A stretch of DNA of 64,000 nucleotides, taken from positions 186,001 through 250,000 of the forward strand of contig NW_024882187.1 of NCBI RefSeq assembly GCF_019059575.1, read 5' to 3'. Of this stretch, positions 1-64,000 are shown piece by piece (within the stretch, counting starts at the first letter, position 1; each line of letters opens with the position of its first letter). A model generated the notes under the pieces. It saw only the letters and a program-made list of their open reading frames with translations, ran no database searches and was not told where the DNA came from. The position numbers and the translations under genes are program-made. The stretch is from Amphibalanus amphitrite. Taxonomy: Eukaryota > Arthropoda > Thecostraca > Balanomorpha > Balanidae.

Positions 1-530
1 CCGGACTAGGCTAGGGACTACGGAGGGCAGAGGCGCGTCCTGTCCTCAGCACAGGCGCGTCGCGTCACCGGACGGTCTATCAGGGGCGGACGCACCTGCC
101 GCGCCGATACGGTACGGTACGCAGCGGAAACCCGTGGACCGTGCCGTTAGCAGACGGAGCTTTATGAACGGCCTCCGTTAGATACTCGCAGAGCAACTGG
201 AAAATACACACCCCACTCCATGCGAGGCCTCGGCAGCATAATCTCTCTGGCCGACAGAAAAAAGTTGATCAACCCCAAAAGCTTTTGTAAAAATAGCTTG
301 GAGTTCCAATATTCATACAAATGTTCTAATAAAACAAGATAACAGGATCGTCAACACATTGTGTGTAGAACAGATCGCAGAGCTACTCCCACTTGGTCAG
401 GCATTCAGCGCTGCCCTCAAATGGCCTCAGAGGTAGCACAGTAGCTCAAAGGCGGTGATCCAAATCAAGCGCCGGCAGCGCTTCTAAAACAATCACTAAT
501 CGGGTCACCAGCTGGGGCGGACCGGGCGGA
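1..530. other. Unassigned intergenic sequence
   Basis: I see no convincing gene, repeat or RNA in this stretch. It is moderately GC-rich and has no long open frame. Confidence 0.5.
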
Positions 531-602
531 CTATTAGTAATATTTAGTACTAATAGTATATTTAGTACTATTTAGTATTAGTACTATTAGTACTATTACA
601 TG
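531..602. repeat. AT-rich low-complexity tract
   Basis: Irregular repeats of TAGTACTA and TATTTAGTACTA, in sharp contrast to the GC-rich flanks. It can form local hairpins because TAGTACTA is nearly self-complementary. Confidence 0.7.
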
Positions 603-959
603 GGGCGGACTATTAGTACAGTAATTTTGGGCACACCTACCGGCCGGACAGAGCCGGTATCAGCCGACTGCGGCTGGCTGCCCCTCCCCCTCCCCAATAC
701 ACGCGCACACGCACCCGCCCCGTCCCCCGGGCGGTATCGACCGCAGCCGGCCGGACCGTCCGCCCGCCGGCGTCACCGCGCGTGACGTCAGACAGGTGTG
801 ACGTCACACCTGCGGCCGGCGGAAGGTTCCGGCCCGCTCCGGCTGACGGCTGACACCGGCTCCCACCGTCTCAGCAGCCGCGGCAGGAGGGACTCGGTGG
901 CGCAATCAACCGAGAACGCCGACTCGTTGACAGATACGGGCCGTACCGCAGCTGCGCAC

Positions 960-1613
960 AGTATGGTGGGACCAGCAGACACCGAGTCGAGTACGGTAGG
1001 ACCAGCAGACACCGAGTCGAGTATGGTGGGACCAGCAGACACCGAGTCGAGTATGGTGGGACCAGCAGACACCGAGTCGAGTATGGTGGGACCAGCAGAC
1101 ACCGAGTCGAGTATAGTGGGACCAGCAGACACCGAGTCGAGTACGGTAGGACCAGCAGACACCGAGTCGAGTATATAGGGACCCACAGACACCGAGTCGA
1201 GTATGGTGGGACCAGCAGACACCGAGTCGAGTATGGTGGGACCAGCAGACACCGAGTCGAGTACGGTGGGACCAGCAGACACCGAGTCGAGTACGGTGGG
1301 ACCAGCAGACACCGAGTCGAGTATGGTGGGACCAGCAGACACCGAGTCGAGTATGGTGGGACCAGCAGACACCGAGCCGAGCATGGTGGGACCCGCAGAC
1401 ATATAGTCCAGTACGGTGGGACCAGCAGACACCGAGTCCAGTATGGTGGGACCAGCAGACACCGAGTCCAGTATGGTGGGACCAGCAGACACCGAGTCGA
1501 GTATGGTGGGACCAGCAGACACCAAGTACAGTATGGTGGGACCAGCAGACACCGAGTCGAGTACGGTGGGACCCGCAGACATATAGTCGAGTATGGTGAG
1601 ACCAGCAGATACC
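960..1613. repeat. 30-bp minisatellite, about 22 copies
   Basis: A regular 30-bp unit, recognised by GGACCAGCAGACACCGAGTC, is repeated about 22 times with few substitutions. The common variable spots are TATGGTGGG versus TACGGTAGG. Because 30 is a multiple of three, several frames on both strands stay open for hundreds of bases. These open frames are a by-product of the period and do not indicate a protein. Confidence 0.95.
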
Positions 1614-2480
1614 AAAACGAAAATGGACAATAGCTGTCTTCCATACCGAGAAAATCAACGACGTTTGAAAACAGCCTCACATGCCTACGCATAGGAACAA
1701 TAAAGCAACTAACCAGGCGTTCTGTTGTAAATTCTAAGGCTTTCTGTGTTGACAGGGCACTCAAACAAGAGGGACACTAACAATTTTCAGGGAGAGACTG
1801 GACCAAGGCTGTGATTTTGGATCCCTTTCCATCTGGTGGCACAAACAAACAAACGTTATGATCCTAGATCTTGTTATCGAATCAACTTATTTAAATAACA
1901 ATGCGCCTTTCGCCGTGTTCTCATTATAGATAATGCCGCAGGTCAGCAACTACGAGACGTTACGCACTACACGGCGATAGCAGTTCATTGAGAACTGAGC
2001 CGCCCAGAGGCCCAGGTCCACCGTACTGCCCATCCCAGACCCCGGACAGGCCGACACTAAACGTTCCTGAGGCACTGGGTCGACCAGCAGCCCAGTCCAC
2101 GGCACGCTCCAGGAGTGCGCCTCGGTGGTCACACAGCAGAGACGCCACAAAAACCGGCTGACACAGAGACGGCGGTCCGATCAGAGCCCCGATCAGCGGA
2201 GAGTGAAACCACCGCCCAGCAGCTCCGGGTGTAAAAACCGGCGGCGGCGCGTCATGGTTCCACAGAACGAGATCCCCACACACGCAGAGAAGTGACGCGG
2301 GACCGGTTCCATGTAAATATTATGACGACATCACGAGATACGGGCTACCAGCTTGGCCCAAGGTCAAACGAATGTGGACGGCCGCGACACGCTAGTCGTA
2401 GTACCCGGCGTGTGGCCATCGGGATACCAAACACAACTGATCAATTTACAGAAACATCAAAAGGAAAAGTTGACAGTATG
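1614..2480. other. Unassigned stretch with one minus-strand open frame
   Basis: No recognised gene. A 107-codon open frame on the minus strand (1960-2283) is GC-rich and could be an exon, but I recognise no domain in it and see no clear splice signals. The rest is AT-richer intergenic sequence. Confidence 0.4.
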
Positions 2481-2482
2481 TA

Positions 2483-2693
2483 CAGTCTGTCTTAAAAGTA
2501 CCGCGCAAAGTGACGGTGGATCCATCAAGCCTGACCGAGGAAGGGCCAGCTTTAATTTGAAAGTCACCGAACCAATTGACCTGGGCAATGGACGAGAATG
2601 TCAATTGCTTCGGTGACTCAAATTTAGCAGGCTTTCCTCGGTGAGGTTTGATGGACCCACCGTTACTTTGCGCGGTACTTTTAAGACAGACTG
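2483..2693. mobile_element. Palindromic MITE with TA target duplication
   Basis: The whole 211-bp element is a near-perfect inverted repeat. It starts CAGTCTGTCTTAAAAGTACC, and the reverse complement of its right end reads the same. A TA dinucleotide flanks each side (2481-2482 and 2694-2695). TA duplication with CAG ends fits a Tc1/mariner-like non-autonomous element. There is no coding capacity; open frames across it on either strand translate to near-identical peptides because of the palindrome. Confidence 0.85.
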
Positions 2694-2754
2694 TACACGC
2701 AATCCGCATATGACGCAAGGACAGCCATCGGCGAAGTCATTAATGTCAGGCCCA

Positions 2755-3125
2755 CCCCAGTCAGCAGCCCACTCTCACCCAATGCTCGCCGCCTTCAGAG
2801 CGGCGAGCCCCATTGCACCCCCAATGCTCGCCACCTTTAGACCGGCGAGCCCACTCTCACCCCCAGTGCTCGCCGCCTTTAGACCGGCCGCGCCCGGCCC
2901 GTGCGATCGATGCACGGGGGCGGTGGAGGTGGAGCCCGCGTCAGAGCCCCGTCGGCAAGTTCAAGGTCCCGCGGTACGGGGCGTGGTGGGGAGGTGGGGC
3001 CCGCGGTGTCAGAGCCCCGTCGGCAAGTTCAAGGTCCCGCGGTACGGGACGCGGTGGGGAGGTGGGGCCCGCGTCAGAGCCCGGTCGGCAAGTTCAAGGT
3101 CCCGCAGTACGGGGCGTGGTGGCCA
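2755..3125. repeat. Two short adjacent tandem repeats (about 45 bp and about 62 bp, 3 copies each)
   Basis: From 2775 to 2890 a unit around AATGCTCGCCGCCTTTAGAC occurs three times. From 2940 to 3115 a GC-rich unit around GTCGGCAAGTTCAAGGTCCC occurs three times. No gene is recognised in either. Confidence 0.85.
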
Positions 3126-3785
3126 GAGTGTGCACACGGATAATAGGTACACTCGACAGATCTCAAAGCTCGTCTTGTCTGTGACGCTTCAATGACCGTT
3201 CTGATCTACCAACACTAGTGCACTGGCGCAGGCCGGGCACTGGTCAGCGCCGCAGGGAGGAAAAACGCGCCTGGCCGTCAACAACAACTGCAATGGACAG
3301 ACAACTGACCTACTTTCCTTGTCTATATTCAAACATCAACCCACCAAAAAAGGTTTGAAGCCGGCCGTTTGCGCGATCCAACCAACAAACCTGGGATGGG
3401 ATGTTGGCCCGCTGCTGCAGCGGGTATCGGTGAGCAGGCCGGCTGACAGATGGAACAGGGCGACACCGCGGCGGACGGTCCGCGGAGGGGAGGGGGGCGG
3501 CGGGGCACGGCCCGCGGGCCGGGGAACGGGGCACGGGCGGTGATTTTCCGCCCCAGCACGGCCGCCGCCGCGGTGCACGGGTGTGGATAGCCCACCGTTA
3601 TATATGCGGTGAAATGCGCCAAATATCGGTGAACACAGAACGGTTATTAATTCATTGCATAATTTTCGACGCCCGGAATCATACGGAATCGACTAGTTTA
3701 GCGCCACTTTTCAGCAGCAAGGGGCCCTCTCCGCAATGGGTGCTCGTCGCCTTGGCAACCAATAAACACCGGGGCACCCTCTGAG
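3126..3785. other. Unassigned GC-rich intergenic sequence
   Basis: No recognisable gene or mobile element. Open frames on both strands in 3310-3620 overlap each other and look like GC-driven noise. Confidence 0.4.
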
Positions 3786-3793
3786 GTGTATTC

Positions 3794-4055
3794 TAGAGAT
3801 GTCAATCGGATACCAACATTTTGGTATACCGATACCAAACCGATACCAACTTGGTATTTGGTATTTCAATCGTAATGTGTTTGGTATTTTGTTGGTATCA
3901 TAAGCCCTCACTAATGTATAAGAGGCTAAGAAATCGGTAAAAAGTTGGTATTTCCCTCAGTTCCCCAAGTTGGTTTGGTTTCGGTATTTTCCCGTGGTTT
4001 TGGTTGGTATTTGGTTTGGTATCGGCATTCCGATTTTCCGTAATTGACATCACTA
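3794..4055. mobile_element. hAT-type MITE
   Basis: A 262-bp element bounded by an exact 8-bp target duplication GTGTATTC (3786-3793 and 4056-4063). Its ends, TAGAGATGTCAAT and the complement of ATTGACATCACTA, are typical hAT-superfamily termini. The interior is unusually rich in GGTAT/ATACC words, so it is largely self-complementary. It encodes nothing. Confidence 0.9.
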
Positions 4056-4063
4056 GTGTATTC

Positions 4064-5037
4064 ATTCTCGGAATAGTCTGTCCTGCACACTGGCGGAGTT
4101 GGGCGGAGGGCGCAGTGGCAGCTCCAGAGCGACGGCTTTGGAGGATAAATGTCCAAAGCCGGTCATTTCTTCGACTGAACCTTAATGGATCCTGTGTGGA
4201 ACTTTTTTCTTTCTGGGCTCTCTCTTTCAATCGCCAGTTTCACCAAGTGAACAGTTTTCACCAAGTGAAACTGACTGTCAAACTGACCACTGACAGCTGC
4301 AAAGAAGGGACAGCGGGCGGCCCAGAGAAGAGTCGGACGGCAGCAGCCCCCCCCCCCCTCCCCGAGGAAGGGGAGGAGCGGACAGGGGCCACGGGTTACA
4401 GACACTTGATAGACAGACAGGACCACGGACCTGCCAACAGCCAGTGCCGCGTCACCATCGGACGTTATTAAAACCACTCGAGAATTACACTATCGGTAGA
4501 CACACAGCCCGATACCACAGGGGTGCTCCAGTAGCCAGTCCAACACGCCGATAACGGCCTGGTATCGGATCAGCTCGCAGAATGGTGTCCCGCCCGGTTA
4601 CGTGCAGTTAAAGCACGGCTGATTGCCGCACTACTGGCGATGGTCGACCATCGGAGCCCGCGGTACGGGCTCTAACGCAGGTACCGAATAGCACCAGCCA
4701 TCTATCTGCAGATATGGCTCAGTGGAATTCGGCGACACATACTTTAAATGGGGGATATGAGGCAGACATTCCATTTTAAATTGGACAATACGGCTGATGA
4801 GTGCTGTCAGACTCGCTAGGCTTCGCACAGGCTCTTTGCAAATAACGCTACAGATCCACTCTCAAACCTTTGTCGTGTCTGTTCTGTAGCAGCTCACGTC
4901 AGAGTGCCAATAGTCAGCGCCTCAGGAAGGCCTGGGGAAAACGGCGAGAAACAGCACACTTTAGAGATACTTTGCAAGTGAAAAGCACGCATGCTTTACT
5001 CCAGGCGACCGCATCTGTCAAGTGCCAGCATTGGAAT
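4064..5037. other. Unassigned intergenic sequence
   Basis: I see no gene. Short open frames overlap on both strands, and a C-run sits near 4350. Confidence 0.4.
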
Positions 5038-5041
5038 TTAA

Positions 5042-5933
5042 CCCTCGCATGTGTAGGGGGGGGGGGGGGGTCGGATGGACCCCCCATGGTTTTTCGCGAA
5101 TAACTCGCGTAAAAAGCGGCCGATCGCGACGAAACTTTCAGTACCCTCGCATTGATCAATTTTACACCTACCCTGAAAATTTCATGACCCTAACCCAAAT
5201 GACCTTTGACCTGTGACCTCTTTTCCGAGACCATGTTTGGCCGGAATCGCGATTTCGCGTATGTCGGCTCGCACTAGCCGCGTGTTTGCAAGCTTTTCGT
5301 GGTTTCAAACGTTCAAACATGTGATTTGATGTTACTCCCGTGTGTGTCAAGGTCACCTGAAGGTCAGGTCAGGTCATTGACCTTTGGTGACCTCGGGTGA
5401 CCTCGGGTCACTTTTTCGAGTTTTACATGTTTCTAGGCTAGTTTTTTGGAGCTGAATTCGAATTTAGCAACCATTTGAACATTTACGAAGTAGTTTTGGT
5501 GACTTCGTAACATGTTACGAAGCTGTCAGAGGCGGTTGACACGTACTACGAATACCCGTCACGACGCCTACTGGTTGACCTGACCTGACCTGACCCGACC
5601 TGGTCTAAATGCTTCAAGACATCATCTGTGATCAAAACTAACACGATATTCGTGATCAGCACCCCGAAAAACCCCTTAGCAGCCACACTTTACGACTTTC
5701 TAACAGGTCCCGATTTTCCCGACTTTGGGTCATTGACCTGACCTGGAAGGTCAACCAATGACCTAGGACCTTAAAATTGGGTATCATCGGCTTCCTCTCG
5801 TCACGGGCAACACGCTCGTTTTTTCCGCGAAGCTCTAGCTCGATCAGGGGCCAAACGGCAAGGGGGGGGGGGTCCAACCGACCCCCCCCCCCCTACACAT
5901 TAGAAGCTGGCAAACGCCGCACACATGCGAGGG
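5042..5933. mobile_element. piggyBac-like non-autonomous element (TTAA family 1, complete)
   Basis: TTAA flanks both sides (5038-5041 and 5934-5937). The 13-bp terminal inverted repeat CCCTCGCATGTGT is perfect at the two ends. TTAA duplication and CCC termini are hallmarks of the piggyBac superfamily. Just inside the ends lie a G-run on the left and a C-run on the right. The interior has many AGGTCA or TGACCT half-sites and no transposase. Related copies or pieces lie at about 37826-39004, 40373-41057, 41176-42205 and 52876-53518. Confidence 0.88.
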
Positions 5934-5937
5934 TTAA

Positions 5938-7830
5938 GGTTTATCCGCCACACGTAATCATCAAACAGAACCTCCGCTCACTCTCGGCCAGCAATCAGTC
6001 GCAGTTGGACGTTCAGGTCCGTCCTCTCGCAGCGAGTCGTCCAGTTCAGCGGTTCCCGGGAGTTCTCCATATAGCCTTGGGTTCCCGTGTCACTGGGTCG
6101 TGTCTCACCGTGCCCGCAGCCGCATCTCATACATAACTGGCGGCCGGCGCGCAAACCGCATCCGATACCGGCTGTGTCGCTGGCCTCAGTTAGTGACTGA
6201 ACCAGCGCCGGCCGCACCCGCCGGGCGCAGAAACTCCCCGGGAACTGGAGACCGGAGCGGCCTCCGCCCTCGGCCGCACCCGCCGGGCGCAGAAACTCCC
6301 CCGCGGGAACTGAAGACCGGAGCGGCCTCAGCCGCCGCCCGCTGAGCAGCCGTACGGCCGGCTTCCACACGGGAGCGCCGACCTCTGCAGCCGGCGGACC
6401 TGTGGCTGGTGGTAGGGAGCTCCGCGGGCCGCCCTGGTCCGCCGGCCGGCCGGACAGTCGTCCCAGCTCGAGCCGACCTCGCTCGGAAGGCCGGCCACGT
6501 GACGGCCGCGGCGCCGCGTCACGCGCCGGTGACGTCACGTGCCGCGGCCCCGCGGAGCGCTGCGCTGGCGGCCCCCAGGGGCAACAGGCGCGACCTCCAG
6601 GACATGTCACCGGGGCGGTCAGACGGAGGTCCGTCCACTGCGGACAGTGTCTCAGGCCCTGTCCCTCTCGGCACCATGGGCCGCGGTATCACTGCTAGCA
6701 CAGTACCTCGGCAGCGTACACCGGAGTTCACCCGCCACCCACCTCCGCTCGGGCAGCGCACAGAACAATCAGAACCAAAACAACAACAGTGGCGGCGGCT
6801 CTGTGATCAGCCGGGTGAGCAGGTGACCATTTACGTCTGTCTGGAAGCCGTATTTGACAGCCAGCCTGTCCAGACCTAGCTCAGACGCCAGCCTGCCCAG
6901 ACCTAGCTCAGACACCCGGGCCGCTGGCGTATCGTGCTGAGTGTGGGCTCATTATCTGCCGTCCTTTTACACCGTTCGATTCGGCGGCGGCCGCTCGAAC
7001 CCCGATCAATCACCCCCCCGCCGTGGGGGGGGGGGGGAGGCCATAGCTGGGTCAGCGTCGGGCCCAGCTGTTGGCAGGGGGCCAGAACACGGCGCGTGCT
7101 CGCGGCCCGGCGCACCGTCCACCTGTCTTCAGCACGGCGAATGGGGGAGAACGAGTGGACTGAACGGGCCGGGCGGGTCAACGGGGCGGGTCAACGGGGC
7201 AGGTCACTGGAGGTCAGTGTGAACGGGTCACCAATGACAGGCCACCACAGATCACCGACGGCAGGTCACCGTACAGGTCACCAAAGCCAGGTCGCCAGAG
7301 GTCAAAGTCAGTCCACCATACCGACCGCAAATGACAAGTGACCAGAGGTGACCAATAATAGGTCAAAGGTCACCACAGTCCACCGTGGAATCACCTGGAA
7401 GCCCTACACAAGGCGTAAAATAACCACTAGCGAGCTACGTAGGTCCATTCAGTTTCAATCACCTGATGTGATTCAGACGGATTGGTCCGCAGCGAAGATG
7501 CACGCACCTTTTGGCATCTCGCAAAAATTCAAGTTTCCATGCTTCACCTCCAAGAGAGGGTTCGGCCCCGTCTCCGGCCAGAGGCGCCAGCCTCGTCTGG
7601 AGAGGCGGCTCCAGCCGGCCGCCACAGCTCAGCGCAGCGGTCCGCACATCTCCCACCGGAGCTCACTGGACGCCACTCTGAGCGGACACTGCCGGCCTGA
7701 GGTCTGACAGAGCTGCAGCGCGCCGCGCACCGCACTCGGCTGCGGAGGCGGGCCCGGTCTCGACTCCCGTCAGAGGAGGCTCCGTCTCGGCTCTGTCTCT
7801 CCGTCTCTCTGTCTGTTTGCCTGTGCCAGG
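5938..7830. other. GC-rich intergenic region with small duplications
   Basis: A 66-bp tandem duplication lies at about 6205-6335 (unit around CCGCCGGGCGCAGAAACTCC) and a 28-bp one near 6850-6912. From 7170 to 7370 there is a loose run of GGTCA-containing words. I find no exon that I can name. It lies downstream of the minus-strand OGDH exon and so should be part of an OGDH intron. Confidence 0.5.
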
Positions 7831-7831
7831 T

Positions 7832-7912
7832 GGTAGGCTCTGCTACTCGCGGCGCGCGCGAAGCTCGAATCCCGTCTGTCTGTCTGTCTGTCTGTCTGTC
7901 TGTGTGTCTGTG
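7832..7912. repeat. Degenerate copy of the OGDH exon-donor junction plus (CTGT)n
   Basis: About 42 bp at 7832-7875 resemble the true exon-donor junction at 7921-7965 (shared GTAGGCTC, TACTC and GGCG on the plus strand) at roughly three-quarters identity. In the copy the donor reads GC in place of GT. A CTGT microsatellite separates the two copies. This is a weak form of the junction duplication seen in the other genes. Confidence 0.5.
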
Positions 7913-7940
7913 TGTTACAGGGTTAGGCTCCGGTACTCAC

Positions 7941-8165
7941 GGCGTGGACGGAGCTGGGATCCCGCAGCCACTGGACGTACATCTCCTCCACGTAGCTCGA
8001 GTTGGAGCCGTTGATGAACGGCTCGGCGGAGACGGCGGCTGCCGTGGCGGCCGGCGGCGGCGGCGCGGCCGCAAACAGGCGCGCCGGCACCAGCCGCGCA
8101 GCCGGACCGCAGCCGGCCGCCGGCGCCGCCAACCGCAGCAGCAGCAGGGAGCGGGCGCGCAGCAT
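7941..8165 (-). CDS. Ogdh: 2-oxoglutarate dehydrogenase E1, first coding exon (partial gene)
   Basis: The 75-codon exon starts at ATG 8165-8163 and ends at 7941 before a GTGAGT donor. Residues 1-45 are rich in Arg, Ala and Leu with no acidic residue, as in a mitochondrial matrix presequence. Residues 47-75 ([17 protein letters not shown], then [10 protein letters not shown]) match the conserved start of mature OGDH, the thiamine-diphosphate E1 of the TCA-cycle 2-oxoglutarate dehydrogenase complex. An in-frame upstream ATG at 8213 lies in the repeat array. An AG at 8172-8171, five bases before the chosen ATG, may be the acceptor of a 5' UTR intron. The following exon, which should continue with the WDIFF-type motif, was not found at lower coordinates, so the rest of the gene is probably beyond the left edge. 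OGDHL is an alternative name for the same family. Confidence 0.88.
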
Positions 8166-8193
8166 CACCGCTGTGGGAGCCGCGCCAGAGCAC

Positions 8194-8590
8194 ACCGTCA
8201 GACGGGGACACAAACACCGTCACCAACGCGGGGACACAAACACCAGACGGGGACAAACACCGTCAGACGGGGACAAACACCGTCAGACGGGGACAAACAC
8301 GGTCAGACGGGGACACAAACACCGTCAGACGGGGACAAACACCGTCAGATGGGGACACACACAGACAGGGACACAAACACCGTCAGACGGGGACAAACAC
8401 AGTCAGATGGGGACAAACACCGTCACAAACACGGGGACACAAACACTAGACGGGGACACAAACACCGTCAGACGTGGACGAACACCGTCAGATGGGGACA
8501 AACACCGTCAGATGGGGACACAAACACCGTCAGACGGGGACAAACACCATCAGATGGGGACACACACAATCACGCACCGTCAGACGGACT
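8194..8590. repeat. About 20-bp minisatellite upstream of the OGDH start
   Basis: About 20 units of roughly 20 bp built from CGTCAGACGGGGACAAACAC, with CACAAACACC variants. The array starts about 30 bp upstream of the OGDH ATG and so lies in its 5' UTR, first intron or promoter. Confidence 0.92.
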
Positions 8591-8609
8591 CGTCTGACGG
8601 TGCGTGATT
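8568..8609. repeat. Perfect 19-bp hairpin closing the minisatellite
   Basis: Arm 8568-8586 (AATCACGCACCGTCAGACG) is the exact reverse complement of 8591-8609, with a 4-base loop. The left arm is the last unit of the array, so the array folds back on itself at its end. Confidence 0.9.
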
Positions 8610-8631
8610 AGCGATTAGCGTTATTAGCGAT

Positions 8632-9279
8632 TTATATAATGCGAACACAGGAAAAATATACTCAAAAGAAGAAATAAAAGATGTGTACGGAATACGAATG
8701 ACATTCTTATGTTATACATCACTGGTACGCAGTATTCCGTCGGAAATCCAATTGCGAGTCGACAAAACATTCATACAGAAACCAAACATACCATATAAGA
8801 TTAAGTTAGCTCAAAATCGGAAAATGTTTTCAAAGTGTGCTTATAATGTTTTTGTTAAACAAAAGGCCAAGAAGAATAATGCTGCCAATGAACGTCTTAA
8901 AGCAAAATGGATAGGTGAAATTGGTGCTTTTACGGAGGGAAGTTTGCAGGCACTAAACAAGTCGACTATATCGACAACCCTCATCTATCTTCATTTTCGA
9001 ATAGTCAATAGAATATACGCGACTAACAAATATTTGTATAACATTGGCATCCGCGATAACTTTAAGTGCAGTTTCTGTGAGATTGATACCGAAACAATCA
9101 TTCATCTCTTCTGGCATTGCTCTGTTACACAAATATTCATAAAAGAAATACTTTCACATATAAAACAGGAATACAATACCTCAATCAATATCGACCGTCT
9201 GAAATGGTTTATGCTGAATGATCTTACAGATTTAGAAGTAACCATAACCAGTGACGCTCAGCAAATTATGTATAAATAA
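8632..9279 (+). pseudogene. LINE reverse transcriptase C-terminus (5'-truncated)
   Basis: An open frame of about 215 codons, AT-rich unlike its surroundings. It carries the zinc-binding tail typical of LINE ORF2: C-x2-C (CSFC) followed by HLFWHC, preceded by a basic stretch. This resembles the zf-RVT tail of L1/Tx1-group elements. The reverse transcriptase core and endonuclease are missing, so it is a truncated copy. The frame is open to a TAA at 9277-9279. Confidence 0.75.
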
Positions 9280-9324
9280 GGCAAAAACTAACTCCCGGAA
9301 ACCGTCGTTGGAAGTTATGCTTAA

Positions 9325-9791
9325 AGGGACCCTCCCACCTTAACATTAGTTTTGAGTTGAGATAGCCAAGTTTGCGGCCAGGCTCAGAAACCACCATTTA
9401 TCCTGGTCGCAACCCCCGCAGCTTTATGGTGTTCAAGAAATTGCTTCCCTTTACTTGCAGGGTGGGACCAGCGTGGTCCCTATCTCTTAACCATTACGGG
9501 AATCTGATGACGTCATCAGGCTTTCGAACGTCGGTTAAATGTTTGACTAAAACGTTTTGTAGCACGCGGTGGTATATGCTGCTTTGCGCGCAACAAATGC
9601 CGCACTTTCAAATAAAGTCGCTAGGAACAGCGGAGATCCCAAAAAGTAAACAAAAGTAAAAGTCTAATATCTTGAAAACCGGTGAATATTTTTCGATGAA
9701 ATTTGGTAGATATTCGTTTTTGCTCTTTCTGAACCGAGCGACATCACTTTCATGCCAATTCATTAACTTTTTTGAAGGTGGGAGGGTCCCT
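9325..9791. mobile_element. Non-autonomous DNA transposon with 17-bp TIR
   Basis: AGGGACCCTCCCACCTT at 9325-9341 is exactly inverted at 9775-9791. TAA occurs next to both ends, which would suit a 3-bp PIF/Harbinger duplication, but the alignment is off by one base, so the superfamily is uncertain. There is no coding capacity. Confidence 0.75.
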
Positions 9792-10750
9792 AAGTTAACT
9801 GTCTAAAATTTGAAGTTTTGAAAGAATACTGCATCGCCAAGTCTCATAATAAGCTATGTATGTTTGAACAGAAATGGGGCGAGATCGGAAAATTGCTGAA
9901 TTAACAAAAAAAAAAAGCGATCGTGAACGTCTGGTCCTGGGGTGGCGGGGCCCGTGCCACCCTCGGCGGGTGACCATTTGGCCTGTACCTACACACATCA
10001 CACACTCACATTACACACATTTACACAGACACATGTATATACTGCTTAAACACCGTGTACCTGCATAAGCACTCACACACGCCAGAGGGGAAAAAATACG
10101 CAAACGAACACTCATAACACGAACACACACTAACACATCCAGACGCCTGCATATAGCCGTATCTCAATGTGTGTCAGCAATGAAAATATTTGCTCGTATT
10201 TTTTACATTTTTTTCTCGGCGATTGTGATGTGTTATTTTTTCCTTTCGCCTATACATAGATATAGAAGTATCGTGTTGATCCAATTGTGGATTTGATTAT
10301 CGTTTGAAGGCAAATACACACACAAAAAAAACATTACCTGTGAATCAAAATAATGATTAGCCAGCTGATGGGGAATCAATATTATGATTATCTGTTTCAA
10401 GTGAATCAATTCCTTGATTGCCTTTAACTACCTATTCAAATTGTTATGATAGGAGCAATATTAATATTATTTTGCTTAGGAGATAGTTCCAGCATTTCTG
10501 TTCAAGATCAGGCATGCTCCTTCTTGAAACACTCTCTTATTTTTATGTGATTGGTAAGTTAGAAATGGTCTGCATTTATGCCCAAATATGGTCATAAGGA
10601 ATCAATCTTTTGATGCCTCCATATTTTGATTCCAAAGGTCTAGTTTGCCCAACTGAACTGTAAACCAGTGTAAGGTGCGACTGGACAAACACTGGAAGCA
10701 ACAAGATGTATGACATTCTGGCCTTTTTTAACCCAAGCACCTTGAAGGTA
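9792..10750. other. AT-rich intergenic sequence with CA-rich tract
   Basis: An A-run lies at 9906-9916, and a loose (CA)n-rich segment runs from about 9980 to 10140. The remainder is AT-rich with no gene recognised. Confidence 0.5.
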
Positions 10751-10751
10751 A

Positions 10752-10996
10752 GGCACGGCTCTCGCGAGATTAAGCAGTAGGTTTTGCACTTTTACAATTC
10801 CGGTTATATCTCAGAAGTCAGAAACTAATCGATCTACGATGAAACCATTTTACACAATCATGGCCGGCTTGTGAACCAACAAGTCGATCGCTTCTTCCAC
10901 ATTTTTAAGCTTCAGACGACGGAGATATAGCCTGAATTACACTTAAATTTCTAGGTGCAAAACCTACCGCTAAAAATGAAAACCGCGAGACCTGTA
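10752..10996. mobile_element. Dispersed TIR repeat, copy 1
   Basis: The ends are inverted repeats around TCTCGCGAG, TAGGTTTTGCAC and the complementary GTGCAAAACCTA, GCGAGA. Most of the length matches copy 2 at 36575-36806. The family name is unknown, and nothing is encoded. TA lies inside both outer GTAC-like ends. Confidence 0.75.
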
Positions 10997-11047
10997 CCTA
11001 CAGGTAAATGTGGTCGCATATAGTTTTTTTTTAAATACGCATTTAGT

Positions 11048-11092
11048 TTTCCCAAATCCGTTACCTACCTAAGGTGTAACGGATTTGGGAAA
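11048..11092. repeat. Perfect 17-bp hairpin
   Basis: TTTCCCAAATCCGTTAC (11048-11064) is exactly inverted at 11076-11092 with an 11-base loop. It lies just before the first LINE fragment. Confidence 0.85.
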
Positions 11093-11125
11093 TAAATCAT
11101 GCCAAAATAATATGAATGATCTATA

Positions 11126-12049
11126 ATGATAAACGAATTTAAGCATCTGATACTAAAGAAGACTGATCTTGAACGTGATCTTGGTATCATCATTTCAAAG
11201 GACCTGAAGGCCACTGCTCACTGTGACGCAGCAGCTAAGAAAGCCATGGTAGCGCTGAGATTACTCAAGATGACTTCCAGTCGTCTCACCACTGAAAACT
11301 TCAAGGCTCTCTACACTACTTACGTTCGACCATTCATGGACTACTGTTTGCCAACAGTGGGACCCCATATGGCCCAGGATATACTGAAGTTGGAGAAGAT
11401 TCAGAGGAGAGCAACCAAACTCGTTCGAGAAATCAGAAATCTTTCTTATGAGGACAGGCTAAGGAAGCTGGACCTGATGAGCATGAAGGACAGGGCTGCT
11501 CGTGGTGACCTGTTGCTCAATGTTGTCGTGCACAATCTACAGGAACCAGAAGGATTGTCGTTCTCTGAGAAGGCTGAACAGGACAGTAGCAGATTCAAGG
11601 AAATAATAAAGGAGGGTCTGAAGCTCATGGTGGAGACTACAAAAACATTCAGAGTCGGCAAACCGACTGATGGCAAGCCGAGACTCTTGATAGTCACACT
11701 TGCCAACATGAATGATAAGCTCGAGATCCTGAAATCTGCTGCTTCACTGAGAGACTCCGCCTGGAGTAATATCTTCATCTCGCCTGATCTCACCTGGAAG
11801 GAGAGGGAAAAGGGAAGACAGCTGCGGAATGAACTGGCAAGGAGGAAGGCCTCGGGAGAGGAGCACATCTGGATCAGACATGGTAGGATTGTTCCTATCC
11901 CACATGAAAAGAGACGAACAGAAAGAACCCAGGCAGATCAGCCCCCCACTCTGGGAAATGAAAGTCGTGGGAATCTGGCAAGACGAGATGAAGACAGACC
12001 TGTCCAGCAGAGTTCTGGACAACCCTCTTCGATCTCCCATCACAAATGA
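11126..12049 (+). pseudogene. Chimeric open frame: LINE-A RT C-terminus fused to LINE-B ORF1 C-terminus
   Basis: The 307-codon frame has two unrelated halves. Residues 1 to about 128 (motifs DLGIIIS, YVRPFMDYC, LEKIQRRATKLV, RAARGDL) are the C-terminal region of a CR1/L2-like ORF2 (LINE-A). From about residue 135 (SFSEKAEQD, then GKPTDGKPRLL, IFISPDLTWKERE, IRHGRIVP) the sequence is the RNA-binding C-terminal part of a CR1/L2-type ORF1 (LINE-B). LINE-B is 5'-truncated and inserted into LINE-A near 11510. The remainder of LINE-A resumes at 15026. The frame stops at TGA 12047-12049, just before LINE-B ORF2. The in-frame fusion looks accidental. Confidence 0.85.
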
Positions 12050-12058
12050 CTAGATGAA

Positions 12059-14929
12059 ATGGAGAGAAGTGGTCGAAGGAAACTAACAATTCTGTACACA
12101 AACATTGACCAATACTTAAACAAGAGGGAGGACCTGGCCATGTTCATTTCAAACAACGAGCCTGATCTGATACTTTTGTGTGAGGTCATCCCAAAAGCCC
12201 AGAGCCATCCAATGCAACCTGCAACCATGGCCCTTCCAAACTATACCATGTTCCTGAACTTTGACCCTGTCAAGGATAAACTGGGACAGGGGGGCGCACG
12301 AGGCATCTGCATATTTGTCAGTGCAAAGTGGCAGGCTACAGAGGTGTCTTTCCCAGCCTGCTCTTATGAAGAACAGCTGTGGGTCAAGCTACCTTTGCTA
12401 GGTGCTGACCAGCTGCTCATAGGATGTCTGTACAGAAGCCCATCCAGTGACGGAAACACCTCAACTGACAACCTAATATCTCTGCTGAAAACTGTTGTTT
12501 CCCAAAAGTTCTCCCACATAGTGATTGCGGGTGATGTGAATATGCCCCAGATCGACTGGAACGATCACTTCTCCCACGCTCCTGATGGTCACTACACCAA
12601 AAGGTTTGTTGAGGGCGTACAGGAATGCGGCCTCACCCAGCACGTAACCAAAGCCACAAGATACCGTGCTGGCGAGAGACCAAGCAGCCTGGATATCATC
12701 CTCTCCAACGAAGAAGGCCTGGTGACCAACCTTGCTTATCACCCACCTATTGGCAACAGTGACCACATGTTACTACAATTTGAGGTGTGCTGCTACATGC
12801 AGCCTGAGGTAGTGAAGGAGGGACGACTCAACTTTAACAAGGGCAACTATCTACGGCTTAACAACCTGATCAGACGGAGACAGTGGCGTGATGAAATGCA
12901 TATGGATATGCAAGAACGCTACGACACCTTCAAGACCGAGTTAGCCCACCTGGTGAACGCATGCGTCCCCAAAGCGTGTCCAAGGAAAAACAGAAGCATC
13001 TACATAAACAGGGAAGCCTTGAGGCTAAAGAACAGGAAAAAGAAGCTCTGGGCCGCTTACACTCGAGAAATGGACGACATCAGTCATGCAAGGTACGTTC
13101 GCTGCAAAAACGACCTCAGGCGACTCACCCGAAACCTGCGCAAAGACTTCGAAAGGAGACTGGCCTCCAACCTGAAAGAAAATCCCAAGGGTTTTTGGCG
13201 ATACGCTGGCTCCAGGATGAAGACTACAAGCGGAGTTGAGAACTTACGCTCTGCGGACGGCACCCTAACTACGAACGACTGCGAGAAAGCGACGACACTG
13301 AACGACTTTTTTAATTCAGTCTGCGTCATGGAACCCCCCGGAGAAATCCCGGAGCCGAACAACACCTACCACGGTCCAGCTGTCACTGACATCGATCTCA
13401 CTGTGGAACTCGTGGGAAAGAAGATGGCTGCCCTACGACCTTTTTCCGCCGCGGGCCCAGATGGAGTGCACCCACGGATCATCAAGGAAACAGCCGACTC
13501 GTTAGCAAGCACGCTTACCTCCATCTACCGATCGTCATTGGACACGGGGACCCTGCCGCAGGACTGGAAACTGGCAGATGTGGTTCCAATCTACAAGAAA
13601 GGAAGTAAAGATGAACCAGGGAACTACAGGCCAGTCAGTTTGACGTCTGTTCCGTGCAAGCTCTTGGAGTCGATCATCCGCGACCGGCTTATGGCACACC
13701 TTAAGTCAGAGAACCTGATCAATGACGCCCAACACGGATTCCGTCCAGGGAGGTCCTGCTCTACTCAGCTGTTGCTAACGATAGAGGATTGGAGCAGCAT
13801 GATTGAGGGCAACCGACCTGTCGACGTCATATACCTAGACCTGGCCAAGGCGTTCAACACAGTCCCACCTAGACGACTGCTGAGGAAAGTTGAAGCTCAC
13901 GGCATCGGAGGCAAGATTCTGAGATGGATCGGTGCATTCTTGGAAGGACGGAAGCAGCGAGTCACTGTTGGGAGCAGCAAGTCAGACTGGGCTCCTGTAC
14001 CAAGCGGTGTTCCACAGGGTTCAGTCCTGGCTCCACTGCTCTTCACGTTGTACGTGAACGACCTGCCGGAGCCGCTAAGCTGCGGGATAAAGATATTCGC
14101 CGACGACAGCAAACTCTATCGACCTATCTGCTCTCCGTCCGACTCGGCATCCCTGCAGGAGGACCTGGACGCGGCACTTCACTGGGCAGACAGGTGGCAG
14201 CTGGCATTCAACCCTGGAAAGTGCAAGGTGCTCCACATCGGCGGAGGCAACCAGCACCACACATACCGGATGGGGGGAACTACAGTCGCGGAGTCGGATG
14301 TCGAGAGAGACCTTGGCGTCCTCATGGATACCCAGCTCAAATTCCGGAAGCAGGCTGCTGCGGCCGTAAGGAAGGCAACACAAGTGATGGCAGTGATTCG
14401 TCGGTCCTTCCACCTTCTTGACAAATCAACCCTCCCCCTGCTCCTCAAGGCCCTTGTCCGACCCCACCTTGAGTACGGGAACCTAGTGTGGGGTCCCTTC
14501 AACCGGGCGGACCAGCGGCTGGTAGAGCGGGTGCAGAGGCGGGCGACCAAGCTGGTTCCCGATCTTCGACACCTCCCGTATCGAGAGCGTCTGAAAGTGC
14601 TGCAGCTACCAACGCTGTACTACAGACGGAGGCGTGGAGATATGATCGCGGTTTATCAGCTGCTCCGCGGTGGACTGGACATGGACCCTCGCAACTTCTT
14701 CGAGATGGCAGCCGACAGAACTCCTGCTACAAGAGGACACCAATGGAGACTAGCCAAGCCGCGAGCGGTCTCCAGGATTCGGCGCAACGCGTTCTCCATC
14801 CGGGTCATCAACGACTGGAACAGCCTACCGTCAGTGGTCGTCGCATCCGACACCCTGAACCAATTCAAAAACCGGCTTGACGCTCACTGGGCACACCATG
14901 CACACGACATCCCTCACGCAGATGAATAG
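12059..14929 (+). CDS. CR1/L2-like LINE ORF2: endonuclease-reverse transcriptase (intact)
   Basis: Uninterrupted 956-codon frame. Residues 1 to about 245 are an APE-type endonuclease, with a Glu in LLCEV, Tyr in CLYRSPS, Asp and Asn in GDVNMPQIDW, and the terminal SDH at about residue 233. Residues 480-760 are a reverse transcriptase with YRPVSLTS, HGFRPGRSC, YLDLAKAFN (the usual AFD is AFN here, but the first, metal-binding Asp is kept), PSGVPQGSVLAP and FADDSK at about 680. The C-terminal region contains a VQRRATKLV motif and FKNRLDAHW. It begins 9 bases after the ORF1 stop, as usual in this group. All catalytic residues I can see are present, so it may be a recently active copy, although its ORF1 is truncated. 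Confidence 0.93.
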   Translation: MERSGRRKLTILYTNIDQYLNKREDLAMFISNNEPDLILLCEVIPKAQSHPMQPATMALPNYTMFLNFDPVKDKLGQGGARGICIFVSAKWQATEVSFPACSYEEQLWVKLPLLGADQLLIGCLYRSPSSDGNTSTDNLISLLKTVVSQKFSHIVIAGDVNMPQIDWNDHFSHAPDGHYTKRFVEGVQECGLTQHVTKATRYRAGERPSSLDIILSNEEGLVTNLAYHPPIGNSDHMLLQFEVCCYMQPEVVKEGRLNFNKGNYLRLNNLIRRRQWRDEMHMDMQERYDTFKTELAHLVNACVPKACPRKNRSIYINREALRLKNRKKKLWAAYTREMDDISHARYVRCKNDLRRLTRNLRKDFERRLASNLKENPKGFWRYAGSRMKTTSGVENLRSADGTLTTNDCEKATTLNDFFNSVCVMEPPGEIPEPNNTYHGPAVTDIDLTVELVGKKMAALRPFSAAGPDGVHPRIIKETADSLASTLTSIYRSSLDTGTLPQDWKLADVVPIYKKGSKDEPGNYRPVSLTSVPCKLLESIIRDRLMAHLKSENLINDAQHGFRPGRSCSTQLLLTIEDWSSMIEGNRPVDVIYLDLAKAFNTVPPRRLLRKVEAHGIGGKILRWIGAFLEGRKQRVTVGSSKSDWAPVPSGVPQGSVLAPLLFTLYVNDLPEPLSCGIKIFADDSKLYRPICSPSDSASLQEDLDAALHWADRWQLAFNPGKCKVLHIGGGNQHHTYRMGGTTVAESDVERDLGVLMDTQLKFRKQAAAAVRKATQVMAVIRRSFHLLDKSTLPLLLKALVRPHLEYGNLVWGPFNRADQRLVERVQRRATKLVPDLRHLPYRERLKVLQLPTLYYRRRRGDMIAVYQLLRGGLDMDPRNFFEMAADRTPATRGHQWRLAKPRAVSRIRRNAFSIRVINDWNSLPSVVVASDTLNQFKNRLDAHWAHHAHDIPHADE

Positions 14930-15025
14930 TCAGACGCACGAGGAGCTCGACTAGAAAGGTTTCTAAAGGCCTAGTCTGGCCTATCCAAATTCTGTACTTC
15001 GTAAGTAAGTAAGTAAGTAAGTAAG
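14930..15025 (+). repeat. LINE-B 3' UTR ending in (AAGT)n
   Basis: A short tail after ORF2 ends in about six GTAA/AAGT units (15000-15025). Short microsatellite 3' ends are normal for CR1/L2 elements. The junction with LINE-A lies directly after it. Confidence 0.8.
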
Positions 15026-15285
15026 AAACCTACAAGATTCTTACCAACAAGTTAGATATCGACCCCACGAAGCTGTTCAAACTACAAGATAACACAAGGA
15101 CCAGGGGACACCACTTGAAGCTGGAGAAAAAGAGAGCAGCCCATCACTTCAGAGCCAAGTTTTTCTCGAATAGAGTCGTTACGCCTTGGAATGAGCTCCC
15201 TGATCATGTTGTTTCTGCGCCTTCTACAAATGCCTTCAAGAACAGACTCGACCGACACTGGGCTACCACCTGCCATTCCTAGTCA
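15026..15285 (+). pseudogene. LINE-A 3' remainder (ORF2 C-terminus)
   Basis: In one frame this reads ETYKILTNKLDIDP, then FRAKFFSNRVVTPWNELP and FKNRLDRHW before a stop at 15283. That is the normal end of a CR1/L2 ORF2 and continues LINE-A, which breaks off after RAARGDL near 11510. Further on, the LINE-A tail shows (AACCTT)4 at 15374-15398, a different 3' microsatellite from LINE-B. Confidence 0.85.
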
Positions 15286-15399
15286 TCAATCCTACATATG
15301 TCTACTGTTGATCCTTCTATGTACCATCCTACCGGACATGAGCACCAAATAGACCAAGTCTAACCTAGCTCATCAACCTTAACCTTAACCTTAACCTTA

Positions 15400-17315
15400 T
15401 CTTAATAACCACTCACCAGATTATATGCAAAATATGTTAAGCTCCCCGCGGTTTTCACGCAAACTCCATCCAACCCAACACCTCCACCACCGAATCGAAG
15501 AAATCGAGCGCCCCAAACGCCCCAAATCTCTCGCCCTGCGAACGGCTGTGAAATACATTCAAGGCCGATGCAATTGCTCGGATACTGCCTAGCTTCCAAA
15601 CATGCTGATTGACATCATTGCCCAAAAAATTAGTTTTGTTTATGTGTTTGAGCATTTCGACTACTGAAAAATAACAGAAAAAATTCAATCAAGAAAAATA
15701 GAAATGAAACTCTTTTTTTTAGCAGAAATTGCAGCATTATTTTACAACTGACGTCATTTATCTTTAAAAATATTTGGTCAAATATGGCGCAAGAAAAAAT
15801 TAAGCAGGCATGTTCTAAAATATCGTTTATGGTGTTCATGTTAGTGAGTGATGCAAATTATATCTATAAACTTAGTAAGATGAAGCTTGAAAATTACGAT
15901 TGAAGGAATATGTGATTATTACCTGATATCACAAAGTGGGAGATACAAAGTTTTTAATTTAAAAAAATACAAATTCAAGAAATATCAAATTACAACTCCC
16001 GAATAAGGAAGAACTTGCACTACTTTTACAGACTGCCGTTGATTAGCTGTCATATCCAGAGCAGATTTGTAAATATAGTTTTTGAACACCTATAATTCTA
16101 AGCATTGGAAATTTCAAAAGAGGCGCGTGCAAGGCGGTTATTTCTTATACGTATACGTATCTTGGCGGTTAAATAGTCTATTTCGTGTGATCAGTTATTT
16201 TATTGGTCTTATTGCTTTAAGGTAAGTTTTATTGTCATTCTTCGTATTGCTACTATCGTCTATCTGTGCCACATTACATGAACAGCTAAAGAAGATGAAG
16301 GAATTGATAGTAGGTACCTAAACAGACAGGGAAACAAGGCCAAGACTGAAGAACTTGAACTTGGTATTGGTTGAAAGTGAAGCCTGAAGGTACCTATTTA
16401 GGTAGGCAGGTACCTGAAGACATCTCATAACATTTTATTTCATACGAGGTACCTGAAACATTTCATACCTGAACAGATGAAATGTTTGTGTCACCGCTGT
16501 TAAGTTCTGCTCGGCTGCCTTGTTCAGTGGTAGGCGCGCGACCACCACTCTCCCCGATCGGCTAGGGCGGGGTTTCTGACCGCGTCCTGGACAGATGGCA
16601 CCACTTCCTTCAGCACAGGCACCCACGCGAGGCCTATGAGAAGGGCTGGCCTTCCCTCTTGGCTCTTACTGAGGCTGGCGCGTTTGTTGTTGAGATGCCA
16701 TGTGGGCACGGCAGATTCCCAATCAAGGAACCATGGTCTCAGCGAACAGTGTCTTGAGCTCCGGTCTTCGACACATCCAGAATGTCATGCTTCTCAAAGG
16801 TTGCCCGATCCCTATGTGTATGGCTATGCACTACCATATGTCCTCTGACGCAGCTGCGGCCATTGTGTGCCGCTCAATAGCACCTTTATAGCATCTGTGA
16901 GCTTATGCCTGCTCCTTCCCTGATCGATCGAGCCGGGCGCCGAGACGAGACATCTTGCTGCGTCTCACTCGGCCGTTAGGCCCGCTGGCCGGGCTCGGAG
17001 TCGATGAGACACCCCCTCAGCCATGCGTCACGTAGAGCCCGTGTGGGAGCAGCGTGACACGGCGTCCACCGCGAGCTTATTGTCTCTGTATTCGGGAACC
17101 CCTTCGTCGTGGACTGTATTGTCCGTTGGGCGCATAACGGCTCTGCTGCTGACGCATCCCAGAACTAACAAACAGCAGAACTCCACCGACCCACTGAAAA
17201 CGTGGCCCCACACCCGTCGCCTGCACTTAATAGTCAATACCCCTGAGCTGATCGACTCGGATCCGTTGTATAGGCATCAACAGATGTATTTATGTGTAGT
17301 CTTAGAATAATTTTG
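15400..17315. other. Unassigned sequence upstream of RAP1
   Basis: No gene is recognised. The first kilobase is AT-rich, and GTACCT words recur at 16310-16460. GC content rises from 16500 to 17240, where a promoter or non-coding first exon of RAP1 could lie, but I see no decisive signal. Confidence 0.4.
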
Positions 17316-17442
17316 ACAGCGCTGTGGATACTGACCCCCTGTGTCCCTCAGCGCTGTGGATACTGAGACTGACTGACCCCCTGTGTCCTTCAGCGCTGTG
17401 GATACTGAGTACTGACCCCCTGTGTCTCTCAGCTCTGCGGCG
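17316..17442 (+). repeat. Three-copy array of a splice acceptor 5' of the RAP1 start
   Basis: A unit of about 35-50 bp containing CCCCCTGTGTCC, TCAG and CGCTGTGGATACTGA is repeated three times. Each has a pyrimidine tract plus CAG, and the last CAG is only ten bases before the RAP1 ATG. The start-codon exon therefore probably has an upstream 5' UTR intron whose acceptor has been copied twice. Confidence 0.75.
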
Positions 17443-20400
17443 ATGGTGCCGCCCTCGCGGCTCTCGCAGCTGTTTGTGCGGCCGGACGATGCCGAGCCGA
17501 TGGAGTTCCACCTGCTGGCGGGCCTGCCGCGCCCGGAGCGCTGCCGGCTGCAGGCGCTGGTGGAGGACCACGGCGGCGCGCTGGTGGCCAACCCGGCGCG
17601 CTGTCCGCACGCAGTCACTCTGGGCGCCGGCACGCCGGGATCGCAGCCGCGGCCGGCCGTCTCCGACCGGCCCGACACCTTCAGCACCCAGTGAGTGAGA
17701 GGAGGGGCGGGAGGGGCCCTCAGCACCCAGTGAGTGAGAGGAGGGGTGGGAGGGGCCCTCAGCAGTCAGAGAGTTAGAGGAGGGACGGGAGGGGCCCTCA
17801 GCAGTCAGAGAGTTAGAGGGACGGGAGGGACCCTCAGCAGCTAGTGAGTGAGAGGAGGGGCGGGAGGGGCCCTCAGCACCCAGTGAGTTGGAGGAGGGAC
17901 GGGAGTGACCCTCAGCAGCCAGTGAGTGGAGCAGGGCCCTCAGCAGGCAGTGAGTTGGAGGAGGGGCCCTCAGCACCCAGTGAGTGGAGCAGGGACCTTC
18001 AGCAGCCAGTGAGTGAGAGGAGGGACTGTAGCCATGTACTTCTGCCGGTCACCGCTAGGCCCATGTACTTCTGCCGGTCGCCGCTAGATGCTGTGAACCA
18101 CGAGTTACAGTTTTGTTAATAGATGTCGCTTTTACCAGTCTCTAAATTGCTAAAGCCTTCGATTAAGTTGTGCGTCCCCCTTTTAACGTTCCGTTCGCTT
18201 AAACTGCTGTATTGTTTGGACAACTGCATTGGCTATGTGTATATTAAAAACCATATGTATTCGTTTATTACATTCGATGTTCTCGCCAACATGTGTGCAA
18301 TACTAGATAAGTAAGTTCGTATGTAAAATTATATATGTCTCGATTTTGTGGCGAAATACAAGAGATATCTGTATGTTACAGTGTTTCTACTGGCTACACC
18401 AGCCAGATTGGTGACCCCGCGTTCTACGCACCATGGGATCGCTATCCCCTCGTGTTCCCAGACACACCGACACTGGCCTGCACCCTGAGCTATCTCCTCC
18501 AGCTCTCTTTGTGTAGGAAGGAAGTGGCGGATGGTGTGTCTCCACGAGGATCCTTCTATTGTGCTGTGTGGAACTGGACAACGCCGACTACTACTGCTGC
18601 ACTACGGACCAGCTACTTCATCGGCTCATCTTACCGAACGGCTACCTCTGCAGCTGCACCGCAGCACCTGCCGATCGCCGGATCGCCGTCGCCGCCACCG
18701 ATCTTCCCGACCATTGCTCTCGGCAGCCATGGACCAGAAGACCCAGCCTGCCGGCGCCGGTGCAGCCGCCGGAGCCGGTGCAGCCGCCGCCGCCGCCACG
18801 CATGCCGCTGCTGCTGCTGCTGCCGCTGCCGCCCAACCGGACTACCTCCGCGTGGCGACCGCGCCACGCAGCCACGTCGCGCCGCCGCGCTTCTTCGAGG
18901 AGGACCCCGTGATCTGGCTCGTCCAGCTCGACCTCTTCTTCTCTCAGGCAGCTGTGGACGATGAGCTCAGCCGCTTCCGGATCGCCGCTACTCTCCTTCC
19001 TGGCCACCTCCTGCGCGACTTCACCGACATCCTCCGCAACCCTCCTCTAGACCGACCTTACAGCATCCTTTCCGACGCCATCCGTCAGCGGTTCGGCAAA
19101 TCAGTCGAACAGCGTCTTCGCTGCCTGCTCTCTGGCCAACAACTCGGCGACAGGCGTCCTTCCCAATTCCTTCGGCATCTCCTGGACCTTGCTGAAGCTG
19201 AAGGCTCACAAGATTCCCCGCTCATCCGCCAGATCTTCCTCAATGCTCTTCCGCCTCGGACTCAGCCCTTCCTCCAGTGCCTGCCGCCTGGGACGGACCT
19301 TGCGACCATCGCTAGCACTGCCGACCGACTCCTGGAGCTTCCGCAGCAGTCGGACGTCGCTGCACCTACCTCAGGCCTTCTCGCCGCGGTATCGACTTCT
19401 GCGTCTGCTGCAGCCTCACCTGCTGCTCCTGCAGGACCCTTCCACCTCCAAGACCTGATGAGCCAGCTGCTGACTGGTATCACGGCCCTCACAACATCAG
19501 TCGCCACACTGGTGGACGAGACGCGCCGCCGAGAGAGGTCTGCATCCCGTGCCCCCGGCCGCGCTCGCCACCGTCCACCACGCGACCTGTCTGCTGCTGC
19601 CCGGTCACCCAGCCCTGCAACCAACACGTCTACCGGCGCTGGTGCTTCCTTCTGCTGGTACCACCACAAGTTCGGTACCAACGCGCGCTCATGTCAGTCA
19701 CCGTGCTCGTGGTCTACAACCGCAACTCAGACCTCGGGAAACCAGCAGTAGGACAGGTGACACAGACGTCTGCACCTGCCCTGCTCAACCCTGACGTCCC
19801 TCCAGCAAGCGGCCTTCTGAGACTCAAGGACAACAACACTGGTATCACCTTCCTCATCGACACTGGAGCCGAGTACAGTGTTCTTCCAGCGACACCCACC
19901 GATCGTGCTCGCGGAACCAACGGACTGGATCTGCAAGCAGCCAACAACAGCAGCATCCAGACCTATGGTCAGCGCATGCTCACGCTTTCTCTCGGCCTCA
20001 GAAGAGATTTCAACTGGATCTTCATCATCGCGGACGTCTCCCATCCTCTCCTAGGAGCCGACTTCCTCTCCTCGTATGATCTCCTCGTCGACACCAAGAG
20101 AGGCCGTCTCATCGACCACCTAACTGAGTTGTCTTCACCTGCTTCCCACTCTTCAGTGCCATCCACCGGACTGACAGCCGTCGTCGGAACCGACAACCCA
20201 ACATTCCTTAACCTCCTTCGAGAATTCCCCAGCCTCACCCAGCCGTCACATCACCCGGAGCCACAGCACTCAGTCCGACATCACATCGAGACTACCGGCC
20301 CTCCGGTCTTCTGCCGCCCACGCCGTCTGGATCCAGCTCGACTCGCCACTGCCAAGGCAGAGTTCCAGCGCCTTCTCAGTCTCGGAGTCATCCGACCCAG

Positions 20401-23400
20401 CAGCAGTCGGTATGCATCACCGCTGCACATGGTGCCCAAGTCGTCTGGAGATTGGAGACCCTGTGGTGATTACCGTGCACTTAACCGCATCACAGTGCCT
20501 GACCGGTACCCACTACCACATCTTCACGACTTCACTGCCTGCCTCGCTGGGACATCGATCTACTCTCGGCTCGACCTCGTCAGGGCCTTCAACCAGATAC
20601 CGATGGCCCCAGAAGACATCGCCAAGACAGCGATCACAACGCCCTTCGGCGCCTTCGAGTTCCTCCGTATGCCGTACGGTCTCCGGAACTGCGCTCAGAC
20701 CTTCCAAAGGTTCATGGATCACATCCTCCGTGGCCTGGACTTCGCCTTCGTCTATGTAGACGACATCCTCATCGCCAGCAGCAGCATCTCGGAACATCTC
20801 ACACACCTCCGAGAGGTCTTCAGCCGTCTTTCCCGCAACGGTGTGCTCCTCAACCCATCGAAGTGCGCCTTCGGCATGGAAAGCATCTCCTACCTCGGCC
20901 ACCAGATCTCCAGCGGAGGCATCACTCCTCTCGATGATCGAGTCAGCGCGATCAAGAACTTCGACCGTCCAGAGTCAAAGAAGAGCCTCAAGAAGTTCCT
21001 GGGGATGATCAACTTCTACCACCGCTTCATCCCACACGCTGCTGCTCTTCTGGCACCTCTCCACGGCCTGACTGCCTCAGACGACCGAGCTGCTTCAGTC
21101 ACGTGGACCCCAGAGGCAGACGCCGCCTTCTCTGCAGCCAAAGCCGCCCTCGCTGACGTCACCCAGCTCGCTCATCCCGTCAAAGATGCAGCTCTGAGCC
21201 TCAGCACTGACGCCAGCAGCACAGCAGCCGGCGCCGTGCTCCACCAGCGAGTTGGTGGTTCTCTTCAGCCTCTCGCCTTCTTCTCGCGCAAGTTCACGCC
21301 CACCCAACGCCGCTACAGCACCTTTGGACGGGAATTACTCGCCATGTACCTCGCCGTGCGACATTTCCTGCCCTATCTGGAAGGATGCGACTTCGAGATC
21401 CTCACGGACCACAAGCCGCTCGTCTTTGCTCTCAAGGCCAACGGCAACGCCAACCATTCTCTCCGTGAACAACGTCACATGGACCTGATTCTGCAGCACA
21501 CCAGCAAGATCGGACATGTTCCTGGACACCTCAACCCGGTAGCTGACGCCATCTCACGGATCAGCTCAGTGTCTGCGCCAGCTTCTGCCGCAGCTACACC
21601 TTCACCCGGCCTTCTGAGCCTGGCCGACATCGCCCTACACCAAGCCAACGATCCTGACCTGCCGAAGCTGCAACAATCCTCATCTCTGATCATCCGTGAC
21701 TTCCCAGTCCCTGATCATCCGCATCTACGTCTCTGGTGCGACACCTCAACGGCCACACCTAGACCTGTAGTCCCAGCCAGACTCCGCCCTTCCATCATCA
21801 AGAGCTTCCACGACTTGTCTCATCCTGGCATCAACGCTACGTGTCATCTCATCTCATCGAGGTTCATCTGGCCCCACATCAACGCGGACATCCGTGCCTT
21901 CGTCCGGAGCTGCCAGCACTGCCAGCGTGCCAAGATCCAGCGCCACACGAAGCCACCCATGGGCAGCTTCCAGCCACCTGACTCTCGCTTCCTGCACATC
22001 CACATCGACCTTGTCGGACCACTTCCTCCGTCCCATGGCAACTCCTATCTCCTGACTGTCGTCGACCGCTTCACCCGATGGCCCGAGGCAATTCCTCTGC
22101 CCACCATGGACGCCGTCACGGTGGCTCGGCATCTCGTCAGCGGCTGGATCGCCCGCTTCGGAGTACCCGAACTCATCACCACCGACAGAGGATCCCAGTT
22201 CGAGTCCCGCCTCTGGACAGAAGTCTCCAAGCTTCTCGGCACCTCTCGGATCCGGACCTGCGCCTACCACCCAGAAGCAAACGGGATGGTAGAGCGCTTC
22301 CACCGCCAACTGAAGTCAGCTCTGCGGACCGATGACGACGCCGCCTCCTGGTCGGACCGACTTCCTCTGGTGCTACTCGGAGTGCGCACGGCCCTCAAGG
22401 AGGATCTCGGATGCACCGCTGCAGACCTAGTCTATGGTTGCAGTCTTCGACTTCCTGGTGACTTCCTCTCCCCCATGTCGTCGGACACTTCTTCTGATCC
22501 GGCTTCCCTAGCCTCTCGTCTCCGCGCTGCCATGTCGGAGCTCCGTCCAACTCCTCCTCGTCCTGGCTCCCGCCAAATCTTCATCTCTCAAGACATGCAA
22601 ACCTGCTCCCACATCTTCATCCGACGCGATTCGCATCGCTCTCCTTTCCAATACGTCTATGACGGTCCTTATCGTGTCCTATCCCGCGACCAGCACACCG
22701 TCACCATCGACCGTCTCGGGCGACGCGACACCGTCACCCTGGCTCGGTGTAAACCGGCCTTCACGGACAACATGCCTGCCGCAACGCCGCCTGCAGCACC
22801 GGACGTCCTGGTGAACGACACGCCTACTACAGCGACAGACAGCTCGGTGGACCGCCCGCCTGCTGCATCGCCTGCACCCAGCCGCTCAGGTGCCCCCGGC
22901 GGCTCTCACCCGGCTCGCCGCGTGCCGCCGGACCCGCCGCCTGCTTCGCCGCCCCCTCTCCGTCGTTCGTCGCGTCTTCGCCGCCAAACATCTTTTTATG
23001 GTGTTTAACTAGGGCGGGGGAGTGATGTAGCCATGTACTTCTGCCGGTCACCGCTAGGCCCATGTACTTCTGCCGGTCGCCGCTAGATGCTGTGAACCAC
23101 GAGTTACAGTTTTGTTAATAGATGTCGCTTTTACCAGTCTCTAAATTGCTAAAGCCTTCGATTAAGTTGTGCGTCCCCCTTTTAACGTTCCGTTCGCTTA
23201 AACTGCTGTATTGTTTGGACAACTGCATTGGCTATGTGTATATTAAAAACCATATGTATTCGTTTATTACATTCGATGTTCTCGCCAACATGTGTGCAAT
23301 ACTAGATAAGTAAGTTCGTATGTAAAATTATATATGTCTCGATTTTGTGGCGAAATACAAGAGATATCTGTATGTTACAGTGTTTCTACTGGCTACACCA

Positions 23401-26400
23401 GCCAGAGGACACTCAGCAGCCATTGGGTTAGAGGAGGGACAGGAAGGACCCTCAGCACCCAGTGAGTTGGAGGAGGGACGGGAGGGACCCTCAGCAGTCA
23501 TTGGGTTAGAGGAGGGACGGGAGGGGCCCTCAGCGCCAGTGAGTGAAGGAGGGACACTCAACAGCCATTGGGTTAGAGGAGGGATGGGAGGGGCCCTCAG
23601 CGCCAGTGAGTGAAGGAGGGACGGGGAGGGAGGGACTGATCCTTCAGCAGGCCGGGCGCCGAGCCGCTCTGTGTCCGGTCTGTGTGTCCGTTCCCTGTGT
23701 GCTGAGCCTGTCTGTCTGTGTGCCCGGGCAGGTTCCTGGACGAGTGTGTGCGCCGCGGCCGGGTGGTGAGCCTGTGCCCGTTCCCTGTGTGCTGAGCCTG
23801 TCTGTGTGCCCGGGCAGGTTCCTGGACGAGGTGTGCGCCGCGGCCGGGTGGTGAGCCTGTGCCCGTTCCCTGTGTGCTGAGCCTGTCTGTCTGTGTGCCC
23901 GGACAGGTTCCTGGACGAGTGTGTGCGCCGCGGCCGGGTGGTGAGCCTGTGCCCGCTCCCTGTGTGCTGAGCCTGTCTGTGTGCCCGGGCAGGTTCCTGG
24001 ACGAGTGTGTGCGCCGCGGCCGGGTGGTGAGTCTGTGCCCGTTCCGGCTGCAGCCCACCTCGCTGTACAGCCGGCCGGGCCAGGTGAACGCCGTGCTGCT
24101 GGGACGCTGCGCCCGCTCCGACCTGGCCGTGGTGACGGCGCTGCCCGACTCCGACTCGGACGACGAGCTGCGGCTGCTGACGGCCGCCGGGGAGCCGGGC
24201 CGCGGCGCCGCGCCCTACCGCGGCCGGCTCCGCTTCAGCCGCGAGAAGGACGAGGCGCTGGTGCGCTTCGTGGCCGAGCACGGCTGCCAGCGCTACGCGC
24301 CGCCGACGGCGCCCAAGTTCTGGCACCTGAAGGCGTTCCTGCTGCCGGCGCTGCTGGCCGACCATCCGCCACTGTCGCTGCACACCCACTTCATCAAACA
24401 GGTGGGACGGGTGCACGGCGGTAACACTGCCGGAACGCTAGGTGTGGGGCAGATGGACAGCAGAAATACCATGAGAGTGGGGCAGGCTGTGACCAGTCAT
24501 GGGAGCTGAATGCTGATAGCCCAAAGGGATTCTTTATTAACCCGGGATAAGGGACCGCCGCTTCTGTAAGGCTTTTGCTGCAGCGACTCTATGTTACCCG
24601 ATGTGTGTGTGTGTGGTGTGCTGGTGATCTGACGCGGCCGCTCTCTGACCCGGTTCCGACGGCGGCGTCTCGGGCGCTCGGCAGGTGAGGCCGCGGCTGG
24701 CCGACTTCAAGTCGACGGTGCCGGTGCACCTGGTGGCGCGGGCGGCCGAAGCCACGGCCACGCGTCTGGCGCTCACTGAGGACGAGCGGCGTGCCGTGGA
24801 GCAGCGCGAGCGGGACGACAGCCGGCAGCGGCAGCGGCGGCTCCGGCAGCGGCCCAGCTCCGCCGGCGACTCCGACACCAGCGCCGACGACCTGCTCTGC
24901 GTCACCGACTCGGAGAGCGAGCCGGGCCGCGCCACCGCCGCCCCGGCCGACACTCCCGCCGGCTCCGAAGCCGCTTCTGCCGCTGAAACGGCCGCTGTGA
25001 GCACGGTGCTGGAGACGGCCCCCAGTGCTGAGGGTGCTGAACTGGAGACTGCCCCCAGTGCTGAAGGTGCTGAACTGGAGATATCCCCCAGTGCCGAGGG
25101 TGCTGAACTGGAGACGGCCCCCAGTGCCGAGGGTGCTGACCTGGAGACGGCCCCCAGTTCTGAGGGTGCTGAACTGGAGACGGCCCCCAGTGCCGAGGGT
25201 GCTGAACTGGAGACGGCCCCCAGTGCTGAGGGTGCTGAACTGGAGACGGCCCCCAGTTCTGAGGGTGCTGAACTGGAGACGGCCCCCAGTGCCGAGGGTG
25301 CTGAACTGGAGACGGCCCCCAGTGCCGAGGGTGCTGAACTGGAGATGGCCCCCAGTGTCGAGGGTGCTGACCTGGAGACGGCCCCCTGTGCCGAGGGTGC
25401 TGAACTGGAGACGGCCCCCAGTGCCGAGGGTGCTGAACTGGAGACGGCCCCCAGTGCCGAGGGTGCTGAACTGGAGATGGCCCCCAGTGTCGAGGGTGCT
25501 GACCTGGAGACGGCCCCCTGTGCCGAGGGTGCTGACCTGGAGACGGTCTCCAGTGCCGAGGGTGCTGAGCTGGAGACGGCCCCCGGTGCTGAGGGTGCTG
25601 AGCCGGCCGCCGAGGGCGCTGATTTGACGACAGCCCCGGCCGCGTTAGGTGACGAGTCGGACTTTGTCCCGCCGACCAGCCCATCGGAGTGCTCGTCTTG
25701 TGGCGACAGCGATGAGACGGTACGTATCCCGGCAGCCGTGCAGCAGGTTATGGCGGCGCGCTGGAGCGGCGGCGCCGCGCGGCCCTCCTATTCGCCGATA
25801 CTGTCGCGCCACACCAGGCGCCGCCGCCGGCCGCCAGCCGCCGGAGCCGCCGCTGGGAGCCCGCAGCTCTCCCCGGAGCTGGCCCCGGAGCCGGAGCCGG
25901 AGCCGGCGCTCGGCGACTCCCGGCGCTCCCTCTCGCCGGCGTTCCAGTCGGCGTTGTCCGATTCAGACGCAGCCGGGCCGAGCCACGCGGCGGACGCACA
26001 GCGGACAGACACCACGCGCCGGCTGCGCAGCTTCCGAATGCGCCGCCGGGCGGGTGAGGGCGGCTCCCCGCGCGCCGCCCGCCGACCGGAGCCCGGCGGA
26101 GAGCCGACGGCAGGCTCCCCCAGCCGGCGGGCGCGCGACGCGGGCCGCCGGGGCCGCCGGCTCTACAGCCACCCGCCGCTGCCGGAGGAGTACCCGGAGC
26201 GCGCGGCCGCCGGGCGCCGGCTGCGCTCGGCCAGTGGCTCAGGGAGCTCGGCGTCGAGCTCGGACGACTTCCAGCCGCCGCCCAGGAAGGCGACACGGCT
26301 GGACGGCGAGCGGTCTGCCCAGCCCGGCCCGTCCGGCCTGAGACCGGCGCGGAGAAGTCGCCGGCTGAGCTCCTCCGACAGCGCCGCCAGCCCGGACCCG

Positions 26401-27231
26401 GCGCGGCGTTCACGCCGACTGGGCTCCTCCGACAGCGCCGCCAGCCCGGACCCGGCGCGAAGTCGCCGGCTGAGCTCCTCCGACGGCGCCGCCAGCCCGG
26501 ACCCGTCTCGGAGAAGTCGCCGGCCGAGCTCCCCCGACAGCGCTGCCAGCCCGGACCCGTCTCGGCCGGCGCGGAGAAGTCGCCGGCTGAGCTCCTCCGA
26601 CGGCGCCGCCAGCCCGGACCCGTCTCGGCCGGCGCGGAGAAGTCGCCGGCTGAGCTCCTCCGATTACGGCGGCGACGCTGATTCGTCTGCGCGGTCGCGG
26701 CGCGAGCGGCAGGCGTACTCGTGGGCCGAGGAGGAGGTGCTGCTGCGCCGGGTGCTGGCCGAGCAGGCGGCCGGCGGCCTGCTGGGCGGCCGACGCGTCT
26801 GGGAGCGGCTGCAGGACAGCGGCGTGCTGCCGGGCCGCTCCTGGCAGTCCCTGAAGGAGCACTGGCGCCGGATGGCGCCGCGGCTCCGCAACAGCGCCCG
26901 GCTGACCGAGAGCCAGCGGCGCCAGCTGTGCCGCGCGCTGCGCCGGCCGGCCGGGCCGGGCCGCCGCGGCGCGCCGGCGCGGCCCTACACGCGCGCCGAG
27001 GACCTGGCCATGCTGCGGTACCTGCAGGAGGAGCCGCGCCGCGCGCTCGGCGTCTCGGGCCGCGCGCTGTGGCAGGAGATGGCCGCGGCGCTGGCCAGGC
27101 CCGGCCGGCCCACCAGGAGCTGGCAGTCTTTGAAAGAGCGCTTCCACAAGCGGATCGCGCCGGCGCTCCGCGAGTACCGGGAGGTGGACAGCGCCTTCCG
27201 CCGCTCCCTGGCCGACCGGCTGTGCCTGTGA
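17443..27231 (+). CDS. Terf2ip: RAP1 (TERF2-interacting telomeric protein 1) orthologue, three coding exons
   Basis: Exons 17443-17690, 23993-24401 and 24685-27231 join in frame to 1067 codons. RAP1 binds TRF-type proteins at telomeres. Residues 8-105 form a BRCT domain ([20 protein letters not shown] across the first junction, as in vertebrate RAP1). A degenerate Myb follows at 160-230 ([16 protein letters not shown]). Acidic 11-residue repeats ([11 protein letters not shown]) fill about 328-528, and Arg/Ser repeats ([14 protein letters not shown]) fill 775-878. Two clear RAP1-type Myb domains lie at 895-955 and 985-1050, each with SWQSLKE. The vertebrate protein is about 400 residues with one Myb and a C-terminal RCT; here the protein ends soon after the last Myb (SLADRLCL), so an RCT is not visible. 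Intron 1 holds a gypsy element. The unusual length is mostly due to minisatellite expansion. Confidence 0.88.
17684..18026 (+). repeat. RAP1 exon 1 end + donor array, left part (about 10 copies)
   Basis: The unit of about 30-39 bp starts CAGCACCCAGTGAGTGAGAG. It consists of the last seven bases of exon 1 plus the donor GTGAGT and intron bases. The first copy is the real junction (donor at 17691). Several copies keep CCCAGTGAGT intact. The gypsy element is inserted at the end of this part, and the array continues at 23411. Confidence 0.92.
18023..18026 (+). other. Target-site duplication GGAC (left)
   Basis: GGAC precedes the left LTR and recurs after the right LTR at 23407-23410. Removing the element restores the phase of the surrounding array unit. 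Confidence 0.8.
18027..18407 (+). repeat. 5' LTR
   Basis: Begins TGTAGCCATG and ends GGCTACACCAGCCAGA. It is identical to 23026-23406. The short inverted ends TGTAGCC/GGCTACA lie nine bases inside the right border. The right border is set by shared sequence and by the GGAC duplication. Confidence 0.92.
18409..18421 (+). promoter_or_regulatory. Primer-binding site of the gypsy element
   Basis: TGGTGACCCCGCG starts one base after the LTR. A TGG start next to the LTR is typical of a tRNA 3' end complement. I cannot name the tRNA with certainty. Confidence 0.75.
18729..19751 (+). CDS. gag: Gypsy element Gag polyprotein
   Basis: 340 codons from ATG 18729 (context CAGCCATGG), chosen because the upstream part of the open frame is arginine/leucine-rich leader-like sequence and this is the first ATG in good context. 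Residues 5-40 are an alanine-rich tract. The capsid-like core follows ([36 protein letters not shown]). The C-terminus has CWYHHKFG and [10 protein letters not shown], a short Cys/His motif instead of a standard CCHC knuckle. The frame ends TAG at 19749-19751, nine bases after the start of the slippery codon pair, so Pol is made by frameshifting. Confidence 0.9.
19736..19742 (+). promoter_or_regulatory. -1 ribosomal frameshift site GGGAAAC
   Basis: The heptamer lies in the Gag frame as G GGA AAC, the canonical X XXY YYZ form, seven bases upstream of the Gag stop. Slipping back one base there enters the Pol frame exactly (Pol continues GKPAVGQ). No downstream pseudoknot was modelled. Confidence 0.85.
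19739..23008 (+). CDS. pol: Gypsy element Pol: protease, reverse transcriptase, RNase H, integrase
   Basis: The Pol frame is open from 19691 and overlaps gag by about 60 bases in the -1 frame; translation probably enters at the slip site. Residue numbers count from 19691. Protease DTGAEYS lies at about 56. RT has a [15 protein letters not shown] motif and the active site YVDDILI at about 354. RNase H begins near [12 protein letters not shown] (about 505), with a conserved [17 protein letters not shown]. Integrase has an HHCC zinc site from about 703 and the catalytic Asp-Asp-Glu triad in [16 protein letters not shown] and VERFHRQ. The tail is proline-rich. All catalytic residues I can identify are present, so the element looks competent. 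Confidence 0.93.
23010..23025 (+). promoter_or_regulatory. Polypurine tract
   Basis: The purine-rich AGGGCGGGGGAGTGA lies directly before the 3' LTR and overlaps nothing else. This is the usual plus-strand primer position. Confidence 0.8.
23026..23406 (+). repeat. 3' LTR
   Basis: Base-for-base identical to the 5' LTR over 381 bp. It is followed by the target duplication GGAC at 23407-23410. Confidence 0.92.
23411..23640 (+). repeat. RAP1 exon 1 end + donor array, right part (about 6 copies)
   Basis: Continuation of the array interrupted by the gypsy element. Units carry CTCAGCACCCAGTGAGTTGG or the variant CTCAGCAGCCATTGGGTTAG plus GAGGAGGGAC. Most of these copies have weakened donors (GTGAGTTG, TTGGGTT). 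Confidence 0.9.
23680..23992 (+). repeat. RAP1 exon 2 acceptor + exon start array (3 extra copies)
   Basis: A unit of about 86 bp contains TGTGTGCCCGGGCAG, the first 50 or so exon 2 bases (GTTCCTGGACGAGTGTGTGC, CGCGGCCGGGTG) and GTGAGCCTGTGCCCGT. The extra copies have intact AG acceptors ending at 23731, 23817 and 23906. The last acceptor, at 23992, leads into the full exon 2. One extra copy carries a one-base change in GACGAGGTGTGC that alters the frame. Each copy also carries a GTGAGC donor-like site about 35 bases inside, so each could in principle be used as a micro-exon. Confidence 0.92.
25010..25612 (+). repeat. Coding 33-bp minisatellite in RAP1 exon 3
   Basis: About 18 units of 33 bp encoding [15 protein letters not shown] 11-mers, all in frame. 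The variants are mainly Ser/Cys, Ala/Val and Glu/Asp changes. It adds about 200 acidic residues between Myb 1 and the C-terminal Myb pair. Confidence 0.95.
26350..26660 (+). repeat. Coding Arg/Ser minisatellite in RAP1 exon 3
   Basis: About six imperfect units of 45-66 bp (codons in whole numbers) encoding [17 protein letters not shown]. This is a basic, phosphorylation-prone linker just before the C-terminal Myb pair. Confidence 0.92.
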
Positions 27232-28305
27232 CGGCCGCGCACTTTTTATCGGTTCGTGCGTGCAGTGGGTGTGTGTCTGCATGCTCGTGTGGTTGGCTGT
27301 GATCATCGCATCGCCTGTTTGGTAGGTACGACACGTTGGGGGTAACGCCGCGCGCTCATGAGCTTTTGTTTTCACGGCCTACGATCGACTGAAAAGTCAG
27401 TGTACAAAACTTTGTATAGTGCACAGCCAAGATATATCTTAATACAATAATTTTCGTATACTTCTGGTTTGGGATGAGATGCTTCTAAAAATGGCCATGG
27501 ATGTTTGCGAAATGTGATATTTGTGAGGTGTTTCACGGCACGCTGCTAGCATACGTGGCAAATTCGGTTTCCATGAAGACATCAACAACCTCGTAGTTCC
27601 CTCACTACCACAACCTGTGACGTTGGCTCGCGAAGTGCGCTGGCAGCGCCGGTGAAAAACGGATAACGACTCTGACTTTGAAGAGTAGCGTCAAGGGGAT
27701 GAAGGCGAACTATGCGGAAACCCGTCTGCAGGCGTGCGCGGGCCAGAGAATAGGTATGTGTGTATGTATGCGTGTATGTATGGCCTATGGGTTACATAGC
27801 CTTGATATGTATGTACGGTATGTACCAATACCGTGAATTCGAATAAAAGGGTGCAGTACTTTATGACAGCGTACTTTTTCTTCTAATTCATAACCTGATT
27901 TTCAATGGACGTAAATTTGACTAATTTCAACACTAGAAAGTGATTATCAATGACGTCAATTCAAATGAACACAATTTTTTGCTAAAACGCAATTTCCTGG
28001 TTAAATGATACGTTTGGCATCTTAAAATTGATCTGTTTTTTTTTTTTGCAGTTACATTTTTCGAAGCTGCACATAAGCTCTTAAGAAATTAGCATCATTT
28101 ACATAGAATCATTAGTATCTCACTGCCAATGAAATGATTGTAAGAAAATGACGTAATAAGCCCAAGAGATTTCTTTCCAGAATATTGCGCTATCAAATAA
28201 CATTTGGTTGTGGAAAACGTGACCGTGTATTACGTTTATTTCTTTTGGTGCTGGCGTTTGCCTGATGTGGTGACAATTACTACAGATTTATGAAAATAAC
28301 CTAAA
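27232..28305 (+). other. RAP1 3' region and TIM23 upstream region
   Basis: No gene is seen. An AATAAA at 27842-27847, about 610 bases after the RAP1 stop, could be its polyadenylation signal. A TGTATG-rich tract lies at 27750-27830. The remainder up to the TIM23 ATG is AT-rich and must contain the TIM23 promoter, but no TATA or initiator stands out. Confidence 0.45.
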
Positions 28306-31300
28306 ATGGCAATGGAATCTAAACAAGGAGGCATTCGCGGGATGTTTAACCCTTATTCTTCGGCTGATCCCTCTGTAAATGTCCCAGGTAAGTTGATAAA
28401 TGCTTGATGGCCCATGGGTCATGGGTGTCGTTTTGTCATTTGTGTAGGCTGGTTAGGGGCTGATTCCTACCAATAATTTCATAATTTAAACATAATAATT
28501 TATGGCATTGTGTGGTAAGAATGGCACTGGTATCCTAAGATTAACTATCAGAGCTGGAGCCCTGCCAATAATTTTTGGAAAGTGACGCCCGTGTATAAAT
28601 GGGATGACCGTGAAAACAGGGCGCCCTGGGCGATTTGATCAAAGCTCTTGAAATTCACTTGCACAAACCACATGACAATCACTGTGTAGAAGGCATTGGG
28701 AGGGGGAGAACTTCTCATTAGTCACGTGATTCCATTTCATCTACATATAGCCACTGTAGTGCATAAGGCCGGTGGACTGTGTCACAATTTTAAAAAGGCT
28801 ACAGTTTGTCGATCACCCGCATTCATGTTGTTCCTTCTCAGGACGCATGTAAGGCCTGTGCTTGAGTATGCGTCTTGTCTGTGGTACACCGAATATGCTG
28901 AGGATGTGCGTAAACTAGAAAGGGTACAGCGCAGATGGACAAAACACATTGAAGGGATGCATGACATGACTTATGCGGAGAGGCTGAAGGAACTTGACCT
29001 TTTCTCTGTGCAAGGCCGACTAATTCGCGCCGATCTGATACAGTACTGGAAGATTTTCCATGGGAAGAGCACAATAACCCCTGAGGACATTTTCCATCAG
29101 CCTCCCCGAGGTGGAACTCGTGGTCACTGCTTCAAGCTGCATGTAGCACGTGCTGTTTCGAACGTGCGGCAGCGCTCGTTTTCGCATCGTCGGGTGGCTA
29201 TCTGGAATAGTTTGCCAGAGGCCGTGGTGGCCGCTTCAGATCTGTCGTCTTTCAAACGACTTCTCGCACAGGCACTAGGTAACACATTGTACGACTACAT
29301 CTGACTCGCGATATTTGTGCAAACATACCGATAAGTGTTGTTTTCCAATGGCATATGCCACGAGGACACACACTTTCCAGTCATCTGGCCATATCTACAG
29401 GACATCATCGTGGGGAGACTGTGACTGGCGTGTCCTGATCCTATCCGGGTTCCTCCTGCTCCAGTCCTTACTACCGGCTGCGAAGCAGAAGGAGCCCCAC
29501 CAGGTAAGAGTACCAGGTAAGAGTAAGAGTGACCAAATATGCTCTCCGGCGCCCCGTTTTCACTGGTGTCCTATAAATAATAGGTAACCATTGATTAAAA
29601 CAGATAGGTACCTGTTATGGACATGTGTGCTATAAATATTCCTTTTATTATTCCTTTTATAACTGTACAAAACATGTCATTTTCAGTTCAGGCAAAGTTT
29701 GTTTTTTAGCAGTTTGGCTCCAAGTCAAATTTTGTATGCATCACTTGCTTGTCATTGTTGTTTCAGCTTTAGCCAGCCACAAATGCTGAACTGTGAACTG
29801 AGCCTGATATTGTTGCCTGACCTGGTGCCTGATTTTACATTGCATTAGTCCAGATGATTCTGATCTGTAAAGCAGAAGGCCATAGCTGAAAAGATGAATT
29901 GGTATCTATCTTGGTTTGGTATATTACATCTTGCATCATCAGCATCTTGGTTGGTATAGTTATCTTGTTATCTTATTAAGTTCAAAATCACTGCTGGCTG
30001 AATGTGCTGTATGAGCACAATGGTTTTCTCTGCAGAAGTCATATTCCAGTTTGCTGCTACTTTTTTATCAGAGCAGTGTTGACTGCTGACTGATCACTGG
30101 TGACTGCTGACTGTTTGACTGAATAATCAGCACAGCGGTGTGTTCTGTGTTTCAGTGGCATCATCACCAGGCCTGTCACAAATCTCTCCGTACCTGAACT
30201 TTGACCCGTCGTACCTGGGCACCACACAGCCAGAGTTCATCTTCCCAGAGGGAGCCGCCAAACAGAGGGGTCGCTTTGAGGTCGCCTTCTCTCAGATTGG
30301 AGGTGAGCCCACCTCTGTGACAGACCCCACCTCTGTGACAGGTCCCCTAGCTGTGTGACAGCTCCCATCTCTGTGTGACAGACCCCACCTCTGTGTGACA
30401 GCTCCCACCTCTGTGTGACAGACCCCATCTCTGTGTGACAGACCCCACCCCTGTGTGACAGCTGCCACCTCTGTGTGACAGACCCCACCTCTGTGACAGA
30501 CCCCACCTCTGTGACAGACCCTACCTGTGTGACACCTGCCACCTCTGTGTGACAGCTCTGCACCTCTCTGACAGACCCCACCTCTGTGTGATGGACCCCA
30601 CCTCTGTGTGATGGACCCCACCTCTCTGACAGACCCCTCCTCTGTGATGGACCCCACCTCTGTGTGACAGACCGTACCTGTGTGATAGGCCCCTTACCTG
30701 AAAAGTGTGAAGTTTTGAGGTGACATTATCACAGATCACATCAAATAACTATGCCATGTGCTGTAACTTTTGTGGCGTCTGTCCAGCTGAATCAGTTTCA
30801 CGAGTGGGAGGATCTCACAGTGACTCCACAACCCGATCTGCCCCTCAGACCGTGATACGACGGGGAGACTATGGTATGATCTCCCCCTGAGACCGTGACA
30901 CGACGGAGAGACCATGGTATGATCCAGTATGATCCCCCTGAGACCGTGATACGACGGGGAGACCATGGTATGATCCGGTATGATCCCCCTGAGACCGTGA
31001 TACGACGGGGAGACCATGGTATGATCTCCCCCTGAGACCGTGACACGACGGAGAGACCATGGTATGATCTCCCCCTGAGACTGTGATACGACGGGGAGAC
31101 CATGGTATGATCTCCCCCTGAGACTGTGATACGACGGGGAGACCATGGTATGATCTCCCCCTGAGACTGTGATACGACGGGGAGACCATGGTATGATCTC
31201 CCCCTGAGACCGTGGTACGACGGGGAGACCATGGTATGATCTCCCCCAGACCGTGACACGGAGCTGCTCTGACCGCCCTGTGTCCACAGGCGGCTGTCTG

Positions 31301-34300
31301 GGCGGAGGCGTCTACGGAGGCGCCATCGGCCTGTTCAACGGCCTGCGGGACACCCAGCTGGCTGGTCACACGGGCGCCGTACGGAGAACACAGTGAGTGG
31401 TCACACGGGCGCCGTGCGGAGAACACATTGAGTGGTCACACGGGCGGAGAACACAGTGAGTGGTCACACGGGCGGAGAACACAGTGAGTGGTCACACGGG
31501 CGGAGAACACAGTGAGTGGTCACACGGGCGGAGAACACAGTGAGTGGTCACACGGGCGGAGAACACAGTGAGTGGTCACACGGGCGCCGTACGGAGAACA
31601 CAGTGAGTGGTCACACGGGCGCCGTGCGGAGAACACAGTGAGTGGTCACACGGGCGCCGTGCGGAGAACACAGTGAGTGGTCACACAGGCGCCGTACGGA
31701 GAACACAGTGAGTAGCCACACGGGCACCGTGCGGAGAACACAGTGGGTGGTACTGGTCACACGGGCGGAGAACACAGTGAGTGGTACGTCACACGGGCGG
31801 AGAACACAGTGAGTGGTACGTCACACGGGCGGAGAACACAGTGAGTGGTCACACGGGCGGAGAACACAGTGAGTGGTCACACGGGCGGAGAACACAGTGA
31901 GTGGTCACACGGGCGCCGTGCGGAGAACACAGTGAGTGGTCACACGGGCACCGTGCGGAGAACACAGTGGGTGGTACTGGTCACACGGGCGGAGAACACA
32001 GTGAGTGGTCACACGGGCGGAGAACACAGTGAGTGGTCACACGGGCGGAGAACACAGTGAGTGGTCACACGGGCACCGTGCGGAGAACACAGTGAGTGGT
32101 CACACGGGCGGAGAACACAGTGAGTGGTCACACGGGCGGAGAACACAGTGAGTGGTCACACGGGCACCGTGCGGAGAACACAGTGGGTGGTCACACGGGC
32201 GGAGAACACAGTGAGTGGTCACACGGGCGGAGAACACAGTGAGTGGTCACACGGGCACCGTGCGGAGAACACAGTGAGTGGTCACACGGGCGGAGAACAC
32301 AGTGAGTGGTCACACGGGCGGAGAACACAGTGAGTGGTCACACGGGCACCGTGCGGAGAACACAGTGGGTGGTCACACGGGCGGAGAACACAGTGAGTGG
32401 TCACACGGGCGGAGAACACAGTGAGTGGTCACACGGGCGCCGTGCGGAGAACACAGTGAGTGGTACTGGTCACACGGGCGGAGAACACAGTGAGTGGTCA
32501 CACGGGCGGAGAACACAGTGAGTGGTCACATGGGCGCCGTGCGGAGAACACAGTGAGTGGTCACACGGGCGCCGTGCGGAGAACACAGTGAGTGGCCGTG
32601 CCGTCGGTGTTCAGGGGCAGCTCGCCGCCGGGGGGCCGCTGGGGATCCCGGGACGGCGCCGGGCGCAGTGGAGTTCGGTCGGACGGCACAGACCCTCCCC
32701 TGGTCTGCCGCCCGGTCACCTTCCCGTGGTCTGCCGCCACAGACCCCGCAGTCTGCCGCCCGGCCTCCTGCAGCACAGACCCCGCAGTCTGCCGCCCGGC
32801 CTCCTACAGCACAGACCCCGCAGTCTGCCGCCACAGACCCCGCAGTCTGCCGCCCGGCCTCCTACAGCACAGACCCCGCTGTCTGCCGCCACAGACCCCG
32901 CAGTCTGCCGGCCGGCCACCTACATCCCCTCGGCCTCCCCTCCCCTCCCGCAGTTTGCCGCTCTGTCACCTATATCCCCTCCCTTCCCGCAGTCTGCCGC
33001 CACAGACCCCGCAGTCTGCCGGCCGGCCTCCTACATCCCCTCCGCTCCCGCAGTTTGCCGCTCCATCCAGGTGGCGCCGCCTGTCCCACGGATAGCAGCT
33101 GATCGGTTCTATCCAGAAAATACACCGGCACACGCGCTCATTGGCTACCAGACCGTCACTGACCTGCGCCGCCTTCTAAACGGTTATAAAAGGCTCCAAG
33201 TAATGTCAGGCGTGGTACGGACTGGATGAGGTGTCACAGTGTGGGACAGACGTCTCTGTATCCGTACGTGACCTCTGAGGGCTAAATCTGTACTCACTAT
33301 TAGTGCGAAATTCCGGAGAATTTCCCTGTTTCGTTCAATATCGAAACCGTGAGCGGTTTTTGAGTCATGTTAAAACGGGCAAAACTTATAGCACCAGTGC
33401 ACTTGTCTAAATAGTAAATACTCTGGTTATTTTCATGCAAAATATTATTATACCAGCTTTATTGAAGCGTGGATTGTGGGCTTGCGCGTCTTTGGAGTTT
33501 TTGCGAGAAACTTTGTCGCACTGACCCTTGTCGGCAGTTTGTTTCTCGCAGTCTGACAGAAGCTCTGTCGTCTGTCGCTGATGTGTCGGTGATTTCTTGT
33601 TTGTGATGTGTGGATGATTTTTCGGTGATTGGTCAGGTATCGCCGATGTGTCCGGTGCCAGTGATTCGTCGGTGACCTGCCAATGTGTCGGTGACCTGTC
33701 AATGTGTCGGTGACCTGCCAATGTGTCGGTGACCTGCCAATGTGTCGGTGATGTGTCGGTGAGCTGCCAATGTGTCAGTGATTCGTCGGTGAGCTGTCAA
33801 TGCGTCGTTGAGCTGTTAATGTGTTAGTGATTCGTCGTTTGTTGGTGATGTGTTGGTGATTCGTCGGTGTGTCTGTGTTTCGGTGATGTAGCGGTGACCT
33901 GTCAGTGTGTCGGTGACCTGTTATTGTGTCGGTGACTTGTTATTGTGTCGGTGACCTGCTATTGTGTCGGTGACCTGTTATTGTTTCGGTGACCTGTTAT
34001 TGTTTCGGTGACCTGTTATTGTGTCGGTGACCTGTTATTGTTTCGGTGACCTGTTATTGTTTCGGTAATGTGTCGGTGGTGTGTCGGTGACCTGTTATTG
34101 TGTCGGTGACCTGTTATTGTTTCGGTGATGTGTCGGTGACGTATCAGTGTCTCTGCGCCGCCGCCAGGATGATCAACTACGTGATGAAGCGCGGCGCCGC
34201 CTCTGCCAACACGGTGGGCGTCATGGCCGTCATGTACTTCTCGTTCGGCGTGCTGCTGGGATGGGCGCGCGGCACCGACGACGAGCTGAACACGCTGACT

Positions 34301-35721
34301 GCTGGCACCGCCACCGGGCTGCTCTACAAGTCCTCCGGTGAGGGGGGGGGGAGGGACACTGGGCTGCTCTACAAGTCCTCCGGTGAGCGGGGGGGGGGGA
34401 CACCGCCACCGGGCTGCTCTACAAGTCCTCCGGTGAGGGGGGAGGACACCGGGCTGCTCTACAAGTCCTCCGGTGAGGGGGGGGGGGGCACCGCCACCGG
34501 GCTGCTCTACAAGTCCTCCGGTGAGGGGGGGGGGGCACCGCCACCGGGCTGCTCTACAAGTCCTCCGGTGAGGGGAAAAGAGAGAGGTCGGCAGGCAGAA
34601 AGAGTGGAGGATAAGTGTCGGGAAGAGGATTAAGTTAGCGAGAATAGCTGGAGTACCATGCTCCAAGTATTGTGCTCGTGTGTCCAATCCATGGCTGGAA
34701 TCGCGTTCTTATTTCCATGTTTTCCGCGTCAGGCGAGCGCGGTGCGGTTGACTTGTGTCGTATGAGGGGTGGTGGTTCAGAGACTACGGAATCTGGTCAC
34801 CCCGCACAGTCTAATCAGTCCGGTCACGCACATACACTGCCTGCCTGACATGAGAGAACGCCAGGCCGGGCAGCCGGAGGGCGGATACCAAGAGCATGTC
34901 TTTTATTTAATTTTAAACCCACATTGAATACACTTTGCACCTGGCGTTCATTTAAGAACGTTACATATTTTTCTCGTGGTATAAAACGTACTGGTAGTTT
35001 CTCCCAGTCACCATAACGCCAAGTTCAGGCGACCTCGGCCCAGGTCCACCTCTGACCTCTGACCCTTACCCCGGGCCCTGACTCTGCCTCTGACCTTTGA
35101 CCTGTGACCTCTGACCTGTGACCCCTGTCTGCGCCCACAGCCGGCGCCAAGCGGTGTGTGATGGGCGGCGGAGTGACCTCTGACCTGTGACCCCTGTCTG
35201 CGCCCACAGCCGGCGCCAAGCGGTGTCTGATGCGCGGCGGAGTGACCTCTGACCTCTGACCCCTGTGTCCGCCCACGGCCGGCGCCAAGCGGTGTCTGAT
35301 GGGCGGCGGAGTGACCTCTGACCTCTGACCCCTGTGTCCGCCCACAGCCGGCGCCAAGCGGTGTCTGATGGGCGGTGGAGTGACCCCTGACCTGTGACCT
35401 CTGACCTGTGACCTGTGACCCCTGTGTCCGCCCACAGCCGGCGCCAAGCGGTGTGTGATGGGCGGCGGTCTGACCTGTGACCTCTGACCTCTGACCTGTG
35501 ACCCCTGTGTCCGCCCCACAGCCGGCGCCAAGCGGTGTCTGATGGGCGGCGGCGTGACCCCTGACCTCTGACCTGTGACCTCTGACCTGTGACCCCTGTG
35601 TCCGCCCACAGCCGGCGCCAAGCGGTGTCTGATGGGCGGCGGCGTGGGCCTGGCGCTGGCGGCCGCCTACTGTCTGGCCACCTCGCGGGACCGGCTGCAG
35701 AGCCTGCGCACCTACAGCTAG
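28306..35721 (+). CDS. Timm23: TIM23, mitochondrial inner-membrane presequence translocase channel subunit, five exons
   Basis: Exons 28306-28387, 30156-30302, 31290-31392, 34168-34337 and 35612-35721 sum to 612 nt: 203 codons plus TAG (vertebrate TIM23 about 209 residues). All introns are GT-AG and every junction keeps frame. TIM23 imports presequence proteins across the inner membrane. Visible family marks are the SPYLNFDPSYLG segment facing the intermembrane space, then FIFPEGA and RGRFEVAFSQIGG before the first membrane helix (glycine-rich, GGCLGGGVYGGAIGLFNGLR). A second helix follows (ANTVGVMAVMYFSFGVLLGW), then DDELNTLTAGTATGLLYKSSG and a last glycine-rich helix ending with LRTYS. All introns except intron 1 contain tandem arrays, three built from exon-junction sequence. 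Confidence 0.94.
28388..28695 (+). other. TIM23 intron 1, 5' part
   Basis: Unique-looking intron sequence after the GTAAGT donor; nothing else is seen. Confidence 0.5.
28696..29304 (+). pseudogene. 5'-truncated CR1/L2-like LINE fragment in TIM23 intron 1
   Basis: An open frame of about 200 codons encoding the C-terminal region of a LINE ORF2: THVRPVLEYAS, LERVQRRWTKHI, YAERLKELDL, RRVAIWNSLPEAVV and SFKRLL. The polymerase core and endonuclease are absent. It lies in the sense direction of the intron. The same architecture appears in the LINEs at 11126-15285, but the sequence is distinct. Confidence 0.85.
29305..30155 (+). other. TIM23 intron 1, 3' part
   Basis: AT-rich intron sequence ending TGTTCTGTGTTTCAG, a good acceptor. 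Nothing else is recognised. Confidence 0.5.
30305..30690 (+). repeat. 21-bp minisatellite in TIM23 intron 2
   Basis: About 18 units built from CCCACCTCTGTGTGACAGAC, starting two bases after the exon 2 donor. Some units vary as TGTGATGGACCCCA. Unlike the later arrays, it copies intron bases and no exon. Confidence 0.9.
30855..31256 (+). repeat. About 45-bp minisatellite in TIM23 intron 2
   Basis: Eight or nine units containing CCCTGAGACCGTGATACGAC and GGGGAGACCATGGTATGATC. It ends about 30 bases before the exon 3 acceptor. Confidence 0.92.
31364..32600 (+). repeat. TIM23 exon 3 end + donor array, about 38 copies
   Basis: The basic 35-bp unit is the last 29 bases of exon 3 (GGTCACACGGGCGCCGTACG, then GAGAACACA) followed by the donor GTGAGT. 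A 28-bp variant lacks GCCGTGC. Nearly every copy keeps CAGTGAGT; a few read CAGTGGGT or CATTGAGT. The first copy is the real exon end (donor at 31393). In the TIM23 frame the first donor is read as CAG TGA, so using any later donor would put a stop right after the normal exon end. Confidence 0.95.
32690..33070 (+). repeat. GC-rich minisatellite in TIM23 intron 3
   Basis: Interleaved units based on CAGACCCCGCAGTCTGCCGC and CGGCCTCCTACA with varying lengths. It begins about 90 bases after the exon 3 donor array. Confidence 0.85.
33071..33579 (+). other. TIM23 intron 3, non-repetitive part
   Basis: No gene or repeat seen; GC content falls from 33240 onward. Confidence 0.5.
33580..34140 (+). repeat. 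GTGTCGGTGACCTG minisatellite in TIM23 intron 3
   Basis: Irregular 18-22 bp units, GTGTCGGTGACCTGTTATT and the variant with CCAAT, with intermixed GTGATGTGTCGGTGA. It ends about 28 bases before the exon 4 acceptor. Confidence 0.9.
34312..34572 (+). repeat. TIM23 exon 4 end + donor array, 6 copies
   Basis: The unit contains GGGCTGCTCTACAAGTCCTC, CG and then GTGAGGGG with a variable G-run. It is the last 20-30 bases of exon 4 plus the donor. The first copy is the real junction (donor at 34338); all six keep CCGGTGAG. Extending the exon into the array stays open for about 100 codons, so use of later donors would give a longer, mostly frame-shifted protein and no immediate stop. Confidence 0.93.
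34573..35085 (+). other. TIM23 intron 4, non-repetitive part
   Basis: No gene seen. Ordinary intron sequence between the donor array and the acceptor array. Confidence 0.5.
35086..35640 (+). repeat. TIM23 exon 5 acceptor + exon start array, 7 copies
   Basis: Units of 68-90 bp contain the pyrimidine-rich CTGTGACCCCTGTGTCCGCC, the acceptor CACAG and the first 30 or so bases of exon 5 (CCGGCGCCAAGCGGTGTCTG, ATGGGCGGCGG). Exon-like starts follow AG at 35141, 35210, 35348, 35438, 35522 and 35612. The third copy has ACGG in place of ACAG and is dead. Only the last runs into the complete exon. Splicing to an earlier acceptor would read a short alternative C-terminus ending within the next unit. Confidence 0.95.
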
Positions 35722-36574
35722 GGCCGCCGCAGGTCAGCACCTCGCGCCGCGCGCCGTCCGCAGGGCTGACGGACTCGCTCAGGGGTGCCCCGCCCCGCCC
35801 CGCCCCGCCCTGCCCCGCCCCGCGCGCTAGTGTAATGGGAGTGACGCCATGGGCTGCCGGCACCGGCCGGCCGCACCCATTGGTCGTTAACTGAAGGCCG
35901 TGCTCTGATTGGCCGGGCGGCGTGACCCGGCCGCTCTGATTGGCTGTCTGGGGTCAGGGTCGCCCGGCGGTCGTTGCTGATTGGTCTGTGTCGCTGTGAT
36001 ACGTGGAATGGCCGACCGTTAGCTCTGGTGGCGGCGTGGACACGTTGCTATGGGGTCTGCCGCCGCACAGAGCGGACTGAATGAACTGCACACGGAAACC
36101 AAACAAATACAAATAGCAAAACCGACCGACAGGCCTCTGTGGGGACAGGGACCTAATTGGGGACGCCTTTATTCTATAGCAACGCGGTTGTAGAAATGTC
36201 CGTCCTGGTTAAATTTGCATGAACAATGAACAGCAAAACAACACAAAACTAAGAAGCAGATAAACGGAGGCCATCGGGCGCACTGCCAAGCCTGGCTCTG
36301 GCTCGCGCGCTGTCCGCGAACCTGGCTCCGTAAAGCTAACGATGGCAGACAGTCATCATTAAACATGCTGTCGAGATTGATTTGATCGGCGCATGTCGCT
36401 CATTTCCCGGGCGTGGATAGTTAATGTGACTTTCTCAGAATGGCCGGCTGGGGTCGCTGTCCATTGTTCCTGGTGACCGCCTATTAAAGGCCATAGTCAT
36501 GGTAACGACAGCGTGTTCTCGGAGTCCGCCCGAGCCGGCGGCGGACCGAGTGTCTGCACGTCACCCGGCCGGGA
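35722..36574. other. Sequence downstream of TIM23
   Basis: The first 100 bases are GC-rich, with a CCCCGCCCCG run at 35790-35822. From 35879 to 35984 there are four ATTGG (CCAAT-box complement) motifs. No further gene is recognised. Confidence 0.45.
35879..35984. promoter_or_regulatory. Cluster of four CCAAT boxes
   Basis: ATTGG occurs at 35879, 35908, 35939 and 35980 within a CpG-rich stretch, three of them as CTGATTGG. CCAAT boxes bind NF-Y and are usually within about 100 bases upstream of a start site. Orientation suggests a promoter reading to the left or an undetected gene to the right. No transcript evidence is available from sequence alone. Confidence 0.4.
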
Positions 36575-36806
36575 GTACGACTCTCGCGAGATTAAGCGGT
36601 AGGTTTTGCACTTTCACATTTCCGGTTATATCTCAGAAACTAATCGATCTACGATGAAGCCATTTTACACGATCATGGCCGGCTTGTGAAGCAACAAGTC
36701 GATCACATTTTCAACACTTAAAAGCTTAAGACGACGAAGATATGGCCTGAAGTACGCTAAATTTTCTAGGTGCAAAACCTACCACTAAAACCCGCGAGAC
36801 CTGTAC
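36575..36806. mobile_element. Dispersed TIR repeat, copy 2
   Basis: The second copy of the family at 10752-10996. The outer GTAC ends, TCTCGCGAG and TAGGTTTTGCAC are inverted at the right end. The internal segment, with CGATCTACGATGAA and TCATGGCCGGCTTGTGAA, is shared with copy 1. No protein. Confidence 0.8.
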
Positions 36807-36814
36807 ATACATTA

Positions 36815-37741
36815 GTGGCCCGGCCGGAAGTATACAGTGACCCGTCCGGGAGTAACAGACAGTGACCGGTTCGGCAGTATTGCAGTGACCCGTCCGGGAG
36901 TAAATCAGTGACCCGCCCGGGAGTAAATCAGTGACCGGTCCGGGACTATACACTATACAGTGGCCCGTCCGGGAGTAAATCAGTGACCCGACCGGGAGTA
37001 CATACATCAGTGGCCCGTCCGGGAGTGCATACATACATCAGTGACCCGGTCGGGAGTACATACATACATCAGTGACCCGTCCGGGAGTACATACATCAGT
37101 GACCCGTCCGGGAGTTGCAGTGACCCGTCCGGGAGTACATCAGTGACCCGTCCGGGAGTTGCAGTGACCCGTCCGGGAGTACATCAGTGACCCGGCCGGG
37201 AGTAACAGCGGCCCGTCCGGGAGTACAGTGACCCGTCCGGGAGTACAGTGACCCGTCTGGGAGTACATACATCAGTGACCCGGCCGGAAGTAACAGTTAG
37301 TGACCCGGCCGGGAGTAACAGTCAGTAACCCGGCCGGGAGTAACAGTCAGTAACCCGGCCGGGAGTAACAGTCAGTGACCCGTCCGGGAGTGCATACATC
37401 AGTGACCCGTCCGGGAGTATACAGTGACTCGTCCGGGAGTACATACATCAGTGACCCGGCCGGGAGTAACAGTCAGCGACCCGTCCGGGAGTACATACAT
37501 CAGTGACCCGGCCGGGAGTACATACATCAGTGACCCGTCTGGGAGTACATACATCAGTGACCCGGCCGGGAGTAACAGTCAGTAACCCGGCCGGGAGTAA
37601 CAGTCAGTGACCCGTCCGGGAGTGCATACATCAGTGACCCGGCCGGGAGTACATCAGTGACCGGTCCGGGAGTACATCAGTGACCGGTCCGGGAGTATAC
37701 AGTGACTCGTCCGGGAGTTTCCAGTGACCCGTCCGGAAGTA
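36815..37741. repeat. CAGTGACCCGTCCGGGAGTA minisatellite
   Basis: About 35 units of 20-30 bp with a constant core and a variable spacer (ACATACAT, ACAGT, TATA). The core CCCGGCCGGG/CCCGTCCGGG is self-complementary. The big hAT-ended element is inserted in the last unit. Confidence 0.93.
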
Positions 37742-37825
37742 CTCGGCAGCAGGGTCGGATCTAGGATTTCGATAGGGTGGGGGCAGTCAAGCACAGGGGC
37801 GGCACATTTTCCGCCTAAGGGGGCG

Positions 37826-39004
37826 GCATTTATAGGGTCTGTTCCAGTCCAGTGAAAAAAAAACGAGCTTGACGGCCGTCACGAGACGCAGCGATTGATA
37901 TTCAAATTTAGGGTCTCAGGTCAACTGGTGACCTCTGGTCAGGTAACTTACCCTAAAGTCGGGTTTTTGTTTTTGGCAAATAATTTTGCAAACAAATGGC
38001 CATAGAGCAAAAATTTAGGCATAATCGTATTCCTCTCAAGCTGCGTCGAATGCTGTGGGTACTTTTTGTTCGGTAAAGGTCACAATCAAGATTGACACAA
38101 AGGTCGTCAGGTCAAGCCCCCTCAGGACACTGTTCGGACTAGGTCAGGTTGCATATTAATCGATTTGGAAGCTCATTGCAATCACAATGATGCCTTTCCC
38201 GACTCTAGCTTAATTTGGTCGAAAGTTATTAACGAAAAACGATTATGACCCAAAAGAACGTCCTCTGTGACGTTCTCTGTGGCGTCATACAAGTAGGTAC
38301 AAAATGCCAAAATAAGGCACGGAATCCTTTGACGAGCGTATGAAAACACATTTATTTGCGTCTTCGGGCGGATTATATAACAACTATATGTTCCAAAAAG
38401 AGCAGTTCAGTAGTTCCCCCATAGGTTTATAATGGGGGAGGTCAGGTGACTGACCTGACCCAAGATGAATTGTACGAACAATCCAAGATATACGAAGTAT
38501 GAGTACCCGGGAGCTTGTTACTTTCTGAAAGTGTCATCATCCTCGCCGACACTTTGCCTGGCGTTGGCGGCGTTGCGAAGTTGCAACATTTTTTTTTTGA
38601 CAGTGCAGACTGCAGAGTGCAGACTGCAGAGGTTTACTTATAACCTTTAGAGGTTTATGCATCGGTCAGTGACCTGACCATAGTTGGAGAATTGTACTGA
38701 ACTGTGGGTGCACGAGCTCTCCCAATTCCACGCCAGCTTGGCTTTGGAGCCGCAACAGACTGTGGAGGTCAAGGTCACCGCTAGGGCGGCGGCGGATTTG
38801 CTGCGCCCGAGCACCCACCGTTCGGCACAATTATCCACCTATGGACCTGAACTAACCTGGAAAGGAATCAGGTGTCATAAGGTCTGGTTTGGATGGGGGC
38901 TCACGTAGGCCAAGTTTCAGCTCTCTATCGAAAACGGCTCCTGAGCAGTCACGAAAAAAATCGTAAGGGGTGCCCCCCCCCCCTCCTCCCTCGGCCCGCG
39001 AGGG
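37826..39004. mobile_element. TTAA family 1 element, left-truncated copy
   Basis: The right end GAGGG is followed by TTAA (39005-39008). The body matches the copy at 41176-42205 (ACGAGACGCAG, then CAACTGGTGACCTCTGGTCA). The left terminus is missing. It is inside the 7.3-kb hAT composite. Confidence 0.7.
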
Positions 39005-39008
39005 TTAA

Positions 39009-39690
39009 AGGTAGTGTGCCACCTTTCAAAGATTTCCCATTTTATTTTTCCTAGGATAAGAAGCTTCTGTTTTTACCTAATATCGCAAAAAAAAAATCAA
39101 AAATGGGCCTGGAATAGTGCTTTTTTTCGCCGAAAAGTTTATCGGTTTTTCGATATGTATAACAACTGTAGTGGGCTGACCTGCAAACAGGCGTCGGCAA
39201 CAATCGCGAATGCGGCGCACATGTGACAATAGGTCTACCGCACCACCTAACAGGCGTGTTCGAAACCGCAGGAGATGATGATGAACGGGTTTATCGAAAC
39301 TTGATTGGATGAGCCTATCGGTAATAGCGATTTCAGTGTGTGCATTTATTGTTCATAGTGGTGTGAAATGTGGTTGGGGTACGACCGACAACCCGTCGGG
39401 GCGAATTTCGTACTGGGGTACTCAAAATTTGAAGAATTTAAGACATTCCCATGAGTTTTGAAGGTATCAGGGCCTATTTTAACATGTTAACTGGGGGGGG
39501 GGGGCAAATGCCCCCGCACTCAATAGCATTGCCCCCCCAGTCGTCGAGATTTGCCCACTATAAAAATGGGCATAAAGGAACAGGGTGACAAACATACTAC
39601 TGTGACTTGTTTTGCAATGGATGTCAAATGAGTCAGTCTGCAAGTAATGACCAGTGGTGGATCCAAGGGTGGGTCATATGGGTCATGACC
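39009..39690. other. Non-coding interior of the hAT composite
   Basis: AT-rich sequence with G- and C-runs near 39490-39540. A lone hAT-like terminus, CAGTGGTGGATCCAAGG, starts at 39652 without a visible partner. Confidence 0.4.
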
Positions 39691-39699
39691 CCCGCCCCC

Positions 39700-40350
39700 T
39701 TGGGGCCCGGGGACACCACAGGCCTGCCAGGGGCACCACAGGCCTGTTGGGAGCACCATCGACCTAGCAAGAGCACCTAGGTCTGCCAGGGGCACCACAG
39801 ACCTGCCAGGGGCCCCACCGACCTCGCAGGGGCACCTTGGGCCTGTCAGGGGCACCACGGGCCTGTCGGGGGCGCCACAAGTTTGTCAGGGGCACCATAG
39901 GCCTGTCAGGAGCACCATCGGCCTAGCAAGAGCACCATAGATCTGCCAGTGGCACCACAGACCTGCCAGGGGCCCCACCGGTCTCGCAGGGGCACCACCT
40001 TGGGCCTGTCAGGGGTACCACCACAGGCCCGCCAGGGGCACCACAGGCCTGCCAGAGGCACCACAGGCCTAGCAAGGGCACCACGGACCTGTCAGCGACA
40101 CCACGGGCCTGTCGGGGGCACCTCAGGCTTGTCAGGGCCGAGGGACACCACAGTCCTTTCAGGGGCACCACAGGCCTGTCAGGGGCACCAGAGGCCTAGC
40201 AGGGACACCACATGCCTGGCAGGGACACCACCGGCCTCGCAGGGACACCACCGGCCTCGCAAGGGTATCATGGGCCTGTCAGGGGCACCACGGGCCTGTC
40301 GTTGGAACTTTAGGCTTGTCAGGGGCACCACAGTTCTTTCAAATGCACCG
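39700..40350. repeat. 20-bp minisatellite GGGGCACCACAGGCCTGTCA
   Basis: About 32 units with variants GACCTGCCAGG and GCCTAGCAAGG. It lies inside the 7.3-kb hAT composite. Confidence 0.93.
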
Positions 40351-40372
40351 GCGGCCTAGCACCATGGTACCA

Positions 40373-41057
40373 TGTTTGGCCGGGATCGCGATTCGGCGTA
40401 TGTCGCCTCGCATTAGCCGCGCGTTTGCAGTCTTTTCGTGGTTTCAAACGTTCAAACATGGGATATGATGTTGCTCCCATGCATTAGGGTGGGTGTCAAG
40501 GTCACCGGAAGGTCAGGTCAGGTCATTTACCTTTGATGACCTGGGCTCACATTTTCGAGTTTTATATGTTTCTAGGCTAGTTTTTGGAGCTGAATTCGAA
40601 TTTAGCAACCATTTGACCGTTTACGAAGTAGTTTTGGTGCCTTCGTAACATGTTACGAAGCTGTCAGAGGCGGTTGCCACCTACTACGAATACCCGGCAA
40701 AACCCCTGGTTGACCTGACCTGACCTGACCTGGCCTAAATGCATGAAGACATCATCTATGATCATAACTATAGCATGATATTCGTGATCAGCACCCCGGA
40801 AAAACCATAGCAGCCACCCTTTACGACGCTCTAACAGGTCCCGATTTTCCCGACTTTTGAGTCATTGACCTGACCTGGAAGGTCAACCGATGACCTAGGA
40901 CCTTAAAATTGGGTATCATCGGTTTCCTTTCATCACGGGCAACACGGTCGTTTTTTTCCGCGAAGCTCTAGCTCGATCAGGGGAGGGGGGAGGGGTCCAA
41001 CGGACCCCCCCCCCCCTAATATTCGTTCGCAGCTGGAAACACCAATACGGGCGAGGG
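40373..41057. mobile_element. TTAA family 1 element, left-truncated copy
   Basis: Matches 5233-5933 closely. The right end GCGAGGG adjoins TTAA (41058-41061). The first 190 bases present in the complete copy are missing; the break abuts the 20-bp minisatellite. Confidence 0.82.
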
Positions 41058-41175
41058 TTAATGGATTATTAAAGACAATTTTTCGGGTTGCCCCCCCAGT
41101 CAAATTCCCTTAGAATAGGCTCTGGAAGGTATGGATAAGTTCTAAAAATCCGGTTCTCCTTATCTGGGCCATTAA

Positions 41176-42205
41176 CCCTCGCCGGACCTATTGGTTTTCT
41201 ACATACGCGCCGGCCGAGGGGGGGGGGGCGGGTACGACCCCCCCCCTCGCCGTTTCGCCCCTGGTGGAGCTAGCGCGTCGCGGAAAAAACGAGCGTGTGC
41301 GCCGTTACGAGACGCAGAGATTGGTACCCGATTTTAAGGTCCTAGGTCAACCGGTGACCTCTGAGGTCAGGTCAAGTGCCCCAAGGTACGGTTCAGTTTT
41401 TGGTGAATAACTTCGCAAAAAACGGCCGCAGAGCGCCGATTTTGGCAGCATCGTGTTCGTCTCGCTCAGGCGCGTCGAATGGTATACTTTTTGTCCGGGT
41501 CAGGTCAACTTGGGGTGTTGACCTCAGGTCAAGGTCAGGTCAGCACCCCCAGGTCACGAAGTTGGTCGAAAGAGGTCATGTCGCATATCATTCGATTCGG
41601 CAGGTCTTCCTGAGTCCATTGGTGGCTTTCCCGACTCGCTAGCTCAATTTGATCAAGAGTTATTGACGAAAAACTAATATGACCTTGATGACGTCATAAA
41701 TGACGTCACGCAAGGTCAACATTGCAAAAGTGACGCATCTAACCTTGCAAGGAGTGCATAAAATCACGATTCTGTGTGCTTGAGATAGTTGGAGATCGTT
41801 CCCGGCGCCAGAATAGCAGTTTTCATTTTTCCCCATTGACTTATAATGGTGAGGTCACGAAAATGACCTGACCTCATATGACCTTTAGGAAAAATCCGAG
41901 ATATACAAGTTGTGGGACTCATAATGGATACTAGATCCTGCAAGTTTCATTTCCCTGTGACATCTCCTCTGGCAGTGAGGGCGTTGCGAAGTTGCGACAT
42001 CTGAAGACCGTGCAGAGGTTCACTTATGACGTCATAGGTCAGTGACCTGACCTGACCCAAAAATGCGGTTAGTGTCAAAAGATGCGGCTTGGATCAAAGG
42101 TCAGGTATGCCAAGTTTCAGCTCTCTATCGCCAGCGTGTTCGGAGCTATCGCGAAAAAACCCTATGGGGGGGCGGCACCCGCCCCCCCCCCTCGGCCGGC
42201 GAGGG
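41176..42205. mobile_element. TTAA family 1b element, complete
   Basis: TTAA at 41172-41175 and 42206-42209. The terminal repeats are CCCTCGCCGG and CCGGCGAGGG, with an inner G-run on the left and C-run on the right. The interior is dense in AGGTCA half-sites. It has no transposase. It shares ends with the complete copy at 5042-5933, but the body differs. Confidence 0.85.
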
Positions 42206-42209
42206 TTAA

Positions 42210-44085
42210 CTCCATACGGTCCAGGAAAGCTGGCACACTACCTGTAGCCAGGAGCCTGCCACTAATAGGGTTAAGAAGGGGTGAACTGGCTTCAGGGACG
42301 TCGCTACGAGTTCAGAGGGAGCTACTTTCATTTCAGAGGGCGGCACTGTATCTCAGGGTCTTGGCTAATGAATTTCGACTAAGGGGCAAACCAGACCTCA
42401 GAAGCCAGAATGACACCACGTAACATACATATGCCGTATACACCGCATGTAACATGCACAGGCTAGGATACAAAATTTCTGCCCAAACATAAGTAGGTAT
42501 TCGTACACCTACTTCTACCGAGGGGTTAAGACTTAAGAGGCCAGCGTAAGGCGCTCGAAGGCCCAGGACGAGCCCTCGGAGGCTAGCATGGGGCACTCAG
42601 AGGCCGCTTTGGGGACCCTAAAAGGCCAAATGTGAGGGGGGCGTGTGGCGTTAAAAAGCCCGCACGTAGGCCTTGTAAGACCAACGGGGTAGGGCCTTCT
42701 GAGGCCATATAGGGCCCTATGATGACAATTTGGGTCCTCTTAGGCCATGGGCCTGGTGCCTTCTTTGGTCGGTGTGGGGGCCCTCTGTGGACAGCGTTGG
42801 ACACTCTGAGGCCAGCGTGGGGCCCTCTGTCTTCTGAAAACTGAGATTGGTGCTGACTGCTGAGTCCTCAGAAGCCAGCGCGGGGTCTTCATAGACTGGT
42901 GCTGGGCCATCAGAGGCCACATTGAAGGCCTCGACAGGCAGAATTCAGCACTTATGCATTATTGGGCCTTAGAGGTCGGACTGAGGCCCTGGAGGGCGAC
43001 ATGGAGCCATCAGAGGAATTCATAGCCCGAGTTGGACCCTCCTAAAGCTTAGGGTATCAGCCCTCAACCAGCGAAAGACTCTAGGCAGATCGATATCTGC
43101 TCTTTGAGGCTGACGTGGGGCTCTCGGGGACCATCTTGAGCCCTCAAGGATCTAAGACCGGAGATAGGATCTACAGGGTCCGATGTGGAGCCTCCAAAGC
43201 CTGTGCAGGGTCCTCAGAGGTCGACGACATGGAGCTCTTAGAGACCGACCTATGACCAGCGTGACCTCTCAGTGACCAGCGTGGCCTCTACCAGTCTGTG
43301 CAGGAGCCTGTAGAAGTCACAAGAAAGGTCACCAAAGGCACCAAAAATTCAACAATAACTTTAAAAGAAGACATAGTAAGAGTGTATTATGTAATGCCGT
43401 CAGCCCAACAACACAGATCAGTTTATGTACAGCATGACCTTTTTCGGTTAGAGCATGCAACTGACTATAGGTCGTACTATAGATAATTTAACGCCTCTCG
43501 ATACGAGAGACACAATTACGGTAAAAACTGTGCCTACCATACGTGGAGTGAGTAGATATATGTATAGTACGTAAAGAAATGGAACAAATGCTTCTGCAAG
43601 ATCCGTCTATTTTGGCAGTTTTTGCTCTCAGTGTGGGCCAAATTGTCGAACTGAGCTCGAATCTAAGGACAACGCAGTGGAAGCTGCCAAGGATCTATCA
43701 AATGCATTGTTCCGTGACGCTGTAACACTTACGGTTCACGAGCTATGCGCCCGGATGCGAGGGAAAAAATTGGCAAAGTTGGCGAGGAACCGCACCCGGT
43801 CTCGGGTAAAGTAGGTTACCACTGGGGCCCCTAAAGTTAAGATAGGACCCCTTCTTAATTCCCATGTTTGGCCTCCTCCCCTTTCCAACATATTAATACG
43901 CCACTTGATGACCTGCCCTACTATAGGTATTAGACGAATGGCTATTGGCCGTGTAAACACTGGCGCCAAAATGAGAAAGTGAAACAGCAAATTTGTCAGG
44001 CACCGGGTTCAACAACTAATTTTATGCTGGATAATATTTGAAGCGCCTTATTTACTCCGACTGGGTGGGAAATATCTCGTCACTT
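42210..44085. other. Non-coding interior of the hAT composite
   Basis: From 42540 to 43290 a very degenerate series of GAGGCC, GTGGGG and CCCTC words suggests an old tandem repeat. From 43300 the sequence is AT-richer. No gene is recognised. Confidence 0.45.
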
Positions 44086-44087
44086 CG

Positions 44088-44835
44088 GGACCACCGGAGG
44101 GCGGCACTATGACTTCAGAGGCGGCACTTTGACTTCAGAGGGCGGCACTATGACTTCAGAGGGCGGCGTTATGACTTCAGAGGGCGGCGCAATGACTTCA
44201 AGGACCTTCACGAAGACTGGAGGGCGGCGCTATGACTTCAGAGGGCGGCACTATGACTTCAGAGGGCGGCACTATGACTTCAGAGGGCGGCGCTATGACT
44301 TCAGAGGGCGTCGCAATGACTTCAAGGAGCTTTACGAAGACTGCGGAGGGCGGCACTATGACTTCAGAGGGCGGCGCTATGACTTCAGAGGGCAGCACTA
44401 TGCTTCAGAGGGCGGCACTATGACTTCAGAGGGCGGCACTATGACTTCAGAGGGCGTCGCAATGACTTCAAGGAGCTTTACGAAGACTGCGGAGGGCGGC
44501 ACTATGACTTCAGAGGGCGGCGCTATGACTTCAGAGGGCAGCACTATGCTTCAGAGGGCGGCACTATGACTTCAGAGGGCGGCACTATGACTTCAGAGGG
44601 CGGCGCTATGACTTCAGAGGGTGGCACTATGACTTCAGAGAGCGGCGCTTTGACTTCAGAGGGCGGCGCAATGACTTCAAGGAGCTTCACGAAGACTGCG
44701 GAGGGCGGCACTATGACTTCAGAGGGCGGCACTACGACTTCCGAGGGTGGCATTTCGACTTCCGAGAGCGGCACTACTACTTCAAAGGGTAGCAATATGA
44801 CTTTAAGTAGCGGTACTTCGAATTAAGGGGCGGCA
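44088..44835. repeat. 21-bp minisatellite GACTTCAGAGGGCGGCACTA
   Basis: About 30 units of 21 bp. Three units are interrupted by a shared segment AAGGAGCTTTACGAAGACTG (or AAGGACCTTCACGAAGACTG in one), giving a higher-order repeat. The open frames through it are due to the period of 21. Confidence 0.93.
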
Positions 44836-45072
44836 CTCTGACTTCAGGGAGAGAAGCGACATACTCTGAGGGTTAAATATAAATTCAGATAGTTACTACC
44901 AGAGATTATTATGAAATGAGCTTCAAAGAAATGCGGGTCATTTCCGTAAAATGCACTTCATCACGTATGGAAAAAGCCGCCCTCCGCCGCCTTCGGCGGC
45001 GGAGGGGCGGCATTTTTCGATAGGCTAGGGGCATCGGCCCCCAGATGCCCCCCCCCCCTGGATCCGCCCCTG
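44836..45072. other. Right end region of the hAT composite
   Basis: Contains GAGGGTTAA at 44868-44876, a lone TTAA-family terminus, and the palindromic CCGCCGCCTTCGGCGGCGG just inside the right hAT end. Confidence 0.5.
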
Positions 45073-45167
45073 CTCGGCAGTACACTGTCCGGTACCTACT
45101 TTATCAAATCAATGCATTGATTTGATCGCTTCGACGGCGGTGTAAGTCAGTATTCGCTCAGGATGTA

Positions 45168-45543
45168 CAGCCCTCTGCAAACTGCGTGGTAGGTATTCTT
45201 TTTTCGACAAAACCGAGAATAACGCGAATACTATGCTATCGGCCACTCGGAAATCGTAACAGCAAGATGCGCGAGACTCCGCAGCTTAGATTGGCATTAT
45301 CCCGTATGCATTTTCCATCTAGTTTGGCAACAAAACCCAAAAGTTTATATTTGCCCCCAAAACGAACTTTTACATTTTGTTGCCACACAAGGCGTATGCT
45401 TTGTTTATTGACAGGCCCTATCGAAGGAGTGGAGCATGGCGCATCTATTTGCAGTGAGTTTCGACCGACTGATAACATGACTTTTGAATTATTATCAGTT
45501 TTGTCGTAAAAAGAATACCTACCACGCAGTCTGCTGAGGGCTG
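45168..45543. mobile_element. MITE with long TIRs and TA duplication
   Basis: CAGCCCTCTGC and GCGTGGTAGGTATTCTTTTT on the left are inverted on the right as AAGAATACCTACCACGC, then GCTGAGGGCTG. TA flanks both ends (45166-45167 and 45544-45545). Same TA/CAG style as the MITE at 2483-2693 but an unrelated sequence. Confidence 0.85.
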
Positions 45544-46375
45544 TACGTAGTACCTACGTACCATGCTGCTCTGTTCCCGTCCCTGTCTGGTCTCCGTTCT
45601 CCTTCCCGTCTCTCAATTATCCTCAAAGCATAATTGTTGCGAGAATTTACATCCCACCGGATGCGAACTAGGCTCAAAGAAGTGCGATAGCTGATCGTAG
45701 TATCGAAGCTATCGATAATCTGCGCTCACTCAAACCATAAGGCGAAATGCGTACTTTGGGCAATTTCAACAGCACCTTCGATGTAAATTTACTAGCTCAA
45801 CAACTCAACATCAAGCAGATTGTGTCTATGAGCCAACAAAAGGAACATCAATCCTCGACATGATAGTTACTGACTGATGCCGCAAGATGTCCCTAAAACA
45901 CTACCGGCGCTGGGAACGTCAGACCACAGTACGGTGATTTGGATAAATACACAAAAGGAAAAGAGTGAACACCAATACCGTAGTGTAAGATCGTTGACTC
46001 AAACATCAGGGAGTCTGGTCAATGGATTTGTGCGCAAGATTGGCGTGATATAACAACCCTCAATGATGCTAATCAAGCTGCCGAAGTGCTAGAGAAAAAG
46101 CTCCAAACTGCGTATGTAAGTACTTTGCGAAAATAAAATATCGCTGTCGAAATAATGAGTCAGCATGGATGACGCAACGTCTCAAAGCCCCCATCAAGCT
46201 CCGCAACAGGGCTCAAAGCCGCCGCCAATTCGGCCGGCTCAAATGCAGCTACGGGACAAGGTCCGAGCAGAGATTTCATTCGCAAAAACTCGATGGTATA
46301 AAAACCAGATGGACAAGATTACATCAGACAAAGGAGTATCCTGGTATAAGCATGTATCCAGATTAACAAATCGTC

Positions 46376-47155
46376 CAGGGGTGTAATTTTCCTAAAAATG
46401 ATTGTGGGTGCCCAGCTGTAGGGGGCGCAAGGCCGCTTTGGGGCGCATTGGATATTCTTTATGTGGGAGCCTAAATTAACACCGAATTTGATAGCATTGC
46501 TTTCCGAAAGGCGCTTCAAGTGACATGTCTGACTAAGCAAATACACGGTTAAAAGTGTAAAGTGACCGGAAGGGCGTCAAAAAGTAGAGGGGCGCCAGAC
46601 GGTTACGAGGGCGCCGTGACCATGAAGAGGACACCATTCTAGAAGGGCGCCGAGTGACTGAAAGCGCTACATGGTCCAGAGGCACTGGGAGGCCAGAAGG
46701 GCGCCGAACAGTCAGAAGTGCTAAGTTGGTGGGGACGTAGGGGCGCCAGACAGTTACGAGGGCGCCATGAGACCATAAAAACGGCACCATTCTCCTAGAC
46801 GGGCGTCGAGTGATTGAAAACGTTATATGGTCCAGGGGCGCTGAAAGGCCAGAAGGGCGCCGCACAGTCAGTAATGCTAAGTTAGTGGGGACGTAGGAGC
46901 GCCAGACGGTTACGAAGGCGCCGAGGTCATGAAGGGGGGCGCCATTCTCCTATGAAGGGCGCCGAGTGATTAAAAACGTTATATTATCAAGGAACGCGAG
47001 ACGGTCAGGAGGACGCGGTTTGAGCATGCGAAGAGCGCCGTGCTCTCGAAAGGACGCTTGTAGAAAACTTGTGGGTGTATCTTCATCATTGTGGGGGCAT
47101 AATTCAGGATTGTTTTTGCATCTGCTTCCAAAAATGGATATGAAATTACACCCTG
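46376..47155. mobile_element. hAT-type non-autonomous element inside the dead LINE
   Basis: The ends CAGGGGTGTAATTT and AAATTACACCCTG are inverted. The flanks AAATCGTC (46368-46375) and CAATCGTC (47156-47163) agree at seven of eight bases. About 450 bases of the interior are a tandem repeat, described separately. There is no transposase. Confidence 0.85.
46560..47000. repeat. About 180-bp tandem repeat inside the hAT element
   Basis: Units of about 180 bp contain GAAGGGCGCCGAGTGA, GCGCCAGACGGTTACGA and GGGGACGTAGG. Two and a half copies are visible. Confidence 0.85.
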
Positions 47156-48009
47156 CAATCGTCAACCCAAGCCATGGCATTTCAAGTCGCCTGAAAACTT
47201 AAACAGTGTGCTGAGCTCATAAACAACCATTTTACTCAAATATGCACATTGCACAACCTATGAAAGTCAACAAAAAGATCAGTTACCGTGCTATCTACCT
47301 GCGCAAGAAATAACTTTCAGGTTGCAACCCTGGCATGTATCAGGCAGCTTGTGTAGACTGAGACAGCAAATGGCGGTGCCGGTAGGCGAGCTCTCAATAC
47401 GGCTACTGAAGGAGTTCTCAGTTGAACTGGCTATTCCTTTGACTCATATATTCAACAGGTCATTACAACAGGGAGAAATGCCATTGGTCTGGAAGAGAGA
47501 CGATCACACCAGTGCCCAAGAAACCCATCCCTATTTCACCGGGGGATCTGTGACCACTGAGTCTCACACCGACGTTTAGTAAAGTACTGGAACAGCTTGT
47601 AGTACCGCTCATTATGGATGACATTAAAGCAGGCATTAATGTCCGACAGTATGGGAACATGAAGGGGTCGTCTACCTGTCACGATCCGATTGATCCATGA
47701 GCTCCTCACCCGGCTAGACCATCATGACAAGCTGTTCTCCATAATCGTGCATGATTCTAAGAAGGGATTTGATCTTATAGATCACACAAGTCATTCAGAG
47801 ATTTCTGGAGATGGGACTATGCCCTGCATATGTAAAGATGACAGATGCAAGCCTCAGTTTCTGGACACAGATTACCTGCGGCACCCTACAAGGTACATTA
47901 ATTGGGCCGGTAGCCTTCTTAGCTATGGTGAATGGCGCTGCTGCACAGACAAATAATAGACTCAAGTATGTGGACGATTTAACCATATATCAAGCGTGCT
48001 CAGTAGATG

Positions 48010-49060
48010 ATGAAGACAGGTGGCGCGGAGGGCAGGGGGCACCGGAGATAGGTGCCGCGGTGGGCAGGGGACTCGGAGGGTGCCTTCACGCAGAGACAGC
48101 AGACAGCTCCCTCGGCAACAGACAGACGCAGCACACAGTTCAGAGCCGGCCGGTCACTGACCGCCTCATAACGCTGATTTTCCTTATCTTGTGTTCCACT
48201 GTTATTGCTGTTGCGCGCAGCGCTTCAGGGGATGGATGATTCCTTTCTGTGGCAATATTCCGTGTATCTGCCGCGGCGGTAGACGCCTGTGGCTCTGATT
48301 GACCCGGCGCTGATGGTTTATTCGGTCTCAATGTGGCGGCGGTGCGCCGCGCGGTCACAGCTCCGGTCCGGCCGCCCCGCTCCGGCGTCCAATATCACCT
48401 CGCGGCTCGCGCTGATGAAGCAGGCGGCTGCCTCTCACGGGAACCCCGAACACCCCACCTGTCCGGGTGGGGGTGGGGGTGGGGGGAGACACCGGGGACA
48501 CGGGCTCTCCCGTCTCTGGTGCAATAACGCCCGAGCGCTCAACGACCAGAGGCCACCCGAGCCATCAGAAACCTGACACCGACTTACGTTTTACAGAAAG
48601 ACTTGTGAAAATTGGCAAAATACCATAGACGTCTGAAGTTCAAGAAATTTCAATAAAAAGGTTGACTGACGCCCGTGACGGATGCACATTGAAATTAGGG
48701 ATCTCATGTGCTGTGATGTAAGGGTGCTATTTCTGTTTTCGATTCGGTGTTTATGCGCCCATAGCTCCATTTTAAATATGTAATGAGACATACCTAAGTT
48801 GTCGTCAGTATTGAGCAGGAGTCAAAATAAGAAAAACGCGACTTTGATGACCTCTAGTGACCCGACCTCTGACCTGAGCCTAGAAAAGCCTTTGATATTT
48901 TATTCAGGTATACTATTTGAAGGGAGCCATATCGCACGGTCTGATTAATGTCGGCCCGTGTCATTCACGCAGTGTGTGTTGTGTGTGTGTGTGTGTGTGC
49001 GTGTGTGCCATATCTGGCATTCTACAGAAGGCCCGATTCCACACATTGGCTGTAACGTAT
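48010..49060. other. Unassigned sequence with a GT microsatellite
   Basis: GC-rich to 48570 then AT-rich. (GT)n lies at 48970-49007. A GTGGGGGTGGGGGTGGGGGG run at 48466-48486 could form a G-quadruplex. No gene is recognised. Confidence 0.45.
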
Positions 49061-49130
49061 AATGCCGTCCGCGGCGCTGCAGCGTGCCGGCCATGACGGT
49101 GCCGTCGAACCGGGCGGATCCGCCCACCGC
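49061..49130 (-). other. Possible short GC-rich exon
   Basis: On the minus strand this reads AVGGSARFDGTVMAGTLQRR in an open frame. It has coding-like GC bias but no family that I recognise and no convincing splice sites. Confidence 0.15.
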
Positions 49131-49310
49131 CTCAGGCTCACAGCTCACAGCTCACAGCTCACATACCACAGCTCACAGACCACAGCTCACAGCCCGCAGC
49201 TCACATCTCACAGCACACAACTCACAGCCCACAGCTCACAGCACACAACTCACAGCCCACAGCTCACGCTCACAGCTCATAGCTCACAGCTCACAGACCA
49301 CAGCTCACAG
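49131..49310. repeat. CTCACAGCTCACAG minisatellite
   Basis: About 20 irregular units of 7-14 bp. Confidence 0.93.
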
Positions 49311-50342
49311 CGCAAATGGATTCGGGAAAACCCGAGACGCTAATCGCCGTCACGGGCGTTCACTTTTAATGCATGTGGACTATAGGCTATAGGAGATTGG
49401 CCGATTGTGCCGGCATCGATCAAAAACGTTGTGCGCTGGCGAGGCGGGGGAGACTGAAGGTGAAAGTTGTTGCAGAGGTTAGAAAACAAATATATCTAGA
49501 AAAGCGTCCTTGCTATGATGACAATACTGACTCGAGCAGAAAGGCTACGCACGTTTGACATGCCACTTCTGGGTGTGCCTTTCAATGCATAATCGCCAAC
49601 CCCGGTCTCTTCGACAACGCATGGTGCCTTTGGCGTTATATCAAATATAGCTGTGCCGCCAGATAGGGATTGAGCCGTGCTAGATTCGTCCGTCAGGCAC
49701 GTGTGAAGTGCAGCGGGGGTACCCATATATTCGTCGTTTCTGTCTTCCACTTATAAGGTAAGGAATAACCAATGAGAATGTTCAATGTTTTTTTTAAATA
49801 ACAATTTATTCAAAAATATCAAACACTTCAAATAATCCGTACAAACTCTCTCCATCTTCCGTCGAGAGCAAAAAAAAAAAAACTACAGATGGGGGCCGAT
49901 TCGTTCCCCCCTCGCTAGTAAAAGGGTAAGATAGCTGATGCATAAGCCCATTTCGTGGCGTAGTTTTTACCGTGAATTTATGATTTCTTCGAAATAAGTA
50001 AATGACGACTCGGGCAGTTCATAGCTTACGTAAGCTTATGTGATGCAATGTTGTACTGCACTTAGTAAATGTCTTGTATGCACGTTAAGTTTATAGTGGT
50101 GTACGCTGCATGAATCTACTGCATGTGTCATAGCTCTGGGGAGGAAACAGCGAAATAATATAATGGTCCAGCTCAGCGGACAGATCCAGTGTCAAACTGC
50201 CGAACTATCGGTCCGAGCTCGAGCTGCTCTGGCACTCGATATACATGAGAGTCTTGGCGGGGGTGGTTTACCGTTTACGGATGGTACGAGTATGTGTACC
50301 TACATGTTGTTACTGTATGTTGTATAATGTATAGTGTACCAG
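49311..50342. other. Unassigned AT-rich sequence
   Basis: No gene or repeat family recognised; an A-run lies at 49870-49882. Confidence 0.45.
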
Positions 50343-51213
50343 TAAAACGCCTTTAGGGTGAAGAACGAGCGAGCGAGAGAGTGAACCCTGCTCGTGCGAA
50401 AGGGTGAGAGGGTACTTCCAACTGGCTTGTGCACGGCACCCTACTAACCAATCACTAGTGGTGTGCCGAATTTGGAGGCAATGGGCCCAGCCGTTCCTGA
50501 GATCTAAAAGCGGCCCCTGCACGTGGGCACGTGCAAACTGGGTCCAAAGTGATTTTTGCTCTGCACCCTACCAAACGGTGCCTAACTGCATACCAAATTT
50601 GAGCGCAATCGCCCAGCCGTTTACGAGATCTGGAAGCGCCTCCTGCACGTGCGCACGTGCAGTAGCACCCTAACCGATAACACATGAGAATGCATTGACT
50701 GGTGGGTGCCTACTGCCTACCTTCATGCCAGGTTTCAGCGAAATCGGCCCAGTAATTGCCGAGTTATTACAATGGGAACAAACTTGACACCTCTTGTTGT
50801 TGCATTTTGCACGTGCAGTGGGGGTGACCCACATGCATTGGGAGTATCCGATCTTTGCTACAAGGGATGCAACTACCCTACAAAAAAGTATCGCAAGTCA
50901 ATCACCCCAGCGGTTGCCAACATATGATGGGCCTCTCAAAATCGCCACTTCAGCGGAACAGCTTGAACACCCTTGGCTTTTCACGTGGCACGTGCCACGA
51001 CGGTCATCTAGATGCATCAAGAATAGTCCATTACCGGGTAGAAGGGATGGGGCTATCCAACAAAAAAGACCGGAGGTCAATCGGCCCAGCAGTTGCTGAG
51101 TTATAAGCCTCTCAAACGCGTTACAGGCCGGGTCGGGCCGGGGCCGGGCCGCTCGTACTGAGATTTTTCCGTTATATTGAAAAGACTCGCTTAGCACTTC
51201 GCGCTCGCGCGTA
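50343..51213. mobile_element. CACGTG-rich dispersed repeat, copy 1
   Basis: Shares most of its length with copy 2 at 54724-55600. The left end AAAACGCCTTTAGGGTGAAG and ACGAGCGAGCGAG face a right end with GCGCTCGCGCG, a decayed form of the inverted terminus. The interior holds palindromes such as CTGCACGTGC-GCACGTGCAG and phrases like AAATTTGAGCGCAATCG. It encodes nothing. Superfamily unknown. Confidence 0.75.
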
Positions 51214-52870
51214 ATAAGAGCAACCGCAGCCAGTTGAGGTCAGTCGAGTGGGACGAACCCTGTCCGGCTTTGATGGACACGCTAAACCTTGCCATCCAAC
51301 TCCTCCCGATTACCTCTAATCGCCCGAAGGGACGGACGCTACTGCATGACGGAGTCTCGGGCCATACGCCTTTCTTAGCGTGGACTCCGGCTTTGCCGAT
51401 CTTCTCATTCAAACATTCGAGGCGGTTAAACAGTTTTATCCCGCACCGTAGACAGTGTATGCAATTGCTTCACGTGCAAAGAGAGAAAATTATCAGATGT
51501 CGTTTAACTGATTTGTTAAATGTCTAGTGACGATTAACAAACTGTTAAACGTCTAGTAGAATTTCTGCCATTTTACCGTCTCGTTATTTTCACCAGTATG
51601 CGCAGGGAAACGCAATGAAACATCATTTTACTTTTCTTTTTTAGTTCTATTTTGGACTTCATCTTCAATGTAAGTACGTACCTGTCAATTTCAGACCGAT
51701 CACATTGTTTGGACCGTTTTTCAAAGCTTCATCTGTCTCTGCTTCTCGTTGTCTCTGGCTCTGCTGAAATACCTATGTCGTATTTTTATATACCAGTAAA
51801 ACGCAGGGGGGCGACACGGCTATTCACGCAATGTATTCATTTGCGGGCCCCGCGGGGCCTCGCGATGACGCGGCTGGAGGCAACCACTCAGCGCGGTAGG
51901 ATCCTTCTGGCGGGGCCGGGCGCCGTAAGGTGTGCAATGAATGGGCGGGCAGACAGAGATGAGGTAGGTATTGAATTTGAAATGACATCATGAGCAATTG
52001 GGTGGGGAGAGAGAACGTTTCTAATGGAGCTTGGGATGGGGGAAAACCAAAAATATCACGGTCGGTTCAGTGCTCCGACGGGACCGGGCGCCGTACGGTG
52101 CGTAGTAATTTAGACGGGCAGACAGAGATGAGTTATCGGATTCGGCTCTCTGGTGGGATTTTAGGACGTTTTTAATTAAGCTCAGGGTGGGGCAGCCCGC
52201 TGGCGATTGCAAGGGAAGGCATTTGGGACAAATGTTATCCCCCACAGGCCCACATCCGGGGCAGCGTCCGAAATCGTTTTCGAGAATAAAACGAAAACTT
52301 CACAACTTTATGAGGAAAAGTTTATTGATCGAACTGCACAGTAGTGCGCAAGGAATCGAAATCCGATGTTTTTTTTTTTAATTCACAGAAACCTTTTTTA
52401 GGGTATATGCCCCCGATGTGTCCAAGACCGCTTCCTGGATCCGCCAGTTAAGAATATGTCACGGTCGATTATCGAGCTCCGGCGGGACTGGGCGCTGTAT
52501 GCGTCGTACCTACAATGAAGAGGCGTACAGACACCTCACCCCACATCCTACTGCTCTATCCGTGCCTCTGGGTGAAGCACTGAAGCATCACGGAAGCCCA
52601 CAGGACCTGCGAGTCGACGAGGTGGCCGCCGGATACTGCAGCTCCTCGGAGTTGCCCGGGACCGAGGCACATTGGGCCAGGCGCTTCAAAAAAGCGGAAT
52701 TAAATCAATGAGCACAGCTGCGGTGCCAAAAATGATTCGTTACAGGGTAAAATATCATGCTAAAACCGAATCCGATATCCTTTTTCAAATTTGATTGGTT
52801 ACGCTAGGTCACTGACCTATGACGTCATTATTTAATTTCTGCGCTGCACATATGCCTGGGACAGGCGGGC
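51214..52870. other. Unassigned sequence with a degenerate three-copy duplication
   Basis: A phrase of 50 or so bases (GGGCGCCGTACGG, GGGCAGACAGAGATGAG) occurs near 51925, 52085 and, decayed, 52490. No gene is recognised. Confidence 0.45.
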
Positions 52871-52875
52871 ACTAT

Positions 52876-53518
52876 GCCGCATTGGCCGCGCGTTTGCAGT
52901 CTTTTCGTGGTTTCAAGCGTTCAAACATGTGATATGATGTTGGTCCCATGCTTTAGGGTGGGTGTAAAGGTCACCTGAAGGTCATGTCAGGTCATTGACC
53001 TTCGATGACCTCGGTTCACTTTTTCGAGTTTTACATGTTTCTGGGCTAGTTTTTGGAGCTGAATTCGAATTTAGGAACCATTTGAACATTTACGAAGTAG
53101 TTTTGGTGCCTTCGTAACATGTTACGAAGCTGTCAGAGGTGGATTGACACCTACTACGAATACCCGGCAGGACCCATACTGGTTGACCTGACCTGAGCTG
53201 ACCCGACCTGGCCTAAATGCATGAAGACATCATCTGTGATCGAAACTAACATGATATTCGTGATCAGCATCCCGAAAAACCCCTTAGCAGCCACACTATA
53301 CGACGTTCTAACAGGTCCCGACTTTCGGCCATTGACCTGACCTCAGAGGTCACCATCTGACCTATGACCTTAAAACCGGGTACCGTTGGCTTCGTCTCGT
53401 GACGACCTACACGATGGTTTTTTTCCGCGAGGCTCTAGCTCAATTAGGGGCCAAACGCGAGGAGGGTCGCATCCCCCTGTGCCGTCGAGGGATGCAAAAC
53501 GGCCTATGCCGGCGAGGG
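52876..53518. mobile_element. TTAA family 1 element, left-truncated copy
   Basis: Matches the complete copy from about 5276 onward. The right end GGCGAGGG adjoins TTAA (53519-53522). The left part is missing. Confidence 0.8.
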
Positions 53519-53522
53519 TTAA

Positions 53523-54723
53523 ACCCTTATCTGTCCATTTCGCGCAAAAATGCGCAAAATATTTGCATTGGGCAGCAAGCTATACACCTTGAGGAAAGTC
53601 AGGCAGCAAATATCTTCGTGTTGTTCGGTGACGTTTTCTTTATATCCTTATATAAATTCATTGCGTCGTTGCACTACCACGGTTCCGAACAGGCACTGTA
53701 AACCTCACCGCTACTAGTAAGCATGAAATAGTTCCCGGGAACTTGAGTACGAGAAACATGCGCAGAAATACCGGCTGTTTTTTAAAGCTATTTTGTACGG
53801 AATAACTTTAATGATTTTACGCTGAGAGCTTTTGAATCGGGGGAACGGAAAATGGTACACAGCAGTCATTTCCATCTCCAGTCGGTAAGTCCTACTTTGC
53901 GACGTTATAGCATTATCTGCCTTGACATTGGGGAAAGGAAACTTGCTTATTCGGAAACTTTGGACATTTTTACAATACTCTATCCCATAATTACAGGAAT
54001 TTCACCGAAGTTGATTTTCGACTTAATTCCGCTTTTTTGATGCGCCTGGCCCACTGTGCGAGGGTTTAACAGTAGTAATTTCACTGGTGGTGAATCCTCG
54101 TAATGTAGAGATAATGTCCTCAAGGACCTGCGTTACGATTTATATTCCTAAACAATATGGCACACCAGTTATGGCTTAGGTATGCTTGCCTACATTCAGG
54201 CATTATCCCTGATGCTTATCCGCCCACTACAACATGTGTTGTCTGTCAATCAACCATCGCTCGACGACGGGATCAATTCTAATCATCGGTATTCGGTTGT
54301 CAATTCACCCACCACGTTTCCCTAAAAATAGACGGGTTAGACTCGGCCTGGGTCCTAACGAGTCCTAGAATAGCCAGAGACGGGATCGGGTCGCCGTTAT
54401 TGCACCGGTCTTGGCGTCTTTTGGTACATATATAGTAGACAGCTTCGACCACGGACGTCGGACCGTTCTACGAATGTACGCACCATCCAGGCCTAAGATG
54501 CGTCGAGCTTTATAAGAATGCAGTCTAGATCAATCAACATAACAATGGTGGTACGCAAACGCTTTAAAATCTCTCCCCGGCTCCCGCAACGTCCCAACCC
54601 TCCTCCGTTATACGCTCGCTCGTTGCGTCCGCCGAGCCGGCTTGCCTCCAATGACGTCATCGGCCGGCCGGCGGCGTTCAAGGTCAAACGGCTGGTGTCC
54701 TTACCTGGAGTTCTATAGCCTTG
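53523..54723. other. Unassigned intergenic sequence
   Basis: No gene or repeat recognised on either strand. Confidence 0.45.
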
Positions 54724-55600
54724 GTAAAACGCCTTTTGGGCGAAGAACGAGCGAGCGAGATAGTGAACCCTGCACGTGCAGAAGGGCGAGAGGGTACTTC
54801 CAACGGGCTTGTGCAAAGCACCCTTCTAACCGGTCGCTAGCGGTGTACCAAATTTGAACGCAATCGGCCCAGCCGTTCCTGAGATCTGGAAGCGGCATTC
54901 TGCACGTGCGCACGTGCAAACGGGGTCCAAAATGACTTTTGCACGGCACCCTACTAACCGGTCCCCAACCGTGTACCAAATTTGAGCGCAATCGGCCCAG
55001 CCGTTCTCGAGATCTGGAAACGCCCCCTGCACGTGCGCACGTGCAGTAGCACCCTACTGCAACACATGGGAATGCATCGCCTGGTGGGTGCCTACCTGTA
55101 TGCCAAGTTTCAGCGAAATCGCCCCAGTAATTACCGAGTTACTGAAATGGGAACAAATTTGACACCTCTTATTGTTGTATTTTGCACGTGCAGTGGGGGT
55201 CACTCACATAGATGAAGAGTATCCGACCTTTGATAGAAGGGATGCAGCTACCCTATAAAAATGACCGCGAGACAATCGCTCAAGCCGCTGCTGAGATATG
55301 GGCCTCTCAAAATCATTACTTTTGCAAAACTGCTTGAACACCCTTGACTTTTCACGTGGCACGTGCCACGGCGGTCACTGAGATGTATCAAAAGTAGTCA
55401 ATTACGGGGTAGAAGGGATGGGGCTACCCAGCAAAAAAGACCGCAGGCCATTTGGTCCAGCGGTTGCTGAGATATAAGCCTCTCAAAAGCGTTACAGGCC
55501 GGGCCGGGCCGGGCCGGGCCGGGCCGCTCATACTGAGATTTTTTCCGTTATATTGAAAAGACTTCGCTTCGCTCGCTGCGCTCGCTCGCTCGTAAAAATG
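54724..55600. mobile_element. CACGTG-rich dispersed repeat, copy 2
   Basis: The better-preserved copy. ACGAGCGAGCGAG near the left end is mirrored by CTCGCTCGCTCGT at the right end. A (GGGCC)n run lies at 55498-55526. At least six CACGTG motifs, several as GCACGTGCGCACGTGC, lie inside. No coding capacity. Confidence 0.78.
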
Positions 55601-55663
55601 TATTTTTTACCTCTAAGCTCCCGAAAGATATCGGCGGTACGGGATAAAATTATTAAACCGCTC

Positions 55664-55730
55664 GTAGGTAGAAAAATCTTTTAAACGTCGAGCCGATAGG
55701 CGAGACGTTTAAAAGATTTGTTCTACCTAC
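55664..55730. repeat. Hairpin with 26-bp imperfect arms
   Basis: GTAGGTAGAAAAATCTTTTA, then AACGTC (from 55664) is inverted at 55705-55730 with a single-base difference or two. It lies between the CACGTG repeat and the TTAA family 2 element. Confidence 0.75.
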
Positions 55731-55741
55731 TCGCGATTTAA

Positions 55742-56910
55742 CCCGCGCGGGGCTGGGGTCTCCAGCCGAACGCGCGGGGCTGGGGGGTAAATTTTACCCC
55801 CCCCCCCTGTTATCTCCCGAACTAATGGTCCGATTTGGAAATTTCAAACGCCAAACGAAAGATCTCATCACGAACAACTAAAACATGTACTTAAATTTAA
55901 GTTTGAGGTCAAGGTCAAGGTCAGGTCAAGGGTACAAATTGCAAGTTCCTACAGTATCGGCCTTGCACCGTAGTTGCCGAAGAATGGAGTCATGGACTGA
56001 GACTGATCGCCCAAAACGTGTTCTTAGGCTACCAAGACAATATTCGTTGCATACAATATCATTCAGAGGTCAAGGTCAAGGTCAGGTCAGGTCAGGTCAG
56101 GTCACCAAAAACAAAATATAGAAAAGGGCATGTGCGACACATGTTTTATGGGTCATTTTACTCATAGAATTCAATAAGCACACTCAATAAGTGATATGGA
56201 CCACCTCTGGATGAATTTCAGGTCGAGGTCAGGTCAAGGTCAGGTCAAGTGAGGTCAAATTTTGAAGTTGGTTGTTAAGGCCTAAAAAGGTGTCTATCTG
56301 ATGCAGTTTTCACGGCGAATCGAATGGTGCTATTTTTGTTTCCGTACGAGGTCTAGAACTTCCAAAAAAGTCATTTTTCAAAATTTTTGTGTGTCGTGAC
56401 GTCATAAAATTTTGAATAACTCCCACATTTTTGAACCGATTCTTCTAAAACTTAGTATGTAGGTGCACATAGACCACTTCTCTGACATATATTCCGGTTT
56501 TTTCGATACACTCAAAATTTTGGATTTTATAATTATTTTCCCAAAAAAAGTCAGTTTTTTAGAAAAAATTGGGCCAAAATCCAAAAATTTCAAAAAACGG
56601 AGATAGCCATTTGATAGACAAAGTAGAATTACGTATATCCTTTTTTGATACGTCTTGATTTCTTTAAAAATGAAGATGTTAGCGGCGTTTGAACTTTTGC
56701 CGTTTTTGAGGCAAAAATGGCGAACATGACGTCACTAAAACGTCAATTTCTCAAAAAATTTCCGACGGATTTCGCTCAAATTTTCAGGGAACGTGTCAAA
56801 TTGATGTAGGAAAAGGTACTGAAAGTTTGGCGGCGCTGCGCGCCGCCGTTTTTGAGATATTGCTAAAATTCGCGAGGGGGGGTAAAATTTACCCCCCAGC
56901 CCCGTGCGGG
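55742..56910. mobile_element. TTAA family 2 element (piggyBac-like, complete)
   Basis: TTAA flanks at 55738-55741 and 56911-56914. The ends CCCGCGCGGGGCTGGGG and CCCCAGCCCCGTGCGGG, with inner GGTAAATTTTACC and GGTAAAATTTACC, are inverted. A second partial copy of the left terminus lies at 55770-55800. The interior holds runs of AGGTCA. No transposase. Confidence 0.85.
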
Positions 56911-56914
56911 TTAA

Positions 56915-57368
56915 TATATAGCCAAGTGCTCACCTCACTTAGCCGAGTCTGGGCGTTTCATTCATCGTTGTATAGCTAACGTGAAACGATAACGTTGTAT
57001 GGATACTTGAGACTGTGCACATTTCAGTAACGTAACGTGTCGCCTCCGGGTAGTTATCTCCGACAGTCACTAGATGTCACTAGCAGCGACAGCCTGAAGG
57101 GTTATGCTGTGCCGCAATGCCCATTTCACGCCGTCCTCAAAGTGAGCCAATACTGAAGGTTGAAGCTGGCGCTTCTGGCGCCAAAAGATCTTGCTAGATA
57201 GAATAGGCAATATATTTTCTTAATTTTCGTAGTCAACTATTTAATTATTTAATGTTTCATTAGGGTGAACACTGAACATTTGTCACGTTAAGGTTTTTAT
57301 TTTCGTGTGGGTGTCCGGTGCTAGAGGATCCGAGTACCTAAATGGCAATCTACCTAGATGGGTAAACA
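56915..57368. other. Unassigned AT-rich sequence
   Basis: Nothing recognised. Confidence 0.45.
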
Positions 57369-57827
57369 CCACGGACGTATATATAAACTGGACCCGCAAC
57401 CACCTCCATTCAGGTGAAGCCGACAAGGCGCCATTTTACGTTGCCAAAAAAACGTGCTCTGGAAGGTCATCGAGCCAATACAATTAGAATTGCGTCTAAA
57501 CGGATGATCGGATCGAGATGCTGGTGGTACCGTTCGACGGGTAATTCCTTGAGGCAGGTGATGATGGATCAGGATGTCACATGTCACCCGGTGTCACATG
57601 GCGCGTGCCACGTGTCGACAAACTTACAAAAGGCAAAAACCTTTAAGCGACGCTTCAAATCAAACGAAGGGCGGCACAGGTGCCAAACTCACAGGTCACA
57701 TGTCCCAGTGTTCGACCACTAACATATGGTATGCTCGGCATCAGGGGGTGCGGAATGCACGCGCTAGTGGCGAAAAACATGTTTTGAGGAGGCATCCTCC
57801 GATTCCGGAAAACCTTGACCTAGGCAC

Positions 57828-58317
57828 TAGAGCACTTCACGGATAGGCTTTTTAGGATCCGGCCCGGCCCATATCCGGCAAGTCATATCCAGATCCGCCC
57901 ATTATCCGCCTTTCTTTGAAAATCAGAATCCGGCCCACCCATGGCCCGTATTGCAGCCAAACTTCCAAAAAATATCCGTAATAATCCGTTTCACCAATAA
58001 CTGGTTTCACCCAAAACTGGACTAACAAATTCAATCTAAGGGACCAGACAGCCATACAAGTCTAATGACAAGCGAGTGTCATAAAATGATGCCTATTACT
58101 TTAATCAAACCTCTGCTGCCGCTTAACACATTAGGTTAATTTTTAACTTCAATGTTGAATGTTAAAATTTTGATCCGTTTTGATCCGGGTTCAACCTTCA
58201 ATTCCCAAATCCGGCCCGCCCATATCCGTTCTTTTTTAACAAATTTAGAATCCAATCCTATCCGGTCCGCGGATTTATCCGTGGATAACGGATTTATCCG
58301 GCCCATGAAGTGCTCTA
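57828..58317. mobile_element. hAT MITE in the left arm (490 bp)
   Basis: Perfect 12-bp ends TAGAGCACTTCA/TGAAGTGCTCTA and exact 8-bp duplication CTAGGCAC (57820-57827 and 58318-58325). The empty site is kept in the opposite arm as GTGCCTAG at 61820-61827. The interior is rich in CCGGCCCATATCCG-like words. Confidence 0.95.
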
Positions 58318-58560
58318 CTAGGCACACCAAATTTGGCACACTGACACTACTGGACACACGCTTTAAGGGGCTGTACAAATAGGCGAGCTGGGGTACACGG
58401 TGCACGTGCTGTGCACGTGCAAACCTTTTGATGTTGCACTCCAGGTGTCACATATGCGGGTAGGGCGCGGGTAGCGCTGGCAAGCTCAAAGTGCCAAATT
58501 TACACAGGCCACCCAGAATGTATTCCAGCATAGTTATTGAGCATATCCATCTCCTGGTGG

Positions 58561-60390
58561 CATGGGCGGCGCCACCGGGGGGGACGGGGGGGACAGGTCC
58601 CCCGCTATCGAAAGTTAGGGGGGTACAGTACCCCCCTATCGGCGAGGCCCGTTCGATAGTTGATATTAATGAATTATAGAGCTCTCCGTCGCATTTAATG
58701 CATCGTTGGTTAATCAAGGCAGGTTCTGAATAAAGATTGCTGTTGGGATGCATCGCAGGGGGTCCTGGCCATCTGCAAAAGGTGTGGAGCTGTGATGCCT
58801 GTAGTTATAAGGTGATCGGCAGGGCCTCGGGGATCGTGCCCCCTTTTTGGGGCGCCAGGCAGGGTTATTACTTATTACCTCCCCACCCCACTGCCAGACC
58901 CCATTGCCGATAAAACCAAGTTCACTGAAATTCCATAGATTTCCGTTACTATATGAAAATTTTCCATTCCTAATTAGTCAAATTCAAGCATGGCAGTTCT
59001 ACCACAGGAACCATTTGTAATCTATGCCATTTAACCCCAGCACTTGTGGGGAGAAGTGTTCGGATAGATCACAGGCAGGACCAAAAAAGCACGCAGTAGC
59101 CCAAGACCTTAATAATTGGATATAGCATCGGCTCCCTCTCGTCAAGGGGTTCGATAGCACTCGTTTTTTTTTTCTGCAAAACTAAGTTCGGTCGGCGGTC
59201 GAACGGCTGGGGGTCTAATCGAGCCCCCCATCCCTCCCCTTCTTACGTCAGCGGCTGTGAAAATGCCATTACCAGCTGTTGAAACATGGCAGTTGATATT
59301 GCATGAGTGCACGAAAGGGTTTTAGGTCCATGATACGTGAAAGGTTCTACATGAAAATTGAGATACACCAGCTTATCAAATTGTGCTCACTGTGGTGCGC
59401 TCGGTTTTACCTTGACTAGTCTTTGAATTCTGGGGTGAAACAGACCAGTCAATAAACCTGTTCCATAAGGAGAGCCACTAATGCTAAAGAGATGTGGGAT
59501 GACGTTTCCAGAGACCTTCATTACCTCCCAAAGGGGGTGCCCCGCCATTTGCCAATCCCTGCTGTAGTTGTTACGATTGGAGGGTGAATATGAGAACGAT
59601 GCAGGTCGTGCCAGCTCGATCATGACGAACACAATGGTGCCGACATCACAGCTCTACTGCCATTTTTGACGAAGTTAATCAACAAGCACCGGAATCCTAC
59701 CCTGGGGCATTTCACCTGCAGAGGTCGCCGGACCTGAGACCCTTTCACTCAATTTTTTCAACGGTGCATGCGCTCGTTTTTCCCGCGAAGCTCTTGGCAA
59801 GTAAAATCCATCAGAAAGTGTGATCAAATAACGGCTGGTGACCTTCCATGACCTAGCATGGCCTTTTGAGTGACCACCGATGACATGACCACTGACGGCT
59901 AGCCATTAGCTGCACCCTGCCCGTTGCATATGGATCAGGTGGTGATGTCATGATTCTGAAATTATATTGCAGTTTTGGCGCACTTGTCAGAGCAGAAGAC
60001 ATTCCCACTTTTCCTCCATGATTCCCGAGTGAAGCCCTGAAGCTGACCAGACGTAAGATCGAAAATTTGAAAGTACGAAACGTAAGAATAGCTGGCACTG
60101 CTACTCATACCTAAGCAATTCGCAGCTTGTAGGAAACCAGCTTTGAGTTGGCAAGACTGCAAATTTTGATTTAGAGTCAAGGATGCTTGAAAAGGTGATC
60201 GATCTTAGGTGTCCTAGGATAAGTTTGGAAACGGGATGCACCATTCGATGTGTTTTGGGCCTTGCCAAGTTTCGCGGCGTTACATGCCTCGTTTTTTTTT
60301 TTTTTTGCATACACGATCAGTATCTACTTTTGGGATTTTCGATTTTCGGTCCCCGTCCCCCCCTATCGAAAACCCGTGGCGCCGCCCCTG
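58561..60390. mobile_element. hAT non-autonomous element in the left arm (1830 bp)
   Basis: Exact 8-bp duplication CCTGGTGG (58553-58560 and 60391-60398). The ends CATGGGCGGCGCCAC and GTGGCGCCGCCCCTG are inverted. The empty site is kept in the right arm at 61587-61594. Pieces resembling TTAA family 1 lie inside (about 59095-59240 and 59755-59800). A T-run lies at 60292-60306. No transposase is seen. Confidence 0.95.
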
Positions 60391-60751
60391 CCTGGTGGCC
60401 CCCAAAGGTGCGCTCTGCACGTGCAAAAAAAAAAGAAAATTATCCGCGCCGGGCGGTGGGAATGCTTGGACACCCCATGTGGATTTATGTAAATATCTCG
60501 AAAACGGTGTTGTGTGGCGCCGCCGTTTTCGGCACACCTTTTCATACATCTTTTTCACACATGCTGCGTAATTTTCAGACTTAGGTCACTCAAGGTTAGG
60601 TCATCAGGTTACGTCCAAGTGATCTTACCTTAGGAAAAGTTATAGTGCCCGTCATAGCTACGCAGACTGAACAATCGGTTTAAAACGTGCAGCGATTGAT
60701 AAGAGCAACAGTATATACATAGAGTACCTACCTCTACCTCGGAATTTCTAT

Positions 60752-60914
60752 CAGTGGCGGCGGAAAACCTTCAATTAAAGGGGGGCACTGCCGACTTTTG
60801 GTCCCATTCTTTCCATGCAACGCCCATAGGGCGTTGCATAGAAGGGCTATGTTAAAATGCCAAAATGAAAGGGGGACACGGTGCTCCGGTGCCCCCCTCG
60901 TTCCGCCGCCTATG
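60752..60914. mobile_element. hAT MITE in the left arm (163 bp)
   Basis: The ends CAGTGGCGGCGGAA and TTCCGCCGCCTATG are inverted. The flanks ATTTCTAT (60744-60751) and ATTTCAAT (60915-60922) differ at one base. The empty site is in the right arm at 61233-61240 and matches the right flank. Confidence 0.88.
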
Positions 60915-62283
60915 ATTTCAATATCACTTGCTTGCTCAATGCTCATTGCTCAGCTCGTATTGTAAGAGCACTGCGGCACAGCATAGATGCAGGCGCTTTG
61001 CTACTGTCATCTATGGGTGAAAGATGAAGATAATGGTTATTGCGGTACAGTATTACTGCAGGCGCAAACAACGTAGATAACAAAGATGCCTATGCTGCGC
61101 TGGCCGGCGATTGAGGCGTAAATTTGCGTTGCTGGGTAGCAAAAAGTTTAGGAGCCCGAATTTGACAAAATAAATGATTTGCCGTGCTGGTGGTCTGAGG
61201 TCGCAAAATCAACAGAACCCTAGGTCAGTGATATTGAAATTTCGAGGTAGAGGTAGGTACTCTACGTATATACTGTTGCTCTTATCAATCGCTGCACGTT
61301 TTAAACCGATTGTTCAGTCTGTGTATGTAGCTATGACGGGCACTATAACTTTTCCTAAGGTAAGGTCACTTGGACGTAACCTGATGACCTAACCTTGAGT
61401 GACCTAAGTCTGAAAATTACGCAGCATGTGTGAAAAAGATGTATGAAAAGGTGTGCCGAAAACGGCGGCGCTACACAACGCCGTTTTCGAGATATTTACA
61501 TAAATCCACATAGGGTGTCCATTTCCAAGCATCCCCACCGCCCGGCGCGGATAATTTTTTGCACGTGCAGAGCGCACCTTTGGGGGCCACCAGGCGTTGG
61601 ATATGCTCAATAACTATGCTGGAATACATTCTGGGTGGCCTGTGTAAATTTGGCACTTTGAGCTTGCCAGCGCTACCCGCCCTACCCGCATATGTGACAC
61701 CTGGAGTGCAACATCAAAAGGTTTGCACGTGCACAGCACGTGCACCGTGTACCCCAACACATCTATTTGTACAGCCCCTTAAAGCGCGTGTCCAGTAGTG
61801 TCAGTGTGCCAAATTTGGTGTGCCTAGGTCAAGGTTTTCCGGAATCGGAGGATGCCTCCTCAAAACATGTTTTTCGCCACTAGCGCGTGCATTCCGCACC
61901 CCCTGATGCCGAGCATACCATATGTTAGTGGTCGAACACTGGGACATGTGACCTGTGAGTTTGGCACCTGTGCCGCCCTTCGTTTGATTTGAAGCGTCGC
62001 TTAAAGGTTTTTGCCCTTTATAAGTTTGTCGGCACGTGGCACGCGCCATGTGACACCGGGTGACATGTGACCTCCATTATCACCTGCCTCAAGGAATTAC
62101 CCGTCGAACGGTACCACCAGCATCTCGATCCGATCATGGTTTAGACGCAATTCTAATTGTATTGGCTCGATGACCTTCCAGAGCACGGTTTTTTGGCAAC
62201 GTAAAATGGCGCCTTGTCGGCTTCGCTTTCTTCCATAGGAGGTCCATTGGGATTGTCAGTCCAGTTTATTTATACGTCCGTGG

Positions 62284-62769
62284 TAAACACATAAACGCTT
62301 GTATACCGGTGTAGAGAAATCTGTTCTTTTTTTTTTTGCATATTTGTGCAAGAGGCATCTGATGACTTCTTAGAACACCAGGCGGAAACCAGCCAACCCT
62401 GATAGCGCACAGTGTACCTGAACATACAGCATACCTTCGACAGTGCTGCGAATGAGTTACATCATTGGCTAAACAGTTCTCTGCATGCAGAATAATCACC
62501 TGCAGGCATTCGCATATACACGATACACCGACACCCGTATAATAGACGGCACTCGGCAGGCACATTTTTCAGCGATGTAATGCAGCCTGTCATGTCTGCA
62601 ATTCACTGCGTCCGTTCTGCAGACCGGAACGCTGACCAATGCGCAGTAGCGTTATCCATCACATATTCGGGGAATAATGACCGGTAGGCTTACATTGGTT
62701 GCATTGCTGCTCGCCCTTTCAGCTGGCAGGTAGGACGCGCTGTCCGTCCGTCAGCTGACGAGGTCGGGT
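62284..62769. other. Unassigned sequence
   Basis: AT-rich with a T-run at 62327-62337; no gene recognised. Confidence 0.45.
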
Positions 62770-64000
62770 CCGCCCGCGGGCGGCCGTCTGCTGAAAGGCC
62801 GGCTCATGTCGGTCTGTTCCGCCGGACGGCCGTCTGCTGAAAGGCCGGCTCATGTCGGTCTGTTCCGCCGGCCGTCTGCTGAAAGGCCGGCTCATGTCGG
62901 TCTGTTCCGCCGGGCGGCCGTCTGCTGAAAGGCCGGCTCATGTCGGTCTGTTCCGCCGGACGGCCGTCTGCTGAAAGGCCGGCTCATGTCGGTCTGTTCC
63001 GCCGGACGGCCGTCTGCTGAAAGGCCGGCTCATGTCGGTCTGTTCCGCCGGGCGGCCGTCTGCTGAAAGGCCGGCTCATGTCGGTCTGTTCCGCCGGACG
63101 GCCGTCTGCTGAAAGGCCGGCTCATGTCGGTCTGTTCCGCCGGACGGCCGTCTGCTGAAAGGCCGGCTCATGTCGGTCTGTTCCGCCGGACGGCCGTCTG
63201 CTGAAAGGCCGGCTCATGTCGGTCTGTTCCGCCGGCCGGCCGTCTGCTGAAAGGCCGGCTCATGTCGGTCTGTTCCGCCGGACGGCCGTCTGCTGAAAGG
63301 CCGGCTCATGTCGGTCTGTTCCGCCGGCCGGCCGTCTGCTGAAAGGCCGGCTCATGTCGGCCTGTTCCGCCGGGCGGCCGTCTGCTGAAAGGCCGGCTCA
63401 TGTCGGTCTGTTCCGCCGGACGGCCGTCTGCTGAAAGGCCGGCTCATGTCGGTCTGTTCCGCCGGGCGGCTGTCTGCTGAAAGGCCGGCTCATGTCGGTC
63501 TGTTCCGCCGGACGGCCGTCTGCTGAAAGGCCGGCTCATGTCGGTCTGTTCCGCCGGACGGCCGTCTGCTGAAAGGCCGGCTCATGTCGGTCTGTTCCGC
63601 CGGACGGCCGTCTGCTGAAAGGCCGGCTCATGTCGGTCTGTTCCGCCGGCCGTCTGCTGAAAGGCCGGCTCATGTCGGTCTGTTCCGCCGGCCGGCCGTC
63701 TGCTGAAAGGCCGGCTCATGTCGGTCTGTTCCGCCGGCCGGCCGTCTGCTGAAAGGCCGGCTCATGTCGGCCTGTTCCGCCGGGCGGCCGTCTGCTGAAA
63801 GGCCGGCTCATGTCGGTCTGTTCCGCCGGGCGGCCGTCTGCTGAAAGGCCGGCTCATGTCGGTCTGTTCCGCCGCACGGCCGTCTGCTGAAAGGCCGGCT
63901 CATGTCGGTCTGTTCCGCCGGGCGGCTGTCTGCTGAAAGGCCGGCTCATGGCGGTCTGTTCCGCCGGCCGGCCGTCTGCTGAAAGGCCGGCTCATGTCGG
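62770..64000. repeat. 46-bp satellite, about 27 copies, running off the window
   Basis: The unit is built from CGGCCGTCTGCTGAAAGGCC, GGCTCATGTCGGTCTGTTCC and GCCGG, with a variable joint (GGACGG, GGGCGG, GGCCGG or a 4-base deletion). Very homogeneous, so recently expanded. GGCC and GCCGGC words allow strong local pairing. Confidence 0.97.

Follow-up and report, generated by a model that had tools for sequence, protein, structure and literature searches.

Why are tandem arrays found on the splice junctions of two neighbouring barnacle genes, and do they fall there more often than chance would place them? A sequence-only reading of the window, the 64,000-nucleotide stretch of Amphibalanus amphitrite DNA analysed here, had proposed that at six exon borders of RAP1 and TIM23 the local repeat unit is made of an exon end plus donor, or of an acceptor plus exon start. 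Our analysis confirms that this observation was right and that it was understated.

Genes and junction arrays in the window

The RAP1 model agrees letter for letter, over 1067 aa, with the A. amphitrite protein P0121, which is entered as 'nucleolar protein dao-5-like'. Coding exon 1 lies at 17443..17690, exon 2 at 23993..24401 and exon 3 at 24685..27231, all on the + strand; the Rap1 Myb domain in exon 3 scores above the Pfam cut-off, and a BRCT match in exon 1 scores below it. Exon 3 also holds in-frame coding minisatellites (window 25009-25601 and 26344-26663), with a 33-bp unit in 18 copies as well as 54-, 63- and 105-bp periods. The A. amphitrite proteins P0122, P0123 and P0125 are RAP1-like (61-77% identity, 645-1039 aa) and are possible paralogues or divergent alleles of RAP1. 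For TIM23, exons 1 to 5 were modelled at 28306..28387, 30156..30302, 31290..31392, 34168..34337 and 35612..35721, again on the + strand; all four introns of this model were reproduced by a spliced aligner with shrimp and stick-insect TIM23 as references, and a Tim17/22/23 domain is detected with Pfam. The protein read from the window is 100% identical to A. amphitrite entry P0002 over 87% of the query; the N-terminus of P0002 is unlike exon 1 as modelled, which resembles other arthropod proteins. Intron 1 of TIM23 carries a LINE-like insert (window 28730-29528) that is missing on the second haplotype, and near the end of this insert is a two-copy 13-bp repeat with GGTAAGAGT.

To the left of RAP1, on the opposite strand, lies OGDH. 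Its model was built on the solved chain 8i0k and comprises 22 exons and 21 introns, the first exon being excluded; E. coli SucA, tried as a reference, gave spurious first exons and was replaced by this chain. The exon that probably carries the start codon (8170-7941; E 0.009 for 26 aa at 42% identity) is followed by a decayed two-copy donor trace, the two together occupying 7790..8170 on the - strand. This trace, which the sequence-only reading had already pointed out, is real: its alignment scores 61, whereas 300 shuffles reached 25 at most. The 15.9-kb intron 8 of OGDH contains long blocks of a 278-286-bp satellite (C690:159051-172211; L015, L016). Elsewhere in the window, a 959-aa open frame at 12050-14929 resembles, by eye, a LINE endonuclease and reverse transcriptase, and a 46-bp tandem array (26.8 copies, 96% matches) runs from 62777 to the window end at 64000; the window contains no tRNAs and no RNA families at gathering score.

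All RAP1 and TIM23 arrays lie on the + strand, and the junction copy counts given here include the real junction. In RAP1, a 5' acceptor array at 17335..17437 has 3 copies of 39-42 bp, with the same copy number on the second haplotype. The exon 1 donor array comes in two parts, 10 units of 28-39 bp at 17681..18026 and 6 units at 23407..23640, which together hold 16 junction copies, 5 of them without GT. Between the parts, at 18027..23406, sits an LTR retroelement whose LTRs are identical across 381 bp and which is flanked by a 4-bp target duplication, GGAC; it is heterozygous, the C163 haplotype having an empty site. Without the retroelement, RAP1 intron 1 measures 918 bp, of which, from the coordinates, about 94% is array. 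By eye, two copies of CCTTCAGCA flank this array, one per end. The exon 2 acceptor array (23683..24045) has 4 copies of 86-89 bp, the last being the real junction.

The largest array, at the TIM23 exon 3 donor (31364..32595), contains 39 junction copies, mainly as units of 28 and 35 bp that are arranged in a higher-order pattern of 91 bp; 34 copies read GTGAGT, 4 GTGGGT and 1 TTGAGT. The exon end repeated here encodes residues common to all ten aligned proteins (GHTG, for example), and the array must thus derive from a pre-existing exon. At the exon 4 donor (34304..34575) there are 6 copies of 40-50 bp, and at the exon 5 acceptor (35104..35646) 7 copies of 69-91 bp, of which one lacks AG and the last is the real junction. 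Five of the six proposed border arrays therefore stand, with 39, 6, 7, 16 and 4 copies; at the sixth, the RAP1 5' acceptor, the array exists and an exon start is plausible but unproven.

Border crossing inside and outside the locus

Chance was modelled by placing each array's unit randomly in its intron before expansion, with border crossing permitted. Of the 10 intron arrays in the window, 5 cross a border where 2.0-2.4 would be expected, with P ranging by cut-off from 0.009 (2.0 expected) to 0.033 (loosest cut-off). When RAP1 intron 1 is left out, 3 of 8 arrays cross against 0.69 expected (P 0.02). A simple rate comparison gives 0.41 expected and P 7e-5. On the second haplotype, with higher-order units counted, RAP1 and TIM23 alone give P 0.067. 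The excess in these two genes is, taken alone, only suggestive, and it is OGDH that makes the case: tandem-repeat clusters cross 14 of its 42 borders (13 in another run) against 4.4 expected, P 6e-7. These 42 borders leave out the first exon and retain poorly conserved parts of the gene, and OGDH adjoins RAP1 and TIM23 and is not an independent genomic sample. Six CCT genes add 2 crossings against 0.44 expected (P 0.047). Over all 122 borders of RAP1, TIM23, OGDH and the six CCT genes, with tandem units >260 bp omitted and the 15.9-kb OGDH intron dominating total intron length, 21 are crossed against 7.6 expected (P 2e-8). The claim that borders are hit more often than random placement predicts is thus borne out, and it extends beyond the two genes for which it was made. 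A harsher comparison, with present-day intron interiors, still points to the borders: 29 of 54 borders in the locus have a repeated 22-mer against 325 of 1040 interior 22-mers (P 0.0009), an interior figure that is inflated by array growth; in the CCT genes the corresponding counts are 3 of 68 and 17 of 1320 (P 0.07). The border excess is real and strongly local.

How local it is can be seen from the frequency of extra junction copies. For each junction, up to 4 kb of the neighbouring intron, counted from the border, was scanned for the 22-nt junction word, using contig C163 for RAP1 and TIM23 and contig C690 for OGDH. The same choice of contigs underlies the 122-border placement test, the interior comparison and the measurements on copies and exon words given below. 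Extra copies were found for 29 of 54 splice junctions whether ≤3, ≤4 or ≤5 mismatches were allowed (OGDH 24 of 42, RAP1 2 of 4, TIM23 3 of 8), and a swap control with the junction words of other genes gave 0, 0 and 2 hits in 7,876 at ≤3, ≤4 and ≤5 of 22 mismatches. Eight CCT genes on other contigs, three of them present only in pieces, gave 2, 3 and 3 of 82 borders at the same thresholds (Fisher P 1e-11 against the locus at ≤5 mismatches). Four introns that we judged to be mis-modelled, one of CCT8 and three of CCT7, were dropped before this count, the interior comparison and the 122-border placement test; the choice was made after an earlier result had been seen, in which no array crossed a border of any of them. 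In four ATPase genes (ATP synthase alpha, ATP synthase beta and two that look V-type by eye), 0 of 58 modelled borders had an extra copy, several of these borders being unreliable, above all in the V-type genes.

The sequence-only reading had named the lack of a genome-wide excess as what would refute it. In the genes sampled on other contigs the rate is low, with extra copies at 3 of 82 CCT borders (≤5 mismatches) and 0 of 58 modelled ATPase borders. Given this low rate, the pattern appears to be a hotspot at this locus, with occasional cases in other places, rather than a uniform genome-wide feature. The locus is also rich in arrays in general: repeated words make up 31% of its interior 22-mers but 1.3% of those in CCT introns, so that both region and border play a part. 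Exon-end GC is alike in the locus (61-63%) and the CCT genes (59-64%), and the introns of the locus are longer and slightly GC-richer than CCT introns. Our guess is that the richness of the locus comes from a regionally high birth rate of minisatellites.

Unit structure, splice-site use and turnover

The array units are contiguous and unspliced, consisting of an exon end with its donor or an acceptor with its exon start. At the 33 borders with copies at ≤6 of 22 mismatches, two of which are in CCT genes, the nearest copy lies 31-155 bp away and shares a median of 29 nt with the exon (range 4-54 nt). Words taken from the exon at the border are found again in the adjoining intron for 11 of 22 exons, and words taken at 40 nt for 0-1 of 22. 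Because the breakpoints are scattered along the exon, tandem duplication fits these data and insertion at the junction does not. Among the surplus copies at the same 33 borders, 187 of 208 have GT or AG. Mismatches at GT/AG amount to 4.4% in surplus donors and 5.6% in surplus acceptors against 13.2% and 9.6% at other positions, a difference that could hint at selection, with comparison figures that are inflated by the outermost intron positions. If the surplus sites of RAP1 and TIM23 were used, 56 of the 59 considered would disrupt the protein, RAP1 exon 1 being represented by 7 of its 15 surplus sites; the 3 sites that keep the frame open are all TIM23 exon 4 donors, of which 5 are surplus. 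Since so many surplus sites would break the protein, the outermost copy should be the one chosen, that is, the first of 39 donors and the last of 7 acceptors, judging from frame and protein conservation. Both also agree with the proposal that the copy adjoining the intact exon is in every case the real junction, which is partly true by definition.

Further information on turnover comes from contig C163, the second haplotype, which, insertions aside, runs colinear with the window and is about 99% identical to it. Insertions of ~4.7 kb and ~2.5 kb occur only on C163 and one of ~1.3 kb only in the window (window 14706, 15139-16418 and 27825). The RAP1 and TIM23 proteins are identical between the two haplotypes, and the six arrays of these genes have equal copy counts. 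The TIM23 exon 3 array differs internally, with TIM23 intron 3 measuring 2775 or 2850 bp. Length differences are also seen at introns 12 and 14 of OGDH, and most OGDH border arrays are equally long on both haplotypes. Between C163 and C690, the OGDH coding sequence differs at 15 sites in 2,589 bases and the proteins are identical. At OGDH intron 14, the exon end with its donor is present twice in C163, at a spacing of 76 bp, and once in C690. A 16-nt stretch of exon 14 holds four of the differences, all silent, and at all four the C690 form is present in C163 only as the surplus copy, so that C690 looks like a product of contraction; for the other 11 silent differences, which lie in exons 19-21, there is no such match in a surplus copy. 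From this comparison of sequences, the C690 exon 14 end looks like a former decoy that contraction would have installed. It is less likely that a duplication took place in C163 and that only its exon copy then acquired the four silent changes. As the exon end on one haplotype matches the surplus copy on the other, it seems that decoys can become the real exon end, although this exchange is a single case.

Several other origins can be weighed against these observations. The sequence-only reading had offered two mechanisms, and they fare differently. Reinsertion of spliced exon or intron ends is left with virtually no probability: its being proposed is all that speaks for it, as we found no supporting point, and the units hold an unspliced junction in contiguous exon and intron, with scattered breakpoints 4-54 nt into the exon and off the junction. 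Slippage, or short-homology duplication, fits the short direct repeats noted by eye at the edges of a few arrays. A different possibility is that borders are targeted by a splicing- or transcription-linked mechanism, such as R-loops or nicks at exon ends, with duplications starting there preferentially. Both the crossings above random placement (21 of 122 against 7.6 expected) and the border-to-interior comparison (29 of 54 against 325 of 1040, P 0.0009, the interior being inflated) speak in its favour, but the breakpoints are spread across 4-54 nt of exon, and the CCT and ATP synthase genes are likewise spliced and almost without arrays. Exon-like DNA may itself be more prone to duplication, as the two in-frame arrays in RAP1 exon 3 would suggest, and on balance we consider targeting unlikely.

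Selection that retains surplus sites, whether for the redundancy they give or for their use in alternative splicing, would account for the GT or AG in 187 of 208 surplus copies and for the frame staying open with 3 of 5 surplus TIM23 exon 4 donors. It is very unlikely in view of the 5 of 16 RAP1 exon 1 copies without GT and of the 56 of 59 tested surplus sites that would break the protein. A still smaller chance attaches to an assembly artefact in which polymerase or consensus errors expanded the arrays. Long near-identical units are difficult to assemble, and contigs alone were examined; nonetheless, the arrays are present on both haplotype contigs, which makes an artefact improbable, and these contigs have equal copy numbers together with private differences, with base changes that distinguish the copies.

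Our results are probably best explained by a model in which the arrays are exon-intron boundary minisatellites of the mirage kind, that is, ordinary tandem duplications with scattered breakpoints that are tolerated by splicing and then amplified or contracted. One observation against this model is that the border excess exceeds purely neutral placement. In the proposed sequence of events, an array would originate by tandem duplication, often between short direct repeats flanking the border. It would survive because the site adjoining the intact exon is still used, through exon definition, and the extra copy would leave with the intron. Growth would follow by amplification through unequal exchange or slippage, and contraction may sometimes install a former surplus copy as the exon end, as at OGDH intron 14. 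A more far-reaching model, which we put forward tentatively and think somewhat doubtful, is that the surplus copies form a living reservoir: decoys would regularly be swapped into the coding exon by contraction or conversion, exon ends and intronic copies would evolve in concert, and the used junction would move through the array.

Comparison with mirages and intron gain

Arrays of this type are not undescribed, as had first been supposed. The passages of PMC3087553 that concern them report exon-border arrays, called mirages, in amphioxus Adh3, globin and other genes, with unit lengths of 10-72 and 150-160 bp. The same passages report somatic instability of the Adh3 mirage and propose an intron-gain model from mirages. 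Among the matches listed in the literature search, this paper is the sole direct match, and no barnacle report of such arrays was found among them. The barnacle arrays have those mirage features that are open to testing. The unit spans the exon end and adjacent intron in five RAP1/TIM23 arrays and in further arrays of OGDH, many copies (187 of 208) carry AG/GT signals, and lengths differ between haplotypes, with most arrays showing no copy-number difference.

Ordinary intronic minisatellites have similar unit sizes, form higher-order units, and expand and contract. The barnacle arrays differ from them in having coding exon sequence and a splice site within the unit. In the Rogers model, as cited in PMC3087553, introns are gained when a segment with splice signals is duplicated in tandem, and passages on a potato RdRp case (PMC4974935) and on Drosophila cases (PMC2891723) deal with gain of this kind. 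As these passages present it, intron gain of this type shares with the barnacle a tandem duplication that includes splice signals; in the barnacle, by contrast, the introns pre-exist and the copies lie inside them, with no new intron shown.

These findings have implications for both splicing and intron evolution. Exon-border arrays are not confined to amphioxus, and they can cover most junctions of one gene. The locus is a natural test of a spliceosome choosing among up to 39 near-identical donors or finding the last of seven acceptors, and it allows the loss and gain of border duplications, a step assumed in intron-gain models, to be watched between haplotypes. Compared with the amphioxus mirages, the host is a crustacean instead of a cephalochordate. 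The barnacle also goes beyond what the amphioxus passages describe, with extra copies at over half the junctions of three adjacent genes, as many as 39 copies at one of them, a retroelement inside one array, and one exon end that equals the other haplotype's surplus copy. Arrays as such were already known from amphioxus, and what is new here, relative to the reports listed, is the barnacle lineage, together with the density and the exchange of an exon end.
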